Shown here piece by piece: positions 1 to 64,000 of a stretch of 64,000 nucleotides of DNA. The stretch covers positions 2,618,384 to 2,682,383 of the forward strand of contig NZ_CP017006.1 of assembly GCF_001719125.1 (NCBI RefSeq), read 5' to 3'. Each line of letters starts with the position of its first letter. Positions within the stretch are counted from its first letter, which is position 1. This DNA comes from Sulfolobus sp. A20. Its GTDB lineage: Archaea; Thermoproteota; Thermoprotei_A; Sulfolobales; Sulfolobaceae. The notes beneath the pieces are model-generated. The model saw only the letters and a program-made list of their open reading frames with translations. It was not told the DNA's origin and did no database searches. Made by a program: the position numbers and the translations under genes.

Positions 1-961
1 CCTCTCCCATTAATTTAAATATTCCATCATACTTTTGTGCGGGGAGCATTAAAACTCCTTGAATTCTAATTTCCCTAGCAACGACTAGATCAGCAGGCAA
101 AGGTAAGATCTCTTTTCCCTTCATCATCAACCCAGCCATTAATAGAGTACCTTGAGGCCTTATAACTGGTAATAGAGGAGAAATCGCATCTGGATTGCCA
201 GTAGTGTCAAATATTGCATCCACTAGACCAAAACTCTTAGTAATATCCTCAACTATCTTATTTAACTCATTCTTATCCTTGTAAGAATAAGTTGAAATTG
301 CGCCTATTTTCTTTGCCCTCTCAACAGCACCTTCATTAATATCTATTCCAATCACCTTAATGCCCATGGCTGAAGCTATAGCAACTGCACTTAGTCCCAT
401 CCCCCCAGTTCCCAGAACTATTAACGTATCTCCAGGCTTTAAGCTAGACTTCATAGTTAGCGCGTTCCACGCAGTTCCAAATCCACAACCAGTGATTGCA
501 GCCCACTCAGGTTTAATGTTATCTGGAACTTTAACCAAGTCTACGACTGTCCTCTCTGGGATTAACATGTATTCCGCATAACATCCATCTATTCCATAAC
601 CTGCTATGACTAGATGCTCACAGATGTTAGAGTTCCCCTCCATACAATACCTACAAGTCCTGTAATCCCCAGTAGACGACGCAGGCAAGACTACGTAATC
701 CCCTTTCTTCACTTTCGTAACTCTATCCCCCATTTCAACTACTCTCCCAGCAACCTCATGCCCTTGTATTATAGGCAATTTTCCTCCACTCCATTCCATA
801 TAAGCTACTAAAGATGGATCCCCTCTCCATAAGTGCCAATCTGATCTGCATATTCCACAAGCTTTAACTTCTATTAAGACATCTCCTTGACCGACCTTCG
901 GGATAGGTATATCTTCGACTTTTAATGGTTGCATAAAATTATATAGTCTAGCTGCATACAT
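1..961 (-). CDS. Zinc-dependent alcohol dehydrogenase (MDR family), 3' end beyond window
   Basis: The minus frame is open from ATG at 961 to the window edge, giving at least 320 residues; the C-terminus is cut off. It reads as a medium-chain alcohol dehydrogenase: an N-terminal GroES-like domain with CGICRSDWHLW (catalytic zinc Cys), the GHEVAGRV motif, a structural-zinc lobe with only three clear cysteines (TCRYC and NIC), and a Rossmann motif LGTGGMG followed by an acidic GIDIN, suggesting NAD preference. Loss of the first lobe cysteine is also known in some Sulfolobus ADHs. A second ATG at 934 is possible. It is divergent from the aldehyde dehydrogenase at 1125. Together they suggest alcohol to aldehyde to acid oxidation, probably of products of the aromatic pathway; that link is inference. 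Confidence 0.9.
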   Translation of the reverse strand, partial: MYAARLYNFMQPLKVEDIPIPKVGQGDVLIEVKACGICRSDWHLWRGDPSLVAYMEWSGGKLPIIQGHEVAGRVVEMGDRVTKVKKGDYVVLPASSTGDYRTCRYCMEGNSNICEHLVIAGYGIDGCYAEYMLIPERTVVDLVKVPDNIKPEWAAITGCGFGTAWNALTMKSSLKPGDTLIVLGTGGMGLSAVAIASAMGIKVIGIDINEGAVERAKKIGAISTYSYKDKNELNKIVEDITKSFGLVDAIFDTTGNPDAISPLLPVIRPQGTLLMAGLMMKGKEILPLPADLVVAREIRIQGVLMLPAQKYDGIFKLMGE

Positions 962-1124
962 GTTGATAATATGTAATTAATCTCACATATTTAAACTTTT
1001 CTTAAAAAGATGATATATTAAATTATAACGAGAACTACAGAGCTTAAAATCTAACTAAATTTTTCTCCATTTTTGATGAAACTTTTTAACCATTTCCTCA
1101 AACTAATAGATTGGGAAATATTTC

Positions 1125-2576
1125 ATGACGGAAATGGGGGTTTATATAGGAGAATATGTAGTCCCAAGAGAAAGAGAGTATTATGAAGTAAAAAATCCTG
1201 CAGACTTAAGACGGGTGATTTCGAAATTCCCTAAGCTTAAGAGAAACGATGTGGTCAACGCTATTAGGTCAGCTAAGGAAGCTTTCGAGAAGTGGAGAGA
1301 ATATACTGCATATGATAGGGCTAAAATTCTATTTAGATTTGCTGATATCTTAGAACAAAGAATTGAAAGCATCTCCAAAATCTTAACCTTAGAGGAGGGA
1401 AAGACGTTACCAGAAAGTAGATATGAAGTTGAGAGGATTGCGGTATTGGCAAGGTTTTATGGTGGTCTTATCCTGAACTCCTTGGGTAAAACAATACCAT
1501 CAAGTATGAAGAATAGTTTTCACATAACAATGAGAGAACCTCTAGGAGTAGTAGGAATTATCACTCCATGGAACTTTCCATTCTTAATCCCTGGATGGAA
1601 GATAGTTCCCGCAATAGCCACTGGGAACACAGTAGTCTTTAAACCAGCTACAAATACTCCAACGGTAGCTTATGAATTAGTTAAAGCCTTTTATGATGCT
1701 GGTCTGCCAAAAGGAGTTTTAAATTTCGTGACAGGTTCAGGCGGAGAGGTTGGAGATGAGATAGTAGTAAATAAGGACATTTCAGCTATCTCATTTACGG
1801 GTTCATTACAAGTTGGAAAGGAGATTAATGGAAGAATAGGCAATAGATTCGTTAGAGTCCAATTAGAATTAGGTGGAAAGAACGCAACAGTGTTAACTAA
1901 AAATGGTGATTTTAACCTAGCCATAGAGCACGTGACGAGATCTGTCATAAGAAATGCTGGTCAAGTTTGCCTAGCCACATCTAGATTTTTAGTTCCCAAA
2001 GAATTACACGACAAGGCAATAAATGCTTTAGTAGAAAAATTTAAGAGCACCATCATAGGTAATGGTTTAAGGCAAGGCGTTCAAATGGGTCCTTTATCGA
2101 GTAGGGAGCAGTTTGAGAAGGTTTTGAATTATATTGAGGTTGGTAAGAGTGAGGGTGCTAAATTAGTCTATGGTGGTGAGCCTATTAGGGGTAGTGAGGA
2201 GTTTGATTTTGGTTATTTCGTTAAGCCTACAATATTCGATAATGTTAGTAAGGACATGAGGATCGCTAAGGAGGAAATATTTGGTCCAGTCTTAGCGGTA
2301 ATGGTTTATGATAGTTTAGACGAGGCTATTGACATTGTCAACTCCACAGAATATGGGTTAGTATCTGAAATCGTGAGTAACGACATAGGGGAGATAATGA
2401 GATTCGCTAACAAGGTGGAGACAGGTGTGGTTAAGGTGAATAGACCGACTAGCGAATTAGACCAATGGGTTCCATATGGTGGATTCAAGGGTTCTGGTAA
2501 TGATATTTATAAGGAGTTAGGAGAAGAGGCAATAAACTTCTACACTAGAATGAAGGCAATATACGTCAATTATTGA
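1125..2576 (+). CDS. NAD(P)-dependent aldehyde dehydrogenase
   Basis: A full-length 483-residue ALDH superfamily protein. It shows the substrate-tunnel motif [13 protein letters not shown], the cofactor motif FTGSLQVGK, the glutamate motif ELGGKN, the catalytic cysteine in NAGQVC, and EEIFGPVL near the C-terminus. It would oxidise an aldehyde to the carboxylate in the cytoplasm; the substrate cannot be read from sequence. A T-rich TATA-like box lies near 1082-1090, about 35-40 bases before the ATG. The gene faces away from the alcohol dehydrogenase and precedes a second aldehyde dehydrogenase. Confidence 0.92.
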
Positions 2577-2788
2577 GGTATTTCCTCAAACCCTTTTTAT
2601 GGTGAACCTTAATATTAGAGAAAGTTTTAAAATATAAACTGTTATGACCTTTCCTCTGAAAGTGTTTTGATGTATTAACTTTTATTCGTGGTATAAAAAT
2701 ATTTTTCATTACTTTCTTTATTTAGGTAAGCCTCTATTATTGCATACTAGATAAGTTTATAACTTTGTCTTACCATTTAAATTTTAAC

Positions 2789-4258
2789 ATGTCTATTCAA
2801 GACATAAGGTTAAGGAATTACATAAATGGGAAGTTTCAAGAGAGTAGGGGAAGTCAGTATAAGAGCGTAATAAACCCTGCTACGCTGGAAAAAATATCCG
2901 AGGTACCATTCTCCACTAGGGAGGACACAAAGGAAGCAATAGAATCAGCATATGAAGCATTCAAAACTTGGAGTGAAACACCAATAACTGAAAGATTAAA
3001 ATACCTCTTCAGAATGAGAGAAGCCATATTATCCCATGAGAACGAGATAGCTAGATTAATAACCCAAGAACACGGGAAGACATTAAGTGAAGCTAAGGGA
3101 GAGTTGAGAAGAGCATTAGATAACATTGAAGCGTCAATAGGGGGAGTATATAAGATAATGGGAAAGAACAATTTAGACATAGCAAAGGACATTGATGAGG
3201 AGTTAATAAATGAGCCTCTAGGAGTATTCGCCTCAATAATACCATTCAACTTCCCAGTAATGATACCATTCTGGTTCCTACCATACGCCATAATAACTGG
3301 TAATACAATAATAATAAAACCATCCCCTAGGACACCAAACTCCTTCACCCAAGTAATGAAAATAATCCACGAAGAAGTAAAAATACCAGCAGGAGTAATT
3401 AACCTAATCCACGGAGATAAGGAAGTTGTTGATACACTATTAGAAGATAATAGAGTAAAGGGAATAACATTTGTAGGAACAACACAAATAGCAAAATACG
3501 TTTATGAAAAGGGAGCCTCTTATGGAAAAAGAGTTATAGCCCAAGCTTCAGCGAAAAACTTCGTAGTAATAATGCCAGATGCGGACTTAAGTAAGGCAAT
3601 ACCAAACACTGTAGAGGCATTTTATGGAAACGCAGGACAAAGATGCTTAGCAGCAGCTAACCTAGTAGTATTTAAGGAAAACCATGAAAGAGTGTTAAAA
3701 GCTTTCATAAACGAGGCTAAAAACTACACTTTAGGATATGGATTAGATGAGGGAGTAAACATGGGACCTATGAATAGTAAAGACGGCAAGGATAGGGCAT
3801 TAAACTACATAGAGAAGGGGATATCTGAAGGAGGAAAACTGGTATTAGATGGGAGACAATTTAGAATAAAAGGAAATTACCCAGAGACAAACTTCCTAGC
3901 CCCATCAGTGTTTGATGACGTACAACCATCAATGACGATAGCCCAAGAAGAAATATTCGGACCAGTAGCCAGTGTAATAGAGACTAACAACATAGATGAG
4001 GCAATAGAAATTATAAACAAAAGCAAATACGGCAACGCAGCGTCAATATTTACTAGTAATGGTAAACATGCGAGGCAGTTCAAGAAATACGTAAAGGCGG
4101 GGAACATAGGAGTGAACATAGGAATAGCACAACCAATAGCCTGGTACCCATTCGCGGGGATGAAGGATTCCCACTTCGGCGACCTACACGGACAAGGAGG
4201 AGACGATTACATACACTTCTTCACAGACAGAAAAGTAATAATATCAAGATGGTGGTAA
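2789..4258 (+). CDS. Aldehyde dehydrogenase of methylmalonate-semialdehyde dehydrogenase (MmsA) type
   Basis: ALDH superfamily protein of 489 residues from the ATG at 2789. The frame is open back to a TTG at 2765, but a TATA box (TTTATAA near 2755-2762) sits about 27 bases before the ATG, so a leaderless start at 2789 is preferred. The motif GNAGQRCLAAAN around the catalytic cysteine and the PFNFPVM motif are typical of MmsA-like, often CoA-acylating, enzymes. EEIFGPVAS is present. The substrate is unknown; the location suggests oxidation of semialdehydes after ring cleavage. It ends 21 bases before the convergent monooxygenase half-gene. Confidence 0.88.
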   Translation: MSIQDIRLRNYINGKFQESRGSQYKSVINPATLEKISEVPFSTREDTKEAIESAYEAFKTWSETPITERLKYLFRMREAILSHENEIARLITQEHGKTLSEAKGELRRALDNIEASIGGVYKIMGKNNLDIAKDIDEELINEPLGVFASIIPFNFPVMIPFWFLPYAIITGNTIIIKPSPRTPNSFTQVMKIIHEEVKIPAGVINLIHGDKEVVDTLLEDNRVKGITFVGTTQIAKYVYEKGASYGKRVIAQASAKNFVVIMPDADLSKAIPNTVEAFYGNAGQRCLAAANLVVFKENHERVLKAFINEAKNYTLGYGLDEGVNMGPMNSKDGKDRALNYIEKGISEGGKLVLDGRQFRIKGNYPETNFLAPSVFDDVQPSMTIAQEEIFGPVASVIETNNIDEAIEIINKSKYGNAASIFTSNGKHARQFKKYVKAGNIGVNIGIAQPIAWYPFAGMKDSHFGDLHGQGGDDYIHFFTDRKVIISRWW

Positions 4259-4279
4259 AAAGAAAAAATTTTAAAAAAA

Positions 4280-5086
4280 TTATATCTTTTTCTCTAATTC
4301 TTTAGAAATCTTCTCCAAATCTACCATAGTCTTTAACACTGGATGACCTATCTGTGAATGCCTAGCCTCATCAGTCTGTATACTCGAAGTTGCAGTAGAG
4401 AACACTATATCACCTGCCCCCTGAGCCATCGCTGCATATGCGACAAACTGCAAGTTAGTGAAAGCTGTCTCAAAGGCGAATGGGACTAAAAGGTCAAATT
4501 CTATCGCATTAGCCCCAGTTATACCATCGTCAAAGAAGCTCCTAGCAGCTATTGGAAGCCATCCATCTATCCAGAACATCTTATGGGCATGAGCAAACTT
4601 AGGACTAATACCTATGTTATCGTGAGATAGTAAGCCTTGAAGTTGAGCATGCCTAACTTCATCCATAGCACCAAAAACTGATAGGTTCCTCCACTCTCCT
4701 GCTTTTCCAAATCTAGCAGCCCTTATTTCAGCTACAGCCGCAGTATATTCTGGTATAGGGATTGCAGTTATGTGGAAGCAGAAAGCCCCCTCATGATAAG
4801 TTCTGTCCAATTTTTTAGCTAACTCTGCTCTCATTCCAGCGTCCCTAACTGAAAGCACTTTAGTGTCTTTCTCCCTTTGGTTCTTAACGTATTCTCTATA
4901 AGTTACCTTATATGGGGCATCAAACGTTTCAGCCCACACGTCTATCGGCAAGTATGGCAAACCATGCATGTCTACTGGGAATAATTCCTCCTCAGAAACA
5001 TATTTTGGGGTCCACTCTAATCTATTCGCTAGATCGTAATAGTCGTCCCTAGTTGGTAATCTTGGTTCTTGTGGAGTTGGCTTCAT
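4280..5086 (-). CDS. Aromatic (toluene/phenol-type) monooxygenase hydroxylase alpha subunit, N-terminal half
   Basis: 268 residues that match from memory the first half of TmoA/TouA-type alpha subunits: the start resembles DWYELTRATNWTPSYV, and all six carboxylate-bridged diiron ligands are present in order. These are the Glu in AAVAEIRAARF, Glu and His in MDEVRH, Glu in FAFETAFTN, and Glu and His in TDEARH. The protein stops just after the last ligand helix, about half the usual 500 residues. The other half is the divergent gene at 5480. A TATA box (TTTATAAA near 5107-5114) gives a leaderless start. The two halves must assemble to make an active site scaffold. It hydroxylates an aromatic ring using O2; the exact substrate is not determined. 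Confidence 0.9.
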   Translation of the reverse strand: MKPTPQEPRLPTRDDYYDLANRLEWTPKYVSEEELFPVDMHGLPYLPIDVWAETFDAPYKVTYREYVKNQREKDTKVLSVRDAGMRAELAKKLDRTYHEGAFCFHITAIPIPEYTAAVAEIRAARFGKAGEWRNLSVFGAMDEVRHAQLQGLLSHDNIGISPKFAHAHKMFWIDGWLPIAARSFFDDGITGANAIEFDLLVPFAFETAFTNLQFVAYAAMAQGAGDIVFSTATSSIQTDEARHSQIGHPVLKTMVDLEKISKELEKKI

Positions 5087-5479
5087 GTTTAGACCACTCT
5101 TAAGAATTTATAAAGTTGATGCTTATTTAAACTTTTTGTTTACAAGCAATGAAAGTTTAGCTTCATTATTTGTAATTAATGCTGAAGAAAACTAGAGAAA
5201 AGATTTAGCTAAATGAGGTTAGTTTGTTCACAGATATTTCAAAGGCCTCATCTAAGATATTATTTTGATAATCTAAATGAAATTTTACATAGAGTACTTC
5301 TTTCACGACAGTCCGTAATTATTATAAGAACAGCTACTCCGTTAGATATGATACCAATATAGTTAATTATGAACATTATTACTAAAATTTTAAATAGAAA
5401 GGTTTTGATCTAGTCATTATAAAGTAATCTTTGATAATTGTACTTATTAGGTAAACTCTAAATAAGAAAATGAGGTATT
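5087..5479. promoter_or_regulatory. Divergent promoter region between the two alpha-subunit halves
   Basis: About 390 AT-rich bases with no reading frame. On the minus side a TATA box near 5107-5114 serves the N-terminal half gene. On the plus side TATA candidates lie near 5388 (TTTTAAATAG) and 5418 (CATTATAAAG), and GAGGT at 5472-5476 is a good Shine-Dalgarno site for the ATG at 5480. Any operator for the HTH_10 regulator at 9434 would be expected here, but I could not pick out a convincing inverted repeat. Confidence 0.6.
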
Positions 5480-6409
5480 ATGTCTTCTGAAGGTAGTTTA
5501 GGCTCTACTAGAAGCGAGGTTAAACAGACGCTAAAAAGTACTGCAGAAGCGTTGCAAGCTAGGTTTAAGAATACAATAGAATTCGCTAAGAAAATTAGGG
5601 AAAGGGGTAAGGAATATAGAGAAGCAGCTGAGTATCTAATATTGAAGGGCTTCTGGCTTGACACTAGGCTAATAGCACCTTTAACTGGAGTCTCAATGGA
5701 CTACTTAACGCCTTTAGACGCTAGGATAATGTCCTATAAGGAGTTCATGCAGGAGTGGGTGGGAGCTCAATTCATGAGAATACTACAAGATCTAGGTATT
5801 GGAAGACCATGGTATTGGGATTGGTGGGAATTGGAATTAGACCATTGGCACCATGACTTCATAATAGGCTTATACACGTGGAGAAGAACATTAAACATAG
5901 GATTTAGGGGACCAACTCCCGATGAGAGAAAATGGTTAAATCAGAAGTATCCACACTGGGAGAAGTTTTTTGGGAGAGTTTGGGATTTATACATTTATAA
6001 GATATTAAATGGGGAATCCCCACTTCCAGTAACGGCAGTACACTTATGCAATATATGTCAAGTTCCGATACAGGCCCCAACTAATAGTAAATATTTGAGA
6101 ATATATGTTAGTGAATATAAAGGAAAGATCTATACGTTTGACTCGCCCATTTGTAAGTGGATATTTGAACAAGAACCAGAGAGATATGCGAATCGTAGGA
6201 CTTACACTCAGAGGGTTTTAGAAGGAATGATTCAGTTCACACCAGAAGCTTATAAAGATCCTAAGAGACTCTTACAAGAGGTCATATGGAACATGGGTTA
6301 CACCGAATACGGTGAAGCCGGCTTAGACCCAACTGATAACGCTTACGCCTTATTGTATAAGGAGAAAGACCCCGATTTCAATAATAGAATTAAAAAGTAT
6401 TTGGAGTGA
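5480..6409 (+). CDS. Aromatic monooxygenase hydroxylase alpha subunit, C-terminal half
   Basis: 309 residues corresponding to the second half of TmoA-type alpha subunits. Recognisable blocks are VSMDYLTPLDARIMSYKEFMQEW (shortened here to its landmarks MDYLTPL and YKEFMQEW), GRPWYWDWW, PDERKWLNQKYPHW and, near the end, a YHS-like segment YTFDSPICKWIFEQEPERY. No iron ligands are present; these lie in the divergent N-terminal half gene. The first 45 or so residues are a charged extension not needed to match TmoA and may form a docking helix for the partner. GAGGT lies 4 bases before the ATG-proximal spacer, a good ribosome binding site. It leads the plus-strand operon and its stop is within 10 bases of the gamma-subunit start. 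Confidence 0.88.
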   Translation: MSSEGSLGSTRSEVKQTLKSTAEALQARFKNTIEFAKKIRERGKEYREAAEYLILKGFWLDTRLIAPLTGVSMDYLTPLDARIMSYKEFMQEWVGAQFMRILQDLGIGRPWYWDWWELELDHWHHDFIIGLYTWRRTLNIGFRGPTPDERKWLNQKYPHWEKFFGRVWDLYIYKILNGESPLPVTAVHLCNICQVPIQAPTNSKYLRIYVSEYKGKIYTFDSPICKWIFEQEPERYANRRTYTQRVLEGMIQFTPEAYKDPKRLLQEVIWNMGYTEYGEAGLDPTDNAYALLYKEKDPDFNNRIKKYLE

Positions 6410-6414
6410 TCGAC

Positions 6415-6861
6415 ATGAGCGAGGAAATAATACCAGTTATATACGTCCATGAAGAAGGTACTGTATGGTTGCCAGGTTTCGTTTTTGCTAACCAAACTAT
6501 TAAGGAGGCTACAGAAGCACTTTACTCCACTGTAGCTAACATCCTAGTTTGGAAAAAAGATAAGGAGTTGAGAATGGTAAGGTTCAGAGGGGATACCACT
6601 AAGGCTGGAGAAGTCTTAGACCCCAATGCTAAGGTTAAGGATGTCATAAAGCCCTTTGATATCCTAGTCCTAGTGTATTGGCCAGCTAAAGAGGAGTGGT
6701 GGAAGCCAGAGAACCAGAATGATGACATTTATAGGATAATAAGGGAAGTTGAGGAAAAGGCTAAGGACGCTCCTAGATCACCCACGGTATTGTTTAAGGA
6801 CGATTTCGAGAGACTAAGCATTATAAAGAGGTTAGAAAGAGAGGGTAAATTGAGGGAGTAA
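6415..6861 (+). CDS. Aromatic monooxygenase gamma (TmoB-like) subunit
   Basis: The small protein between the alpha C-half and the Rieske gene resembles TmoB in its N-terminal 85 residues, with a ubiquitin-like pattern: RMVRFRGDTTKAGEVLDP, then VKDVIKPFDILVLVY. It is longer than TmoB (about 84 residues), with a C-terminal tail rich in Lys and Glu. I choose the ATG at 6415 (148 residues) because GGAGTGA lies about 8 bases upstream; an in-frame GTG at 6406 would overlap the previous gene. It is a structural subunit of the hydroxylase (alpha-beta-gamma)2 complex. Function rests on position plus weak similarity. Confidence 0.75.
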   Translation: MSEEIIPVIYVHEEGTVWLPGFVFANQTIKEATEALYSTVANILVWKKDKELRMVRFRGDTTKAGEVLDPNAKVKDVIKPFDILVLVYWPAKEEWWKPENQNDDIYRIIREVEEKAKDAPRSPTVLFKDDFERLSIIKRLEREGKLRE

Positions 6862-6863
6862 AA

Positions 6864-7247
6864 ATGATGGTGAGTAAGATGGATTATCCGGGCGACTTCG
6901 TTGAGACTATAACGACAGATGACATTTATGAGGGAGAGGCTAAGTTAATAAACGTAAAGGGTTATGAGATCTTAATTGTTAATGTCAATGGAGAGTTCAA
7001 GGCTTATTACGCTAGGTGTGCACATGCCTTAGGTCTATTAGAACCTTCAAGTTTTGATGGAGAAAAAATAACTTGCCCAGTCCACCTTTGGGAATACGAT
7101 CCGAGTACGGGAGAGAGCATAAATCCAGAGGGGAGTAGTCTATTTCAATTGGAAGTGAAAGTCGATGATAACAAGGTTTACGTTAAAGTTCCCTCAGTAT
7201 CCACATATGAATTTAAAGTTAAATACTTCCGAATGTATAATAAATAA
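6864..7247 (+). CDS. Rieske-type [2Fe-2S] ferredoxin (TmoC-like)
   Basis: 127 residues with the Rieske cluster motif CAH near residue 52 and CPVH near residue 72 (YARCAHALG and TCPVHLWEYD), matching TmoC. It carries electrons from a reductase to the diiron hydroxylase. GAGGGAG lies just before tandem ATG codons at 6864 and 6867. It sits 2 bases after the gamma-subunit gene, so it is co-transcribed. The C-terminal 25 residues extend beyond the compact Rieske fold. No reductase (TmoF) gene follows, so a general cellular reductase must supply electrons. Confidence 0.88.
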   Translation: MMVSKMDYPGDFVETITTDDIYEGEAKLINVKGYEILIVNVNGEFKAYYARCAHALGLLEPSSFDGEKITCPVHLWEYDPSTGESINPEGSSLFQLEVKVDDNKVYVKVPSVSTYEFKVKYFRMYNK

Positions 7248-7262
7248 GAGGTGTAATGTGTT

Positions 7263-7613
7263 TTGGAAGAAGTGACAATAGACCTAGATTACATATTAAG
7301 TAAGTATAAGATAGAGTTAAACGAATTACCAAAGGATTTGGTAGGACCAGTATTAATGAAAGACGACTTCTCCTACCTAATCATCGAGGCTATAGCAATT
7401 GATAACCCAAATAACTTCAAAGGAGTGATGGATAGGGGTTCGTATATCAGAGTGGTTGGAGATAAGGAATTAACATTAAATAAGAGTACTTTAGAGAAGC
7501 TAGCCGGTAGGGAAGTCAGATTTCCGGGTGAAGTTGAAGTCAGACTATCAGCCTTTGCTGGAAGGATAATTACAACTGGGAGTTACATAAAGTGGTATTT
7601 GGAGGGGGTGTGA
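7263..7613 (+). CDS. Aromatic monooxygenase effector/coupling protein (TmoD-like)
   Basis: 116 residues at the position of tmoD, with the MmoB/TmoD-family feel: VGPVLMKDDFSYLIIEAIAIDNP, of which the stretch VGPVLM..D is the landmark. The effector binds the hydroxylase and tunes oxygen activation; it has no cofactor. The start is TTG at 7263, with GAGGTG about 9 bases upstream; no ATG is in a suitable place. It is joined without a gap to the beta-subunit gene (stop TGA overlaps the next ATG region). Confidence 0.8.
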   Translation: MEEVTIDLDYILSKYKIELNELPKDLVGPVLMKDDFSYLIIEAIAIDNPNNFKGVMDRGSYIRVVGDKELTLNKSTLEKLAGREVRFPGEVEVRLSAFAGRIITTGSYIKWYLEGV

Positions 7614-8789
7614 ATGAGTACAAATGAGGAAGAAATAAAGAGAATGATAAAAGAAGTAGAGAACTTACCTTGGGCTAAGAGATATAAAGAACTGTTTGGC
7701 GATATCTTCAAGAACGGTCAAACTAGCGTATTTTATAGGGATAAAGAGTATACAAGTTACAAGAAGGTATACAGTACTTGGCCAATGCTAGAGAAGAAAT
7801 TAGGTAAGAAAAAACCCAGTGAATATCAAATAGTCTCCTACGCCTTAAGCTATTGGACAGACCCACTATCACCAAACTTCGTGTACAATAAAGGACCTTT
7901 CGAATTAGGCACTGACCACGTAACACAGAAGTGGTATAAACACTTCCTCTTCAACTCACCTTTTGTTAAGCCACTATTTGAGAGAAGACAATGGCATGAT
8001 TATGAAGATCCATACAAGCTAGTTTACTGGACATACAATGCAATGGCAGATGATAACGAAACTTTCTTGGACAAACTCTACGAGGAAATTGTTAGGAGTA
8101 AATACGACTGGAATTTAAGCGAAGACGTGCTAAACGTTTACAAAGACGTTTATGATCCTCTAAGATACATATGGCACGTCTTCCAGATGGAATCAGGTTA
8201 CTTAGCTACTATGGCTCCTACTAGTTCAATAGTGAACACGTTCATCTTCATGTCCATGGACCACATGAGAAGAGTTCAAAGAGTTGCCCAAAGGATCAAA
8301 ATGCTCGACATAGTCTATCCAAACTATGGTTTTGGAAAGGAGACAAGGAAAACCTGGGAGGAAAGCGAGATATTCCAGCCTGCTAGAGAGGTATTAGAAA
8401 AAATGCTAGTAGCATATGATTGGGGAGAGGCATTAGCTTCCTTTGGACTAAACGTAAAGTTCACCTTAGAGGAGTTACTATTAGTCCACTTGCCAAATCA
8501 GTTAGCTAAGATGGGAGATGATATGCAATTACACATTTCTAGGTCATTCTACAACGATGCTATAAGGCATAGGAATCAAATAGCAGAAATATATAAATAT
8601 GCCTTCCAGAGAGAGCCCTCACTTAAAAACGTAGTAAAAGAGTGGGTAAACAAGTGGTACCCAGAGAGTTATAAAGCCCTAGAAGGGTTTAAGCAAATCT
8701 TTGGAGAACAATACGACAAGGTGGTTAACGAGATAAGGAAAGAGCACAACAAGTATCTTGAGGGAATAGGAGTTGAATATCAAGGATAA
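7614..8789 (+). CDS. Aromatic monooxygenase hydroxylase beta subunit (TmoE-like)
   Basis: 391 residues, longer than TmoE (about 330), with a ferritin-like helical fold but no metal ligands. Family landmarks are RRQWHDYEDPYKLVYWTYN, QMESGYLATMAPTSS and DDMQLHISRSFYNDA (QLHISR-type helix). The N-terminal 45 residues are highly charged. It forms the dimer core of the hydroxylase with alpha and gamma. The start codon follows the effector gene directly and its 3' end overlaps the DUF59 gene by 17 bases. Confidence 0.88.
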   Translation: MSTNEEEIKRMIKEVENLPWAKRYKELFGDIFKNGQTSVFYRDKEYTSYKKVYSTWPMLEKKLGKKKPSEYQIVSYALSYWTDPLSPNFVYNKGPFELGTDHVTQKWYKHFLFNSPFVKPLFERRQWHDYEDPYKLVYWTYNAMADDNETFLDKLYEEIVRSKYDWNLSEDVLNVYKDVYDPLRYIWHVFQMESGYLATMAPTSSIVNTFIFMSMDHMRRVQRVAQRIKMLDIVYPNYGFGKETRKTWEESEIFQPAREVLEKMLVAYDWGEALASFGLNVKFTLEELLLVHLPNQLAKMGDDMQLHISRSFYNDAIRHRNQIAEIYKYAFQREPSLKNVVKEWVNKWYPESYKALEGFKQIFGEQYDKVVNEIRKEHNKYLEGIGVEYQG

Positions 8790-9255
8790 GATAGTGGAAA
8801 TACTGAGACAGATTTATGACCCGGAAATTCCCATAAATATATATGACCTAGGGTTAGTCAAGAGAATAGACGTAGACGACAGTAGGATAACTATTGATAT
8901 GATACTTACGGCAGGTAATCAATGCACCATAGCTGATCTGATTACAGTCAACGTAAAGTACAAGGTAAAGAGGGAATTCCCAGAATACGACGTAATAGTA
9001 AACGTAGATAAGTTTGCTAAGTGGTCCTTCTCAATGATGACCTATGAAGGTAGACTCATGTTAGAGGAAATCTATGGAAAAGAGGTTGTGGAGAAATTAC
9101 TAGACGGGAGTGTTGAAAACGTGGTGAAGTCTTTAAGAATTCAACAAAATGAAAGATTTGACCCCAAGGAATACATGAGGATGAAGCTAGAGGAGAGGTA
9201 TAAAGCATTTAGGGAATGGTTAGATAGGAACAGAGTAGATCTAATTAACGCTTAG
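8773..9255 (+). CDS. DUF59/MIP18-family protein (PaaD/SufT-like maturation factor)
   Basis: 160 residues with a DUF59 N-terminal domain: the signature YDPEIPINIYDLGLV, a conserved cysteine in GNQCTIADL, and a basic C-terminal extension of about 50 residues. Family members (SufT, MIP18, PaaD) assist Fe-S or metal-centre assembly. Its translation starts at TTG inside the end of the beta-subunit gene, so it is coupled to it. I infer that it helps mature the Rieske cluster or the diiron centre. It takes the position that a reductase gene has in bacterial clusters. Confidence 0.82.
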   Translation: MNIKDKIVEILRQIYDPEIPINIYDLGLVKRIDVDDSRITIDMILTAGNQCTIADLITVNVKYKVKREFPEYDVIVNVDKFAKWSFSMMTYEGRLMLEEIYGKEVVEKLLDGSVENVVKSLRIQQNERFDPKEYMRMKLEERYKAFREWLDRNRVDLINA

Positions 9256-9433
9256 TAAACTCCTCATTACCTTTAAAGGCTAGTTTTAACCCTCTTTTTA
9301 TTAAATCTTTCCATACGTAGTAAAAACTTCTGTTTAAGTTTGTTTACCTTTAGATATTAGTACTTATACCTTATGTTTCTCCCATGTCCTCCTTTCAAAA
9401 AGAAATTTAAAGGTATAATCTAATATATTTATA

Positions 9434-10078
9434 ATGAAATTTGTAGTAGGTTCTCCAGTCAGAGTCCTAGTTAAGGGCGTACATGTAGGTTGCTGGAGTA
9501 CCGATGAGAGATTAAAATACCCGATTAAGGTTTTAGACTTCAGAATGATGGACAACTATTTGAGAATGCTGTTATTAATCCACAAGGATGATAGGAAACC
9601 CCTTTTAGAGAGGTTGAAGCAAACTTATAGAGTGTTTATCTTGACTAGTGCAACTAAGTATTCTAGGGATAAGATAATACTAAGCTTCATAAAAAACGTG
9701 AATAAAATTTCAATACCCAGAATGATTGACCAATACCACGGATTCTTTCTAGGTGCAACTTATAACCAAGGAATAGAAAAATGGGACTTCTTAATACCTA
9801 GCCAACACCTAGACTATATCATGGAAGGTTTGAAAAATATAATGATCAATATCGAAGTTAGAACTAAGGAATACAAACCAGTAAGCGAAGTAGAACTAAC
9901 AGAAAAGGAAAAAGAAATACTAGAAACCGCAGTTAAACTAGGCTATTTTGAGTTCCCCAGAAAAGTAAACTTAGAAGACTTAAGTAAAACGTTAAACGTT
10001 TCCCCCTCAACTCTATTATACCACATAAGAAATATAGAAAAGAAGATAATGTTAAAACTGGTCAGTGAAGAGAAGTAA
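9434..10078 (+). CDS. HTH_10 (bacterio-opsin-activator type) transcription regulator
   Basis: 214 residues. The C-terminal 60 residues are an HTH_10 domain: LTEKEKEILETAVKLGYF, FPRKVNLEDLSKTLNVS, and STLLYHIRNIEKKI as recognition helix. The N-terminal 140 residues are a small-molecule-binding-like alpha/beta region with no recognisable cofactor motif. A TATA-like AAATTTAAAG near 9401-9411 precedes a near-leaderless ATG. Placed directly after the monooxygenase operon, it is a likely aromatic-responsive activator of it; that is inference. The 178 bases before it hold T-rich stretches that could terminate the operon. Confidence 0.85.
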   Translation: MKFVVGSPVRVLVKGVHVGCWSTDERLKYPIKVLDFRMMDNYLRMLLLIHKDDRKPLLERLKQTYRVFILTSATKYSRDKIILSFIKNVNKISIPRMIDQYHGFFLGATYNQGIEKWDFLIPSQHLDYIMEGLKNIMINIEVRTKEYKPVSEVELTEKEKEILETAVKLGYFEFPRKVNLEDLSKTLNVSPSTLLYHIRNIEKKIMLKLVSEEK

Positions 10079-10744
10079 TAATTATTGACGATTAAGCGAT
10101 AAAACGAGTGAAATCCTTTCCTTTTTATTATACTAAGAAAGTTGCGAAATTAACAGCTTCAGCCATAAAGATTGCTCCTCCCTAAAGGGCGAGATAAGCC
10201 TCATCAGAAACGGGAGAAGAACCAAGGGCTATCTACTTGAAGGACTTAGGGCTTAAATTCAAAGGGAAAGCTCTAGTATGAAAGAGTTGAGGAAAACCTC
10301 ACAAGGAGGGGACGGCAAAGCTTTAAGCATACTAGAGGGTCTCTAACCCTGTTTACCGGCAATCAAAATCGATGAAAAGAGAAGGAAATTTAAAATCCAA
10401 TTTTTAGAGCACATGTTTACGTTATGGCGTCAGGAAATTTCACATTATTTTGAAATATAGGGATGGGTTTTCAAACTATCTTGAAAGTGAAGTGGGAAAG
10501 CCAAGTCTATTACAAATGTAATCTATAGTATGTTCACGAGATGTGAAAGTTGGAAGTAACATGTTTTAAAATTCTAAAAACAGTTAATTTTATAAAAGTA
10601 AGCTAAATCTTACTAACAAGTCTATTATTAAACGCTGTCTTTAGTAGTTATATGGATGATATCAGAGACACCAACTAGCTATAAAGGAAGTTAACCTTTG
10701 AATGGAACTAAACCATTCTTAAAAGAGACCTCTAAGGGAAGTAA
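10079..10744. other. Intergenic region with a weak insertion-sequence fossil
   Basis: No open frame of note. Around 10163-10205 the minus strand reads GAGGCTTATCTCGCCCTTTA-like sequence followed by GGAGGAG, a decayed copy of the end hairpin seen many times in this window (see the TnpB fossils). Nothing else recognisable was found; the rest is AT-rich with many stops. Confidence 0.35.
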
Positions 10745-11149
10745 TTAAGGTATTTCGACTTTTACGCCTAAACTTCCTGCAACTTCAGCCTGTTTTACAT
10801 CCCTCGTTATTAGTGTAGCTCCATGTCTTAAGCACGCCGCTATGTACAATGAGTCATAGAACGTGAGGTTATTGTTTATTGCGATGTTGAACGCCTCTTC
10901 GACGTAGTCCATTTCATTTAAGAGTATTAAGGTCTTCTCCTTTAAAATGTCGAATAGTATTCTCTTCATTTCAAGAGCTGTCCTAACGTCTATCAGTTTC
11001 TTTACGTTCGCCATTTTCCATATAGCGTTCATAGTCTCTTTTATAACATGGTCAATGGAATAGGCTGGTGTGAAAAGCCTTAATATCTTATCCCACTCTT
11101 CCTCCTTTAATATCACAGCAGTAAGGGCAGAAGCGTCAACTATCAGCAT
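10745..11149 (-). CDS. vapC: VapC-family PIN-domain ribonuclease toxin
   Basis: 134 residues from the ATG at 11149, which overlaps the end of the antitoxin gene. The longer frame upstream only reads through vapB. PIN acidic residues are visible: Asp in LIVDASALT at the start, Glu in VIKETMNA, Asp in TFYDSLYIAAC, and Asp in LITRDVKQ. VapC toxins cleave tRNA or rRNA unless bound by VapB. Translationally coupled to vapB. Confidence 0.9.
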   Translation of the reverse strand: MLIVDASALTAVILKEEEWDKILRLFTPAYSIDHVIKETMNAIWKMANVKKLIDVRTALEMKRILFDILKEKTLILLNEMDYVEEAFNIAINNNLTFYDSLYIAACLRHGATLITRDVKQAEVAGSLGVKVEIP

Positions 11150-11372
11150 CCCTATCTTCCCTGATGAGCTCTGATGATATACCCCTTCTAAAGCTCCAGT
11201 TAGCCTCATTCAACTCCTTTAGGACTTTATCAACCCCCCTCTTAGCCTCAATTTCAGCAATCTTTTGCTCTACAAACCTCCTCAACTCCTCTGACCAATT
11301 AACCTCGTTTCTATATAACTCCATCTTCTCCTTTATCTCCTTTCTGACCTTAAAACTGACAACCTCAGACAT
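11136..11372 (-). CDS. vapB: VapB-type antitoxin
   Basis: 78 residues: a short N-terminal DNA-binding strand and helix (SEVVSFKVRKEIKEKMELY, ribbon-helix-helix-like) and a charged C-terminus ending in the toxin-binding region (NWSFRRGISSELI). It overlaps vapC by 14 bases, the usual arrangement. It should bind both VapC and its own promoter. TATA-like TTTATAGG lies about 25 bases upstream on the minus strand. Confidence 0.85.
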   Translation of the reverse strand: MSEVVSFKVRKEIKEKMELYRNEVNWSEELRRFVEQKIAEIEAKRGVDKVLKELNEANWSFRRGISSELIREDRDADS

Positions 11373-11399
11373 AAAATTATACTGTAAAGTAGACCTATA

Positions 11400-11864
11400 A
11401 AGTTTACTCTAGGGTTTTACGTCTCAGCTTCCCGACAGAGAGGCTTTCATAAACTCTGTAATTTCCTCCAGGAAGTGAAACCCCTTAATTTTGCTTAAAA
11501 TCAAACCTATCCTCGCCCTAAAAATACTTTTCCATAATAAAGAAAATTCAATTTATATCAACCAAATTGTTGCTCACACACCCAAATCTTTTAGTTAACC
11601 TTACAAATCTTTTCTTTTCCCCTACACCTTACTACCAACCCATCTAATCTTATTACCTAAACCATTCTTCTCCCCTCTTTGTGACTCTGTCCTCATTTTT
11701 CCCATCAATCTAAAGTTTTCAGTTATCTGAACGTTAAATCACCCATTGAATTTAGTTTAACTATTTTACAAAGTCGAGAAAAGCCCTCTATAAGCTCTTA
11801 CAAAACTGTTTTCGACTCTCTATATAAGATAATATTTTTAAATGACAGTTGAGTAACATATTCT
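11400..11864. other. Intergenic region with MITE half-copy
   Basis: 465 bases without a gene. Bases 11488-11583 are the right half of the MITE described at 24771, including the conserved AATTTATATCAACC block and the terminus AAATTGTTGCTCACACAC. Near 11430-11450 is a weak trace of the TnpB-end hairpin. Bases 11832-11842 hold the TATA box (ATTTTTAAATG) of nurA. Confidence 0.6.
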
Positions 11865-12884
11865 ATGGGAATTGAGGACGCACTAAGGGACCTCATCCTA
11901 ATCCTATCAAAGTTGTCTAAAGACAAGAAGTTCTTGGGAGTTAAGACTTCAAACATTGAGGAGTCCAACCCAGTTTTCTTTGAGGAGAACTTCACTCCAT
12001 GCGACCCTCTATCTGACTTCGGTTACCTGGACAGCTCTTCTAGGGTAATTAGCATAAGGGGAGCTAACCTTTACTTCGCTTCCCTTTACGCTAACGATAG
12101 TGGGAGTCACATAATGGTACCCCTAAACACTTCCGTCCCCTTCATCGCCATAAAGGCATCTGAAGACGTGACAAGCGCTATCCAGAACTTAGGCTTCATA
12201 AAGGTCCAGAACCCTAACGGTGAACCCTATTCATTGGACTACAAGGACGACAACATCTTAGATGAGATGAGGATATCCTTAGAGAACTATGCTATAAATA
12301 AGTCTAGATCAAAGGTAGTAATAGTAGATGGACCCATCTTCCCTGGACCTTACTTAGAGATGGTCGGTGAGCCCTATAAGTCAGCCTTTGAGACATTAGC
12401 ACTCCAGAGAAACACGGATAAATTAATAGGGATTGTTAAGAGGCTGAACTTCAGCAGAAAGTTGAGGAGAGTCAAAGAGATAGAGCAGAACTACCCAGAG
12501 CTAGTCAAGTCTGGGGCAACAGATGACATAATAGTCATGGAGATGGGGAAGGGGAGTAACGTGTACTTAACACCGATCTACAGCGAGGAAGTTACTATAA
12601 GGGACAAAGAGTTCACACGCTATATGGTCTACGTGAAGGTATTCGATAGCGTCTTCAGAGTGGAGAGCATGAGCAAAGATTTATTATGCAAAGGAGTTTC
12701 AACAGCTATAAAAAACGCCTCATTTAGGGGTATACCAACCTTCATTGAAGTCGCTGACAAGATGTCTAGGAAGTTGAGTGCCTCAGTCTACGTCTTGAGC
12801 TTTACCTACGCTAAGGGCTTAGTCGGTATTACATACGACGATTGGAACAGGTTTATTGAGGCTAATAGAGACCTAAATGATTAG
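11865..12884 (+). CDS. nurA: NurA-domain 5'-3' nuclease
   Basis: 339 residues with NurA catalytic features: Asp in GYLDSSSR near residue 56, a conserved strand SIRGANLYFASLYA, and a second acidic motif VIVDGPIFPGPYLE near residue 148. NurA forms a ring that threads DNA from the HerA hexamer and degrades it. The TATA box at 11832-11842 gives a leaderless start. Its stop overlaps the herA start by 8 bases. The usual archaeal nurA-herA genes stand with mre11-rad50; here those are absent, so this is probably a second, accessory pair. Confidence 0.85.
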   Translation: MGIEDALRDLILILSKLSKDKKFLGVKTSNIEESNPVFFEENFTPCDPLSDFGYLDSSSRVISIRGANLYFASLYANDSGSHIMVPLNTSVPFIAIKASEDVTSAIQNLGFIKVQNPNGEPYSLDYKDDNILDEMRISLENYAINKSRSKVVIVDGPIFPGPYLEMVGEPYKSAFETLALQRNTDKLIGIVKRLNFSRKLRRVKEIEQNYPELVKSGATDDIIVMEMGKGSNVYLTPIYSEEVTIRDKEFTRYMVYVKVFDSVFRVESMSKDLLCKGVSTAIKNASFRGIPTFIEVADKMSRKLSASVYVLSFTYAKGLVGITYDDWNRFIEANRDLND

Positions 12885-14592
12885 GTGGGCTGTAATGGAA
12901 GAAAGAGATGAGGAAATGAAAAGGGATGAAGCCTTAGATAATAACAGACCAATAGGAGAGGATGTGGTCTTAAAGCTCAGCCAGTTGATAGAGGATGCTA
13001 AGCTAAGGGCTAAAAAGGAAGGTGAAGTTGTAGGCTTAGTATCGAGGGTAACGCCAATATCTCACGGTACTGAGACTAAGGAGATAAAGGCTGATGTTCC
13101 ATTCAACGTATATCTGTCTAAGAGGTTTTTAGTAGGTAGCTATATAGGTATTTCTTTGCCTATTGCCGAGACTCTCATCCTAGGTAGGATAACCCAGGTT
13201 GAGAGGTCTGACATCCTATCCGTGTCGAGAGTCCCAGCACTTTTCCCCGTAGAAGAAGCCTCTGGAATGACGACTCCGCTCACCCTAACCATTGAGCTAT
13301 TATCTGAAGAGGTAGGGGGTGAGGTAGTCCCTCCTTCATCCCCAGTAGATCCCCAGAGCCCCATCTTCGTTCCTAACAAGGAGTTCATAAAGAGAATGCT
13401 AGGAATACCAGATTCTGGTATTACAATAGGAAGAATAGTGGAAGGCTATAAAGAGTTAGACATAGAGGTAAAACTCACTGGGGAGATCCTAAGGCACCAC
13501 GTACTTGTCGTGGGCACTACGGGTGCTGGAAAGACCAATCTCCTAAAGGTCATATTGAGGAACAGTGAAATACCAGTAATAGTCTTCGACATTCAAGGTG
13601 ACTACGTTACCCCTGTCGCGAGAATGGGAGGTAACGTAATATTGCCCATTACTAGAGATTACGCTAAACTAGGCGTAACTGAATTCATCAATCTGTACCT
13701 AAAGAGGAGCAACCTACAAGGCTATACTATAGGGGAGATCGAAGGTAACAAAGCAGTCTTAAGAAACGATAAGGGCAAAGAGTTCAACCTTTACTTAGTA
13801 GCCTTCAGACTCACAGAAACCTATAATCTATTACCAGAGGTCTCACCGTTCTTTTCAGCCCAGGGTGGTGAGTTCTTCAAGATAGTAACGAGGGAATGCG
13901 GGAGTATTATCGATGAATGGGAAGAAATGTGCTCAAGTGCTATGAGGAAAAATAAGGTATACCCGACCACACAAGAAAACATCCTGAGGTCTGTTACCCT
14001 ATTAAGAGAGACTGGAGTCATAGACGTAAAGATGAAAGAACTAAAAGGGTATTATTTATACGAACCGAACTATAAGGACTTGGTCAGTTCTGATGCGAAG
14101 TCGGTCGTAGATCTCAGGTGGGTCTCAGAAAAGGGGATCTCCTCTGCCACCATGTCAGCCTTTATCATAGCAGACAGGATATTCGAGCTCATAGACGATA
14201 AGTATAAAAAAGAGGGAAAGGAGACTCCCTTCTTGATGATATTCGATGAAGCGCATGAATACTTCCCCCAGAGTAGAAGAGACGAACAAAAAGATGCGTT
14301 AGAGAGGTTAATAAATAGGATTATGAGGTTAGGAAGGGTAAGGGGTATAGGTACGATATTGGCAACGCATAGGCCTACTGACCTCAACGACTTAATACTT
14401 ACTTTGGCAAATACTAAGATCACTTTAAGGGCTGATGAAGACGCCCTAAAGAAGATAGGTATGGACAACTACGCAAGTCTCTTGCAGGCTGCCCCAGCTG
14501 GTTACGGGGTAATGAGGACATTCTCCTTAAAAGTCCATGACTTGTTCTTCAGAGCCCTTAAATACGATGACCGTGATAACTTTCAAGTATAG
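12877..14592 (+). CDS. herA: HerA-type bipolar DNA translocase ATPase
   Basis: 571 residues. An N-terminal HAS-barrel-like region (residues 40-190) precedes the RecA-like core: Walker A GTTGAGKTN near residue 213, VFDIQGDY, and Walker B FLMIFDEAHEYFP near residue 455. A later arginine-rich LERLINRIMRLGRVRG and ILATHRP sensor motif complete the FtsK/HerA core. It translocates along DNA as a hexamer and feeds the NurA nuclease encoded by the overlapping gene upstream. With no mre11 or rad50 nearby, a role in defence against foreign DNA is possible but inferred. Confidence 0.88.
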   Translation: MIRWAVMEERDEEMKRDEALDNNRPIGEDVVLKLSQLIEDAKLRAKKEGEVVGLVSRVTPISHGTETKEIKADVPFNVYLSKRFLVGSYIGISLPIAETLILGRITQVERSDILSVSRVPALFPVEEASGMTTPLTLTIELLSEEVGGEVVPPSSPVDPQSPIFVPNKEFIKRMLGIPDSGITIGRIVEGYKELDIEVKLTGEILRHHVLVVGTTGAGKTNLLKVILRNSEIPVIVFDIQGDYVTPVARMGGNVILPITRDYAKLGVTEFINLYLKRSNLQGYTIGEIEGNKAVLRNDKGKEFNLYLVAFRLTETYNLLPEVSPFFSAQGGEFFKIVTRECGSIIDEWEEMCSSAMRKNKVYPTTQENILRSVTLLRETGVIDVKMKELKGYYLYEPNYKDLVSSDAKSVVDLRWVSEKGISSATMSAFIIADRIFELIDDKYKKEGKETPFLMIFDEAHEYFPQSRRDEQKDALERLINRIMRLGRVRGIGTILATHRPTDLNDLILTLANTKITLRADEDALKKIGMDNYASLLQAAPAGYGVMRTFSLKVHDLFFRALKYDDRDNFQV

Positions 14593-14737
14593 GGGGTGTA
14601 CTTAGATATTTAAAGCTCATCCCTTGTATTAACTACTGATCTGCCTCAACTGGACTCTTCCAATAAATCGCTAACTTTGTAATTTAGAATCTAAAGTCTA
14701 AAAAAGACTTAAAAATCTCCATCTACAAGTATATACT

Positions 14738-15280
14738 ATGGCAGCTAATAATCCCCTATATAACATGGTATGCCAACCCGTTGGTTTAGGTACTAAAATG
14801 ATCCAAATACCAATCACTAGCTCATTAGACATGAGAAGACTGAGTAAGGACTTAAAGCTACTTCTGAGGTCACAGGGGTATACTGTTTACGCTACTTACG
14901 GCGAAAACGTCCTAATCCTCCAAATACACGCAGTTGGGATTAGGGGGCACTACTACACTGTTAAGATCTGTCAGAACAATAACGTAGTCCTTCTAGAGGC
15001 TGGGATAACTAATGGTAGAGTACAACTGGAGGAGGCTGGAATATCTGCTGGCATAGGCGCTGTCTCTGACGTATTCCTACACAACAGATTTTTAACACTA
15101 CTCTCTGGAGCCTTTAGTGGTGTGGACATAGCTAGCGTCCTGGGGAGCTACCAACAAGAGAACCAAATACTGCAACAGATACAACAAGTCATTCTCCAGT
15201 ACCAAAGGTGCCCAAACTGTGGACATCCAATAAAGGCTGGGTATAAATACTGTATAAACTGTGGGATAAGACTTTCTTAA
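14738..15280 (+). CDS. Unrecognised protein with C-terminal zinc ribbon
   Basis: 180 residues. The last 24 form a double-CxxC zinc ribbon (RCPNCGHPIKAGYKYCINCG). The first 130 residues are an alpha/beta domain I do not recognise (KLLLRSQGYTVYATYGENV), followed by a Gln-rich linker (NQILQQIQQVILQYQ). No membrane segment is convincing. TATA-like GACTTAAAAATC at 14705-14716 gives its own promoter, 145 bases after herA. Its place next to nurA-herA makes a shared function plausible, no more. Confidence 0.7.
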   Translation: MAANNPLYNMVCQPVGLGTKMIQIPITSSLDMRRLSKDLKLLLRSQGYTVYATYGENVLILQIHAVGIRGHYYTVKICQNNNVVLLEAGITNGRVQLEEAGISAGIGAVSDVFLHNRFLTLLSGAFSGVDIASVLGSYQQENQILQQIQQVILQYQRCPNCGHPIKAGYKYCINCGIRLS

Positions 15281-15629
15281 TTAGCTCAGAGAAGGCAAAC
15301 CTCGCCTTTTAGGGTTAAAATGGAAAGTCAGAGGAGTAATCCAGAGAAGAGTGCTTAAACGGGGATGGAAAAGATTGGAAGCTAAACCCTTATGCCATAG
15401 TTCATGACGACTCAACCTTCTGACTTCTTTCAACCATAAAAAAGTCTCCTTAAGTACCTTTACATCTCTGACTTCCTCCTTACCAGAGGGGCTTTCCTAG
15501 ACCCTAAAATTCGAGTAAACTTATATGCTTGCCCCAGCACTGACCTTGAAGTCAGTTTTAACCCTAAAATTTTCTAGGATGAATAGAATTTAACAAAATT
15601 ATTTCCCTTACAATGGTTTTTAAGCTTAA
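15281..15629. other. Intergenic region with hairpin fossils
   Basis: No gene. ACCTCGCCTTTTAGGG at 15299-15314 and, on the minus strand, GGAAAGCCCCTCTGG...GGAGGAAGTCAG at 15466-15505 are decayed copies of the TnpB-end hairpin of this genome. Nothing else recognised. Confidence 0.4.
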
Positions 15630-15775
15630 TAGAAGACAATATAAGGAATATACAAAGAAATGAAAACCGTAAAAATATTAGAATAATACAGCCTACTAAA
15701 AAGTGTAAAAACTATGGATTCTTTAACTACTGCAAACCAGTCAAACATGGTAATTTTTATTTGAGGGAAATATAG
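15630..15775 (+). pseudogene. cas4 3'-end fragment with lost Fe-S cysteine
   Basis: About 48 codons that duplicate the C-terminus of the cas4 gene at 34751-35323, in frame to the same stop (FYLREI, TAG at 15773). The Fe-S motif CKNCGFFNYC of the intact gene reads CKNYGFFNYC here, so one cluster cysteine is lost. There is no start. It lies just upstream of the leader of array 1, exactly as intact cas4 lies upstream of the leader of array 2, showing that leader plus cas4 were copied as a unit and cas4 then decayed. Confidence 0.85.
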
Positions 15776-16222
15776 ATTTTATAATGTAATAAAACCTTTT
15801 TATTTTAACGTCAATCCAATTTTTACGTTATAACGCGCTTATTTAAGCCCCTTTATAAACATAACTATAACGTTATGTTAAAAATCGTTTTATATATTCT
15901 ATCATTTTCAATAAATCTTTAAACGCCTTATTACGATATAATAACCTTATAACGCGTAAATTCAAACAGTATTTGTCAGTCTTCATTAAGTGGTTTAAAA
16001 GTGTAAAAGTATGAGTCTCAATGCGAGAGTTGCGATAATCATTTGGTGAATTAAACGTTTATAAATTAACCCAAACTTTCAAATAAATTAAAAGTCCATG
16101 CGAGAGAAAAACGTTAAAGACTATTACTAGGAAAAACACTCGCATGATAGGGGAAGGTGACTAAAGTAAAATTTATTATAGGGGAAGGAGAAGATAAGGA
16201 ATATGGGTTAATAAACAAATCA
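15776..16222 (+). promoter_or_regulatory. CRISPR leader of array 1
   Basis: Bases from the cas4 relic stop to the first repeat are closely similar to the regions 34304-34750 (reversed) and 39356-39811. Shared blocks include an AT-rich core, a TTTATAAATTAACCC block, and a CATGCGAG inverted repeat whose arms (16097 and 16140 regions) are about 40 bases apart. AAATTTATTATAGGGG near 16168-16183 is a likely TATA box for pre-crRNA, about 45 bases before the first repeat. Confidence 0.85.
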
Positions 16223-19200
16223 GAAGCATCCCATAAGGGATTGAAAGTAGCCCACGCGAAAAATATCATATCGATAAAATCTCCCAAGAAGCATCCCATA
16301 AGGGATTGAAAGAAATAATAGTTTTCAAAATTCTGTGGCGTCCACAAGTCCACAGAAGCATCCCATAAGGGATTGAAAGATTTCTTTCATGTATGAAATA
16401 CACTGTGGGTCATTGATTGAAGCATCCCATAAGGGATTGAAAGAAATTTACATTATTTTGTAATCTATTACAGACACAAAAATGAAGCATCCCATAAGGG
16501 ATTGAAAGACCCATTAAGCCAATACGGATATAATAGTAACATAGGGTTGTGAAGCATCCCATAAGGGATTGAAAGGAAGTTTTTATTTGATTATATATAT
16601 CTTTCCAGCTCGTCATGGAAGCATCCCATAAGGGATTGAAAGAAATTTCCCGATAAACTCATCATACCTAAATAGTAAAAACGAAGCATCCCATAAGGGA
16701 TTGAAAGCTCACTATATAAAAATAATTTTAGCAAAAGATTTTCTGAGAAGCATCCCATAAGGGATTGAAAGTTTAGAAATTGCATTCCTATCACCATTGT
16801 TGTAATGGAAGCATCCCATAAGGGATTGAAAGTATTTTTTGGTATTGGCAGTTATCGTTAGAAAGTAAGGAAGCATCCCATAAGGGATTGAAAGGGTTCA
16901 ACAGTCTACCCAGTTTGAATCTTTAGCCTACACAACGAAGCATCCCATAAGGGATTGAAAGTTGATGAAATTGTATATTAGTAAATACAAACTCTGTCCC
17001 AGAAGCATCCCATAAGGGATTGAAAGTACGCTTTTTCGATCTCGTTCTTTATTTCGTCCAAACTTGAAGCATCCCATAAGGGATTGAAAGTTTGGATATG
17101 ATTTCGCCGAAACCCATAACTTGTTTAACTGAAGCATCCCATAAGGGATTGAAAGCTCACCTTGTAATACATACACTTCTTGAAGTCAGTAAAAGAAGCA
17201 TCCCATAAGGGATTGAAAGTTATCGATTTGTTAATCGGCTTAATGGTCGCAGGTCTCGTAGAAGCATCCCATAAGGGATTGAAAGTGTTTGTTGAAAATC
17301 TTTACAGCAATTTCAAAGTAAGACTCGAAGCATCCCATAAGGGATTGAAAGCTTTTCACTAAAATTTTTTAGTTTATAAATGTCTTTACGGAAGCATCCC
17401 ATAAGGGATTGAAAGTCTTTCACGATAAAAGTCTACAATAGAATTGCTGGAAATGAAGCATCCCATAAGGGATTGAAAGAACCCACCTATTACTATAGGG
17501 GTTTTATCTGGTTTACTCGAAGCATCCCATAAGGGATTGAAAGAAATAATAACAGTATTATTCCCATAACCATGCCTGCTCCGAGAAGCATCCCATAAGG
17601 GATTGAAAGAAATCAGCTACAATCCAGAAATGTATTCCAATTTTTTACGGAAGCATCCCATAAGGGATTGAAAGTCGGGTACCCAGATCTCACGGTTTTT
17701 TATCTTGAGGCATGAAGCATCCCATAAGGGATTGAAAGATAAAGATATTTAGAAAAAGGGAAATAGAAGAAATAGAAAGAAGCATCCCATAAGGGATTGA
17801 AAGCTATTAAATTTGTAAACCTTTACTGGATTACTGTGCGAAGGAAGCATCCCATAAGGGATTGAAAGCAGTTCATAGTTTCTAAGATTTTCTTTTTGTA
17901 ATCTCTTAGAAGCATCCCATAAGGGATTGAAAGGCTGGTATTAGCCTTAAGTCACTATTAATTACATTCAAGAAGCATCCCATAAGGGATTGAAAGATAT
18001 GTAGCCTTTCCAATAGCTCGTCTATGTCGCCCTCAGGAAGCATCCCATAAGGGATTGAAAGATATCAAAAACCCTTAAGTCTGTTTCACTATCCTTTATA
18101 ACGAAGCATCCCATAAGGGGTTGAAAGACCGTTTCCAGTATTTCTGAGATAATATCGCCCTTCATTGAAGCATCCCATAAGGGATTGAAAGTAAATTCAC
18201 CGAGTTATTGCATCTTTCGCGTCTGGGCTTTGAAGCATCCCATAAGGGATTGAAAGTCTTCAGCCTTTGCAATAATAAGCATATTTTGGTCTTCGTGAAG
18301 CATCCCATAAGGGATTGAAAGTTACCGTTCCTCAAGTGCCACAAGTAGTACACTGCATCAGAAGCATCCCATAAGGGATTGAAAGGTCCTACTTTGGTTA
18401 TATTGTTTTTATGCATATACCTATGAAGCATCCCATAAGGGATTGAAAGATAAGAAATACAAAGACTACACGCCGGACTTCTACGAGAAGCATCCCATAA
18501 GGGATTGAAAGATTGGAAATTTTTCTCTTATCGGTTTTGGTATCGTCATTGAAGCATCCCATAAGGGATTGAAAGTAATCTCCTGCTATCGCCCTATTCA
18601 TTGTAACGGTATCGCGAAGCATCCCATAAGGGATTGAAAGGGTAAATAGTCGTAGCGAGTCGTTTTCTCGTAAGTAAATGAAGCATCCCATAAGGGATTG
18701 AAAGAATTACTTCAGCTATATCTTCAGCTACGTTAAAAATACTAGAAGCATCCCATAAGGGATTGAAAGTCAATTTTCCAAACTTTGAATTTTGCAAACC
18801 GCAAAGTCTTGAAGCATCCCATAAGGGATTGAAAGTAAGTGTTCAATAAGGGAGTACTGAAATTAGAACTGGAGTGAAGCATCCCATAAGGGATTGAAAG
18901 ATTTTGTCACTTTGCACATTTAGATTAAAGTTGTCGAACAGAAGCATCCCATAAGGGATTGAAAGTAACGGTTAGCGAGATACAGTAGATTATTAATCTC
19001 ATTCTCGGAAGCATCCCATAAGGGATTGAAAGACGTAACTTTTCCCCGTTTTTCTCATGAAGTTTACGAGAAACTCGATGCATCCCATAAGGGATTGAAA
19101 GGTTTTAAAATTTTGTTTTGAAAAATTATGTCCCCATATCTGATGCATCCCATAAGGGATTGAAAGGTTAAGAAATTTACTAAATAATCGCCCACACATG

Positions 19201-21174
19201 TTTTCGTGATGCATCCCATAAGGGATTGAAAGGTATTTTATTCGCTACATGTACTTAAAAATTGTATTTTTGATGCATCCCATAAGGGATTGAAAGAACT
19301 TATAGACCTTCACTAGATTACTATGTAATTCACGCCCGATGCATCCCATAAGGGATTGAAAGTTATCTCCCTCTTTTTCACCCTCAAATTTATCGAACTT
19401 TGATGCATCCCATAAGGGATTGAAAGATGATTTGTTGAACTATGTCCATAATTTTGTCGTTTAAGATGCATCCCATAAGGGATTGAAAGATTTCCAAAAG
19501 TTCTGATTTCTCAACATGATAATTTGAGATAAGATGCATCCCATAAGGGATTGAAAGATTTTGATTAATGTTAATTCCGCCAGGTGATGGATTATAAAGA
19601 TGCATCCCATAAGGGATTGAAAGATTAATATAAGTATACATATAGTCACCCTGAGCAGAATTGATGCATCCCATAAGGGATTGAAAGTGAAGATTGAGAA
19701 GACCCTGAGGAGCCAGAACTTTGGATGCATCCCATAAGGGATTGAAAGCGCTAAACGGCAAAACACAAACAGTATTTACAATAACCAAGATGCATCCGAT
19801 AAGGGATTGAAAGGATATTCTTCATGAAACCCTTCTAACTCTGCAACACCTAGATGCACCCCATAAGGGATTGAAAGTATTCGCCGGTTTTGTGATAATA
19901 ATGTATTGCGAATCGATGCATCCCATAAGGGATTGAAAGTTATTCCTTCGTTTTCATATCTAACCACAAAGTAATATTGAGATGCATCCCATAAGGGATT
20001 GAAAGATAATAGCCCTTGACGCGTTACCGTAATGTCTCCACCAAGATGCATCCCATAAGGGATTGAAAGCTCATTTTACTGGGGAGTAAATTGAATTAAA
20101 AGGCAAGAAGATGCATCCCATAAGGGATTGAAAGTCTCTCTCAAATTGAATGATATGTGTAGCCCCTCTTAGGATGCATCCCATAAGGGATTGAAAGGTA
20201 TCATATGTTATCCATAACGTTATTAGTGGTATATAAAGATGCATCCCATAAGGGATTGAAAGGATACCATTCTTTTATTTCAATGTCCCTCCCTATTTCC
20301 TTCGATGCATCCCATAAGGGATTGAAAGGTATAATTTATTGGTTTTATGTAGGCTGTAGACGCTATACTGATGCATCCCATAAGGGATTGAAAGGTGAAA
20401 CAACCGTCTGGAATTTCTAATGAGACGATTTAGATGCATCCCATAAGGGATTGAAAGATACAGCACAGCACAGAAAACTACAAACCCCTGGTCCACCTTT
20501 GATGCATCCCATAAGGGATTGAAAGTCAAGACCGCAATAAACTCAGATTTGGAATCAATTGATTGATGCATCCCATAAGGGATTGAAAGTGAAGATGTTG
20601 AAGAGCTAATAGATTTTGTCAAAAAATGATGCATCCCATAAGGGATTGAAAGGAATTAATATACATATGCAATATTTTATACTTCATAAGATGCATCCCA
20701 TAAGGGATTGAAAGAATCCATTAGCCCGTAGTACGGGTGAATATTGGTCATTATGACGCATCCCATAAGGGATTGAAAGTAAAGTGAAATATTAGAAACA
20801 CTAATTGGAATTAATAGATTTTTGACGCATCCCATAAGGGATTGAAAGGTTTTGTTGTAAAAGCTTATCTTTATTGAAAATTATGGACGCATCCCATAAG
20901 GGATTGAAAGACTGTATATAGTACGTTACCCGTAGCTTGTGTTTGAGATACGACGCATCCCATAAGGGATTGAAAGATGTTTTGTAGTTTAAGAAATGGA
21001 ACCTAGGTACTCTCGGGACGCATCCCATAAGGGATTGAAAGGTTTCGTATGAATATACTTTGTTATCGATAGGATTTATTAGATGCATCCCATAAGGGAT
21101 TGAAAGCTATTCTTGATGACGTCCATAATGAAATTAGTATCGACTTCATGATTCATCCCAAAAGGAACTAAAAT
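16223..21174 (+). CRISPR. CRISPR array 1 (77 repeats, 76 spacers)
   Basis: 25-base repeats with spacers averaging 40 bases, counted by eye as 77 repeats including a degenerate last one at 21150-21174. Leader-side repeats 1-44 begin GAAGCATCCC, repeats 45-70 mostly GATGCATCCC, repeats 71-75 GACGCATCCC and repeat 76 GATGCATCCC again; all end GGGATTGAAAG. The ATTGAAAG end is the usual crRNA 5' tag of Sulfolobales type I-A/III repeats, so transcription runs rightward, which agrees with the leader at the left and the decayed repeat at the right. One repeat (about 18104) has GGGGTTGAAAG. Confidence 0.98.
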
Positions 21175-21382
21175 ACATTTAAAGCTAGTAAAAACCCAGT
21201 GAAGTTTTTATGGTATATTATAAATAGAAAATCTATTAACTTCTTCAGAAGCTAGTCTCTTCAAAAGTTTCCTCATATATGTCTTTATATATTATTTTTA
21301 TACTTTCTAAATTCCTCTACGTTTTTTATAGCAATATTTTTCATCCAATAAAGTTTTGTGCAAAATTGTTTCCCTCTGTATT

Positions 21383-21574
21383 TTATCCGTGCATTGCCCT
21401 TCTCTTAACTATTGGTATTTCGTTTTCTTTTACTAATATAACGCCCCATTTTCCTAGTATTTCTATCTCTTCTAATACAATAATCTGAAACTCCCTCTCC
21501 TTAAACTTTTCTGCTCGCTTACTGTCTTTAATTGCCAATACTATGATGAAATAGATGTTTAGGAAATAACGCAT
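21383..21574 (-). CDS. Small hypothetical protein downstream of csx1
   Basis: 63 residues, with a hydrophobic N-terminus (YFLNIYFIIVLAI) and a basic C-terminus. It starts 37 bases after the csx1 stop on the same strand, with a TATA-like TTTTTTATATTTTG about 20 bases before its ATG. I do not recognise it. Codon use is plausible, but it could be a chance frame; 208 bases between it and array 1 hold nothing else recognisable. Confidence 0.35.
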   Translation of the reverse strand: MRYFLNIYFIIVLAIKDSKRAEKFKEREFQIIVLEEIEILGKWGVILVKENEIPIVKRRAMHG

Positions 21575-21610
21575 TTTAAAGGTACAAAATATAAAAAATT
21601 TTATTTCACT

Positions 21611-23038
21611 TTACATTATCTTATTCATTACATCATCTAGGTCCTTTGTTAAACTCCCTTTTACATACTCCTCTATCTTTTTCTTACTTATTTGGACATT
21701 GGCTTTTATTTCCCCGTTTCTTACCTCAGTTTTCATGTCTTTGGATAGTCCACCATGCACTAAGTAATTCCTCAATTGCATTATAGCACTATGCTTATTT
21801 CTTAATATATCATTTGTTATTTCATCACATTCTTTATATGTACCATCATTATCATCGAAGACTCCTCCTCCTTTATCGTTTAGGCATTTTGCAACAGGTA
21901 ATTCCCTAGCTAGAGACAAAGCTTTATCATAAATTGACGCATTAATATATAACTGGACTAACTCCCTTAACCTCTCTATATCGTCTTTCCCACTAATGAT
22001 AATTTTATTTACATTTAAAGTCGAGTAAAAATTGGAAATAACTATTTCCTTAATATTTTCTAAATTAGGGTGGTCATACCATTCTCTGTAAAAATTAGAT
22101 AAGTTAGATACATCATCTTTTAATTCAGATAGATATTTACTGACATCGTTCATAGAATTTATTGCATTGACAGTAAAGCCATTCCTTAAATTCCACAAAA
22201 GGTCTATCACTCTATTTGGGTCTTTAGCCTTTATTTTATCGATAACTTCTTTCTCGTTATCATTAAAGTTCTGGGGATTAATATTTTTTAACCTGCTTAT
22301 ATAATCTCTAAAGTACCTGTCATCAAGCTTTTCTATAGATGAGACTATCATTAGTGAGTCCTTCATAGATTCAACTATATCTGTGAGCTCTACAATATCT
22401 ACCTCATCTTGGCTTGGTGCTCCCATTATTGGTGATGCGAAAAATCGGGATTTGAACAGAGCCCCCACAGCCATAGTTATTGACGTTAAGACGTTAGTCC
22501 CGTGAGTTAGATCTATAAACACCTCATTATTTTCACTTAAATCATGCAATATAGTATAAATAGTATTAAAGATGAATACAGGGCTTCTGGACGTAGAGTA
22601 CTTAACCCTTTTATAACCCTTATTGTCCTTTTCTAGTTGTCCATCACTATTAACCTTTATTGCCTGCCCTATGCCAACGTTGGGTATTACCTCAATCTCT
22701 AGCTTATCGACTAATGATTTGATATCTTCCTCAATATCTTTAGTTATTTTATTTTCACCCAATAGAGATTCTGCCCTATCTGAAATAAGTTTTTTATACC
22801 CTTCTTTAAGGGTATTTATATCGTCGGGAGATAGTTTGTTCCCGGCAATATCCTTATTAGATAATAAGCTATCTGGAAGTAATGCTATAGTTTTATCAAC
22901 TTCAAAAATTTTAGATAGTGCGTGAGCGGAAAAGAACGTTTTTACTCCTTTCCCTTCAAATCTGTATGTTATAGGTTTATAATTTGTCACGTCCCCAGCT
23001 AAATATACTAGGCATTTGGATTTTTTTTGAGAGCTCAT
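21611..23038 (-). CDS. csx1: Csx1-type CARF-HEPN ribonuclease
   Basis: 475 residues from the ATG at 23038 (an in-frame TTG at 23041 is upstream). The N-terminal CARF domain begins KCLVYLAGDV and carries the ligand-loop strand VFIDLTHGTNVLTS near residue 180. The C-terminal HEPN domain has the catalytic RNYLVHGGL near residues 424-432 (R-X4-H). Csx1 proteins bind cyclic oligoadenylate made by type III Cas10 and then cut RNA non-specifically. A TATA box (GTTTATAATTTATT at 23060-23073) gives a leaderless start. It points toward array 1. No type III complex is in the window, so its activator comes from elsewhere. Confidence 0.88.
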   Translation of the reverse strand: MSSQKKSKCLVYLAGDVTNYKPITYRFEGKGVKTFFSAHALSKIFEVDKTIALLPDSLLSNKDIAGNKLSPDDINTLKEGYKKLISDRAESLLGENKITKDIEEDIKSLVDKLEIEVIPNVGIGQAIKVNSDGQLEKDNKGYKRVKYSTSRSPVFIFNTIYTILHDLSENNEVFIDLTHGTNVLTSITMAVGALFKSRFFASPIMGAPSQDEVDIVELTDIVESMKDSLMIVSSIEKLDDRYFRDYISRLKNINPQNFNDNEKEVIDKIKAKDPNRVIDLLWNLRNGFTVNAINSMNDVSKYLSELKDDVSNLSNFYREWYDHPNLENIKEIVISNFYSTLNVNKIIISGKDDIERLRELVQLYINASIYDKALSLARELPVAKCLNDKGGGVFDDNDGTYKECDEITNDILRNKHSAIMQLRNYLVHGGLSKDMKTEVRNGEIKANVQISKKKIEEYVKGSLTKDLDDVMNKIM

Positions 23039-23041
23039 CAA

Positions 23042-23644
23042 GTAAGGAGTATACTAATAATAAATTATAAACATTTTTGATGAAAGCCTTACAGGGCGAG
23101 GATGAAAAGTGTTTAAAGTCTTTTTCCACTTTATAGGTAGAGGGGCTAAAAAGAGGTGGGTTAGAAATCAGAGTTTGAAGATTCACCTATCTCCCCTCTG
23201 CCCGTTCTCGTACCTAATCATGGAAAAACTACTTCTCGTCATTGAGTGGTTTAGAGAGTACAAGCCAAAGAGTTTATTGAAAGGTACTCATGAGTGAGAG
23301 AAAGAAGTACCATCAAAGGTCTATCGCAAAGTGTAGTTAAACAATCCTGAACTCGGTAGTTATCTGCAAAGTATCTGTAACACTAATTCAATCGATCATG
23401 GTCCTATGAGATAGGTGTGAGCACTAATCGATGAGAAGGACTTCCTTAAAGGGAAGAAGTGAGACATAATTCGAGGCTATGGGCAAAGAACTTTAAGGCT
23501 GAAGGCAAGTAAATAGTCCCATTTTTTAAATTTTCACGCGTTTTTTGATCAATTCATTTCTTCTCGTTAAACGTGAAGCTATTAGACAAAACAGTTACCT
23601 AAGCTTGCGAAAACTCTTATAATCCATGCTGGATAAGTGATGCT
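23042..23644. other. Intergenic region with transposon debris
   Basis: AAAGCCTTACAGGGCGAGGA at 23084-23103 resembles the TnpB-end hairpin. A short plus-strand frame at 23109-23297 ends IEWFREYKPKSLLKG and looks like transposase debris but I cannot place it. Nothing else found. Confidence 0.35.
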
Positions 23645-24073
23645 ATGGACTGGCGGTATCTGATCCCTCCTATATTGTTGATCTCCTTAGTCTTTGGTTT
23701 GCTTGTAGCCAGTTACGTCTTACCTTATGTTCAGAACCCCACGATAAAAATTACTCGTTCGTTCCTAAACGACGATTACCTCACACTTTACGTAAATGTT
23801 TCTACGCCATCAGCTTTGGGATCACACTACTTCTTTTACGTGATAGGGCTTAGGCTACTAAATAGGACTATAAAAGTCTCAAGTCCAACTTGCTTCTTTA
23901 ACTTTGGTGGGAACACTATGGTTTATACTGTAAACGTACCATTACCTCAAAGCGTTGTTAACGAATTGATAGGAAGGAGGGTGAAATTTGAGGTAATGTT
24001 TGAGGTCAAAGTTGAGTCCAGTATTAACACATATGTATATAAGTACTATAACGTCAGTAGTACACTCCTTTAG
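23645..24073 (+). CDS. Single-pass membrane protein of unknown function
   Basis: 142 residues with one N-terminal membrane segment or uncleaved signal (LIPPILLISLVFGLLVASYVL) and then an outside, beta-rich domain with many NxS/T sites (NVS, NRT, NVS), as expected for a Sulfolobales surface-exposed protein. No known motif. It converges with the vapC gene at 24082, 8 bases away. Confidence 0.6.
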   Translation: MDWRYLIPPILLISLVFGLLVASYVLPYVQNPTIKITRSFLNDDYLTLYVNVSTPSALGSHYFFYVIGLRLLNRTIKVSSPTCFFNFGGNTMVYTVNVPLPQSVVNELIGRRVKFEVMFEVKVESSINTYVYKYYNVSSTLL

Positions 24074-24081
24074 GGTCAGTC

Positions 24082-24474
24082 CTATACAGTGTTTATGCCG
24101 TATTTTTTAGCTAGGCTTGAGAGCCTCTTATCAAAGGTAGCGAGGGGTAACTTCCTAAGTATAGCGTGGGAAAGTATGACCACGTCGTTATATCTAGAGA
24201 GTGACAGCCCCTCTCTGGTCATTATCTCAAATGCCTTCCTTATCACTTCATAATCGTCACAGACTACCTCAGCCTTTGGGTTCCCTAAGTAGGCTGTTAC
24301 GTATTCTAAGTCCTCTAAGTTGTTAGCCCTTAAGAACCATACTAATTCGTGGATGACTATTGAAGGTATTACCCAGGTTTCAGCTATATCGAGTAGCTCC
24401 TCAGCCTCTTTGTGGAACTGTGAATCCTCTATGAGGTCAAAAATGATAACGTTAGTGTCAACCAAGACTTTCAT
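24082..24474 (-). CDS. vapC: VapC-family PIN-domain toxin
   Basis: 130 residues with PIN acidic positions: MKVLVDTNVIIFDL (Asp6), IPSIVIHELVWFLR (Glu), SRYNDVVILSHA (Asp), and LATFDKRL (Asp). Overlaps the antitoxin by 17 bases. A likely RNA endonuclease held in check by the AbrB-type partner. Confidence 0.9.
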   Translation of the reverse strand: MKVLVDTNVIIFDLIEDSQFHKEAEELLDIAETWVIPSIVIHELVWFLRANNLEDLEYVTAYLGNPKAEVVCDDYEVIRKAFEIMTREGLSLSRYNDVVILSHAILRKLPLATFDKRLSSLAKKYGINTV

Positions 24475-24685
24475 GCATACCTCTCTCTACGCTTTCGTCT
24501 ATGTATTCCAAAGTTACGGGTTTATTGAGCCTTATCCTAGGTCTCTTAGACTTGACCTTCTTTATCACTATCCTATCACCCTCGACGTAGACTTCTAAAA
24601 TGTCTCCTTCTTTTATCCCTAAAGTCTCCCTTACAGCAGAAGGGATAGTTATCTGGTAATTCCTAGTAACCTTAACCCTTTCCAT
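24458..24685 (-). CDS. vapB: AbrB/SpoVT-type VapB antitoxin
   Basis: 75 residues with a swapped-hairpin AbrB DNA-binding domain: VKVTRNYQITIPSAVRETL, GIKEGDILEVYVEGD. The C-terminal tail after residue 50 binds the toxin. TATA-like TTTATATATT about 25 bases upstream. Repeats TACTAGTA/TTACTAGTA at 24708-24745 just upstream could be its own operator. Confidence 0.88.
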   Translation of the reverse strand: MERVKVTRNYQITIPSAVRETLGIKEGDILEVYVEGDRIVIKKVKSKRPRIRLNKPVTLEYIDESVERGMHESLG

Positions 24686-24770
24686 ATGCTACTATTGAAT
24701 TTACTAATATATAAATGTTACTAGTATATATAAATGTTACTAGTAATACGTGGTGTAAGTTATAGCAGTG

Positions 24771-24970
24771 GGTGTGGAGGAAATGATTTCGTCTAACTGT
24801 TTTATGCAATTGGTTTAGAGTATATTGCGGAAGAATAAGCACCTTGCTAATGTGTTTCTTGTTGAGTTAAGTGCTGGGAAATCAAACCTATTCATCTTCT
24901 CGCCCTAAGTTTAAAAATACCCTTCCTAAGCAAAATTCAGTTTATATCAACCAAATTGTTGTCCACACAC
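24771..24970. mobile_element. MITE, about 200 bp, full-length degenerate copy
   Basis: Non-coding element with inverted ends; right end AAATTGTTGTCCACACAC, left end degenerate (GGTGTGGAGGAAATGATTTCGTC-like). Interior blocks shared with the copies at 29376, 37760, 45183, 47730 and 55979 include a TTTATATCAACC block and a TTATGCAATTGG block. It inserted in and cut off the C-terminus of the ATPase gene to its right. Confidence 0.8.
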
Positions 24971-25361
24971 GGTGATCAAAGAGGTCTGCCAAAGATAGGG
25001 ACTGCCTCCCTTTCCACTCAAGCTCTACACTACCTCCTGCAATGTTTACACCTCTAACCCCTGAAAGGATATCCCTGATCTTATCTAGAATTGAGGAGAA
25101 ACTGTTGGAGAACAGGTTGTAGAGCTCTTGTCTTCCGTAGTTCTCCTTTAACCTCCTGCAGACAATTATTACGTGGTCTATACCTATCTCATTCAGTGCC
25201 ACTAGCAGAGTTGACGTTTTGCCGATTCTCCTTATACCGGCTAGTAAAGGTCTGTATACATTTTTCTCTATCTCTTCTATTTCCCCTTCTCTATCGAATA
25301 ACTCCTCTCTTGTCCTCTTTGGTCTCTCATCAAATAACAACTTCTCTCCCAGAATATACAT
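24971..25361 (-). pseudogene. Archaeal AAA ATPase (PF01637 type), truncated by a MITE
   Basis: About 130 residues of an archaeal ATPase: LFDREGEIEEIEKN entry motif and Walker A AGIRRIGKTST. The reading frame runs into the MITE end after LADLFDH, so Walker B and the C-terminal domains are gone (family size is about 350). The protein is probably inactive. Confidence 0.8.
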
Positions 25362-25743
25362 TCACCCCCAGAAGTAATAAATCTTACATCAGTCTTTGAG
25401 ATATTGGGGTCGTACATTAGATATGATTTATCCAACTTCTTCGATTTAGAGTTACTAAAACAAGATTTTAGTTCTTCAAAGTGAGGAAAGAATCCCCTTT
25501 ATAGCGGGGAGGATGTCAGAAAGTATGTATAACAGAAAGCATATGTATAAATCTCTTTTCCTTATCCCAAATACGAGGAGGGTTTGATATCAGGGTTACA
25601 CTTAGCCTACTGATTTACTCACCGTTCTCCTAATATGAGAGAGGTCTGCGTTATGTACTTGATTGGTTGGGGAAAATTGACCAGAAAAGGGGTTGCTAAA
25701 TACAGTGTATGATAGAGAGAAATAGGACAAGTTATTAGCCTAA
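25362..25743. other. Intergenic debris with plus-strand TnpB-end hairpin
   Basis: At 25481-25519 GAGGAAAGAATCCCC...GGGGAGGATGTCAG is a copy of the hairpin that ends IS200/IS605-type elements here. The rest is AT-rich and non-coding. Confidence 0.5.
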
Positions 25744-26139
25744 CTAACTCTAACTAAGTCTTTTACTTGATCGAAACCCTTATCAAAACTCGCTATAAAC
25801 TTCTCTCCAAGCGTTTTAATAACGGCTACCGAAGTGCAGTCAGTGAAGCTTAACTTATCATAAGTAGTTTAACATTCCCATGCTATGTTGAACAACGTTT
25901 CTGTTATCCCTACGAGTCCCGAGGGACCATTTTTTATTTGACTCATTATCGTCTTCCTTACATTAATTGAGTATTCCTTACCTTTACGGATTAAAACTAG
26001 GGTTAGAATCTCGTTAAAGATATAATCAGTTATGTATGGTTTACCGTAAACTCTATTTCATTAATTCTAAGGCTCTGGAGTGATTAGAATCAGATGAGTT
26101 CAAAAAGGAGAAGATAAAGGAGGTATCGAGTAAGATCAA
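25744..26139 (-). pseudogene. Dead VapC PIN toxin
   Basis: Reads LILLDTSFIFSFLNSSDSN from a TTG at 26139, then stops within the first third, then continues as TDYIFNEILTLVLIRKGKEY, IVGIT-like GLVGITETLF, an in-frame stop, and KLSFTDCTSVAVIKTLG with the last PIN aspartates (FTDC, ASFDKGFD). At least three in-frame stops or shifts interrupt it. It ends at 25744. Confidence 0.75.
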
Positions 26140-26373
26140 TCTTTATCACCACTATAAACGATTTTATCTATATCCTCAGGACTAACAACCCCATATCAGA
26201 GATTAAAGGAGATAAGGCTTCACTAAGTTTATAACGTGTTCATTGTTACTTTCATAGAACTCTAAAGGAAATTTATAGCCTCGTTCAAACTCACCCCTCT
26301 CGGCTTGCAATTTGCCAGCTATCTTTACCAACTTCTCCTTTGTCTCTCTCGATATTTTAATTACTTCCATCAT
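26140..26373 (-). pseudogene. Dead VapB antitoxin
   Basis: Begins MMEVIKISRETKEKLVKIA, typical of a ribbon-helix-helix VapB, and ends PEDIDKIVYSGDKD directly before the dead vapC, but at least two stops (near 26215 and 26190) break the middle. With the toxin also broken, the whole locus is inactive. Confidence 0.7.
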
Positions 26374-26597
26374 AGCTATAGATGGTACTAAAAGTGTTAA
26401 AAGGTTACTAAGTATACTACTAAACCATTATTACCCTCAGGTAAGTTTAAAAAGCTTGAAGAGTGTGAGACGGCTTTCTTACCTCTTCCCGCCTAAAGAG
26501 AATTCTCTCAATTTATAATATTATTATAATCATGATATTAATGATAATAAAGTCAAAAACGAAAAATTTTTAAATAGGCTCTTTCAGAAGAAGAATT

Positions 26598-26671
26598 GGG
26601 AGTGGCGGGGAATGATGAACAGCTGACACACAGAGCCGTGAAGAACACCCCTCGGCTGACCCGCCACTCCC
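26598..26671 (+). ncRNA. C/D-box sRNA with 12-bp terminal stem
   Basis: A perfect 12-bp inverted repeat (GGGAGTGGCGGG at 26598-26609, CCCGCCACTCCC at 26660-26671) encloses boxes in canonical order: C (ATGATGA, 26612-26618), a 12-base gap, D' (CAGA, 26631-26634), 3 bases, C' (GTGAAGA, 26638-26644), an 11-base gap and D (CTGA, 26656-26659) next to the stem. TATA box TTTTTAAATA near 26567-26576 is about 25 bases upstream of the predicted 5' end, and a T-run follows. Archaeal C/D sRNAs guide 2'-O-methylation with L7Ae, Nop5 and fibrillarin. The upstream guide shares 8 bases complementary to GTGTCAGC of the 16S 530 loop; target not proven. Confidence 0.75.
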
Positions 26672-27238
26672 TAGTTTTCTTATATTGTTTTTAGAGTAAA
26701 AAGCTTTTCTTGAATTGAATTTACCTATCGCTGACATCCTCCCTGTCCTAAATGGTGAGGCTTCCTCAAACTTTGCCATCATATATAGACTCCTCTTCTC
26801 ACTAACAGGTTCAGTATATCAAGAAATACCTTTCTTATTAACAGTTGCTACAATTTCTGATTAGCTTATATTTCAGCTGATATTCATGATGCGTTATTAA
26901 CGTGACCTTTTACTTTTTTAATCAGTTCTTTACTTAACCCAGAAAATGGATTAGAAAAGATGTGTTAAAAATAGATACACTAATTAGTGGATATAGCGCC
27001 GTCATGAAGCTATAAATTGTGGTTGCAGTCCCATTTCAAACGTGTATAGTACGTACTTGAGTGTATGTATTTACTGCCTTTGTTGTTGACTAGTCTCATT
27101 GATAAGTTTGTGCTCCCGTTTACTGAATATATTACAAAAGTGAGGAAAGCCTCGTCCTTTAGGGCGGGGAGGAAGTCAGTGAGTACAGCAAATCATGTGG
27201 AAGTTAATTTAATAAATTACTCCTCTTTGTATAAAGCT
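26672..27238. other. Intergenic region with two TnpB-end hairpins
   Basis: Minus-strand copy at 26731-26767 (CTGACATCCTCCC...GTGAGGCTTCCTC) and plus-strand copy at 27141-27179 (GAGGAAAGCCTCGTCC...GGGGAGGAAGTCAG). Read as protein they give the end of TnpB (EASPFRTGRMS, KASSFRAGRKS), so these are element termini without the gene body. No other gene is visible; 27203-27220 holds the TATA box of the next gene. Confidence 0.65.
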
Positions 27239-27924
27239 ATGAGACTCTACTGGTCAGTGACGTGCATAAGGCCTACAGAGTCTACAGAGGATATAACCAG
27301 TCTGTAGCAGTTGAATGGCTATTGGAAGTAATAGATAAAACAAATCCTCAGATCCTTATTTCTGCCGGAGATTGGGACGTAGGGATGACTCCAGAAGATT
27401 TCGGGAGAATATTATCAAAAGTAAACCTTCTAACAGTCTATGGCAATCACGAAAATTTTCCATTGATAGAGAACTATGCTATGCCAAATGGGAAAGTTTT
27501 CGAATTTGGGGATTTGAAAATTGCAGGAATTAACGGACTTGTAGGAGATGCTAATATCAAAGGGATACCTAGAACTACGCCAACTCATTTCATGAATGCT
27601 ATTTATAAGATAAAAGAATCTGTTTCGAAACTGGACATTCTTATAACTCATCAACCTCCTTATATTCCAGATATATATCCTAACATGAGGGCAGATAACT
27701 ACAGTAAGCTAGTATTTGAAGCAGTTGAAGAATTAAAACCTAGACTATTCTTTAACGGACACATGCATGTTGGCTGTTACTCTTATTATCAATTTCCCTC
27801 CGGAACTAAATATCTTAGAGTCGACAGCTCACAAACTCGTAGATGTTATGGATTATTAGAATCTGAAAAAAACGAAGTAAGAGTATATGAAGATAATGAG
27901 GAAATATTTTCGTTAATTTTCTAA
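27239..27924 (+). CDS. Calcineurin-like metallophosphoesterase with apparent frameshift at the start
   Basis: About 228 residues. Metal motifs are in order: SDVHKAYR, GDWD, VYGNHE, ITHQPP, FFNGHMHVG. The ATG at 27239, with a TATA box (TTAATTTAATAAATT) about 26 bases upstream, reads MRLYWSV and is one base out of frame; adding one base near 27247 gives MRLLLVSDVH. Without repair, translation from GTG at 27262 would lose the first metal aspartate. It is either a recent frameshift or a sequencing error. Substrate unknown (phosphodiester). Confidence 0.75.
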
Positions 27925-28013
27925 CCATTAATTTCTATATAAAGTTATGTTTAGATTTTATAGGGAATATAATAATAAATAAAAATACTACATAAAATCC
28001 TTTGTTAGCTTAA

Positions 28014-28889
28014 TTACTTTTTGCTACTCCACATGCCTTCATCGAGGTATCCGGGGATAACGCCATTGGTATATTTCCATTTCCTCTCTTCGCAATCGTA
28101 ATAGGGGAACTTGAGCCACGGTTCATTAATTTTCTCAGCTTCCCTGCTTACTTCTGTCCAGAATTTTGCTATATTTACCTTTGTATTGTTCCTATCACAT
28201 ATTCCTTCACGTGGTTGACTTCCGCATACCTCCAGATACGTGAAACGGCAGACATGTCTGTCCACAGCGACTGGTATGTTTTCCGGGTCACTTATTTTAA
28301 ACAGCCCAAGGCTCCACATAATTCTTATATAAAGGCTCCCTATTTTAATACCTCCCAGTTCTCTAAACTTCTTTATCTCGAAAAAGACTTCATTCACCTT
28401 CCTTTTTACGGGCGTTATATTCCTAGGGTCTGAGTTATAATATGACTGGAGGCTCGAAGCGATGTCTAACCATATTTTGGCTGCATTCATATGTGACCTC
28501 GGTCTTATTAACCTCTTTATTATGTCAGCTAGCTCTTCTGGTCTATTCTCGTAATTTAAGATCACCTCTGGGTAAAACAGACCTTTTGGTACCTTAGGGT
28601 CTTCCCTAATCATCGTCCTCACATAAGCTTCCCTAAGCCTTTTCCAAAAAAAGTTAGCTCTAGTCTGGTAGTCAATTGCAACGCTAAAGGTGTAGTACAG
28701 TGCAGCCTCTTTGCTACATATGTCGAACCCATGAGTAGGAGGGATATATTCAGGTAGGTCAAATATTTGGGTATCTCCTAGTACGACCTTAGGCAGTCTA
28801 TCAAATATTTTAGCAGCCACCTTGGCGAGATCTATGGCTATATTTACTGCTTTGCCTTTATTCTGAAAGAAGCAATTAATTGAACTCAT
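28014..28889 (-). CDS. Possible HhH-GPD-like protein with iron-sulfur loop
   Basis: 291 residues, intact, with a leaderless start behind TATA TTTATAAACG near 28911. The segment LYIRIMWSLGLF and then IPVAVDRHVCRFTYLEVC resembles the end of the helix-hairpin-helix and the catalytic PVDTHV region of DNA glycosylases, followed by cysteines (HVCR, EVCG, GICD, YDCEE) that could hold an Fe-S cluster, though the spacing differs from EndoIII/MutY. The N-terminal half (LPKVVLGDTQIFDLPEYIP) is unrecognised. It may be a DNA repair or base-modification protein; this is a weak assignment. Confidence 0.45.
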   Translation of the reverse strand: MSSINCFFQNKGKAVNIAIDLAKVAAKIFDRLPKVVLGDTQIFDLPEYIPPTHGFDICSKEAALYYTFSVAIDYQTRANFFWKRLREAYVRTMIREDPKVPKGLFYPEVILNYENRPEELADIIKRLIRPRSHMNAAKIWLDIASSLQSYYNSDPRNITPVKRKVNEVFFEIKKFRELGGIKIGSLYIRIMWSLGLFKISDPENIPVAVDRHVCRFTYLEVCGSQPREGICDRNNTKVNIAKFWTEVSREAEKINEPWLKFPYYDCEERKWKYTNGVIPGYLDEGMWSSKK

Positions 28890-29375
28890 ATAATTTTAAA
28901 AGGATATTAACGTTTATAAACTTTTGTAAGAATAAAACCGAGACAAGGTGTTATAGTGTGAAGTTTAAAATGAGAAACCATTCCGTAATACTTTGTTGCA
29001 CAACATGCAGGTGCTTAATGGACTAGTTCATGACTTTTTCAATTAAAACGTTTTTACGCTATCTAAAGCCCTATGGGCTATTTTGCTCCCCTAGCGTGTT
29101 TAAGTGCTTCTACATAAAATGGTTAGGTTTGACTTTCCTCATCTGTGAACAATTTATTAACTTAATTCTTACACGTAAAGGAAGTTTTTGAAATGTCTAT
29201 AGAAATGATGTTTCATTACAAAGTGTGGTAAAGCCTCGACATTTATAGCGGGTAGGAGGTCACTTTACCCCCTTTATAGTTTTTAAATATATTATCACTC
29301 ACCTTAACCTATGCTTCAAACCATCTTAGCTTACTTTATATCCCGTTTCCTAAAAACTCTCTTGATTATTTTTTT
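28890..29375. other. Intergenic region with TnpB-end hairpin
   Basis: At 29231-29266 a plus-strand hairpin copy (AAAGCCTCGACATT...GGTAGGAGGTCAC). The remaining sequence is AT-rich with no gene. Confidence 0.5.
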
Positions 29376-29572
29376 GTGTGCACAACAGTTTGGTTAAATT
29401 GAATTTTGCTTAGGAAAAGTATTTTTAGGGTTATTTATTGAGACGAGAACGGGTTTGATTTCCTAACACTCACCAGTGACGAGATAGCTAAAAATACTCT
29501 TCAATACGATTTACTCGAAATCTATTGGCATAAGTTGAAATATAGAGGTGGATGAAATTGTTGTCACACACT
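29376..29572. mobile_element. MITE, about 197 bp
   Basis: Ends GTGTGCACAACAGTTTGG and GATGAAATTGTTGTCACAC; interior shares the AAAAGTATTTTTAGGG and TTTCCTAACACTCACC blocks with the copy at 37760. No coding capacity. It lies just beyond the end of the broken carotenoid gene. Confidence 0.85.
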
Positions 29573-29631
29573 CCCCTACAATCTTTCTTCACTTAAAAAC
29601 TCTACCCATGGTAAGGCTTGTCCTTCCTTTG

Positions 29632-30297
29632 TCATTTTCCCCTTAAGGTTAGGTAAATAATTGTAATAGTTAAGGCTAGTGAGAGCAGTGTAGCGACTCC
29701 TAAGGGCGTAAACAGTTGTGGTTTAGCTAAGATGAAGAAATACAACGAGAAAAGGAAATAGTCTATTGAGAACAAGACGTTATTCTGTGCCACCCCTTTA
29801 GGTCTATAGGCGAAGAGGAAAATTATAATTATTATTAAGGAGACGACATACCAGCCGATGAAGTTCGTTATAGGTATTCCAAACCAGTACGGTAAGGGAT
29901 TGCTCTTCCAAACCCAGCTGTTACCATAATGGGGTCAACTGATAAGTCTATGACCACCATCATCAGGGGGAAGAGTATTAGCTTCAATCTCCTATTGAGA
30001 CCCATAATCGGTAAATAGGATAGAAAAGAGAAGACCCCCCAACCTAATATCACAAAGACCGGTACCCCTAAGAAATAAGGGGGGAAGTCATATTCGTATC
30101 GTCCAAACGGTATCCCCGTCGTTAACCCTATTTTCTCGAAAACGAAGCCTATGAGCGTTGAGATGAGGAAGAGTACTGACAAATCCCTCCTCTTCAAACT
30201 TATTTAAGATTGAGAGGATGACGAAGAAGACCAAGAACGGGTCAAGGACAATCCCTAGGGTGAGTAGGATGAAGGCTATCAATTCCCTCTTATCCAT
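29632..30297 (-). pseudogene. Carotenoid biosynthesis membrane protein (CruF/DUF422-like), broken in three frames
   Basis: Three segments in different frames join to a normal membrane protein. They run MDKRELIAFILLTLGIVLDP (from 30297), then TTGIPFGRYEYDF and LGVPVFVILGWGVFSF with DLSVDPIMVTAG, then WVWKSNPLPYWFGIPITNF and IGWYVVSLIIII, to a stop at 29632. Frameshifts lie near 30195 and 29915. The segment pattern (PFGRYEY, GVPVFVILGW, DPIM, GIPITNFIGW) is typical of bisanhydrobacterioruberin hydratase-like CruF proteins. Two independent shifts make it a pseudogene unless the assembly is wrong. Confidence 0.8.
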
Positions 30298-30434
30298 ACA
30301 TAGGACACATATTTTTAGTCATTTTTATTTTTTACCTCTTTACGGTAGGGTTACTGCAAACTAGTAAGCCCATAAAGGAACCCTTGATCATTCACTGTGA
30401 GAGGGATAAAATACAAATAGCGTCGTCTATTTAG

Positions 30435-31025
30435 TATCTATCGATTTAGGCATTAACATGTTACCAACAGTTACAGTAGATGACGTTACTGTTCTCTTTT
30501 ACCGTGGTTCAACAGTTAAAATCAAATTTTAGAAAGCGGATTTAGACAAGTTATGAGAAGATACAAGAAGAAGTGTTAAGGGAGAGACTATTTAAGAAAC
30601 TGTACAGTAGGCTTCTCCACTACTTTAGCCTCCCATCTCGCTAAGTCATTGTGGGATAGGTGTTTACTTAGCCTACCCTTACTCAATCTCTCAAGATAAG
30701 GGAAATAAGTTCACTGTGAACATTTCGTAAACTCATCAAAGCTATTGTGCATAAGCTCTATGAATACGGAATAATGGTGTTTCTAGGCGTTGAGTATAAT
30801 ACTTCTGTGCTTTTAACAACGTTAAGATTGATAAGAAGCCTAGGGAAGTCATTAATTGCCCTTTAGGTAACAAGCTTCACAGCTAACGGAAAACATGATG
30901 AAACTGGGAATAAAGGAAATCGTAAGTGTATTAAAGAAGCCCCTTTCCTTCCTCGTAACGTCGAACTGAGTAACAAAGGGGAGTAACGCTTTAGACCTTG
31001 TAGGGCGTGGAGGAGGTCAGAAACG
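30435..31025 (+). pseudogene. TnpB (IS200/IS605-type) fossil, plus strand
   Basis: In scattered frames: SIDLGINMLPTVTVDDV (RuvC-I), LFYRGSTVKI, ISQDKGNKFTVNI, FLGVEYNTS (RuvC-II region), then a late CPLG-like segment and a terminal GGAGGAGGTCAG hairpin at 30993-31022. Many stops. TnpB is the RNA-guided nuclease ancestor of Cas12; this copy is dead. No TnpA is visible. Confidence 0.75.
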
Positions 31026-31629
31026 TAATTTAAGCCATTCAGTATGTTGCAGTTAATACTTCCATATCCGTCAAATAAAAGCTTCATTAAGAGAGAGTTC
31101 AGTGGGAAATAGTACCATCAGTAACTTAGAAAGACTTCATTTAGAAAGGTACTTATGCTGAGACCGGTAACAATAGCTAATAACGTAAGTTTCACTAAGA
31201 ATTTTTTGTTGAACCTCTCTCGAGGTCAGTTAGTCCAAAGCGTATATAATTTGTATGAGTAGCTAACCTTCCTAGTTGTCCTTGAAATCATCCATCTAAT
31301 GATAATTCTGCTTAACTAACTTTGTCAACTTCGTCTATCAACTTCAAAAACTAATTCTCATCTCGATCGCCGTCACTCGTTTACAAACCCCACTTAGAAG
31401 CTCATTTATTTTGTTCTCCTACTTTAGCATCATGTAACGAGACATTATATCCACCTTTAATTTTCAGTGTTTTGATTGTATCTTAATCTGTATTGGGACT
31501 CTGGGTAGCTCTGGTGGACGTAGAAAACCCTTGCGCTTACTAGGAGTGACGTCGACGTAATGCATGCGGACTTCTGGCTTAAATCCCGTAGCATTAACAT
31601 CTGACCTCTTCCCCGCCTAATGAAAGAAT
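31026..31629. other. Intergenic region ending in a TnpB-end hairpin
   Basis: Non-coding and decayed. The last 26 bases (31601-31626, CTGACCTCTTCCCCGCC) are a minus-strand half hairpin of the TnpB family, stopping 4 bases before the leader-distal repeat of array 2. An insertion may have cut off older spacers of that array. Confidence 0.5.
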
Positions 31630-34303
31630 CTTTCAATCCCGTTTGGGATGCATCATGTTGAAGAAAGCCTTACTAAATGACGAATTTATTATAATCTTTC
31701 AATCCCGTTTGGGATGCTTCCACAACATATCACTGTGGAAACAACAACCATGGACATATCTTTCAATCCCGTTTGGGATGCATCCGATAATAGTGTAGAG
31801 CTAGAATACATTTGGTACCCCACTTTCAATCCCTATTGGGATGCATCGCCACGGCTTACTAGTTTATGTGACAGATAGTGATATTGTCTTTCAATCCCTA
31901 TTGGGATGCATCTACGATGAGCCATTAAATTGACCTACAAGAACTGCAAACTTTCAATCCCTATTGGGATGCATCAGGATGGAAGTGTAGCTTAAGTCCA
32001 CCAGGGTATATTTGGTTTGCTTTCAATCCCTATTGGGATGCATCTAGAAAACATTAAATTTATACCACATACTACTTATATCTTTCAATCCCTATTGGGA
32101 TGCATCTGGTTGAAATAATATCTAGTGGGTAACTCACACAAAAGAACTTTCAATCCCCATTGGGATGCATCTTTTATTTTCTTAGTTATTTCTCTAACTG
32201 CATAACCTTTTCTTTCAATCCCTATTGGGATGCATCGTGTAATGTTAATGGCTAAGTTTTCGTTAGTTGAAGGATACTTTCAATCCCTATTGGGATGCAT
32301 CATGTTGATTGTGTACCAGAAGAGCTGTTCTGGTTCAATCCTCTTTCAATCCCTATTGGGATGCATCCAAGAATCTCTATATCTAAATCTAGATACTGAA
32401 AACTATTCTTTCAATCCCTATTGGGATGCATCAGACTTGACGCGATACGAATACAGCTAGGACTTACGAACTTTCAATCCCTATTGGGATGCATCCCGAT
32501 GTAGTCTATGGCGCTATTATTGGTGCGTTTGCGAGCTTTCAATCCCGTTTGGGATGCATCGCAGCAAATAACAGAGGGAATGTATGTGCTGAACTACATA
32601 CTTTCAATCCCTATTGGGATGCATCACTGATATACCTCTGTCTAAAGATGATGTATATTGGATTACTTTCAATCCCGTATGGGATGCATCTTCTCTCTCG
32701 TTTTTTCCTCCCTGTGCCGTTAATGGATCTTTCAATCCCGTATGGGATGCATCAATTGTGTAAAATCAAAAGTTAGATTTGAAGGGGGTGTAGTCTTTCA
32801 ATCCCGTATGGGATGCATCCATGGCGATAAATATGAGACCAATTCCCCTTACCATTTTGACTTTCAATCCCGTATGGGATGCATCATTCGCAAATAGATA
32901 TCTCGGTAACAACGAATCAGCTTTCAATCCCGTATGGGATGCATCTATGGGATATCCCATTGTTTATGCGAATAAGCGAGAAATGCTTTCAATCCCGTAT
33001 GGGATGCATCTTGAAGATTGTAAGAGATTAACAAACGGCTGGAAATATATTCTTTCAATCCCGTATGGGATGCATCCTTAGGCGTACCTAATGGAGCACA
33101 AAGTAGCCATATTCTTTCTTTCAATCCCGTATGGGATGCATCGAAATATATTGTAAGTATATTTCAGATAAAGAAATTTGCAACTTTCAATCCCGTATGG
33201 GATGCATCTTTTACTGGGGAGTAAAATACAAAAAATACGAGGAGTGTGCTCTTTCAATCCCGTATGGGATGCATCAAAAAACATCATCGACTATATCTCT
33301 TACAATTTGATTTCTTTCAATCCCGTATGGGATGCATCACTATTGAAGCTACTGTTGGTAGAGTTGCAGAAATCCTCTTTCAATCCCGTATGGGATGCAT
33401 CATTAAGAAGTTTTGAGAATATTATCGATAGGCTTATTGACTTTCAATCCCGTATGGGATGCATCTTGAACCAAAAATTAAATTTTCTCTCTCTCATCTC
33501 TCTTTCAATCCCGTATGGGATGCATCTACTAGAGTGTGTTAGTTTTTACTTAGAGGTGGAAAAAACTTTCAATCCCGTATGGGATGCATCAAGAAACAAC
33601 TTGAGGTAATCAGTGTAGCTGAGGTTCCTGCTATCTTTCAATCCCGTATGGGATGCATCAGACGAGATAGTGAAGTTAAAGCCAATAAAGGTATACTACA
33701 CTTTCAATCCCGTATGGGATGCATCAATAATCGTCACCGACATCCACCCCTACTACGGGCTAATCTTTCAATCCCGTATGGGATGCATCTTGAACCAAAA
33801 ACGGGCGAGATACTGAGAGAGATCTTTCAATCCCGTATGGGATGCATCACCACCTAATTATTGCGTCTTTCGCGTCTGGGCTCTTCACTTTCAATCCCGT
33901 ATGGGATGCATCCACTCATTTCTCTACGCCTCGGCTAATATATCGTTCTATTTTTCTTTCAATCCCGTATGGGATGCATCAATGTTGGCAGCAAGACCAA
34001 TAAGTTTTGAGGAATTGCTTTCAATCCCGTATGGGATGCATCTTGATAGAGACGTATTTCAAAAAATACCCAGGGCAAGTCTTTCAATCCCGTATGGGAT
34101 GCATCGCATATTTTACAAAATCTGGTAAAGAAATGAAATATTGTAATCTTTCAATCCCGTATGGGATGCATCATAAGGCAAGTAGGGAAGAAGTACCAAG
34201 CATATCTTTCCTTTCAATCCCGTATGGGATGCATCCAGATAGAGCCTTTCAACCCAGATGTCTCATCTCTTTTCCCTGCTTTCAATCCCGTATGGGATGC
34301 ATC
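31630..34303 (-). CRISPR. CRISPR array 2 (42 repeats, 41 spacers)
   Basis: On the plus strand each 25-base repeat begins CTTTCAATCCC and ends GGGATGCATC; crRNA sense is the minus strand, from the leader at 34304. Spacers average 40 bases. Leader-side repeats have the GTATGGG centre, then from about 32600 to 31850 CTATTGGG, and the three oldest GTTTGGG, so centre variants form blocks that record array growth. One distal repeat ends GGGATGCTTC. There is no clearly decayed last repeat; the array seems cut by a hairpin element. Confidence 0.98.
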
Positions 34304-34750
34304 TGGTTTATTTATTAACCCCTATGCCTTATCTTTTCCTTCCCCTATAATAAATTTTACTTCTATTACCTTTTCCCTTCATGCGAGGGTTTTTCCTAGT
34401 AATAGTCTTTAACTTTTTTCCCTCGCATGGACTTTTAATTTATTTGAAAGTTTGGGTTAATTTATAAACGTTTAATTTACCAAATGATTCTCGCAACTCT
34501 CGCATTGAGACTCATACTTTTACACTTTTAAACCACTTAATGAAGGCGAACAATTATTGTTTGAATTAACGTACTATAAGGTTGTTATATCGCAACAAGG
34601 CGTTGAAAAGTTCACCGAAAATGATAGAATATATAAAACAGTTTTTAAGACAACGTTATAGTTATGTTTATAAAGAGGCTTAAATATACGCGTCATAACG
34701 TAAAAATTAGAAGGACGTTAGAATAAAAAGGTTTTATTACACTATAAAAT
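34304..34750 (-). promoter_or_regulatory. CRISPR leader of array 2
   Basis: Reverse complement is nearly identical to the leader of array 3 and close to that of array 1. Contains the perfect inverted pair CATGCGAGGG/CCCTCGCATG about 40 bases apart (34380-34430), an AATTTATTATAGGGG TATA-like box about 45 bases from the first repeat, and further up AT-rich blocks. Directly follows the cas4 stop codon. Confidence 0.88.
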
Positions 34751-35323
34751 CTATATTTCCCTCAAATAAAAATTACCATATTTGATTGGCTTACAGTAGT
34801 TAAAGAATCCACAGTTTTTACACTTTTTAGTAGGCTGTATTATTCTAATATTTTTACGGTTTTCATTTCTTTGTATTTTCCTTATATCGTCTATCATTTT
34901 CTCCACGTGGTCTTTGTCTTGACTTGTATAGGGTATTTTGAGTATTCTCTTTAGCGGGATGTAGTATAAGTAGGCTTCCTTCACTATCATGTTGAGTTTT
35001 TCCATGATGTATGAGTAAAATAATATTTGGAACTTATGATCTAGGGAAATTCTTCTGCTATTTTTTAAGTCGAGGGGAGAGTAATAGTAAGAGAATTTTA
35101 GAACGTAGTCTGGGATTCCGATTAAGTCCTTGTATCTGAGTACTGGTTTTTTAACTACTTGTTTGGCCTTCAGTGTAGGGTATAAGAAGTTCATGACTTT
35201 CTCCTTGTCCACCTCCTCTCCTTCAATCATCGCTTCAGTTATTCTCTCTTCAAAGCCAAGACTTTCTATTTGGATAATTGCGGGGCAGAAGATGTAATGT
35301 TTTATTGTGACTCCGCTGATCAT
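34751..35323 (-). CDS. cas4: Cas4-family RecB-like nuclease
   Basis: 190 residues. Fe-S cysteines: one near residue 13 (YIFCPAI) and three at the end (CKNCGFFNYC). RecB-motif residues: DLIGIPDYVLKF and PLDLKNSR, then HKFQILFYSYIME. Cas4 trims prespacers with a chosen PAM and helps Cas1-Cas2 insert them. Its stop codon touches leader 2, so cas4, leader and array are in line on one strand. Its relic stands before leader 1, and the leader 3 copy starts just at the place of its stop codon. Cas1 and Cas2 are not in the window. Confidence 0.92.
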   Translation of the reverse strand: MISGVTIKHYIFCPAIIQIESLGFEERITEAMIEGEEVDKEKVMNFLYPTLKAKQVVKKPVLRYKDLIGIPDYVLKFSYYYSPLDLKNSRRISLDHKFQILFYSYIMEKLNMIVKEAYLYYIPLKRILKIPYTSQDKDHVEKMIDDIRKIQRNENRKNIRIIQPTKKCKNCGFFNYCKPIKYGNFYLREI

Positions 35324-35864
35324 TAAATATAATATTGTTAATCACTTTTAATTTTAATTTACTATTCTACTTACCAGTACAAATATATATTATAACGGCT
35401 TATGGAGAATACCCAGTTCCTAGTATAACATTAGCTATCCATGAATGTAATGTAATTAGCTTGACTGTAAAAGGATTTATTTTTACTTTAAATCAATAAA
35501 AGATTCATTAAAGTTTTTAATCTAATTATATTTTACTTATTTTTAACTTTTATTGGAAATGTTTCCTTTCAACTCTATGAAAGATTGACTAAACTTCTAA
35601 AGAAAAAGACTAACCTCCTCCTCCCCCTAAAGGGTTCTGTAAAGGTCTAAGGCATTACTCCCCTTTACTGGAGTTACTCCGTTAGAAGAGACTAAAAAGG
35701 ACAATACGTTAACGATCTTCTCTTTACCCAGTACATTTAAAGCACCGTTAACTTCGCTGTGAAGTCTATGACCTAAAGGGCAGTTAATAACTCCCCTATA
35801 ATAGGATCTGATAGATTCGTAAAAATAGCTTTAAGTATTTATTTTACCCGTCTATTCTTATAAT
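35324..35864 (-). pseudogene. TnpB C-terminal fossil, in intergenic region
   Basis: Minus-strand bases 35610-35800 read VINCPLGHRLHSEVNGALNV (second half of the zinc ribbon and RuvC-III region), then SFLVSSNGVTPVKGSNALDL, and a GGGGGAGGAGG end. The same tail occurs in the fossil at 30435-31025, so both belong to one element family. The remainder of the intergenic stretch is AT-rich; the csa1 promoter (TATA-like near 35833-35845) is at the right end. Confidence 0.75.
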
Positions 35865-36728
35865 ATGTTCTTCACACTTACTGAAGTGTTATTGCTTGCG
35901 AAAAGAATCAGGCTCAGCCCTAAGGCTGTTTCAGAGGAGTTAAGGGGATGGCACTGGAATGAGCCACCGATCTACCACTCCTCCACTTACTTCTTAAACG
36001 TCTCTGACCTGACTAACGGTTTCTGTGAAACGGGGCGTTATGTGCATTTGAAGCATAAGGGTGTCAAGCCCGAAATCCCTGAGGGGGTCAACGATATCCA
36101 TTACGTTTACTCTGAAGGTATACAGACGATAAAGAGACTGATCTATGAGGAAGGGGAAAACATGAGTGGGAATAGGCTAAGGACTTTAATGACAGACGAG
36201 TTTTATAGAGTCATGGCTAACGTCCATGATGTAGAAAAGGCAAAGATCCTATGGGACCACATAACTAACATCTACTCAGCTGAGATAGATAAATATAAGG
36301 CAAAACAGTTCCTTACTAGGGACTCCTTAGTCTCCCTTATAATACCTTTTCACGTCGAATACCCAATAGACGGTTCTCTTGTAGGACTTCAGAGTAATAT
36401 CAGAGCTGACGCGTTTGTTCCTTTAATTCCGTTAATAGCTGAGATGAAGACTGGAAAGCAGAGAAGAGCCCATGAACTATCGTTAGTAGGTTACGCTTTA
36501 GCTATAGAAAGCCAGTTTGAGATCCCGATAGACTTCGGTTATCTATGTTACGTCATAGTCGACAAAAGCGTTTTAACTAACTGCAGGCTAATACACATTT
36601 CAGACTCTCTGAGAAGTGATTTCTTAGAGGTTAGGGACAGGGGGTTTGAGGCAATAGAGACTGACCCTGGAATGCCTAAGAGATGTGACGACTCTTGCCC
36701 ATTTTTGAGGCACTGTAACAAATTATGA
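35865..36728 (+). CDS. csa1: Csa1 (Cas4-related Fe-S nuclease of type I-A adaptation)
   Basis: 287 residues. Begins MFFTLTEVLLLAKRIRLSP and has EELRGWHWNEPP, typical of Csa1. Cysteines for an Fe-S cluster are in GFCETGRYVHLK and the last CDDSCPFLRHC. RecB-nuclease-like acid-lysine motif: ADAFVPLIPLIAEMKTGK. Csa1 usually stands in a csa1-cas1-cas2-cas4 module; here it is alone, followed at once by transposon debris, so cas1 and cas2 have been lost from this spot or lie elsewhere. Confidence 0.88.
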   Translation: MFFTLTEVLLLAKRIRLSPKAVSEELRGWHWNEPPIYHSSTYFLNVSDLTNGFCETGRYVHLKHKGVKPEIPEGVNDIHYVYSEGIQTIKRLIYEEGENMSGNRLRTLMTDEFYRVMANVHDVEKAKILWDHITNIYSAEIDKYKAKQFLTRDSLVSLIIPFHVEYPIDGSLVGLQSNIRADAFVPLIPLIAEMKTGKQRRAHELSLVGYALAIESQFEIPIDFGYLCYVIVDKSVLTNCRLIHISDSLRSDFLEVRDRGFEAIETDPGMPKRCDDSCPFLRHCNKL

Positions 36729-36739
36729 CAAAGGAACGG

Positions 36740-37700
36740 CAAACCTTGGTGAAAAGTTTTTTATCGAAGGAAAATCGTTTGTGAGGGGTTTGGGTTTCAT
36801 CGGATCTTATATCGAGGGCTTCACGGGAGTCTAGCGAATTCTTCGCCCTCCCCATTAGCGGGATAACCCACAGTGGGGGAACATCTTGGGCTATGCAAGC
36901 CTTTCGGGATACATCTGGCATTATGTAAAAAATGGAGTTACATAAACTTAATTCTTTCACTGAAACTGCTTTTCACGGAAAAAAAGGGGTAGTCTTAACG
37001 TGTCCCTCCTCCTTTCAAGTAGAGGGAAATTGTTTGGAGACCCAGCCCTCTCTAGGCGTTTGTCAAGTGATAAAACCATTGAACTGGGAAGAATGTCAGT
37101 TACACTCTGCCTTAAAAAGTAGGGAAAGCCATTTATTGCAAGAAAGATTTCCTATCCCTCCCTTAAGAGTTTTCCTCATCTATTCGTGCTTACATCTCTC
37201 ATGTATCAGGAGGGTAAGAGAACCGTAGAGGTTCGTGATAACAATTACATCCCTATCATTCTCGCGACCAAGAAAAGCAACTACATCTTTTTCGCACTTC
37301 GGACAATCGGTAGAGGAATGATCACTTTTTATGCCTTCTACTAAATCAAATCTCACGCATGAGATACCATCTATTGACAAAATTAAAGGGGATTTGCTGA
37401 AACGTTTAACGTCACAACTCCCTTCCCAACTTTCCTAGCATAAGTCTAGCCTTTTTGCTAAAATTCTAAATTTTCTCTTCTTTTACCTCCTATCATATGC
37501 AAATCTTCAGCTAAACTCTTATAATAATGTGCCCTAAACGTGTTGGAGTACTAATTTACCAACTACAATCGCATTAATATCAGCACCATCTTTGACTAAT
37601 ATTGAGAAGAGGGACTTTCAAAAACGCCTTACCAGCCTTCAAGACTAACCCCTTCTTAATCATTCTCACCACCCTTTTTGGCTTCCCTCAATAATGATCC
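36740..37700 (-). pseudogene. TnpB fossil, minus strand
   Basis: Reading leftward on the minus strand and changing frame: MIKKGLVLKAGKAFLKVP, AHYYKSLAEDLHMIGGKR, then HSSTDCPKCEKDVV (zinc ribbon), NDRDVIVITNLYG (RuvC-III DRD), and a C-terminal tail LWVIPLMGRAKNSLDSREAL. Numerous stops. This is a different TnpB branch from the fossil at 30435. Confidence 0.75.
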
Positions 37701-37759
37701 TTAAAACATTAAAAGCCTTTGACTTTTGAGAAGCAAAGTTATTGTGGAAAGATTGAGAT

Positions 37760-37964
37760 GTGTGGACAACAATTTGGTTGATATATATTGAATTTTCTTT
37801 ATCGTGGAAAAGTATTTTTAGGGTGAGAACGGGTTTAATTTCCTAACACTCACCTAACTCAACGAGATAGCAAGATGACTGAAAAATATTCTTCCACAAT
37901 AGACTATAAGTCCAATTGCATAAACAAAAAATTTTACAGTTGGACGAAATTGTTGTCCACACAC
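37760..37964. mobile_element. MITE, about 205 bp, best-preserved copy
   Basis: Ends GTGTGGACAACAATTTGG and CGAAATTGTTGTCCACACAC, near-perfect inverted. Interior has blocks common to all copies (AAAAGTATTTTTAGGG, TTTCCTAACACTCACC, TAGACTATAAGTCCAATTG). No coding capacity. Likely moved by a transposase elsewhere in the genome. Confidence 0.88.
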
Positions 37965-38316
37965 AGATTGAGTATCCCCTACACATCATGACTGCTCCTT
38001 AAGGATTCACATACTGGGAGAGGGACTCCTCAAGTTGAGGAAGTGAGTCAAAAGTTTTTTGATGGATTTGTAATCGGGCGAGAGTTTTAGGCAAAAAAGT
38101 AATTAAGTTTGTGCAACTTCTTTCGATGGTTTTTAATCTCCTTAATTTATCTCATACAGCTCTTCTTCCCGTAAAGGGACATAGTTATGGATATGCGATC
38201 TGTGACACTTCTTATCAAACGCTACACCTCTTTTCTTTGATAAGGGGTTGAAAGCTACTCTCTATCGGCTGTTTCTTTGTAGAGGGACTAACAGTGTTTT
38301 AAACCTTCTGGGTAAT
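37965..38316. other. Intergenic, nothing recognised
   Basis: About 350 AT-rich bases between a MITE and the ring nuclease stop. No frame, hairpin or repeat that I can support. Confidence 0.5.
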
Positions 38317-38850
38317 TCAAAAGAAAACTATAGTTCTAGCCTTACTCGTGTATAGATCACACAAGTAACCTAGGCACTGCCCCTTATCGTAAACACCTAA
38401 CGCCTTATCCTTTATCTCATAATACCTCTTCTTAATCCTATCGTATTCCTCCTCATCTATTATACTGGTAACTAGGTGAGCACCTATCTCTCTTGCCGTT
38501 AAAGCTGCAGCTGCACTTATAGCCTTCCTTCCCCCGGTGAAGTCCAGATAATCCCCAACCTTCAAAACCTCTCTGAGCTTCTCCCTAACTGTGATGAAAT
38601 CTTTAGGAGAGGATATATCGTCAAAAGGTAAAGTGATCTCCTTTACCTTAGTGAAGTTAACACAACACATGAACACTGCCTTAAGGACGTAGAATGTCTC
38701 CTTAGTCTCCCCAGTAGTGATCACTACTACTTCGTCCAAATCAACTTTATGAGGGGGGAAGGTCGAGATGTAGTCAGCGTTAGTCAGTTTCTCAAACGTC
38801 TCTACCGTACCACCGACAGTTTTACCTAGTGTGGCTACTAGTTTGACCAT
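38317..38850 (-). CDS. crn1: Crn1-type CRISPR ring nuclease (CARF)
   Basis: 177 residues, the size of Crn1 from Sulfolobus. Landmarks: MVKLVATLGKTVGGTVETF (first CARF loop), FMCCVNF, and YLDFTGGRKAISAAAAL (second ligand loop with conserved GGRK). Ring nucleases break cyclic tetra-adenylate and so switch off Csx1-type effectors. In the family sequence I remember, the first loop has Ser where this protein has Thr11, which might alter rate. Leaderless start with TATA near 38871-38884. Stands alone between a MITE and leader 3. Confidence 0.88.
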   Translation of the reverse strand: MVKLVATLGKTVGGTVETFEKLTNADYISTFPPHKVDLDEVVVITTGETKETFYVLKAVFMCCVNFTKVKEITLPFDDISSPKDFITVREKLREVLKVGDYLDFTGGRKAISAAAALTAREIGAHLVTSIIDEEEYDRIKKRYYEIKDKALGVYDKGQCLGYLCDLYTSKARTIVFF

Positions 38851-39355
38851 AATACAATGTTTTCAATTAACTTATTTATATTTTTTAGAAATGGAGCTAT
38901 ACATTCTGGCCACTAACAATTCCAAATAGTGGTCAACTAAAAAGTATTGCCAAAGATCCCCATGGAAGCCCATAGTATTTATGATAAAGAGAATGGGAAA
39001 CCTCACCCTTTAAGGAGATCAGCGACGCAAACCATGAGACTCAAAAGTAAGTATAGCCCAATTCCCATAACTATTCACAGCCTTTTAATCACGTTTTCAT
39101 ATTAAAAAGGTAAACGATAATAATTAAAAACTTTTTGAGGATTAAAGACTATTTTATTTATTCAAAATTATATTTTGCTTCTATCTTAGGTTAAATTATA
39201 CTTATAACGTTTTAATTCTTATAAAATTATAAAACCACTGCATGTAAAGAGATAAAAATGACTCGTAATATAGAAAAGCATATAATAAAATTATCTTTAA
39301 TTAATCTCGTATAATATAAGAATTTAGGTAATATAATAAATATGATAAGTCGTGA
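38851..39355. other. Intergenic, AT-rich
   Basis: CCTCACCCTTTAAGG at 39002-39016 is a weak hairpin fossil. Otherwise no feature; very AT-rich from 39100 to 39350. Confidence 0.4.
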
Positions 39356-39811
39356 CATATATAGATTTTACAGTGTAATAAAACCTTTTTATTTTAACGT
39401 CGATCTAATTTTTACATTACAACGCGTATATTTAAGCTTCTTTATAAACATAACTATAACGTAGTCTTAAAAATCGTTTTATATATTCTATCATTTTCGG
39501 TGAACTTTTCAACGCCTTGTTGCGATATAACAACCTTATAGTACGTTAATTCAAACAATAATTGTTCGCCTTCATTAAGTGGTTTAAAAGTGTAAAAGTA
39601 TGAGTCTCAATGCGAGAGTTGCGAGAATCATTTGGTAAATTAAACGTTTATAAATTAACCCAAACTTTCAAATAAATTAAAAGTCCATGCGAGGGAAAAA
39701 AGTTAAAGACTATTACTAGGAAAAACCCTCGCATGAAGGGAAAAGGTAATAGAAGTAAAATTTATTATAGGGGAAGGAAAAGATAAGGCATAGGGGTTAA
39801 TAAACAAACCA
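39356..39811 (+). promoter_or_regulatory. CRISPR leader of array 3
   Basis: Nearly identical to the reversed leader of array 2; the similarity starts at the bases that follow cas4's stop there (ATATAGATTTTA). Has the perfect inverted pair CATGCGAGGG (39686) and CCCTCGCATG (39727), the block TTTATAAATTAACCC, and the TATA-like AATTTATTATAGGGG near 39758-39772. Confidence 0.88.
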
Positions 39812-42800
39812 GATGCATCCCATACGGGATTGAAAGATATTCCGGATGAAAAGGCATATGAAAAGTTAAAGGCGAAGATGCATCCCATACGGGATTGAAA
39901 GAATCATAAAAAGCATTTGATTTTGGCGCGTTAGCGCTTTGATGCATCCCATACGGGATTGAAAGAACTCAAAATCGCTGTATATCCCTCGCCGGCTCTA
40001 TGAGGGATGCATCCCATACGGGATTGAAAGCATTACTAGTTTCCTCCATGTTAACGTCCACCACATCTGATGCATCCCATACGGGATTGAAAGTTTTATA
40101 CAATATTGTTAAGAAACATCACCAATACTTCGATGCATCCCATACGGGATTGAAAGTATTAAACCAACGACTCCTTACGAATAGAGAGATAGAGATGCAT
40201 CTCATACGGGATTGAAAGTGTGCTGTGATATTTGTATCAGTAAGCAATTTATCTAACAACGGATGCATCCCATACGGGATTGAAAGGTCAATAGCTCACC
40301 CCATATAACAGCTCATAATATGATGCATCCCATACGGGATTGAAAGGCTTTTGGATATTGCTTTTGGACTTCCTGTAACAGTGAAATCGATGCATCCCAT
40401 ACGGGATTGAAAGAAAATCTTCACCCCTTCCATGAGATGGATATAGAGCAATTGATGCATCCCATACGGGATTGAAAGGGTACAACTGGGTTCATTTCCC
40501 CAGTGTCTTCTGGCTCGATGCATCCCATACGGGATTGAAAGAATCTACAGTTTTTATCGCTGTGTGTACAATTATTTCTAAGGATGCATCCCATACGGGA
40601 TTGAAAGTGAAAAAATTTCACTTTGGAAACCGTCTTGATATATTATTGATGCATCCCATACGGGATTGAAAGTTACTTAATTCGAATGTTCCATAATTCA
40701 CAAAGACTTTAGGATGCATCCCATACGGGATTGAAAGAAATAAGCATGACCTTTTATCGTGCCAAACATATAATCATGATGCATCCCATACGGGATTGAA
40801 AGAGAATCACTAGGAGAAGGAGTAACTAAAGGAGTAGTAAAAGGGATGCATCCCATACGGGATTGAAAGGACCAACAATCAATGCCAACTTTGGCATATC
40901 ATAGCCATGATGCATCCCATACGGGATTGAAAGACTGTGGCATATGTTAACCTAGCCACAATGACTAAAACGATGCATCCCATACGGGATTGAAAGAATG
41001 ACCCTGATAATGGTATATGGAGTTTAGGTTTTTACATGATGCATCCCATACGGGATTGAAAGTTACTTAATTCGAATGTTCCATAATTCACAAAGACTTT
41101 AGGATGCATCCCATACGGGATTGAAAGAAATAAGCATGACCTTTTATCGTGCCAAACATATAATCATGATGCATCCCATACGGGATTGAAAGAAAAGTAA
41201 AACTAATTGGGGGCTAATAATAGGCGTAGTAGGATGCATCCCATACGGGATTGAAAGCTGTTATCGAGATATAATGATATTCTCCCATTCTGTATGATGC
41301 ATCCCATACGGGATTGAAAGATAATGTCTTTATTTGAACTACAGAGGAATGGATGTCTTGATGCATCCCATACGGGATTGAAAGTACAATTTCCAGCACG
41401 TCAGACATACCCACTATGTCTAGGATGCATCCCATACGGGATTGAAAGTAATTTTTATAATTTCATCAGCAGTAACACGATAAAAGATGCATCCCATACG
41501 GGATTGAAAGATGTCTCATCGTCGGCAGACAGTGCTCTATTCATCTCAAGATGCATCCCATACGGGATTGAAAGATCAGTGGCTTCAGTCTTCTCTTATA
41601 ATTCTCATACCTGATGCATCCCATACGGGATTGAAAGTATGTAAAATTTAGGGAAAATACCTAGAGGTCCAGTAAGAGGATGCATCCCATACGGGATTGA
41701 AAGAGTATATGTTCAACAGCTGAGAGACATTAACATTTTGCTGATGCATCCCATACGGGATTGAAAGAATTAATATATCTTCTGCGAGAGTTAGAGCCAT
41801 TTTTTGATGCATCCCATACGGGATTGAAAGTCCCCATCCCCTTTGCTATCTCTTTTACCTGTGTCGCCGGATGCATCCCATAAGGGATTGAAAGTGATTC
41901 GTTAAATCGGGGAATTTAACGCGTTCAAACATTTGATGCATCCCATAAGGGATTGAAAGTTTTCTTCTTCATTAGCAAAGCGTACGCAGCTATACCAAGA
42001 TGCATCCCATAAGGGATTGAAAGTTTATATCATCATCTTTCCGCATAGTCTCGGCGACCCGATGCATCCCATAAGGGATTGAAAGATATTAGCCAAAAGC
42101 CCCTTAAAGACTGACTTTCTCGATGCATCCCATAAGGGATTGAAAGGCGTTTCCACTGGCATAAGAACCACCTAGCTCTATTGGCGATGCATCCCATAAG
42201 GGATTGAAAGGATATATATGTACGACCATCACGAAACAAACCTAAAGTTGATGCATCCCATAAGGGATTGAAAGCACGTTACCAGTGCAATAGCGAGTGA
42301 CTACAAACGAATACTGATGCATCCCATAAGGGATTGAAAGCGGTTTGACAATTATGAACGTATCGGTTTGCTTAAGCAATGATGCATCCCATAAGGGATT
42401 GAAAGATAGATGAATATTATAATCCTATAATTCCCCCATTAATCTTTCGATGCATCCCATAAGGGATTGAAAGCATCATGGCAGGGTCTTGACGCTGAGA
42501 TAACAGCAATAAAGATGCATCCCATAAGGGATTGAAAGAAGATTTCTACTAACTTTTGCATTAACATCTCTCGCTTTTGATGCATCCCATAAGGGATTGA
42601 AAGTTGTCAACCTCGAAGTAGTACGGTATGCTTGCTAAAACCTGATGCATCCCATAAGGGATTGAAAGATTCTCGAAAATTGCAGTTGTGTTAGATGCAA
42701 AAATTACGGATGCATCCCATAAGGGATTGAAAGTTACAAAATCTGTAAAGTAGTTTTTCTGTAAAGCTAAACTGTGATGCATCCCATAAGGGATTGAAAG

Positions 42801-44500
42801 AGTTCTGTCTTGAACGCTGTTCTATTTCTCCATGTCTCTAGGATGCATCCCATAAGGGATTGAAAGATCGTCAACTACAACATATAACAATTTACAGATT
42901 ACATTTGATGCATCCCATAAGGGATTGAAAGCTATATCTTGTGTTGTGCTCTTTAAACATGGCTTTGAAAAAGATGCATCCCATAAGGGATTGAAAGTTA
43001 TGAATGTGGTAGATGCCATCTGGTATTGGCATTAGAACAAGATGCATCCCATAAGGGATTGAAAGTCTTTTAACGCGTTCAAAAATATTTGCCATACCCC
43101 TATTTGGATGCATCCCATAAGGGATTGAAAGAAGAAACAAAATTATACATAAGTAATGCCAGCTTACTTTGTGTGATGCATCCCATAAGGGATTGAAAGT
43201 AACTAACATAGTAACCATTCTGTGCCCATGGCTCCCACTGATGCATCCCATAAGGGATTGAAAGCCAACCCCAGCTGTTAGGGGGGAAGAGCCAGCAATC
43301 GGATGCATCCCATAAGGGATTGAAAGGAATAACACTGTTTATATGATTGATCACCATGAATCAAAGATGCATCCCATAAGGGATTGAAAGATTGGGATTA
43401 GCTAGAACTTGTGCACTTTGAGGGATAACATGATGCATCCCATAAGGGATTGAAAGATTCCTTTCTGCATTTTTACGTAATCTGGTTTATCGTAAGATGC
43501 ATCCCATAAGGGATTGAAAGACCGTATAAGGCTGATTTTGTGGTTGTGCAGAGATTATTGATGCATCCCATAAGGGATTGAAAGTTGCAGCTACATTTGG
43601 ATGGCTCAGTGCGAAGAATGATACGTGATGCATCCCATAAGGGATTGAAAGCCTAATTTCTCTGTTGGTCTATTCCAGCCTAGTAGTTCCTGATGCATCC
43701 CCAACGGGATTGAAAGCTGTGATGTTTCTCATGTTATATATGTCCAGCTTCCATTCTGATGCATCCCCAACGGGATTGAAAGTTATTTCCTAAAATTTGG
43801 ATGTGCCTACTGGTATGAGATGCATCCCCAACGGGATTGAAAGAGACATCCCCCTTTCTTTCCCTAACCACTCTGGCTTAAAGGATGCATCCCCAACGGG
43901 ATTGAAAGATTGCTAACCAGTACTCATCTGTTCCTTTTCTTTTTCCCGCGATGCATCCCCAACGGGATTGAAAGCTCTACTATTTGATTTGCGATGTTCA
44001 TAGCGTCGTTTTCATGATGCATCCCCAACGGGATTGAAAGCGTTTGAATATATTGTTGTAGTATGTCTAACGCCTTTAAGATGCATCCCATAAGGGATTG
44101 AAAGCCTAGACTTCCTACTGCCACTAAATATACCGTAACTCCTGATGCATCCCAAACGGGATTGAAAGACTACTGATCTCTATAGTGATAAGGGAAGAGA
44201 TAGGATATGATGCATCCAAATAGGGATTGAAAGGTGAAACTGTTCTGCATTGATGTCACTGCAGTGACAGTCGTATTGATGCATCCCAATAGGGATTGAA
44301 AGTTGGACTTATATCCTCTTCAGGGGTTTGGGAAACTTGCGGGTTCGATGCATCCAAATAGGGATTGAAAGGTAGAGTTGAGTAATCCCATAGTATGGAA
44401 AATACTGTAACGATGTATCTCAAAAGAGATTGAAAGGAGCTGTCTATAGCGCATTTGTGTTCAACTAATCTACGAGAGATGCATCCTAAAAGGATAAAGC
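39812..44500 (+). CRISPR. CRISPR array 3 (73 repeats, 72 spacers)
   Basis: 25-base repeats beginning GATGCATCCC and ending GATTGAAAG, spacers averaging 40 bases, counted by eye. Centres change in blocks: ATACGGG for repeats 1-32, ATAAGGG for 33-60 and 67, CAACGGG for 61-66, then AAACGGG, AAATAGGG and decayed types to 44478-44500. Transcribed rightward from the leader at left. Two adjacent spacers (with the repeat between) occur twice: 40672 and 41063. Confidence 0.98.
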
Positions 44501-44836
44501 ACATAAATCCTTTTTACATGGTAGCTGGAGTTAGGTTTAATTCTGTAGCTTCATCTCTTCACAGTTAACCCTTACGTAACCCTTATCTAATGAACTTGGA
44601 AAAGTTATATTCTTATTCTGATAAAGTGGGGGAGTCAGAGTAGCTTATCATGAAAATTTTAAAGCAGTCAAAAAAAGTTGGCGAAGAAAAGATAGAAACC
44701 ATTAATTTATCTTGAATTTTATTATTAATGTACGAAATCAATATATGATACCGTGTTTGCTTTGGTTTTAATAATCCTTCCATTCAATACTCGAAAACTG
44801 TTACCCTCAGTCTCCCTTATTAAGTTCTCTAAAATC
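44501..44836. other. Intergenic, nothing recognised
   Basis: Region beyond the decayed end of array 3. No gene, repeat or hairpin that I can support. Confidence 0.4.
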
Positions 44837-45049
44837 TTAGATTGCTGGGTTTGAAGGGAGTATATTACCGGTAAGTTTTAAGAAAGTTTTCATCTCATTA
44901 ATTTTATACGGATTATTATATACACAGTATAGCTCTGCTAAGTTCGTAAAGATCATCTTTAATAGTCCGTCCTTTATGTACTCTTCTTTGGGAAGGACCT
45001 TTGACTTCGAATTTTTAGCCCTTATTATACATGCAACTCCCTTCTCCAA
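44837..45049 (-). pseudogene. Gene fragment of unknown family
   Basis: 70 residues in frame (AELYCVYNNPYKINEMKTF), and upstream, after a frameshift, more matching-looking codons (EYTILTIDEHVNLEKGV). It looks like the C-terminus of a larger decayed protein. Not recognised. Confidence 0.35.
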
Positions 45050-45182
45050 ATTTACGTGCTCATCTATGGTAAGATTGTATACTCCACATTTTCAATACTT
45101 AATTACGCTTTTTTACCACTTATCCTCTCTTTAAGGTTAAATAGTTAAGACTTCCCTTTGTTGAGCTTTGTTTGACTGTTCT

Positions 45183-45325
45183 GTGTGTTGACATTTTTAT
45201 ATAAACTGAATTTTCTTTACTGTGGAAAAGTATTTTAGAGTTTAATTTCCTAGCACTTAACTCAAAGAGAAACACTAGCTGAAAAATATACTCTAAAGTA
45301 AAATGGACGAAATCGTTGTCCACAC
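45183..45325. mobile_element. MITE, internally shortened copy (about 143 bp)
   Basis: Ends GTGTGTTGACATTTTTATA and GACGAAATCGTTGTCCACAC; interior AAACTGAATTTTCTTTAC, AAAAGTATTTTAGAG, TTTCCTAGCACTTAAC. About 60 bases shorter than other copies. Confidence 0.75.
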
Positions 45326-47204
45326 GCTGAAACTGCTTACCACGGCAACGCGACGGCATAAAAAATTACTTGAAATCAAATCATAATTGACAGACAAGGT
45401 AATGTGAAGGTGGAAAAATTGATGAAAAGAAGGGTCAACCCTTTAGGGCATGAAGGAGATTAGAAGTGAAGACTAACTTCGCATTAAGAGACTTGTAATC
45501 AGCAAATAAAAGGACTTACATGAGGAAGATAGACAGTCAGTAAAACACTAGAATATAGGTGTATCTATGACTTCATGATACTACATTAATAAGGCCTTAG
45601 CTAGACTACTAATTCGGTACTTACTCTTACTCTTTACCGTAAAGAGTGACAGATCTCTTATACGGATCACCTCCAAAGAGTAAGAACTCAGCTAGACGGT
45701 CTAAAATTGCATTCTCACCTTTAAGATCCTGGAGTAGTCTTGGGAACTCTGGAAATTCCACCTTTATGTGTGCAATCTTTTCTAGTAAATCAGTTACGTT
45801 GATTAGCTGTGGCTGTAATGCCCTTTGAGAGCTTTCGTTCTTCCCTATTCTCCATACTAATGCGCTTACACCTTCTTGATCAAACGCGTATAAGGTCTCT
45901 CCCACTGATAGTGCATATATCAACGTCGCTTTAATTGTCAACTGAGTTTATACTCTTACCTTCAACACTGTAATAACGATAAATTTACTCATTTTCTCCT
46001 CTGGTATCAGAGATATTAGGGTAATAGTTGTCTTTTTTATATACTTAACTATCAGAGTACCAGCTATTATACCTAGCGTCGAGAGGAAGAAACAAGTCCC
46101 GCAAACCTATACAGCGTATGATCAATATTGTAATTTTTACCATAATATTTACCGTAGAAAAATGAAATAGGGAGGTAAGTAGTATAGAGAACTTTTGAGT
46201 CAGACCTTCCCTCCCCATTCTTCTCCTTATGTCCAAGGTCTTTATATGTGAGTAGGTTAAGCTTATTAGAACTGTTTTTGAAGTTATTAATCCACTTCTT
46301 CTTAATCCACGCTACGTTTATGTTAGAGTCATTTATCTTCCCTATTACGCTACAGGAATTAATCATATCCTTATTTTTATTATATGCTTCTGTTTCCTCA
46401 TTAATTAGTTCAATTTATCGGAGTTTGAAAAATCTCCACAAACTTTGTACTTCTCGCCTATTCTGACAACATATCGTACAACCTAACTAGTCCGTGCATA
46501 ATTAATGAGTCAGTTATTAATCCGTGCCAAGGGCTTTCAAGACGTTTTATTTTGTTTACACCTCTTCCTAATTCAGCTCCTCCATTTTGCTAATCCAAGT
46601 TGATCATCTTTACCAGTCTTCCTATTGAGAGTAGCAGCAACAGAGTCAATTACTGTTAAGGGGTGTAAGAATGCTGACACCTTATTCCTTATTACCAACG
46701 ATTTATAACTATCTTCTTAATTTTATATACCTCATCTCTCTTTTTGTTAACTTCATTTATTATATCAGCCATGGACGTAATGTAATCCTGCTTTATGTTA
46801 CAATTTGCCTTCATATTTACTACATCACGTGAGGGTTCTAGATCTGCCGAATATATTACAGCCTTGACGGTTGAGAGGAGGACAATCCTCTCGTTCCTTT
46901 GACTGGTATACCCGATTCGTGGTGTAACAGTTGAAACTATACATTCTCGTCATATCCGATTTTACTTACGTAACGCTCAATGCTTCACGCCTATAAGTCA
47001 CCCTATTTCCGGTCCAATACTCTTTAAAAAGTCTTCCAGCATCACGACTAGTTTCAACTCGTCCACGCTTTGATTGTTAAGTACTCTCGTTAAACTCCTC
47101 GTATAATACAACTTTATGTCCCACACTCTTATCATGCAACAGACCATATAATGCTCTTCCTTTACATTCATTTTATCCCTCACACTTTTGCCCTCCTCAG
47201 GCAC
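45326..47204 (-). pseudogene. Decayed, unrecognised coding stretch
   Basis: Several minus-strand pieces read like protein but are cut by stops and shifts: VRVWDIKLYYTRSLTRVL-like at 46998-47204, LITDSLIMHGLVRLYDML and IGEKYKVCGDF near 46400-46560, NAWIKKKW-like lysine-rich at 46073-46366, and the longest intact piece (104 residues, VWRIGKNESSQRALQPQL, LLEKIAHIKVEFPEF) at 45627-45941. I cannot name a family. A weak plus-strand hairpin fossil lies at 45430-45460. One or two former genes of the CRISPR accessory zone are likely. Confidence 0.35.
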
Positions 47205-47429
47205 TTCTCATCGGAGAAAATTGATGAAGAGTTTAATTGTGTGAAATAAGTGATCTAGCCAACTCGTTACAACCAAAACACTTACCTAAGAGTGACAGAC
47301 CACACTGCTCCTTGAATAGTCGTGAGTACGATAACCCTAATTGCACTTAGTACACATGCTTTATAGGAAAAAAGGAAACCTTATTTTAGCGACTATAACA
47401 GTACGCACCATTACAGACCGTTCAATAGC

Positions 47430-47720
47430 TTTTTGGAAAACTCCTCAATACTTCTGACCTCCTCTATCGTTAATGCCTCTCCATCTGGTTTACCCTTCAC
47501 AGTCTTTAGCGTAACATGGGAGAATAACCTTCTTTGAAATAGGCTTAACGTAATTATATCTGCTAAAAGCTCTTTATAATCTGGCAGCTTCCATGTATCA
47601 AATAATTCGATAGTCTGTCCTTATACCTATCATCTCTACTGGTTTTAATACTCCTAAATAGCCTGTTTTAAGCCTACTCCCTTCAACAACATCTCTACAA
47701 CTAGTATGAAAGCTTTATTA
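47430..47720 (-). pseudogene. HEPN-like C-terminal fossil
   Basis: Frames near 47590-47620 read DRLSNYLIHG, close to the HEPN catalytic RNYLVHGGL of the csx1 at 21611, and downstream LLADIITLSLFQRR, KTVKGKPDGEALTIEEVRS and IEEFSKKLLNG parallel its C-terminal layout. Stops and a shift interrupt it, and a MITE lies directly at its 5' side. Possibly a dead second Csx1/Csm6-type RNase; weak. Confidence 0.35.
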
Positions 47721-47729
47721 ATGTTCTTA

Positions 47730-47931
47730 GTGTGTGGACAACAATTTCATCCATATTATGCCAATAGATTTCGAGTAAATAATGTTGAAGAATATTTTTA
47801 GCCATCTCGTCATTGGTGAGTGTTAGGAAATCAAACCCATTCTCGTCCCAATAGATGAGTTGCCTCACACAAAACACTTTTCCACAATAGACAAAATTCA
47901 ATTTATATCAACCAAATTGTTGCCCACACAC
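47730..47931. mobile_element. MITE, about 202 bp
   Basis: Excellent inverted ends: GTGTGTGGACAACAATTT and AAATTGTTGCCCACACAC. Interior in reverse orientation relative to the copy at 37760. A chance frame of 66 codons across it is not a gene. Confidence 0.9.
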
Positions 47932-48023
47932 TTAAGAAAACTAATTATTTAAATGTTTTTGTATCTTCATCAGAAACCCAACTCCTTGTCGTCATTATAT
48001 CGACCATTTACCCTCACCCCATT

Positions 48024-48047
48024 GCCTTAGTTTCTTGTCGTAAGTAC
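48024..48047. repeat. Stray array-4-type CRISPR repeat
   Basis: 24 bases containing TTAGTTTCTTGTCGTAAGTAC, about 21 of 24 identical to the array 4 repeat and in the same direction. It is about 500 bases beyond the leader-distal end of array 4, on the far side of a gene, so either the array once extended here or the gene was inserted into it. Confidence 0.75.
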
Positions 48048-48105
48048 GGGCGAAGTTTCTCTAGGCTAGCAAGACCAACAGGTTCGAAAGTCCAGCTACA
48101 GCCTC

Positions 48106-48513
48106 CTATTTACCTCCTGTGGTAACTCCTTCCTCTTTTAGCCTCTTGACGAACTGGTCGAACCACCTATCCATGAAGAGGATCCCAGAGAACCTCTCCA
48201 TCCAACCCTCGTACTCGAACCTGAGCTCCACTTGAGAGTCAGCAACTCTTATTACGAGTTTCCCCTCCCCTTTCCCGGTACCGGCTGTGAGGTAGATCTT
48301 ATAGGTTATCTGTTCTCCCTTATTGAGTATCCCGTAGATGTGGAACCTCATCCCCATGAACCTTCCGTATGCATTAAAGGAGTCGCCGGTCACCTCCACT
48401 TCCTTTATAGGTGGGAAGAGCCTGGGGAGCACAAACTCCGGGTCCGAAAGGACTGAGTACAGCTGAGAGTTGCTGTATGGGAGGTGAATCGTGACGGATT
48501 TCTCCATAGACAT
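48106..48513 (-). CDS. SRPBCC-fold protein, DUF3211-like
   Basis: 135 residues from ATG 48513; a TATA box (CTTTATAAG, 48528-48536) is about 26 bases before the next ATG at 48507, which may be the true leaderless start. The protein reads EKSVTIHLPYSNSQLYSVLSD-like at the start (landmark YSVLSDPEFVLP), then strands LVIRVADSQVELRFEY and a C-terminal helix FMDRWFDQFVKRL, the pattern of START/SRPBCC proteins and of the Sulfolobales DUF3211 family. Likely a lipid or small ligand binder; no known role in CRISPR. It is enclosed between a stray repeat and array 4. Confidence 0.65.
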   Translation of the reverse strand: MSMEKSVTIHLPYSNSQLYSVLSDPEFVLPRLFPPIKEVEVTGDSFNAYGRFMGMRFHIYGILNKGEQITYKIYLTAGTGKGEGKLVIRVADSQVELRFEYEGWMERFSGILFMDRWFDQFVKRLKEEGVTTGGK

Positions 48514-48552
48514 AATTAATCTCTCCCCCTTATAAAGATTTGGCAATTAGGA

Positions 48553-51500
48553 GGTTTAGTTTCTTGTCGTTAGTACTGAGGCCACGTTAGGTTTCTCAGA
48601 GCAAAGCTTAGTTTTAGTTTCTTGTCGTTAGTACACTTATAACTACACTTCACCTATGTATGTAACAGTGTTTTAGTTTCTTGTCGTTAGTACCTGAACA
48701 GCCCTGAAGAGAGTATCGCGGAACAGGTAGTTTTAGTTTCTTGTCGTTAGTACATGCCTCGTGATCTTTCAAACCCATTACGATGCGAGGTTTTAGTTTC
48801 TTGTCGTTAGTACCTTCCGGTAATTATGATTAGACCCAACTTATTTTGTTTTAGTTTCTTGTCGTTAGTACGATAAATCCTATTAATATAATTAAGAATT
48901 TCACAAAGTTTTAGTTTCTTGTCGTTAGTACGCTTAACATTTAAATTATTGAGTGCAGAAAAAGAAGTTTTAGTTTCTTGTCGTTAGTACTGTATCTTTT
49001 TGATTCCTGAACAGCCATTTATACGTTTTAGTTTCTTGTCGTTAGTACACCTCTGTAATCCTTTTCAGTATTTCTCGGAAATGTTTTAGTTTCTTGTCGT
49101 TAGTACAAAGAGCTAGCCAGGACAGATAAGAAGCTACTTATAACGTTTTAGTTTCTTGTCGTTAGTACATTTTCTCAGGGGATATTCTACGTTATTTGTT
49201 AATGTTTTAGTTTCTTGTCGTTAGTACGATATTTCACGTTATGCAATACACAATTTTGAGAAAGTTTTAGTTTCTTGTCGTTAGTACAAGGGGTTAACAG
49301 CTTAATGGAGTTCTATTATGAGTTTTAGTTTCTTGTCGTTAGTACTAGGGTTTTACATAGGAAGGCTTCCAAAAGGCTATGTTTTAGTTTCTTGTCGTTA
49401 GTACACTAAAAGCAATAATTTACCAGTTTTTGTAAAATATTTGAGTTTTAGTTTCTTGTCGTTAGTACATTGTTGTATTTATTTGTCACTGGCAACCCAA
49501 ATGTTTTAGTTTCTTGTCGTTAGTACCTTTTGATGTAAATGTTCTCAACAGCATCATAAAAGTGTTTTAGTTTCTTGTCGTTAGTACACTGATTGCACAC
49601 CAGATAGGGTGACTTTTAGCAGTTTTAGTTTCTTGTCGTTAGTACTATTATCTCTTCAAGTTTATTCACGATCTGCCATGTTTTAGTTTCTTGTCGTTAG
49701 TACACTTCTGCACTGTCTGACATTACCTGCACAGCTTTATTAAGTTTTAGTTTCTTGTCGTTAGTACGTTTTGGTTTAATGGGAAAGGCTGTAATGTAGT
49801 GTTGTTTTAGTTTCTTGTCGTTAGTACAACAAATTCTACAATACGTAGCGCAGGGATACAATGTTTTAGTTTCTTGTCATTAGTACTTATACATTCAGTA
49901 ACGCTGTACAACAGATGGCGCAAACGTTTTAGTTTCTTGTCGTTAGTACCCTGCTGTAAGTTATTAATGTTCCTCTGCAACGTTTGGTTTTAGTTTCTTG
50001 TCGTTAGTACGATTTCGCTGTATATACCAGGTAATTGTTGTAAAGTTTTAGTTTCTTGTCGTTAGTACTTATAGGATATCTCTATACCATTAGCCTTCAT
50101 CTGTTTTAGTTTCTTGTCGTTAGTACAGGGCTCGCCAGGGTCTTCGTAGCGTACAATTACTCGTTTTAGTTTCTTGTCGTTAGTACTATAGATGCGTACA
50201 ACGAGGCGATAGATCAGCTTGTTTTAGTTTCTTGTCGTTAGTACTCGTATGACGAGGACACAGCGAGATACAGGATAACCGTTTTAGTTTCTTGTCGTTA
50301 GTACTTACCATATGCGGACAGAGTACTGAAAATCCGATAGTTTTAGTTTCTTGTCGTTAGTACATGCGCTAGGTAGTGTCTCTTTCAGTGTTGATATTGT
50401 TTTAGTTTCTTGTCGTTAGTACATATGTGAAACTTACCGAAAAAGCTTTCCAGACTATGGTTTTAGTTTCTTGTCGTTAGTACAAACCTACCTAATGAAG
50501 TGGCTAGCTCAGAAGATAAGTGTTTTAGTTTCTTGTCGTTAGTACATATTCAGAAGCAGTTATAATCGAGATCGAATCACCTGTTTTAGTTTCTTGTCGT
50601 TAGTACGACTGTAGGCATTTGAGGAAGATAAGCCCTAGCTCTGTTTTAGTTTCTTGTCGTTAGTACGATTTATCAATTGTCCCGATAAACAACGTAATAA
50701 TGTTTTAGTTTCTTGTCGTTAGTACGGGGTACAGTATAATTTTTGAAATCTTTGTGTGATATGTTTTAGTTTCTTGTCGTTAGTACAGATATCGTAATAA
50801 AGACTGGGGGTAAAGGACATTTAGTTTTAGTTTCTTGTCGTTAGTACTACAGCAAAATGCAAACAATAACAATCAGAAAACAGATGTTTTAGTTTCTTGT
50901 CGTTAGTACAATAAATCTAGGTTGAACGGAGGTTCAAGATAACTCTGTTTTAGTTTCTTGTCGTTAGTACGCATTGTTTTCCCCCCAGCTAACGCTTGCA
51001 GTCTTACAGTTTTAGTTTCTTGTCGTTAGTACTAGGGGCATTTACATTAAAAGGATTTGATGCTTTAGGTTTTAGTTTCTTGTCGTTAGTACATCTTACT
51101 AGGCTAGATAGATACTTTACGGCATTTGGGTTTTAGTTTCTTGTCGTTAGTACCCTAAAGAATAAGAACCATATCAACAATAGGATAATTATAATGTTTT
51201 AGTTTCTTGTCGTTAGTACGGAGAACTTCCGCCACTACCACCCGCCCCTCCACGTTTTAGTTTCTTGTCGTTAGTACCTTGTTTCAATATCGACTTATAT
51301 CGCACTTTACACGTTTTAGTTTCTTGTCGTTAGTACATACACAACATCTCTACGACTTTATAGCGATTTGAAGTTTTAGTTTCTTGTCGTTAGTACCTCT
51401 TGTGGGTGTTAATGTGGCTACAGACTTTACCAGTTTTAGTTTCTTGTCGTTAGTACCATGTATAGTAATCAGCTGGGAGTTCCTCAAGCCTGTTTTAGTT

Positions 51501-54500
51501 TCTTGTCGTTAGTACAAACTAAGTTTGATTTTGCAAAGAATGAGATTCTGTTTTAGTTTCTTGTCGTTAGTACGATATATTATGTCACAACATTCCACTT
51601 GAGATAAAGTTTTAGTTTCTTGTCGTTAGTACTCTTCCTTCTTTAAGGTATCTGTAAGTCCAGGGTTGTGTTTTAGTTTCTTGTCGTTAGTACACTATTC
51701 TCACCCGCTTTCAAACTCTGAAAACACTTGATGTTTTAGTTTCTTGTCGTTAGTACTTTGATAGTAGAAAGTGTCTCTATTTACCAGTAAGTTTTAGTTT
51801 CTTGTCGTTAGTACGATGATATTGTAAATGATATAGAAATTGGCAAAAAGTTTTAGTTTCTTGTCGTTAGTACAGGGAAGAACTTGAGGCTAGGTATTTC
51901 ATTCCAATGTTTTAGTTTCTTGTCGTTAGTACAACTACGCTCTTAATGCTATAAATAACTTTATCGAGTTTTAGTTTCTTGTCGTTAGTACTTTGAAATC
52001 GCATTATCATATTGAAGAGATATCAAAAGTTTTAGTTTCTTGTCGTTAGTACACACTCTGAACTTCTATGGAGCCTCTTTAGCACGTTTTAGTTTCTTGT
52101 CGTTAGTACGAATTTGCATAAAATGCATTTGGAGAATTGAAGTGAGTTTTAGTTTCTTGTCGTTAGTACGATGGTATTGTTGTTGTGGCGGTATCGGAAA
52201 AGCCAAGTTTTAGTTTCTTGTCGTTAGTACCAGTGGGTTAATCCCAATAGTAGGACAGGCACCAGGTTTTAGTTTCTTGTCGTTAGTACACGTAACCAGT
52301 TGGAGATCCTGTAATTATATTTGTGTTTTAGTTTCTTGTCGTTAGTACAGGTTCAATCAACCTTGAGCAGTTTGTGGTCACAGTTTTAGTTTCTTGTCGT
52401 TAGTACGAAGTTTGGGTACAGGCTTCCGATTAAGCCGTTGTGGGTTTTAGTTTCTTGTCGTTAGTACATAGGGTAGATGGGCTTAATTCAGAGGGATTAT
52501 GGGTTTTAGTTTCTTGTCGTTAGTACATATATTATATAGGTATATCAGATACCCCTTTTTCTGTTTTAGTTTCTTGTCGTTAGTACGTACCTCCTCCTCC
52601 CCCCTCCTCCGAGTTGATGTTTTAGTTTCTTGTCGTTAGTACATCTCAGAAGTGCAAAGCGAGATTGACACTCTTCAAGTTTTAGTTTCTTGTCGTTAGT
52701 ACGGACTGCAGTCTGTAGTTGTTGTGCTGTGCTTACCAGCGTTTTAGTTTCTTGTCGTTAGTACATTTGCTCATCACGGCTTGCATCTTAGGTTGTGCAG
52801 GTTTTAGTTTCTTGTCGTTAGTACTATTTCGACATAGAAACGTATAGACCTAAGACAGAAGAGTTTTAGTTTCTTGTCGTTAGTACTCTCTCTCATATAT
52901 ACACACACAGAAACCCAGAGGTTTTAGTTTCTTGTCGTTAGTACCTAAATCATTCTTCAGAAGATCTATCCTTATCGTTGTTTTAGTTTCTTGTCGTTAG
53001 TACCGACATGGACAGTAAGCTATAGTAATCCGTTAATGTTTTAGTTTCTTGTCGTTAGTACTAAGTAATTTCCCCGCGACACAAAACGTAAGTATGTTTT
53101 AGTTTCTTGTCGTTAGTACAATTTAGCCCGTTGAGAATAGTGTTTCCGATGTTGGGTTTTAGTTTCTTGTCGTTAGTACAACATTACTAGGTTTGGAAAC
53201 ATGTATTTCTATCTGTTTTAGTTTCTTGTCGTTAGTACTAGGTTACCAAAAGCGTTACCTCCTCCAGTCTGGATGTTTTAGTTTCTTGTCGTTAGTACGA
53301 ATGCCCGTACCCGTCGCGGTTGGAATTATAAATGTTTTAGTTTCTTGTCGTTAGTACTAGGAGTAAGAGCGGATTCTTATATCATAAGAAATGTTTTAGT
53401 TTCTTGTCGTTAGTACGGGAATCCACACTCATCTTGACTGGCGCTAGCCCAGTTTTAGTTTCTTGTCGTTAGTACTACCGGTATTTGCTGTGCCAGCTCC
53501 CGGCGCTGTACCAGGTTTTAGTTTCTTGTCGTTAGTACGTGATGTACTGATGATTTCACTAGACCCCACAATAGTTTTAGTTTCTTGTCGTTAGTACTAT
53601 TTAATTTCTCTGACACGGTCTCGAGTAAGAGATGTTTTAGTTTCTTGTCGTTAGTACATCTCTCAGCAGTTACAGGAGGTAGTGGAATCCTTCTGTTTTA
53701 GTTTCTTGTCGTTAGTACTCTTGTGGATTTTCAAATGAGATTATTTGGTAAATGTTTTAGTTTCTTGTCGTTAGTACTGGAGAATTGAAATGAGAACCAG
53801 ATGGAGCTGTGGTTAGTTTTAGTTTCTTGTCGTTAGTACCCTTCCTCTTGGGCGGGATGTCCCCATCATTTCTTGTGTTTTAGTTTCTTGTCGTTAGTAC
53901 GTTTAAGGTTAGATATAATAGGGGTAAAATCTTTGGTTTTAGTTTCTTGTCGTTAGTACCTTAACTTTGTGATGCGTCCTAAAATAAGCGATTTGTTTTA
54001 GTTTCTTGTCGTTAGTACGCCGTTATTTTCTCGCAATAGTCCAATTCTGAAGGTTGTTTTAGTTTCTTGTCGTTAGTACATGCTTGCACTCCTGCCTGCC
54101 TTAGCTTTTTGGCAATGTTTTAGTTTCTTGTCGTTAGTACAGGTGGTGGTGGCGCTGCAGTGATAGCCCTAATATGTTTTAGTTTCTTGTCGTTAGTACT
54201 TTTCCACATTCATATAGATATTTCCCATCTTTGGTTGTTTTAGTTTCTTGTCGTTAGTACATTCCTCTCGCTTCTAACGTGTTCTCTAACTGAGTTTTAG
54301 TTTCTTGTCGTTAGTACATTATGAGAAAGAGCGAAACGGAAAGAAGTGTGAAATGTTTTAGTTTCTTGTCGTTAGTACTCTTTCTCCTTTGTATTTCTCT
54401 GTTAAGACCTTTCTGTTTTAGTTTCTTGTCGTTAGTACAATTCTTCAAATCCTTCTTCTCTCATCATTTGTTTTGTTTTAGTTTCTTGTCGTTAGTACAT

Positions 54501-55632
54501 AGAACTTATACTCCCGTGCCCATCAAAGCCCCCCGTTTTAGTTTCTTGTCGTTAGTACTTAAGTATCCGTCTGAAAAAAATGGCGTGATATTGTTTTAGT
54601 TTCTTGTCGTTAGTACTTTTATGATAGCGTTGTCCCTCGGGACAACCCTATTAGTTTTAGTTTCTTGTCGTTAGTACATTATGAATCACCACTCACGAAC
54701 AAGACCCTTATGTTTTAGTTTCTTGTCGTTAGTACCTTGCGTAGAGCAAGTATATATAATAAGGATATTTGTTTTAGTTTCTTGTCGTTAGTACGAGGTA
54801 TTGGTGGTGTTCCAGGGGCTAAGATTTTTAGTTTTAGTTTCTTGTCGTTAGTACATCTCAAGTATGAGGATTACGAATTACTAGGTCAGTGTTTTAGTTT
54901 CTTGTCGTTAGTACTTCTCATCTCCTTTAGTATTTCTTCCATATCTTTTAGTTTTAGTTTCTTGTCGTTAGTACATATGCGACTGAGATATTCCAGCTTG
55001 CGAATAATCGTTTTAGTTTCTTGTCGTTAGTACATATTTAGGATTAATCTGTCTAATCATCGGAAATCGTTTTAGTTTCTTGTCGTTAGTACCAAAACGT
55101 GATTGAGGTCGAGTTCACGACAAATAGGGGTTTTAGTTTCTTGTCGTTAGTACTATCTTCTAGAGATTTATGCTAGCAAAAATAATCTTGTTTTAGTTTC
55201 TTGTCGTTAGTACCATATAATCGGAAAATCAGTGTCCAATTTGAATTTGCGTTTTAGTTTCTTGTCGTTAGTACTTGAGGTATCTAAAGGCTTCTTTAAG
55301 ACAAAACAGGTTTTAGTTTCTTGTCGTTAGTACCAATTCCCCACTTTAACACGTCAAAAACTATAATATGTTTTAGTTTCTTGTCGTTAGTACACCTTAG
55401 CCAATTAGTTACATTACTCAAATTCCACTTGTTTTAGTTTCTTGTCGTTAGTACTGTAGAAACAATTTGTGTACCCATAGCGTTCATGTAGTTTTAGTTT
55501 CTTGTCGTTAGTACAACCTACCAGACAGTGATAAAGTGGATGTGTGGCGTTTTAGTTTCTTGTCGTTAGTACACAGTGTCCAGCGATTCGTACGCTGGGT
55601 TCTCAAGAGTTTTAGTTTCTTGTCGTTAGTAC
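48553..55632 (-). CRISPR. CRISPR array 4 (119 repeats, 118 spacers)
   Basis: 24-base repeats; in crRNA sense (minus strand) they begin GTACTAACGACAAG and end ACTAAAAC. Spacers average 36 bases, shorter than in arrays 1-3. I counted one repeat core per 60-base line from 48541 to 55621. The repeats are nearly invariant over 7 kb; variants are the outermost left repeat (48553) and one G-to-A near 49880. The leader is at the right end (TATA 55671-55682). The type I-D cas operon lies 1.5 kb to the right on the same strand and is the natural partner. Confidence 0.98.
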
Positions 55633-55978
55633 TGGTCGTTGTGTTCATCATTTTTACATTCTTATTTCCTCGTTTATAAATATTTTCTTTCCTTCCTTGT
55701 CCATTTTCTTCCCTTAGGTACGGAAGGGGGTTTTAGGCAGTTTTAGGGGAACCCTAAAGATATCCCCGCACGGGTCCGGAAGGGAGTCCATAATACTCTT
55801 TACTCGTTCTTTGTTCACCGTTTTGCCTAAACCCGGATGGGGCTAATAAATGTACAATAGGAATAGGATAACCTTTAAATATTTCATAACACATTTTCAC
55901 ATTATTTCTACTCTTAATTATATAACAGCCGTTAATAATTAGAAGATTTTTAATACATACATCGTAGAGAGGAAAAAC
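55633..55978 (-). promoter_or_regulatory. Leader of CRISPR array 4
   Basis: In minus sense an ATATTTATAAACG TATA box lies about 45 bases before the first repeat, at 55671-55683. Upstream are G/C-rich blocks (55720-55800) unlike the other leaders. A frame of 78 codons at 55754-55990 on this strand is doubtful. The leader must extend from the first repeat toward about 55800, but its outer limit cannot be seen. Confidence 0.65.
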
Positions 55979-56174
55979 GTGTATAGACAACCTGATAAAT
56001 ATTGAATTTTCTTTATAGTCGAAAAGTATTTTTGGGTTATTTATTTATACGACAATAAATTTGTCACCCTTACCGAAATTACATTTTCTAATCCTGGGTT
56101 TGACTCCTTGAAGGTAGTCTCTTCCTTGCCAGTGGATTTCGTTACTTCACACTAACTTTGCTTTTCATGAATAG

Positions 56175-56259
56175 TCTAACTGAAACTGTAGACAGGGACT
56201 TTAGGATATAAGGTGATGTTTTATGAAGATTAGCATCTAGCTGAAACTGTAGACAAGAC
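56175..56259. repeat. 24-base direct repeat pair, 61-base period
   Basis: Two copies containing CTGAAACTGTAGACA (56175-56198 and 56236-56259), about 20 of 24 identical, 37 bases between them. The inverted array-4-type repeat follows 59 bases later. CRISPR-sized, but too few copies to call an array. Confidence 0.5.
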
Positions 56260-56294
56260 TTTCCTCTTCACTCTTGAATGAAGTGAGCAAAATT

Positions 56295-56318
56295 GTACCA
56301 ACGACAAGGAACTAAAAC
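56295..56318 (+). repeat. Solitary array-4-type CRISPR repeat, inverted
   Basis: Contains CAACGACAAGGAACTAAAAC; 22 of 24 bases match the array 4 repeat but on the opposite strand to the array. Lies upstream of the array leader. No spacer-repeat unit follows on either side. Confidence 0.8.
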
Positions 56319-56573
56319 TCCGTCTCTGTACAAACTAACTTTATTTACTCTGGTACATTTGCTTAGACCGTATTTGGGTGGAATTTGATTACTTTATTTA
56401 CTCTGTTACTAATGACGAACTACTTTGCTTTTCAGGGTGATTGAAAATCTTAATTTATGACAAAACTCGAAATCTACTAGTTTAGGTGAGAATAAACTTT
56501 ATGGATGAAATTGTTGTCCACACACAATGAATGTTACGGTGGAGAGAAGGCTTCTCAGAGGATCTCTAGGAAC

Positions 56574-56719
56574 GTTAAAGTCTTGTGGTGGTGCGAGCTC
56601 ATTAGAACCATCAATCTGACAGCATATTTAGATTGTTAAATTCTAGTGGTGGTGTGAGTAGTGGCACAGATGTGAATCAGAAGATCCCAAGGGACGTTAA
56701 AGGTTCTAGCCCAATAGGC
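56574..56719 (+). repeat. Decayed direct repeats with 61-base period
   Basis: Copies at 56574 and 56635 (containing GTGGTGGTG, 21 of 24 identical) and a poorer one at 56696 (GTTAAAGGTTCTAG), all starting GTTAAA, at exact 61-base steps. Similarity of the first and third also extends 20 bases outward (GAGGATCTCTAGGAAC, GAAGATCCCAAGGGAC), which a CRISPR array would not show, so it may be another repeat type. Confidence 0.45.
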
Positions 56720-56961
56720 TTTTGTTTTTTACCTTATAGATTAGACGTTCTCTCCATAGACATCACTAGGGTCCTTTATTGATGGAGCAAGTCCCCTCAA
56801 TGGAGTTTGGTCAACCTTAATGTAACAAGTTGAAGTTTCACTAAGAGCTAAATCTGACGAGCTTTAATATACTGACAGAAGCTTTGCTAAGGCCACACTT
56901 CAAAGAGTTGGAATATATTAACGAACCCTTGAGTCAGAAGTCACACTGTTGTCTAGATCGC

Positions 56962-57042
56962 GTTAGAATCGGATTAATTCAAGATTAGTATGGCTAGATT
57001 AGGTAGTGTTTTAAAGTAGTTAGAATCGGATTAATTCAAGAT
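56962..57042. repeat. Two identical 24-base repeats with a 33-base spacer (mini-CRISPR candidate)
   Basis: Exact copies beginning GTTAGAATCGG and ending ATTCAAGAT at 56962-56985 and 57019-57042. A third, poorer copy may begin at 56907 (GTTGGAATATATTAACG). Placed between a decayed repeat zone and the cas3' stop codon. Repeat and spacer length fit CRISPR, sequence differs from all four arrays. Confidence 0.6.
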
Positions 57043-57091
57043 ATTAATATGACAAAGGGCTCTAAGAAATGGAAAAAATTATTAAGTATCA

Positions 57092-59098
57092 TTACACAAA
57101 TAGCAGTAGTGCCTTTGGGTCACTGCAGTATTCTCTCAAATCTCCTACGCATATGGTAAGGGCTGGTGCATAGCTTGCCACGTACCGCGCCATACTAGAG
57201 AAATTACCCCACTTTATGCACTTTTTAGTTATCGGGATGACATATGTGTATTTTAATGCCTCTATATCTCTAGGTCTAGTCTTTATTATCCCATTCTTGA
57301 CTAAGACTATGTTTGGATGGCTAGCCTTGTTTATGAAGTCTTGAAAGGTCGTTATTTTACACTCTTCTATCCCATTTAAATTGTCCAATAACAAGTATGG
57401 ATATTCCTTTAAGGGCTGTGAGAGCTGGAAACAGTCCCCCTCACTACTGTATCTAAAGTTTCTGAGTAGGGTGAAGAAGTCCTCCTTGCCCGGGTTCTCA
57501 CATATGTTCCCTTCTATCCCCCCGGGTCTGAAGGCAAACACATTGAAGTAGTCCTCAGATGACGGTCTTATGTTTATTCTGGTATCTATATCCCTCCAAT
57601 TCTCGTTTACTGTTGTATAGGCCAACTCGCCATTTGCTATGTTATACACTAATAGGAAGGTATCAAATATCACTTTCTCCCTTAGTCTTGAAAACTCTAG
57701 CGAGTCTAACTCATCATAGATCCTCTCTTGGTACATTTTATTTATCAGTTGAATGAATTCCTCATAGGTCAACTCTTTTCCATTAGCCCCTTGTAAGGCA
57801 TCTATTACTCTCTTACTAGCCTCCACGAAAATGTGCACCTCAGCAGTCTGCCCACCTACAGAACCTTTGTTCACTCTGCCAAACCTACCAAAACGCTGTA
57901 TGAGTGTCTCTGGGTCGTTTGAAGTTATGAACCCTAAGTCGAGGTCAGGTATGTCGATTCCAAAGGACACTGCGCTGTTCCCAACTATTACCCTTGAATC
58001 CCTACCCACGTCTTTTTTAACGCATTTCCCATAACTCTGGTCCAAACCCCATATTAGTGCTACATCACTCCAGTTTATTTTACTGCACAGTTCTGCAATG
58101 TAGTATACCCTGTCAAGTATGATCCCTGTCTTCTTCTCTGGCTGTTGCCCCATTGAAGTTATGTAGTTTACTAGAGCCTCCTGAGGGTTCCCCAAGGAGT
58201 AGTTTGACGTATTCTGATCACTCGTGCTTGAGCGCTTACCACCTAGGACTAGATGAAATACTACCTTTGTTCTCTTTCTTATCATGGAGTTGCCTTTCCC
58301 AGTGTCAGCCGTGATAGTCTTATCTACGGTTATGGATGTCGGAGTTGCTGATGAGAAGACTATACTGTGCCGGGTAGGAGTGTATCTCCAGTAGAACTCG
58401 ACCATGTCTATTAGTACGTTGAGCGAGCTCCTCTCTATACCGTTATAAAGGTGGAACTCATCGATGAAGAAATAACCATTAAAAAACCTTGAAAAGTCGT
58501 TTAATAGGTTTAGGAACGGTGCCTTGCTCACGTTGATTGCCCTCTCCCCTTTCATGACCATCTCTATAAGCTGGGAGAAGTACTGACTTTTTCCTAAAGC
58601 TGAGAGGTACATGTAGGGATATTCTGGGACTGTTAGGACCAGTAATAGTTCGCTGGGGTTGGGGAAGAAGTTTTCTAAGCTCTGGAATACCTCCTTTTTA
58701 GTGTCAGCTGTCAACCTGACTATCCTCAGTTTTACGTCCTTCTCGATCTGGGGGAGACCATTTATCCCATCTACCTTAATTTTTCCTATGAAGTGGTCGC
58801 CGTTGTTTGAAAAACCCATTCTCAGTAGCGTGTTCTTCAGTGACTCATATTGGTCATATACTAAGGCCTTTGACGGGTATATGCCAGTTACGGGGATACC
58901 ACTATCTAAGGTCTTCAGTAGGCTTACAATGAGGGTGAACGTTTTCCCCGATCCCGTAGGAGCCCTTAGAAGGATCCTCTCGTGTTTACCGAGACTGTAG
59001 AAGAGTTCCTCCTGAAATTTACGCAGTCTAATGCCATTAATACTAATGTTCCCCTCTTCTATGTAAACTTCCTTAACAACTACTTCTCTAGTATACGT
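57092..59098 (-). CDS. cas3': Cas3' helicase of type I-D (start codon unresolved)
   Basis: Up to 668 residues in one open frame. Walker A LRAPTGSGKT (58939-58968), Walker B/DEAD-like FFIDEFHLYNG, SATP motif III, then helicase C-terminal motifs SFGIDIPDLD and QRFGRFGRVN. There is no HD nuclease domain, as expected for type I-D where HD is in Cas10d. The frame holds no ATG, GTG or TTG between the stop at 59099 and the ATG at 58819, which lies behind Walker A. An ATA/ATT start, or a frame change, must be assumed. It unwinds target DNA after Cascade binding. The operon runs cas10d-csc2-csc1-cas3'. Confidence 0.88.
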   Translation of the reverse strand, partial: TYTREVVVKEVYIEEGNISINGIRLRKFQEELFYSLGKHERILLRAPTGSGKTFTLIVSLLKTLDSGIPVTGIYPSKALVYDQYESLKNTLLRMGFSNNGDHFIGKIKVDGINGLPQIEKDVKLRIVRLTADTKKEVFQSLENFFPNPSELLLVLTVPEYPYMYLSALGKSQYFSQLIEMVMKGERAINVSKAPFLNLLNDFSRFFNGYFFIDEFHLYNGIERSSLNVLIDMVEFYWRYTPTRHSIVFSSATPTSITVDKTITADTGKGNSMIRKRTKVVFHLVLGGKRSSTSDQNTSNYSLGNPQEALVNYITSMGQQPEKKTGIILDRVYYIAELCSKINWSDVALIWGLDQSYGKCVKKDVGRDSRVIVGNSAVSFGIDIPDLDLGFITSNDPETLIQRFGRFGRVNKGSVGGQTAEVHIFVEASKRVIDALQGANGKELTYEEFIQLINKMYQERIYDELDSLEFSRLREKVIFDTFLLVYNIANGELAYTTVNENWRDIDTRINIRPSSEDYFNVFAFRPGGIEGNICENPGKEDFFTLLRNFRYSSEGDCFQLSQPLKEYPYLLLDNLNGIEECKITTFQDFINKASHPNIVLVKNGIIKTRPRDIEALKYTYVIPITKKCIKWGNFSSMARYVASYAPALTICVGDLREYCSDPKALLLFV

Positions 59099-59104
59099 TT
59101 ATTA

Positions 59105-59188
59105 TCACCCCAGTTTGTATTGAAGGAGATCTGTAATTCCTTGGCGAATGTAGTATGTGTAGCTATCGTTTACTGCATTAAGTTTCAT
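59105..59188 (-). other. 27-codon frame between csc1 and cas3'
   Basis: From an ATG overlapping the csc1 end: MKLNAVNDSYTYYI, then RQGITDLLQYKLG and three consecutive stop codons (TGA TAA TAA). It is in the same frame as the cas3' reading frame that follows 2 codons on. It could be a leader peptide, or a remnant of the cas3' N-terminus separated by new stops. Confidence 0.4.
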
Positions 59189-59945
59189 TCTTATACACCT
59201 CCTCTGGTATGGGTAAGCATATCTTAGAGCCTTTTGCCTCTATCTGGACGCATTGGCCTAGGGTAGCCCATCCTATTACGCCCTCCTCTATGTTTGGGGT
59301 CTCAATCAGCTTAGAATATGACTTAATCTCATATCCGAACTCCTCAGCGTCCTTGATATTTATGGGTATACTGGTGACTTCGTTTTGGACTTTCTGGACC
59401 TTGAAATCCCTTATTTCCTTCATATCGACCCTCATGATACCCCACCTCTTTTTACCTATTCTTATCCACCTGGGGAGTGTGGTCTCTCCAACTGTAATCA
59501 CATAGGTGAAAAATGTACTCTCTGGGGCGAAGGCTGTGTAGTTGGTCAATCTGGGATACACGTTCTTTATCCTCCCCCTTACGGGCAAGACGTAGGTCCA
59601 GGATTCAGAAGACATTAAAAACGACATAGTCTTTATACGCTTAGGTATGAGGGGAAAGACATACATAGATCCCTCTTGTCCCTTCTTAAACTTTCTGATC
59701 ATGTCACTGACTGAAGTATATCTAAGACCTTTTTTGCCCGTATAGGCTTCTTCGTGCAGGGATGGAATCACGAAGTAGGCCTCACTCGACTTTCCCATCA
59801 ACCCATACATGACAGGGTAGTTGTGTATATAGGGCAAAGGGTTTATATAAGATCCCTTTGCTTGCCCCTGAGATATAGCAGGTCTCACTTCAGTTGAAAA
59901 TATTAGGACTCCTTCTAATGTGAACAGTGCTTCAAAAACTCTCAT
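59178..59945 (-). CDS. csc1: Csc1 (Cas5 of type I-D)
   Basis: 255 residues at the Cas5 place of the operon. RAMP-like start RVFEALFTLEGVLIF, a GSYINPLPYIHNYPVMYGLMG loop (landmark YIHNYPVMYGL) and C-terminal strands YEIKSYSKLIETPN are typical of Csc1. It binds the crRNA 5' tag within type I-D Cascade. ATG at 59945, 30 bases after csc2. Confidence 0.88.
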   Translation of the reverse strand: MRVFEALFTLEGVLIFSTEVRPAISQGQAKGSYINPLPYIHNYPVMYGLMGKSSEAYFVIPSLHEEAYTGKKGLRYTSVSDMIRKFKKGQEGSMYVFPLIPKRIKTMSFLMSSESWTYVLPVRGRIKNVYPRLTNYTAFAPESTFFTYVITVGETTLPRWIRIGKKRWGIMRVDMKEIRDFKVQKVQNEVTSIPINIKDAEEFGYEIKSYSKLIETPNIEEGVIGWATLGQCVQIEAKGSKICLPIPEEVYKNET

Positions 59946-59975
59946 CTTTAGACCCTTTTGCTCTGAGTTAATAGC

Positions 59976-61010
59976 TCATTTTTTGCTCTGGATGAATAGC
60001 TCTATTGATTTCTTCAGATTTATACCATCTCTCCAAGCCTCTGACACTATCTCATGGTCTACCTCACCATTGTTTGTTAGGCTCTTTACTACGGTATCAC
60101 CTAGGTCGTCGAACGTGTACACCAGCCCCTCCTTACTGTAGTTCTTCACCTTTTCCTTCACCTTAGCGTTCACTAAGTCTACCGACTCTAATCCTTTGGC
60201 AATGTTGAATAGGTCTAGTCCAGACGACACTTCGTAGGGGGACAGTATTACAGCAGGTATCCTTATCTTTACGTTACCGAAGTCTGTCGTATTGCCACCT
60301 ATCCTCGGAATTGTAGCTAATGATAACATTAATACACCAAACTCTGCTGGCGTCACATCCTTCATGGATACCTTACCTACAAATATGGTACCACTTCGCA
60401 CTAGTGATAACCTAAATAGACTTCCGGTCCTAGAACCTTCAGTTTCTATAAATGTAGTCTTTGTCACATCGTCGACTGCGTTAAAGGTCCTAACTACTAC
60501 GCTCTTTTGCTCAGGGGTAGTGGCTATGAATAGATCGCCCTCAACTCTGCTCTTTAAGTTGTACTTAGCCTCTTCAGCTACAGCAAAGCCGAATGTCATA
60601 CAGTTTGGACATTCCCTACATAACCCTCCCATTTTCTCCTCCTCTTTCTTTGCAGCAGATGTTGGTCTAAGCATGCAGTTCCAAGTGTTGTTATTTCCCC
60701 TCAATTTGTTGATTTCTTCCACATGTTTGTCGTAGTCTTTCCTCAATATGGCTAGTATGTTCCTTCTCCATGCCGATTGTATTTTATCGTAGAGTATTAT
60801 TGGGTATTTCTCATTCCCTATCGTGGCCAATGAGATGTCTTCTCCTCCTTCATGTCTTATCAGTAACTCGTTTTCAGCCTGTAGTGTAATGTAGACGTTT
60901 ACCACCCTTCCCCTTGGGACGACCGCGTTCGGGTCCTCTTTACTTAGGTTAGAAAAAAAGCTAATAGCTTTATCCCCAAATAAACTCTTTACTAGATCTA
61001 TACCTTTCAT
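59976..61010 (-). CDS. csc2: Csc2 (Cas7 of type I-D)
   Basis: 344 residues. RRM-type Cas7 backbone with a zinc-binding insertion CRECPNCMTFGFA, plus TFIETEGSRTGSLFRL and IPRIGGNTTDFGNVKIRIP, which are Csc2 landmarks. It forms the filament along the crRNA spacer. Overlaps the cas10d stop by 4 bases (ATGA), so translation is coupled. Confidence 0.92.
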   Translation of the reverse strand: MKGIDLVKSLFGDKAISFFSNLSKEDPNAVVPRGRVVNVYITLQAENELLIRHEGGEDISLATIGNEKYPIILYDKIQSAWRRNILAILRKDYDKHVEEINKLRGNNNTWNCMLRPTSAAKKEEEKMGGLCRECPNCMTFGFAVAEEAKYNLKSRVEGDLFIATTPEQKSVVVRTFNAVDDVTKTTFIETEGSRTGSLFRLSLVRSGTIFVGKVSMKDVTPAEFGVLMLSLATIPRIGGNTTDFGNVKIRIPAVILSPYEVSSGLDLFNIAKGLESVDLVNAKVKEKVKNYSKEGLVYTFDDLGDTVVKSLTNNGEVDHEIVSEAWRDGINLKKSIELFIQSKK

Positions 61011-63583
61011 TTCCTCTCACCACTCCTCCCGAAATATAAAAACTGTAAATAAATCCACGTGCTCAAGGAGTTTGCTATTCGTATAGCAAGACTCCTATCA
61101 CTATTGTTTTCTATATCGTACAACTTCTCAAAAATATCTCTAAGGGCAAAAAATAGATTTGACTTGGAGTCATCACTTAAGGAATACTTATTATCTAGCG
61201 AGCTGATCGCATCACTTACGGCTAAATTGATCCTATCCTCCTTTTTTAGTGCTAACGAAGAGGTCCTAAAGAACGTTTCCACTCCGTCTCTGAAGAAACC
61301 TATTACGTCGTATTTTGAGGGATTAGGGGACTTTTTCTTTACTATATTGACTAGCTCTAAGGCTAGGGAATTTATTGAAGAAGATAGGGTCTCACCCATT
61401 TCACTCACCTCTTCCATTACGAAATTTAAAAAATTTAAATGACTTATAATTGGGTTATGGGGCCCCTTCTCTTGGAGTTTACTCTCATCCATTACAGAAC
61501 CTATCCCCAACCCAAACGATATCACGAAAAGTGACGGGTCGACTGCGTAATATAAATCAGACTCTTCCACCATGGAGCTAACACAGTTCTCGAGATCACT
61601 ACCCTTACAGATGCTCGCAATAGTATCATACTTAGCCTTATAGGCTAAAAGTGTAAGCAAGGTTTTGTAGTTAGCCTCCTTAGTTTCCTTACTTAATGAC
61701 ATCCAGCTGTAGTTGAAGACTGAGTCCACCTTAATCCTACCCTCCTCCATTGGGATGTCCATGATGTTAGATGATATAAACACGGGGGAGGTGAGATAAA
61801 CTATGGAGAGTAGTGGGGTATATCTCATGAGATCATTTATATCTTTTTTGCTCAACCTCGTTGAGATCTTCATATCCTTCCCGGTGAAGAACCTAAAGGG
61901 CACTAGTACCTTTGAGCTCAGATAACTAATCAGTAAGTTCTGGTCTACTTTATCCCTAAGCTCTCCACCACAACTCACAAACACATCGTAATAGTATGAG
62001 TCTTCCTTAACCTTTTTAAAGACGTCACTTGAGTAATTAGTACCTATGTATATTGACTCTAAGAGCCTTACCGGTATCCCGGGGTAAAAGGACACTATCA
62101 CAAAGGGTGGTTTGGAGACCCCAGAAAGAAGGCCTGCCTCAAAGTTACAGAACGGGCATATTTTCCAGTCATCCCTTAGACTGTCTATGTTGGCCATTGC
62201 CTTGGCTCTGGGAATAAAGATCTCCACTGTCCCACCTCTGGCCCCTATGGAGAACCCGTATTGGGTAAACCTAGCACTTTCCTCATATATTGGCATACCA
62301 CAGACTACACAGTAGGACAAAGGGGATTTATTGACCCACGATAAGTCGTCTACAATGTCCCCGCCAAAGGACTTCTTCACGAAGGAAAGCAAGTTGTGGT
62401 CTATAGCCCTTTGCCCCTGTGCGTAAACTTTCTTTAATACTACCACTAATTTATCTAGTAAGTCGCTGGACTTAAATGCCTTCACGTAGTCGTTTACCTT
62501 CCCTATGCCTAGTTCTTTTTTAATCTGGTCTTTCCTATTGGACTTCTCGGTAAAGTACAGTATTAACGCCCAAGGCGCGTCTTCCTTATACTCTGAGACC
62601 AAATCATCGATGAGCTTTGAGACACTCTCAGGCTTAAGCAACCCAATGAGGTCCTCAAATGGCTTACATATTTTTGAGGGGAAGATAGAGTTGGGTATCT
62701 GCTTTATTTTCTCTTTATCATCTATAATAGCTGGGTTAAGCTCTAGCTCCCTGAAAACGTCAATGTTCTTCTCGAGGCAACTCTTCAACTTCTCCTTTAC
62801 GTTGTTTAAACTTTCCTCACTACCGGAGCCGTACAGTAACTCCTCCATCACACTGTATAGTTCGGATAAAAGTATTGGTTTAGAGTTTGTGTTGGAGAGG
62901 TATACCAATCCGTCAGTATAGGAAATTAACGGGATAGTCTCTGTCTTCAACCGCTCTACAAGACGTCTGGAGGCGATGAGCGTGAATAACCTGGGGGAAG
63001 ATGAGAGTACCCTCAACTCAATCCCGTAAACAGATTTCAAAGCATTAACGGCTTGTGAGTAACTAGGGGAGCTCTTGAAGTAATAAACGTCGTTCACGCT
63101 CACTATATCGCTTATCATTAGCATATCCCCTAACTTTATGGCTATCCACAAGGGTAAGTGTAGGGTATCGGGGAGGGGACCCTCTGCCATTAAGGCTATC
63201 TTTCTTATGAAGAGGTCCGGGTTGATGTTTGGGTTCTCAGTTAACTTAGCTATCCTCGCTATGATCTCCCTCGCTTCCTTCTCTTTTTCAGTCAGACTTT
63301 GCTTAGTCTCATCCCCACCAGGTAACTTATTCCAGTCATGGATAAACCCACCGAAGAAACATAACTGTTCCCAAGGTATCCCATATGTTTTAGCCAGCTC
63401 ATCGAGAGTCTTCTTACCTATATCGCTCTTCTCATAGATTGTTCTGCATATCTCATATGCGATTGTACCGACTGATATTGTATGAAATGCGAAGCTCTGT
63501 GGAGAACGGATCTTAGCTTCCCTAACTCCCTCTCTAAATGTAATGGAACTCAAAGCAACTCTCACTAAATCTTTGAAATCCAT
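61007..63583 (-). CDS. cas10d: Cas10d (Csc3) with HD nuclease domain, type I-D
   Basis: 858 residues. N-terminal HD domain: FAFHTISVGTIAYEI and FFGGFIHDWNKLPGG. A zinc ribbon SYCVVCGMP/WKICPFCNFEAG stands in the middle. No GGDD cyclase motif is seen, which fits Cas10d rather than type III Cas10. It is the large subunit of I-D Cascade and carries the DNA-cutting activity that Cas3' lacks. First gene of the minus-strand operon; TATA GCTTATATAC near 63606-63616 gives a leaderless start. Confidence 0.92.
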   Translation of the reverse strand: MDFKDLVRVALSSITFREGVREAKIRSPQSFAFHTISVGTIAYEICRTIYEKSDIGKKTLDELAKTYGIPWEQLCFFGGFIHDWNKLPGGDETKQSLTEKEKEAREIIARIAKLTENPNINPDLFIRKIALMAEGPLPDTLHLPLWIAIKLGDMLMISDIVSVNDVYYFKSSPSYSQAVNALKSVYGIELRVLSSSPRLFTLIASRRLVERLKTETIPLISYTDGLVYLSNTNSKPILLSELYSVMEELLYGSGSEESLNNVKEKLKSCLEKNIDVFRELELNPAIIDDKEKIKQIPNSIFPSKICKPFEDLIGLLKPESVSKLIDDLVSEYKEDAPWALILYFTEKSNRKDQIKKELGIGKVNDYVKAFKSSDLLDKLVVVLKKVYAQGQRAIDHNLLSFVKKSFGGDIVDDLSWVNKSPLSYCVVCGMPIYEESARFTQYGFSIGARGGTVEIFIPRAKAMANIDSLRDDWKICPFCNFEAGLLSGVSKPPFVIVSFYPGIPVRLLESIYIGTNYSSDVFKKVKEDSYYYDVFVSCGGELRDKVDQNLLISYLSSKVLVPFRFFTGKDMKISTRLSKKDINDLMRYTPLLSIVYLTSPVFISSNIMDIPMEEGRIKVDSVFNYSWMSLSKETKEANYKTLLTLLAYKAKYDTIASICKGSDLENCVSSMVEESDLYYAVDPSLFVISFGLGIGSVMDESKLQEKGPHNPIISHLNFLNFVMEEVSEMGETLSSSINSLALELVNIVKKKSPNPSKYDVIGFFRDGVETFFRTSSLALKKEDRINLAVSDAISSLDNKYSLSDDSKSNLFFALRDIFEKLYDIENNSDRSLAIRIANSLSTWIYLQFLYFGRSGERK

Positions 63584-63694
63584 ATGATTCTATCCGTAAA
63601 AAAAGTATATAAGCTTTTCGCCAAAAAAATTCCCTTAATTTATTGCACATTCACATGCAAATAGTTTATAAACTTGGAAGGCTATATCTAATAC
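63584..63694. promoter_or_regulatory. Divergent promoter, cas10d / CARF regulator
   Basis: 111 bases with a TATA box each way: 63606-63616 (minus) and GTTTATAAAC at 63664-63673 (plus). The latter is a palindrome. CAAATAGTTT and TTGCACATTCACATGCAAATAG-like inverted TTTGCATGTG elements near 63639-63662 (TTGCACATTC and ACATGCAA) may be an operator between them. Confidence 0.6.
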
Positions 63695-64000
63695 ATGGAC
63701 GGGAAAAACAAAGCATTAGTATTTACGATGGGCTTCACAATCGAGAACTTAGTTAAGGCGATCACTAGTAAGGGAGTAAGGGGGGATGAGCAAGTCGTAC
63801 TACTCTCAGCTTTGACTACAGACGAGTTCGGTAAAAAGAGGTCTGAGGAAGCGTTGAGGTTTGCCATTGATTATATATCGAAAGTCGGGTTAAAATACTT
63901 TATTAAATATATTAACGTAAATACTCCATTTGAGACAATATTGTCACAGATCCATGAGGTGTTAAGGGGGTTCGACGAAGTTGAGATATACATAATTGGG
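63695..64000 (+). CDS. csa3: CARF-domain protein, Csa3-like regulator, cut by window end
   Basis: 102 residues before the window stops. Strand-loop start ALVFTMGFTIENLVKAI, then VVLLSALTTDEFGKKRSEEAL and YINVNTPFETILSQIHEVL, as in the CARF domain of Csa3 transcription factors, which bind cyclic oligoadenylate and have a winged helix at the C-terminus (not visible). TATA 22-31 bases upstream gives a leaderless mRNA. Divergent from the type I-D operon, so it could control it. A Csx1-type or other CARF protein cannot be excluded. Confidence 0.65.
   Translation, partial: MDGKNKALVFTMGFTIENLVKAITSKGVRGDEQVVLLSALTTDEFGKKRSEEALRFAIDYISKVGLKYFIKYINVNTPFETILSQIHEVLRGFDEVEIYIIG

Follow-up and report, generated by a model that had tools for sequence, protein, structure and literature searches.

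The genome of Sulfolobus sp. A20, which was isolated from a hot spring in Costa Rica (PMC5127849), consists of a single contig of 2,688,317 bases. The stretch analysed here, in the following called the window, covers positions 2618384-2682383 of this contig (64,000 nucleotides). Our own repeat search found 305 spacers in it, distributed over four arrays. The arrays and the features needed to interpret the first of them are, in window coordinates:

16223..21106, plus strand: array 1, with 76 repeats and 75 spacers (repeat search)
15823..16222, plus strand: leader side of array 1 (400-nt comparison with the flanks of the two arrays that have the same repeat)
31630-34303, minus strand: second array, 41 spacers (repeat search)
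39812 to about 44436, plus strand: third array, 71 spacers (repeat search)
48024-55632: fourth array, with a distinct repeat, 118 spacers (repeat search)
35865..36728, plus strand: gene for the type I-A protein Cas4/Csa1 (280 bits, cut-off 103)

With its regular repeats and spacers and a leader that has homologues at two further arrays, array 1 fits a Sulfolobales type I-A array. Its type I-A cas context is given by Csa1/Cas4, which scored over the cut-off in a scan of a selection of the window's genes. The 400-nt upstream flanks of the first three arrays are homologous, array 1 being 89% identical to either of the other two and those two 98% identical to each other. These flanks are therefore the leaders, and the newest spacer of array 1 is the one at 16248. 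The starts of the array 1 repeats fall into zones: GAA in repeats 1-44, GAT in 45-70, GAC in 71-75 and again GAT in repeat 76. Apart from these zones there are three variants confined to single repeats, at 18103, 19789 and 19853.

Two spacers of this array, numbers 25 and 48, resemble each other:

17804..17843, plus strand, 40 nt: spacer 25 of 75, the newer member of the pair; frame on the minus strand SHSNPVKVYKFN
19297..19337, plus strand, 41 nt: spacer 48 of 75, the older member; frame on the minus strand GRELHSNLVKVYK
17810..17843, plus strand, 34 nt: portion of spacer 25 overlapping spacer 48, with 24 identical bases, 8 transitions and 2 transversions
19297..19330, plus strand, 34 nt: portion of spacer 48 overlapping spacer 25 (alignment)
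17807..17809, plus strand: bases TTA of spacer 25, at what would be the PAM site of spacer 48 according to the alignment

Both are genuine spacers located between array 1 repeats, as the first-pass annotation of this DNA had it. In a same-strand alignment their registers differ by 6 nt, spacer 48 beginning that far into spacer 25. Between 17810-17841 and 19297-19328, 24 of 32 bases are identical and all eight differences are transitions. The full overlap of 34 nt has ten differences, since its last two bases, which reach up to the end of spacer 25, are both transversions. The annotated eight differences in 32 bases, transitions throughout, thus hold for the trimmed segment and not for the whole overlap; the trimming is a slightly favourable cut-off, tilted toward the claim made from it.

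In the recomputed alignment, six of the eight transitions fall, as annotated, at third positions of minus-strand codons and thus share one phase. The peptides SHSNPVKVYK and LHSNLVKVYK are borne out as well: this frame is open in both spacers and eight of the ten residues are identical. Three of the ten codons are unchanged, five differ synonymously and two non-synonymously (CCA/CTA, Pro/Leu; TCG/TTA with two changes, Ser/Leu). A frame on the plus strand is likewise open in both spacers, with only 4 of 11 residues identical. The phase bias has a probability of about 0.025 when any phase is allowed, and among simulated sets of eight random transitions the minus-strand frame stayed open and retained 8 of 10 residues in 3.4% of trials. 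Eight transitions in eight mismatches have a probability of about 1e-4 under random mismatching, a figure that applies to the trimmed 32 nt. The frame signal is modest yet consistent, and the third-position transitions support a minus-strand coding frame under purifying selection, in line with the annotated view that the pair reveals the reading frame of its target. In populations of SIRV, Pn/Ps was reported to be below 1 in all 30 core gene clusters (PMC5454432), a constraint resembling the one in the A20 pair. Spacers in that report also match relatives with mismatches; their targets are known, whereas for the A20 pair none was found in the collections searched.

Unrelated AT-rich spacers might, of course, resemble each other to this degree by chance. 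As a null we used dinucleotide shuffles, comparing each of the 305 spacers with every other one in both orientations. Under +1/-1.5 scoring, the expected number of equally good pairs is 1.34 (158 shuffles, 69% of which hold at least one), which speaks for chance. So does the peptide score by itself, for which an equally good pair occurs in 11% of 865 shuffles, these being poorer in open peptides than the real spacer set (mean 804 versus 910), and so do the two transversions omitted by the 32-nt limit. Five other schemes are much less favourable to chance. Under +1/-1 scoring 0.095 pairs are expected (42 shuffles), and with transition/transversion penalties of -1/-1.5, -1/-2, -0.75/-2 and -0.5/-1.5 the expectation is 0.05, 0.06, 0.03 and 0.0 (41, 34, 31 and 32 shuffles, respectively). 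With -0.5/-2.5, a scheme picked only after the pair had been seen, the pair scores 20, which is reached in 0 of 343 shuffles, the highest value there being 19. Chance is also at odds with the concurrence of three features, namely the restriction to transitions over 32 nt, the third-position bias and the open frame. Plain nucleotide identity is borderline evidence; combined, the tests exceed chance, none of those fixed in advance being overwhelming. A chance resemblance is in our view unlikely and homology of spacers 25 and 48 probable. Both the alignment and the transition-aware shuffles support a shared ancestry of the source sequences, as had been proposed.

The register shift bears directly on how two homologous spacers came to lie in one array. 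Since they are displaced by 6 nt and their ends are unrelated, two captures are indicated rather than a copied spacer. Spacers do become copied in this region: in the third array a block of two adjacent spacers is repeated exactly (40673-40777 and 41063-41167, 390 nt apart), which is an internal duplication. A copied spacer would, however, retain its register relative to the repeats, so that the shift rules out copying within array 1 followed by mutation, a scenario to which we assign practically no probability. Furthermore, spacer 48 is located amid GATGCATCC repeats and spacer 25, 23 positions away, amid GAAGCATCC repeats. Shift, distance and repeat zones agree with the annotated separate captures. 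That these occurred at one protospacer is not quite correct, because the protospacers overlap with an offset of 6 nt and hence differ in their PAM positions.

We consider it probable that the pair goes back to two type I-A captures of overlapping pieces of one protein-coding gene, taken from two related invading elements. The homologous leaders at the low-coordinate flanks and the different repeat zones suggest the order: spacer 48 would have been captured first, from one element, and spacer 25, 23 array positions later, from a relative of that element. Judging from how new repeats are copied, a mutation of the repeat next to the leader presumably took place in the meantime, switching it from GAT to GAA. 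At the captured segment the source elements would have been about 75% identical, and purifying selection on the gene would have left mainly third-position transitions, thereby exposing the minus-strand reading frame. Transcripts of array 1 would yield crRNAs antisense to the predicted target mRNA.

The annotated derivation from two diverged relatives is the most probable origin, but paralogues in one element would produce the same pattern. A single virus or plasmid carrying two divergent members of a gene family could have supplied both spacers; repeated families exist in archaeal viruses, the annotation of STSV2, for instance, listing several consecutive 'PHA02938 superfamily' genes. We regard such an origin as improbable. 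More doubtful still is that spacer 48, by its partial match to a diverged relative, promoted the capture of spacer 25 at an overlapping site. If this priming were true, array 1 would record one invader lineage re-targeted at the same codons, and both the order of capture and the overlap of the sites would fit. However, the source of spacer 25 would have TTA where the PAM of spacer 48 falls, versus the CC at -3,-2 reported for protospacers of family I arrays (PMC3718332). Moreover, other pairs sit in separate arrays or on opposite strands, a distribution that random sampling accounts for equally well.

To return to the two captures from related elements, the target had also been annotated as a viral gene, with the suggestion that the spacers and the peptide be compared with archaeal viruses. 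Our searches of this kind gave no credible matches. A sensitive blastn search of the INPHARED phages returned 15 and 4 records for the two spacers, at E values of 0.6 or worse. A 17-nt match to the lipothrixvirus AFV6 was rejected because the similarity stops at the flank. Among plasmids, spacer 25 hit three records (E values of 0.1, 2 and 6; none archaeal) and spacer 48 none. Of the degenerate peptide patterns run against IMG/VR, two found no contig, and further ones found 8 contigs and 1 contig, where all matches lie within frames of 15-77 codons and were dismissed. Four IMG/VR contigs share a frame of 186-195 codons containing SNLVKVYKH; as their flanks differ, they were set aside as presumably unrelated. 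GTDB contigs gave a single hit, in a 39-codon frame of Mucilaginibacter, and the one genome among 214 of Sulfolobales to match was that of the window, at the two spacers. When up to three mismatches were allowed, the peptide pattern occurred at 21 places in 13 of 31 family genomes, two of these being the spacers and the rest having two or three mismatches; a reversed control pattern occurred at 28 places. In a translated comparison with 22 loci of archaeal viruses (20 records, of which AFV6 and ATV were partial and ARV1 lacked the final 55 bases), the two spacers scored at best 35 and 36, under the median of 37 obtained for 150 shuffled spacers. Because the searches of phages, plasmids, IMG/VR, GTDB and Sulfolobales genomes yielded no target, the term 'viral' is unproven, although viruses may well have been the sources. 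The observation of the first-pass annotation is sound and its interpretation right in outline, being overstated in 'one protospacer' and 'viral'. One virus, Sulfolobus ellipsoid virus 1 (MF144115), is known to infect A20, its only known host, and originates from the same spring as the strain (PMC8515868).

Three gene families were considered as possible targets, and none of them is claimed as such. The segment fits poorly to the rudiviral ORF356 glycosyltransferase. The rudiviral ORF335 glycosyltransferase was rejected because all eight of its aligned members have a Trp in the segment HGQKWKIHKF, whereas both spacers encode Val there. In a profile scan of the merged peptide against 150 families, derived from the open reading frames in archaeal virus loci, PHROG 20350 ranked at the top with a score of 14.8, compared with at most 14.1 among 300 permutations. 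This family is a small protein in AFV3, AFV6, ARV2 and SSRV1. As 4.2% of 1500 random host 15-mers score equally high against some family, PHROG 20350 may be regarded only as a lead.

Independent capture from the same loci has been described previously in Sulfolobales. In the fully sequenced genomes of S. islandicus, 14 of 552 spacers were reported as common to two repeat types when two mismatches were allowed, which the authors attribute to independent acquisition events at shared loci of viruses or plasmids (PMC6858448). Like those cases, the A20 pair would represent different spacers taken separately from the same locus; it differs from them in that both spacers are in one array and 10 of 34 bases differ. 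The pair is in this respect an ordinary CRISPR event. Our literature search, with most subscription journals outside its reach, found no account of it. A pair of related spacers resembles a short fossil alignment of a gene of an invader: even with no target genome at hand, the present one indicates the coding strand, the frame in which it is read and a peptide of 13-15 residues, which can serve as the query once invaders from the A20 spring get sequenced.

Two non-identical pairs in the window are closer than spacers 25 and 48 and, being events of the same type, favour the reading of that pair as two captures. The members of 18192/33849 are identical at 29 of 32 core positions and 30 of 36 overlapping ones, on opposite strands. 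Those of 20715/33726 agree at 25 of 29 and 28 of 35 positions, respectively, and encode IMTNIHPYYGL and IVTDIHPYYGL (9 of 11 residues). The pair 34106/49405 is patchy, with 21 of 22 identities in the core, 25 of 38 in the overlap and transversions making up 12 of the 13 differences; its first member is 81% identical to SSRV1 and 79% to ARV2. Weaker still are 20070/33209, 41895/43066 and 42211/43327, the last found by its peptide. This possible same-gene pair (42211-42249 and 43327-43365) shows mainly at the peptide level, with IYMYDHHET and VYMIDHHES; its peptide score is 42, a value that some pair reaches or exceeds in 4.6% of 865 shuffles.

Eight spacers of the window match the virus loci examined over their full length with at least 74% identity. 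The best four (17352-17390, 17610-17649, 34106-34147 and 52290-52324) have 81-93% identity, all to rudiviruses among these loci, which makes diverged relatives of known viruses a usual source of spacers. The 2016 genome paper states that A20 spacers had no apparent homology to known Sulfolobus or Acidianus viruses (PMC5127849). Where the CC motif at -3,-2 would be expected, spacer 17352-17390 of array 1 has, in the four records listed out of seven matching ones, the flanks CCC (SIRV4, SIRV2) and CTC (V60, SIRV10); for 17610-17649, also of array 1, the four records listed out of five show AGT, TCA, TCG and TCC in four rudiviruses, all these flanks being read in diverged relatives. If the fourth array is read in reverse, spacer 52290-52324 would have AGT or TGT at -4,-3,-2 in the four records listed out of six matching ones. 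The same motif at these positions was reported for family III protospacers (PMC3718332).

Further features belong to the same CRISPR region:

21611-23041: Csx1 CARF-domain protein
38317-38850: ring nuclease Crn1 gene
48106-48546, minus strand: open reading frame between a degenerate repeat and the fourth array, STK_08120-like (Pfam, 7.7e-36)
57092-63583: type I-D genes, with Csc2 over its NCBIfam cut-off and matches to Csc1 and Cas3' under theirs, all three at 57092-61010

The type I-D genes adjoin the GTTTTAGTTTC array; the subtypes listed for A20 in the genome paper are I-A and III-B (PMC5127849). In the segment 48024-48576, a degenerate repeat of the second type is located 505 nt ahead of the rest of its array, and a search of this region found no phage match. 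The open reading frame enclosed there may be a pseudo-spacer of gene size or a gene inserted at the array end; a pseudo-spacer of 1.9 kb was described in S. islandicus LAL14/1 (PMC3718332).
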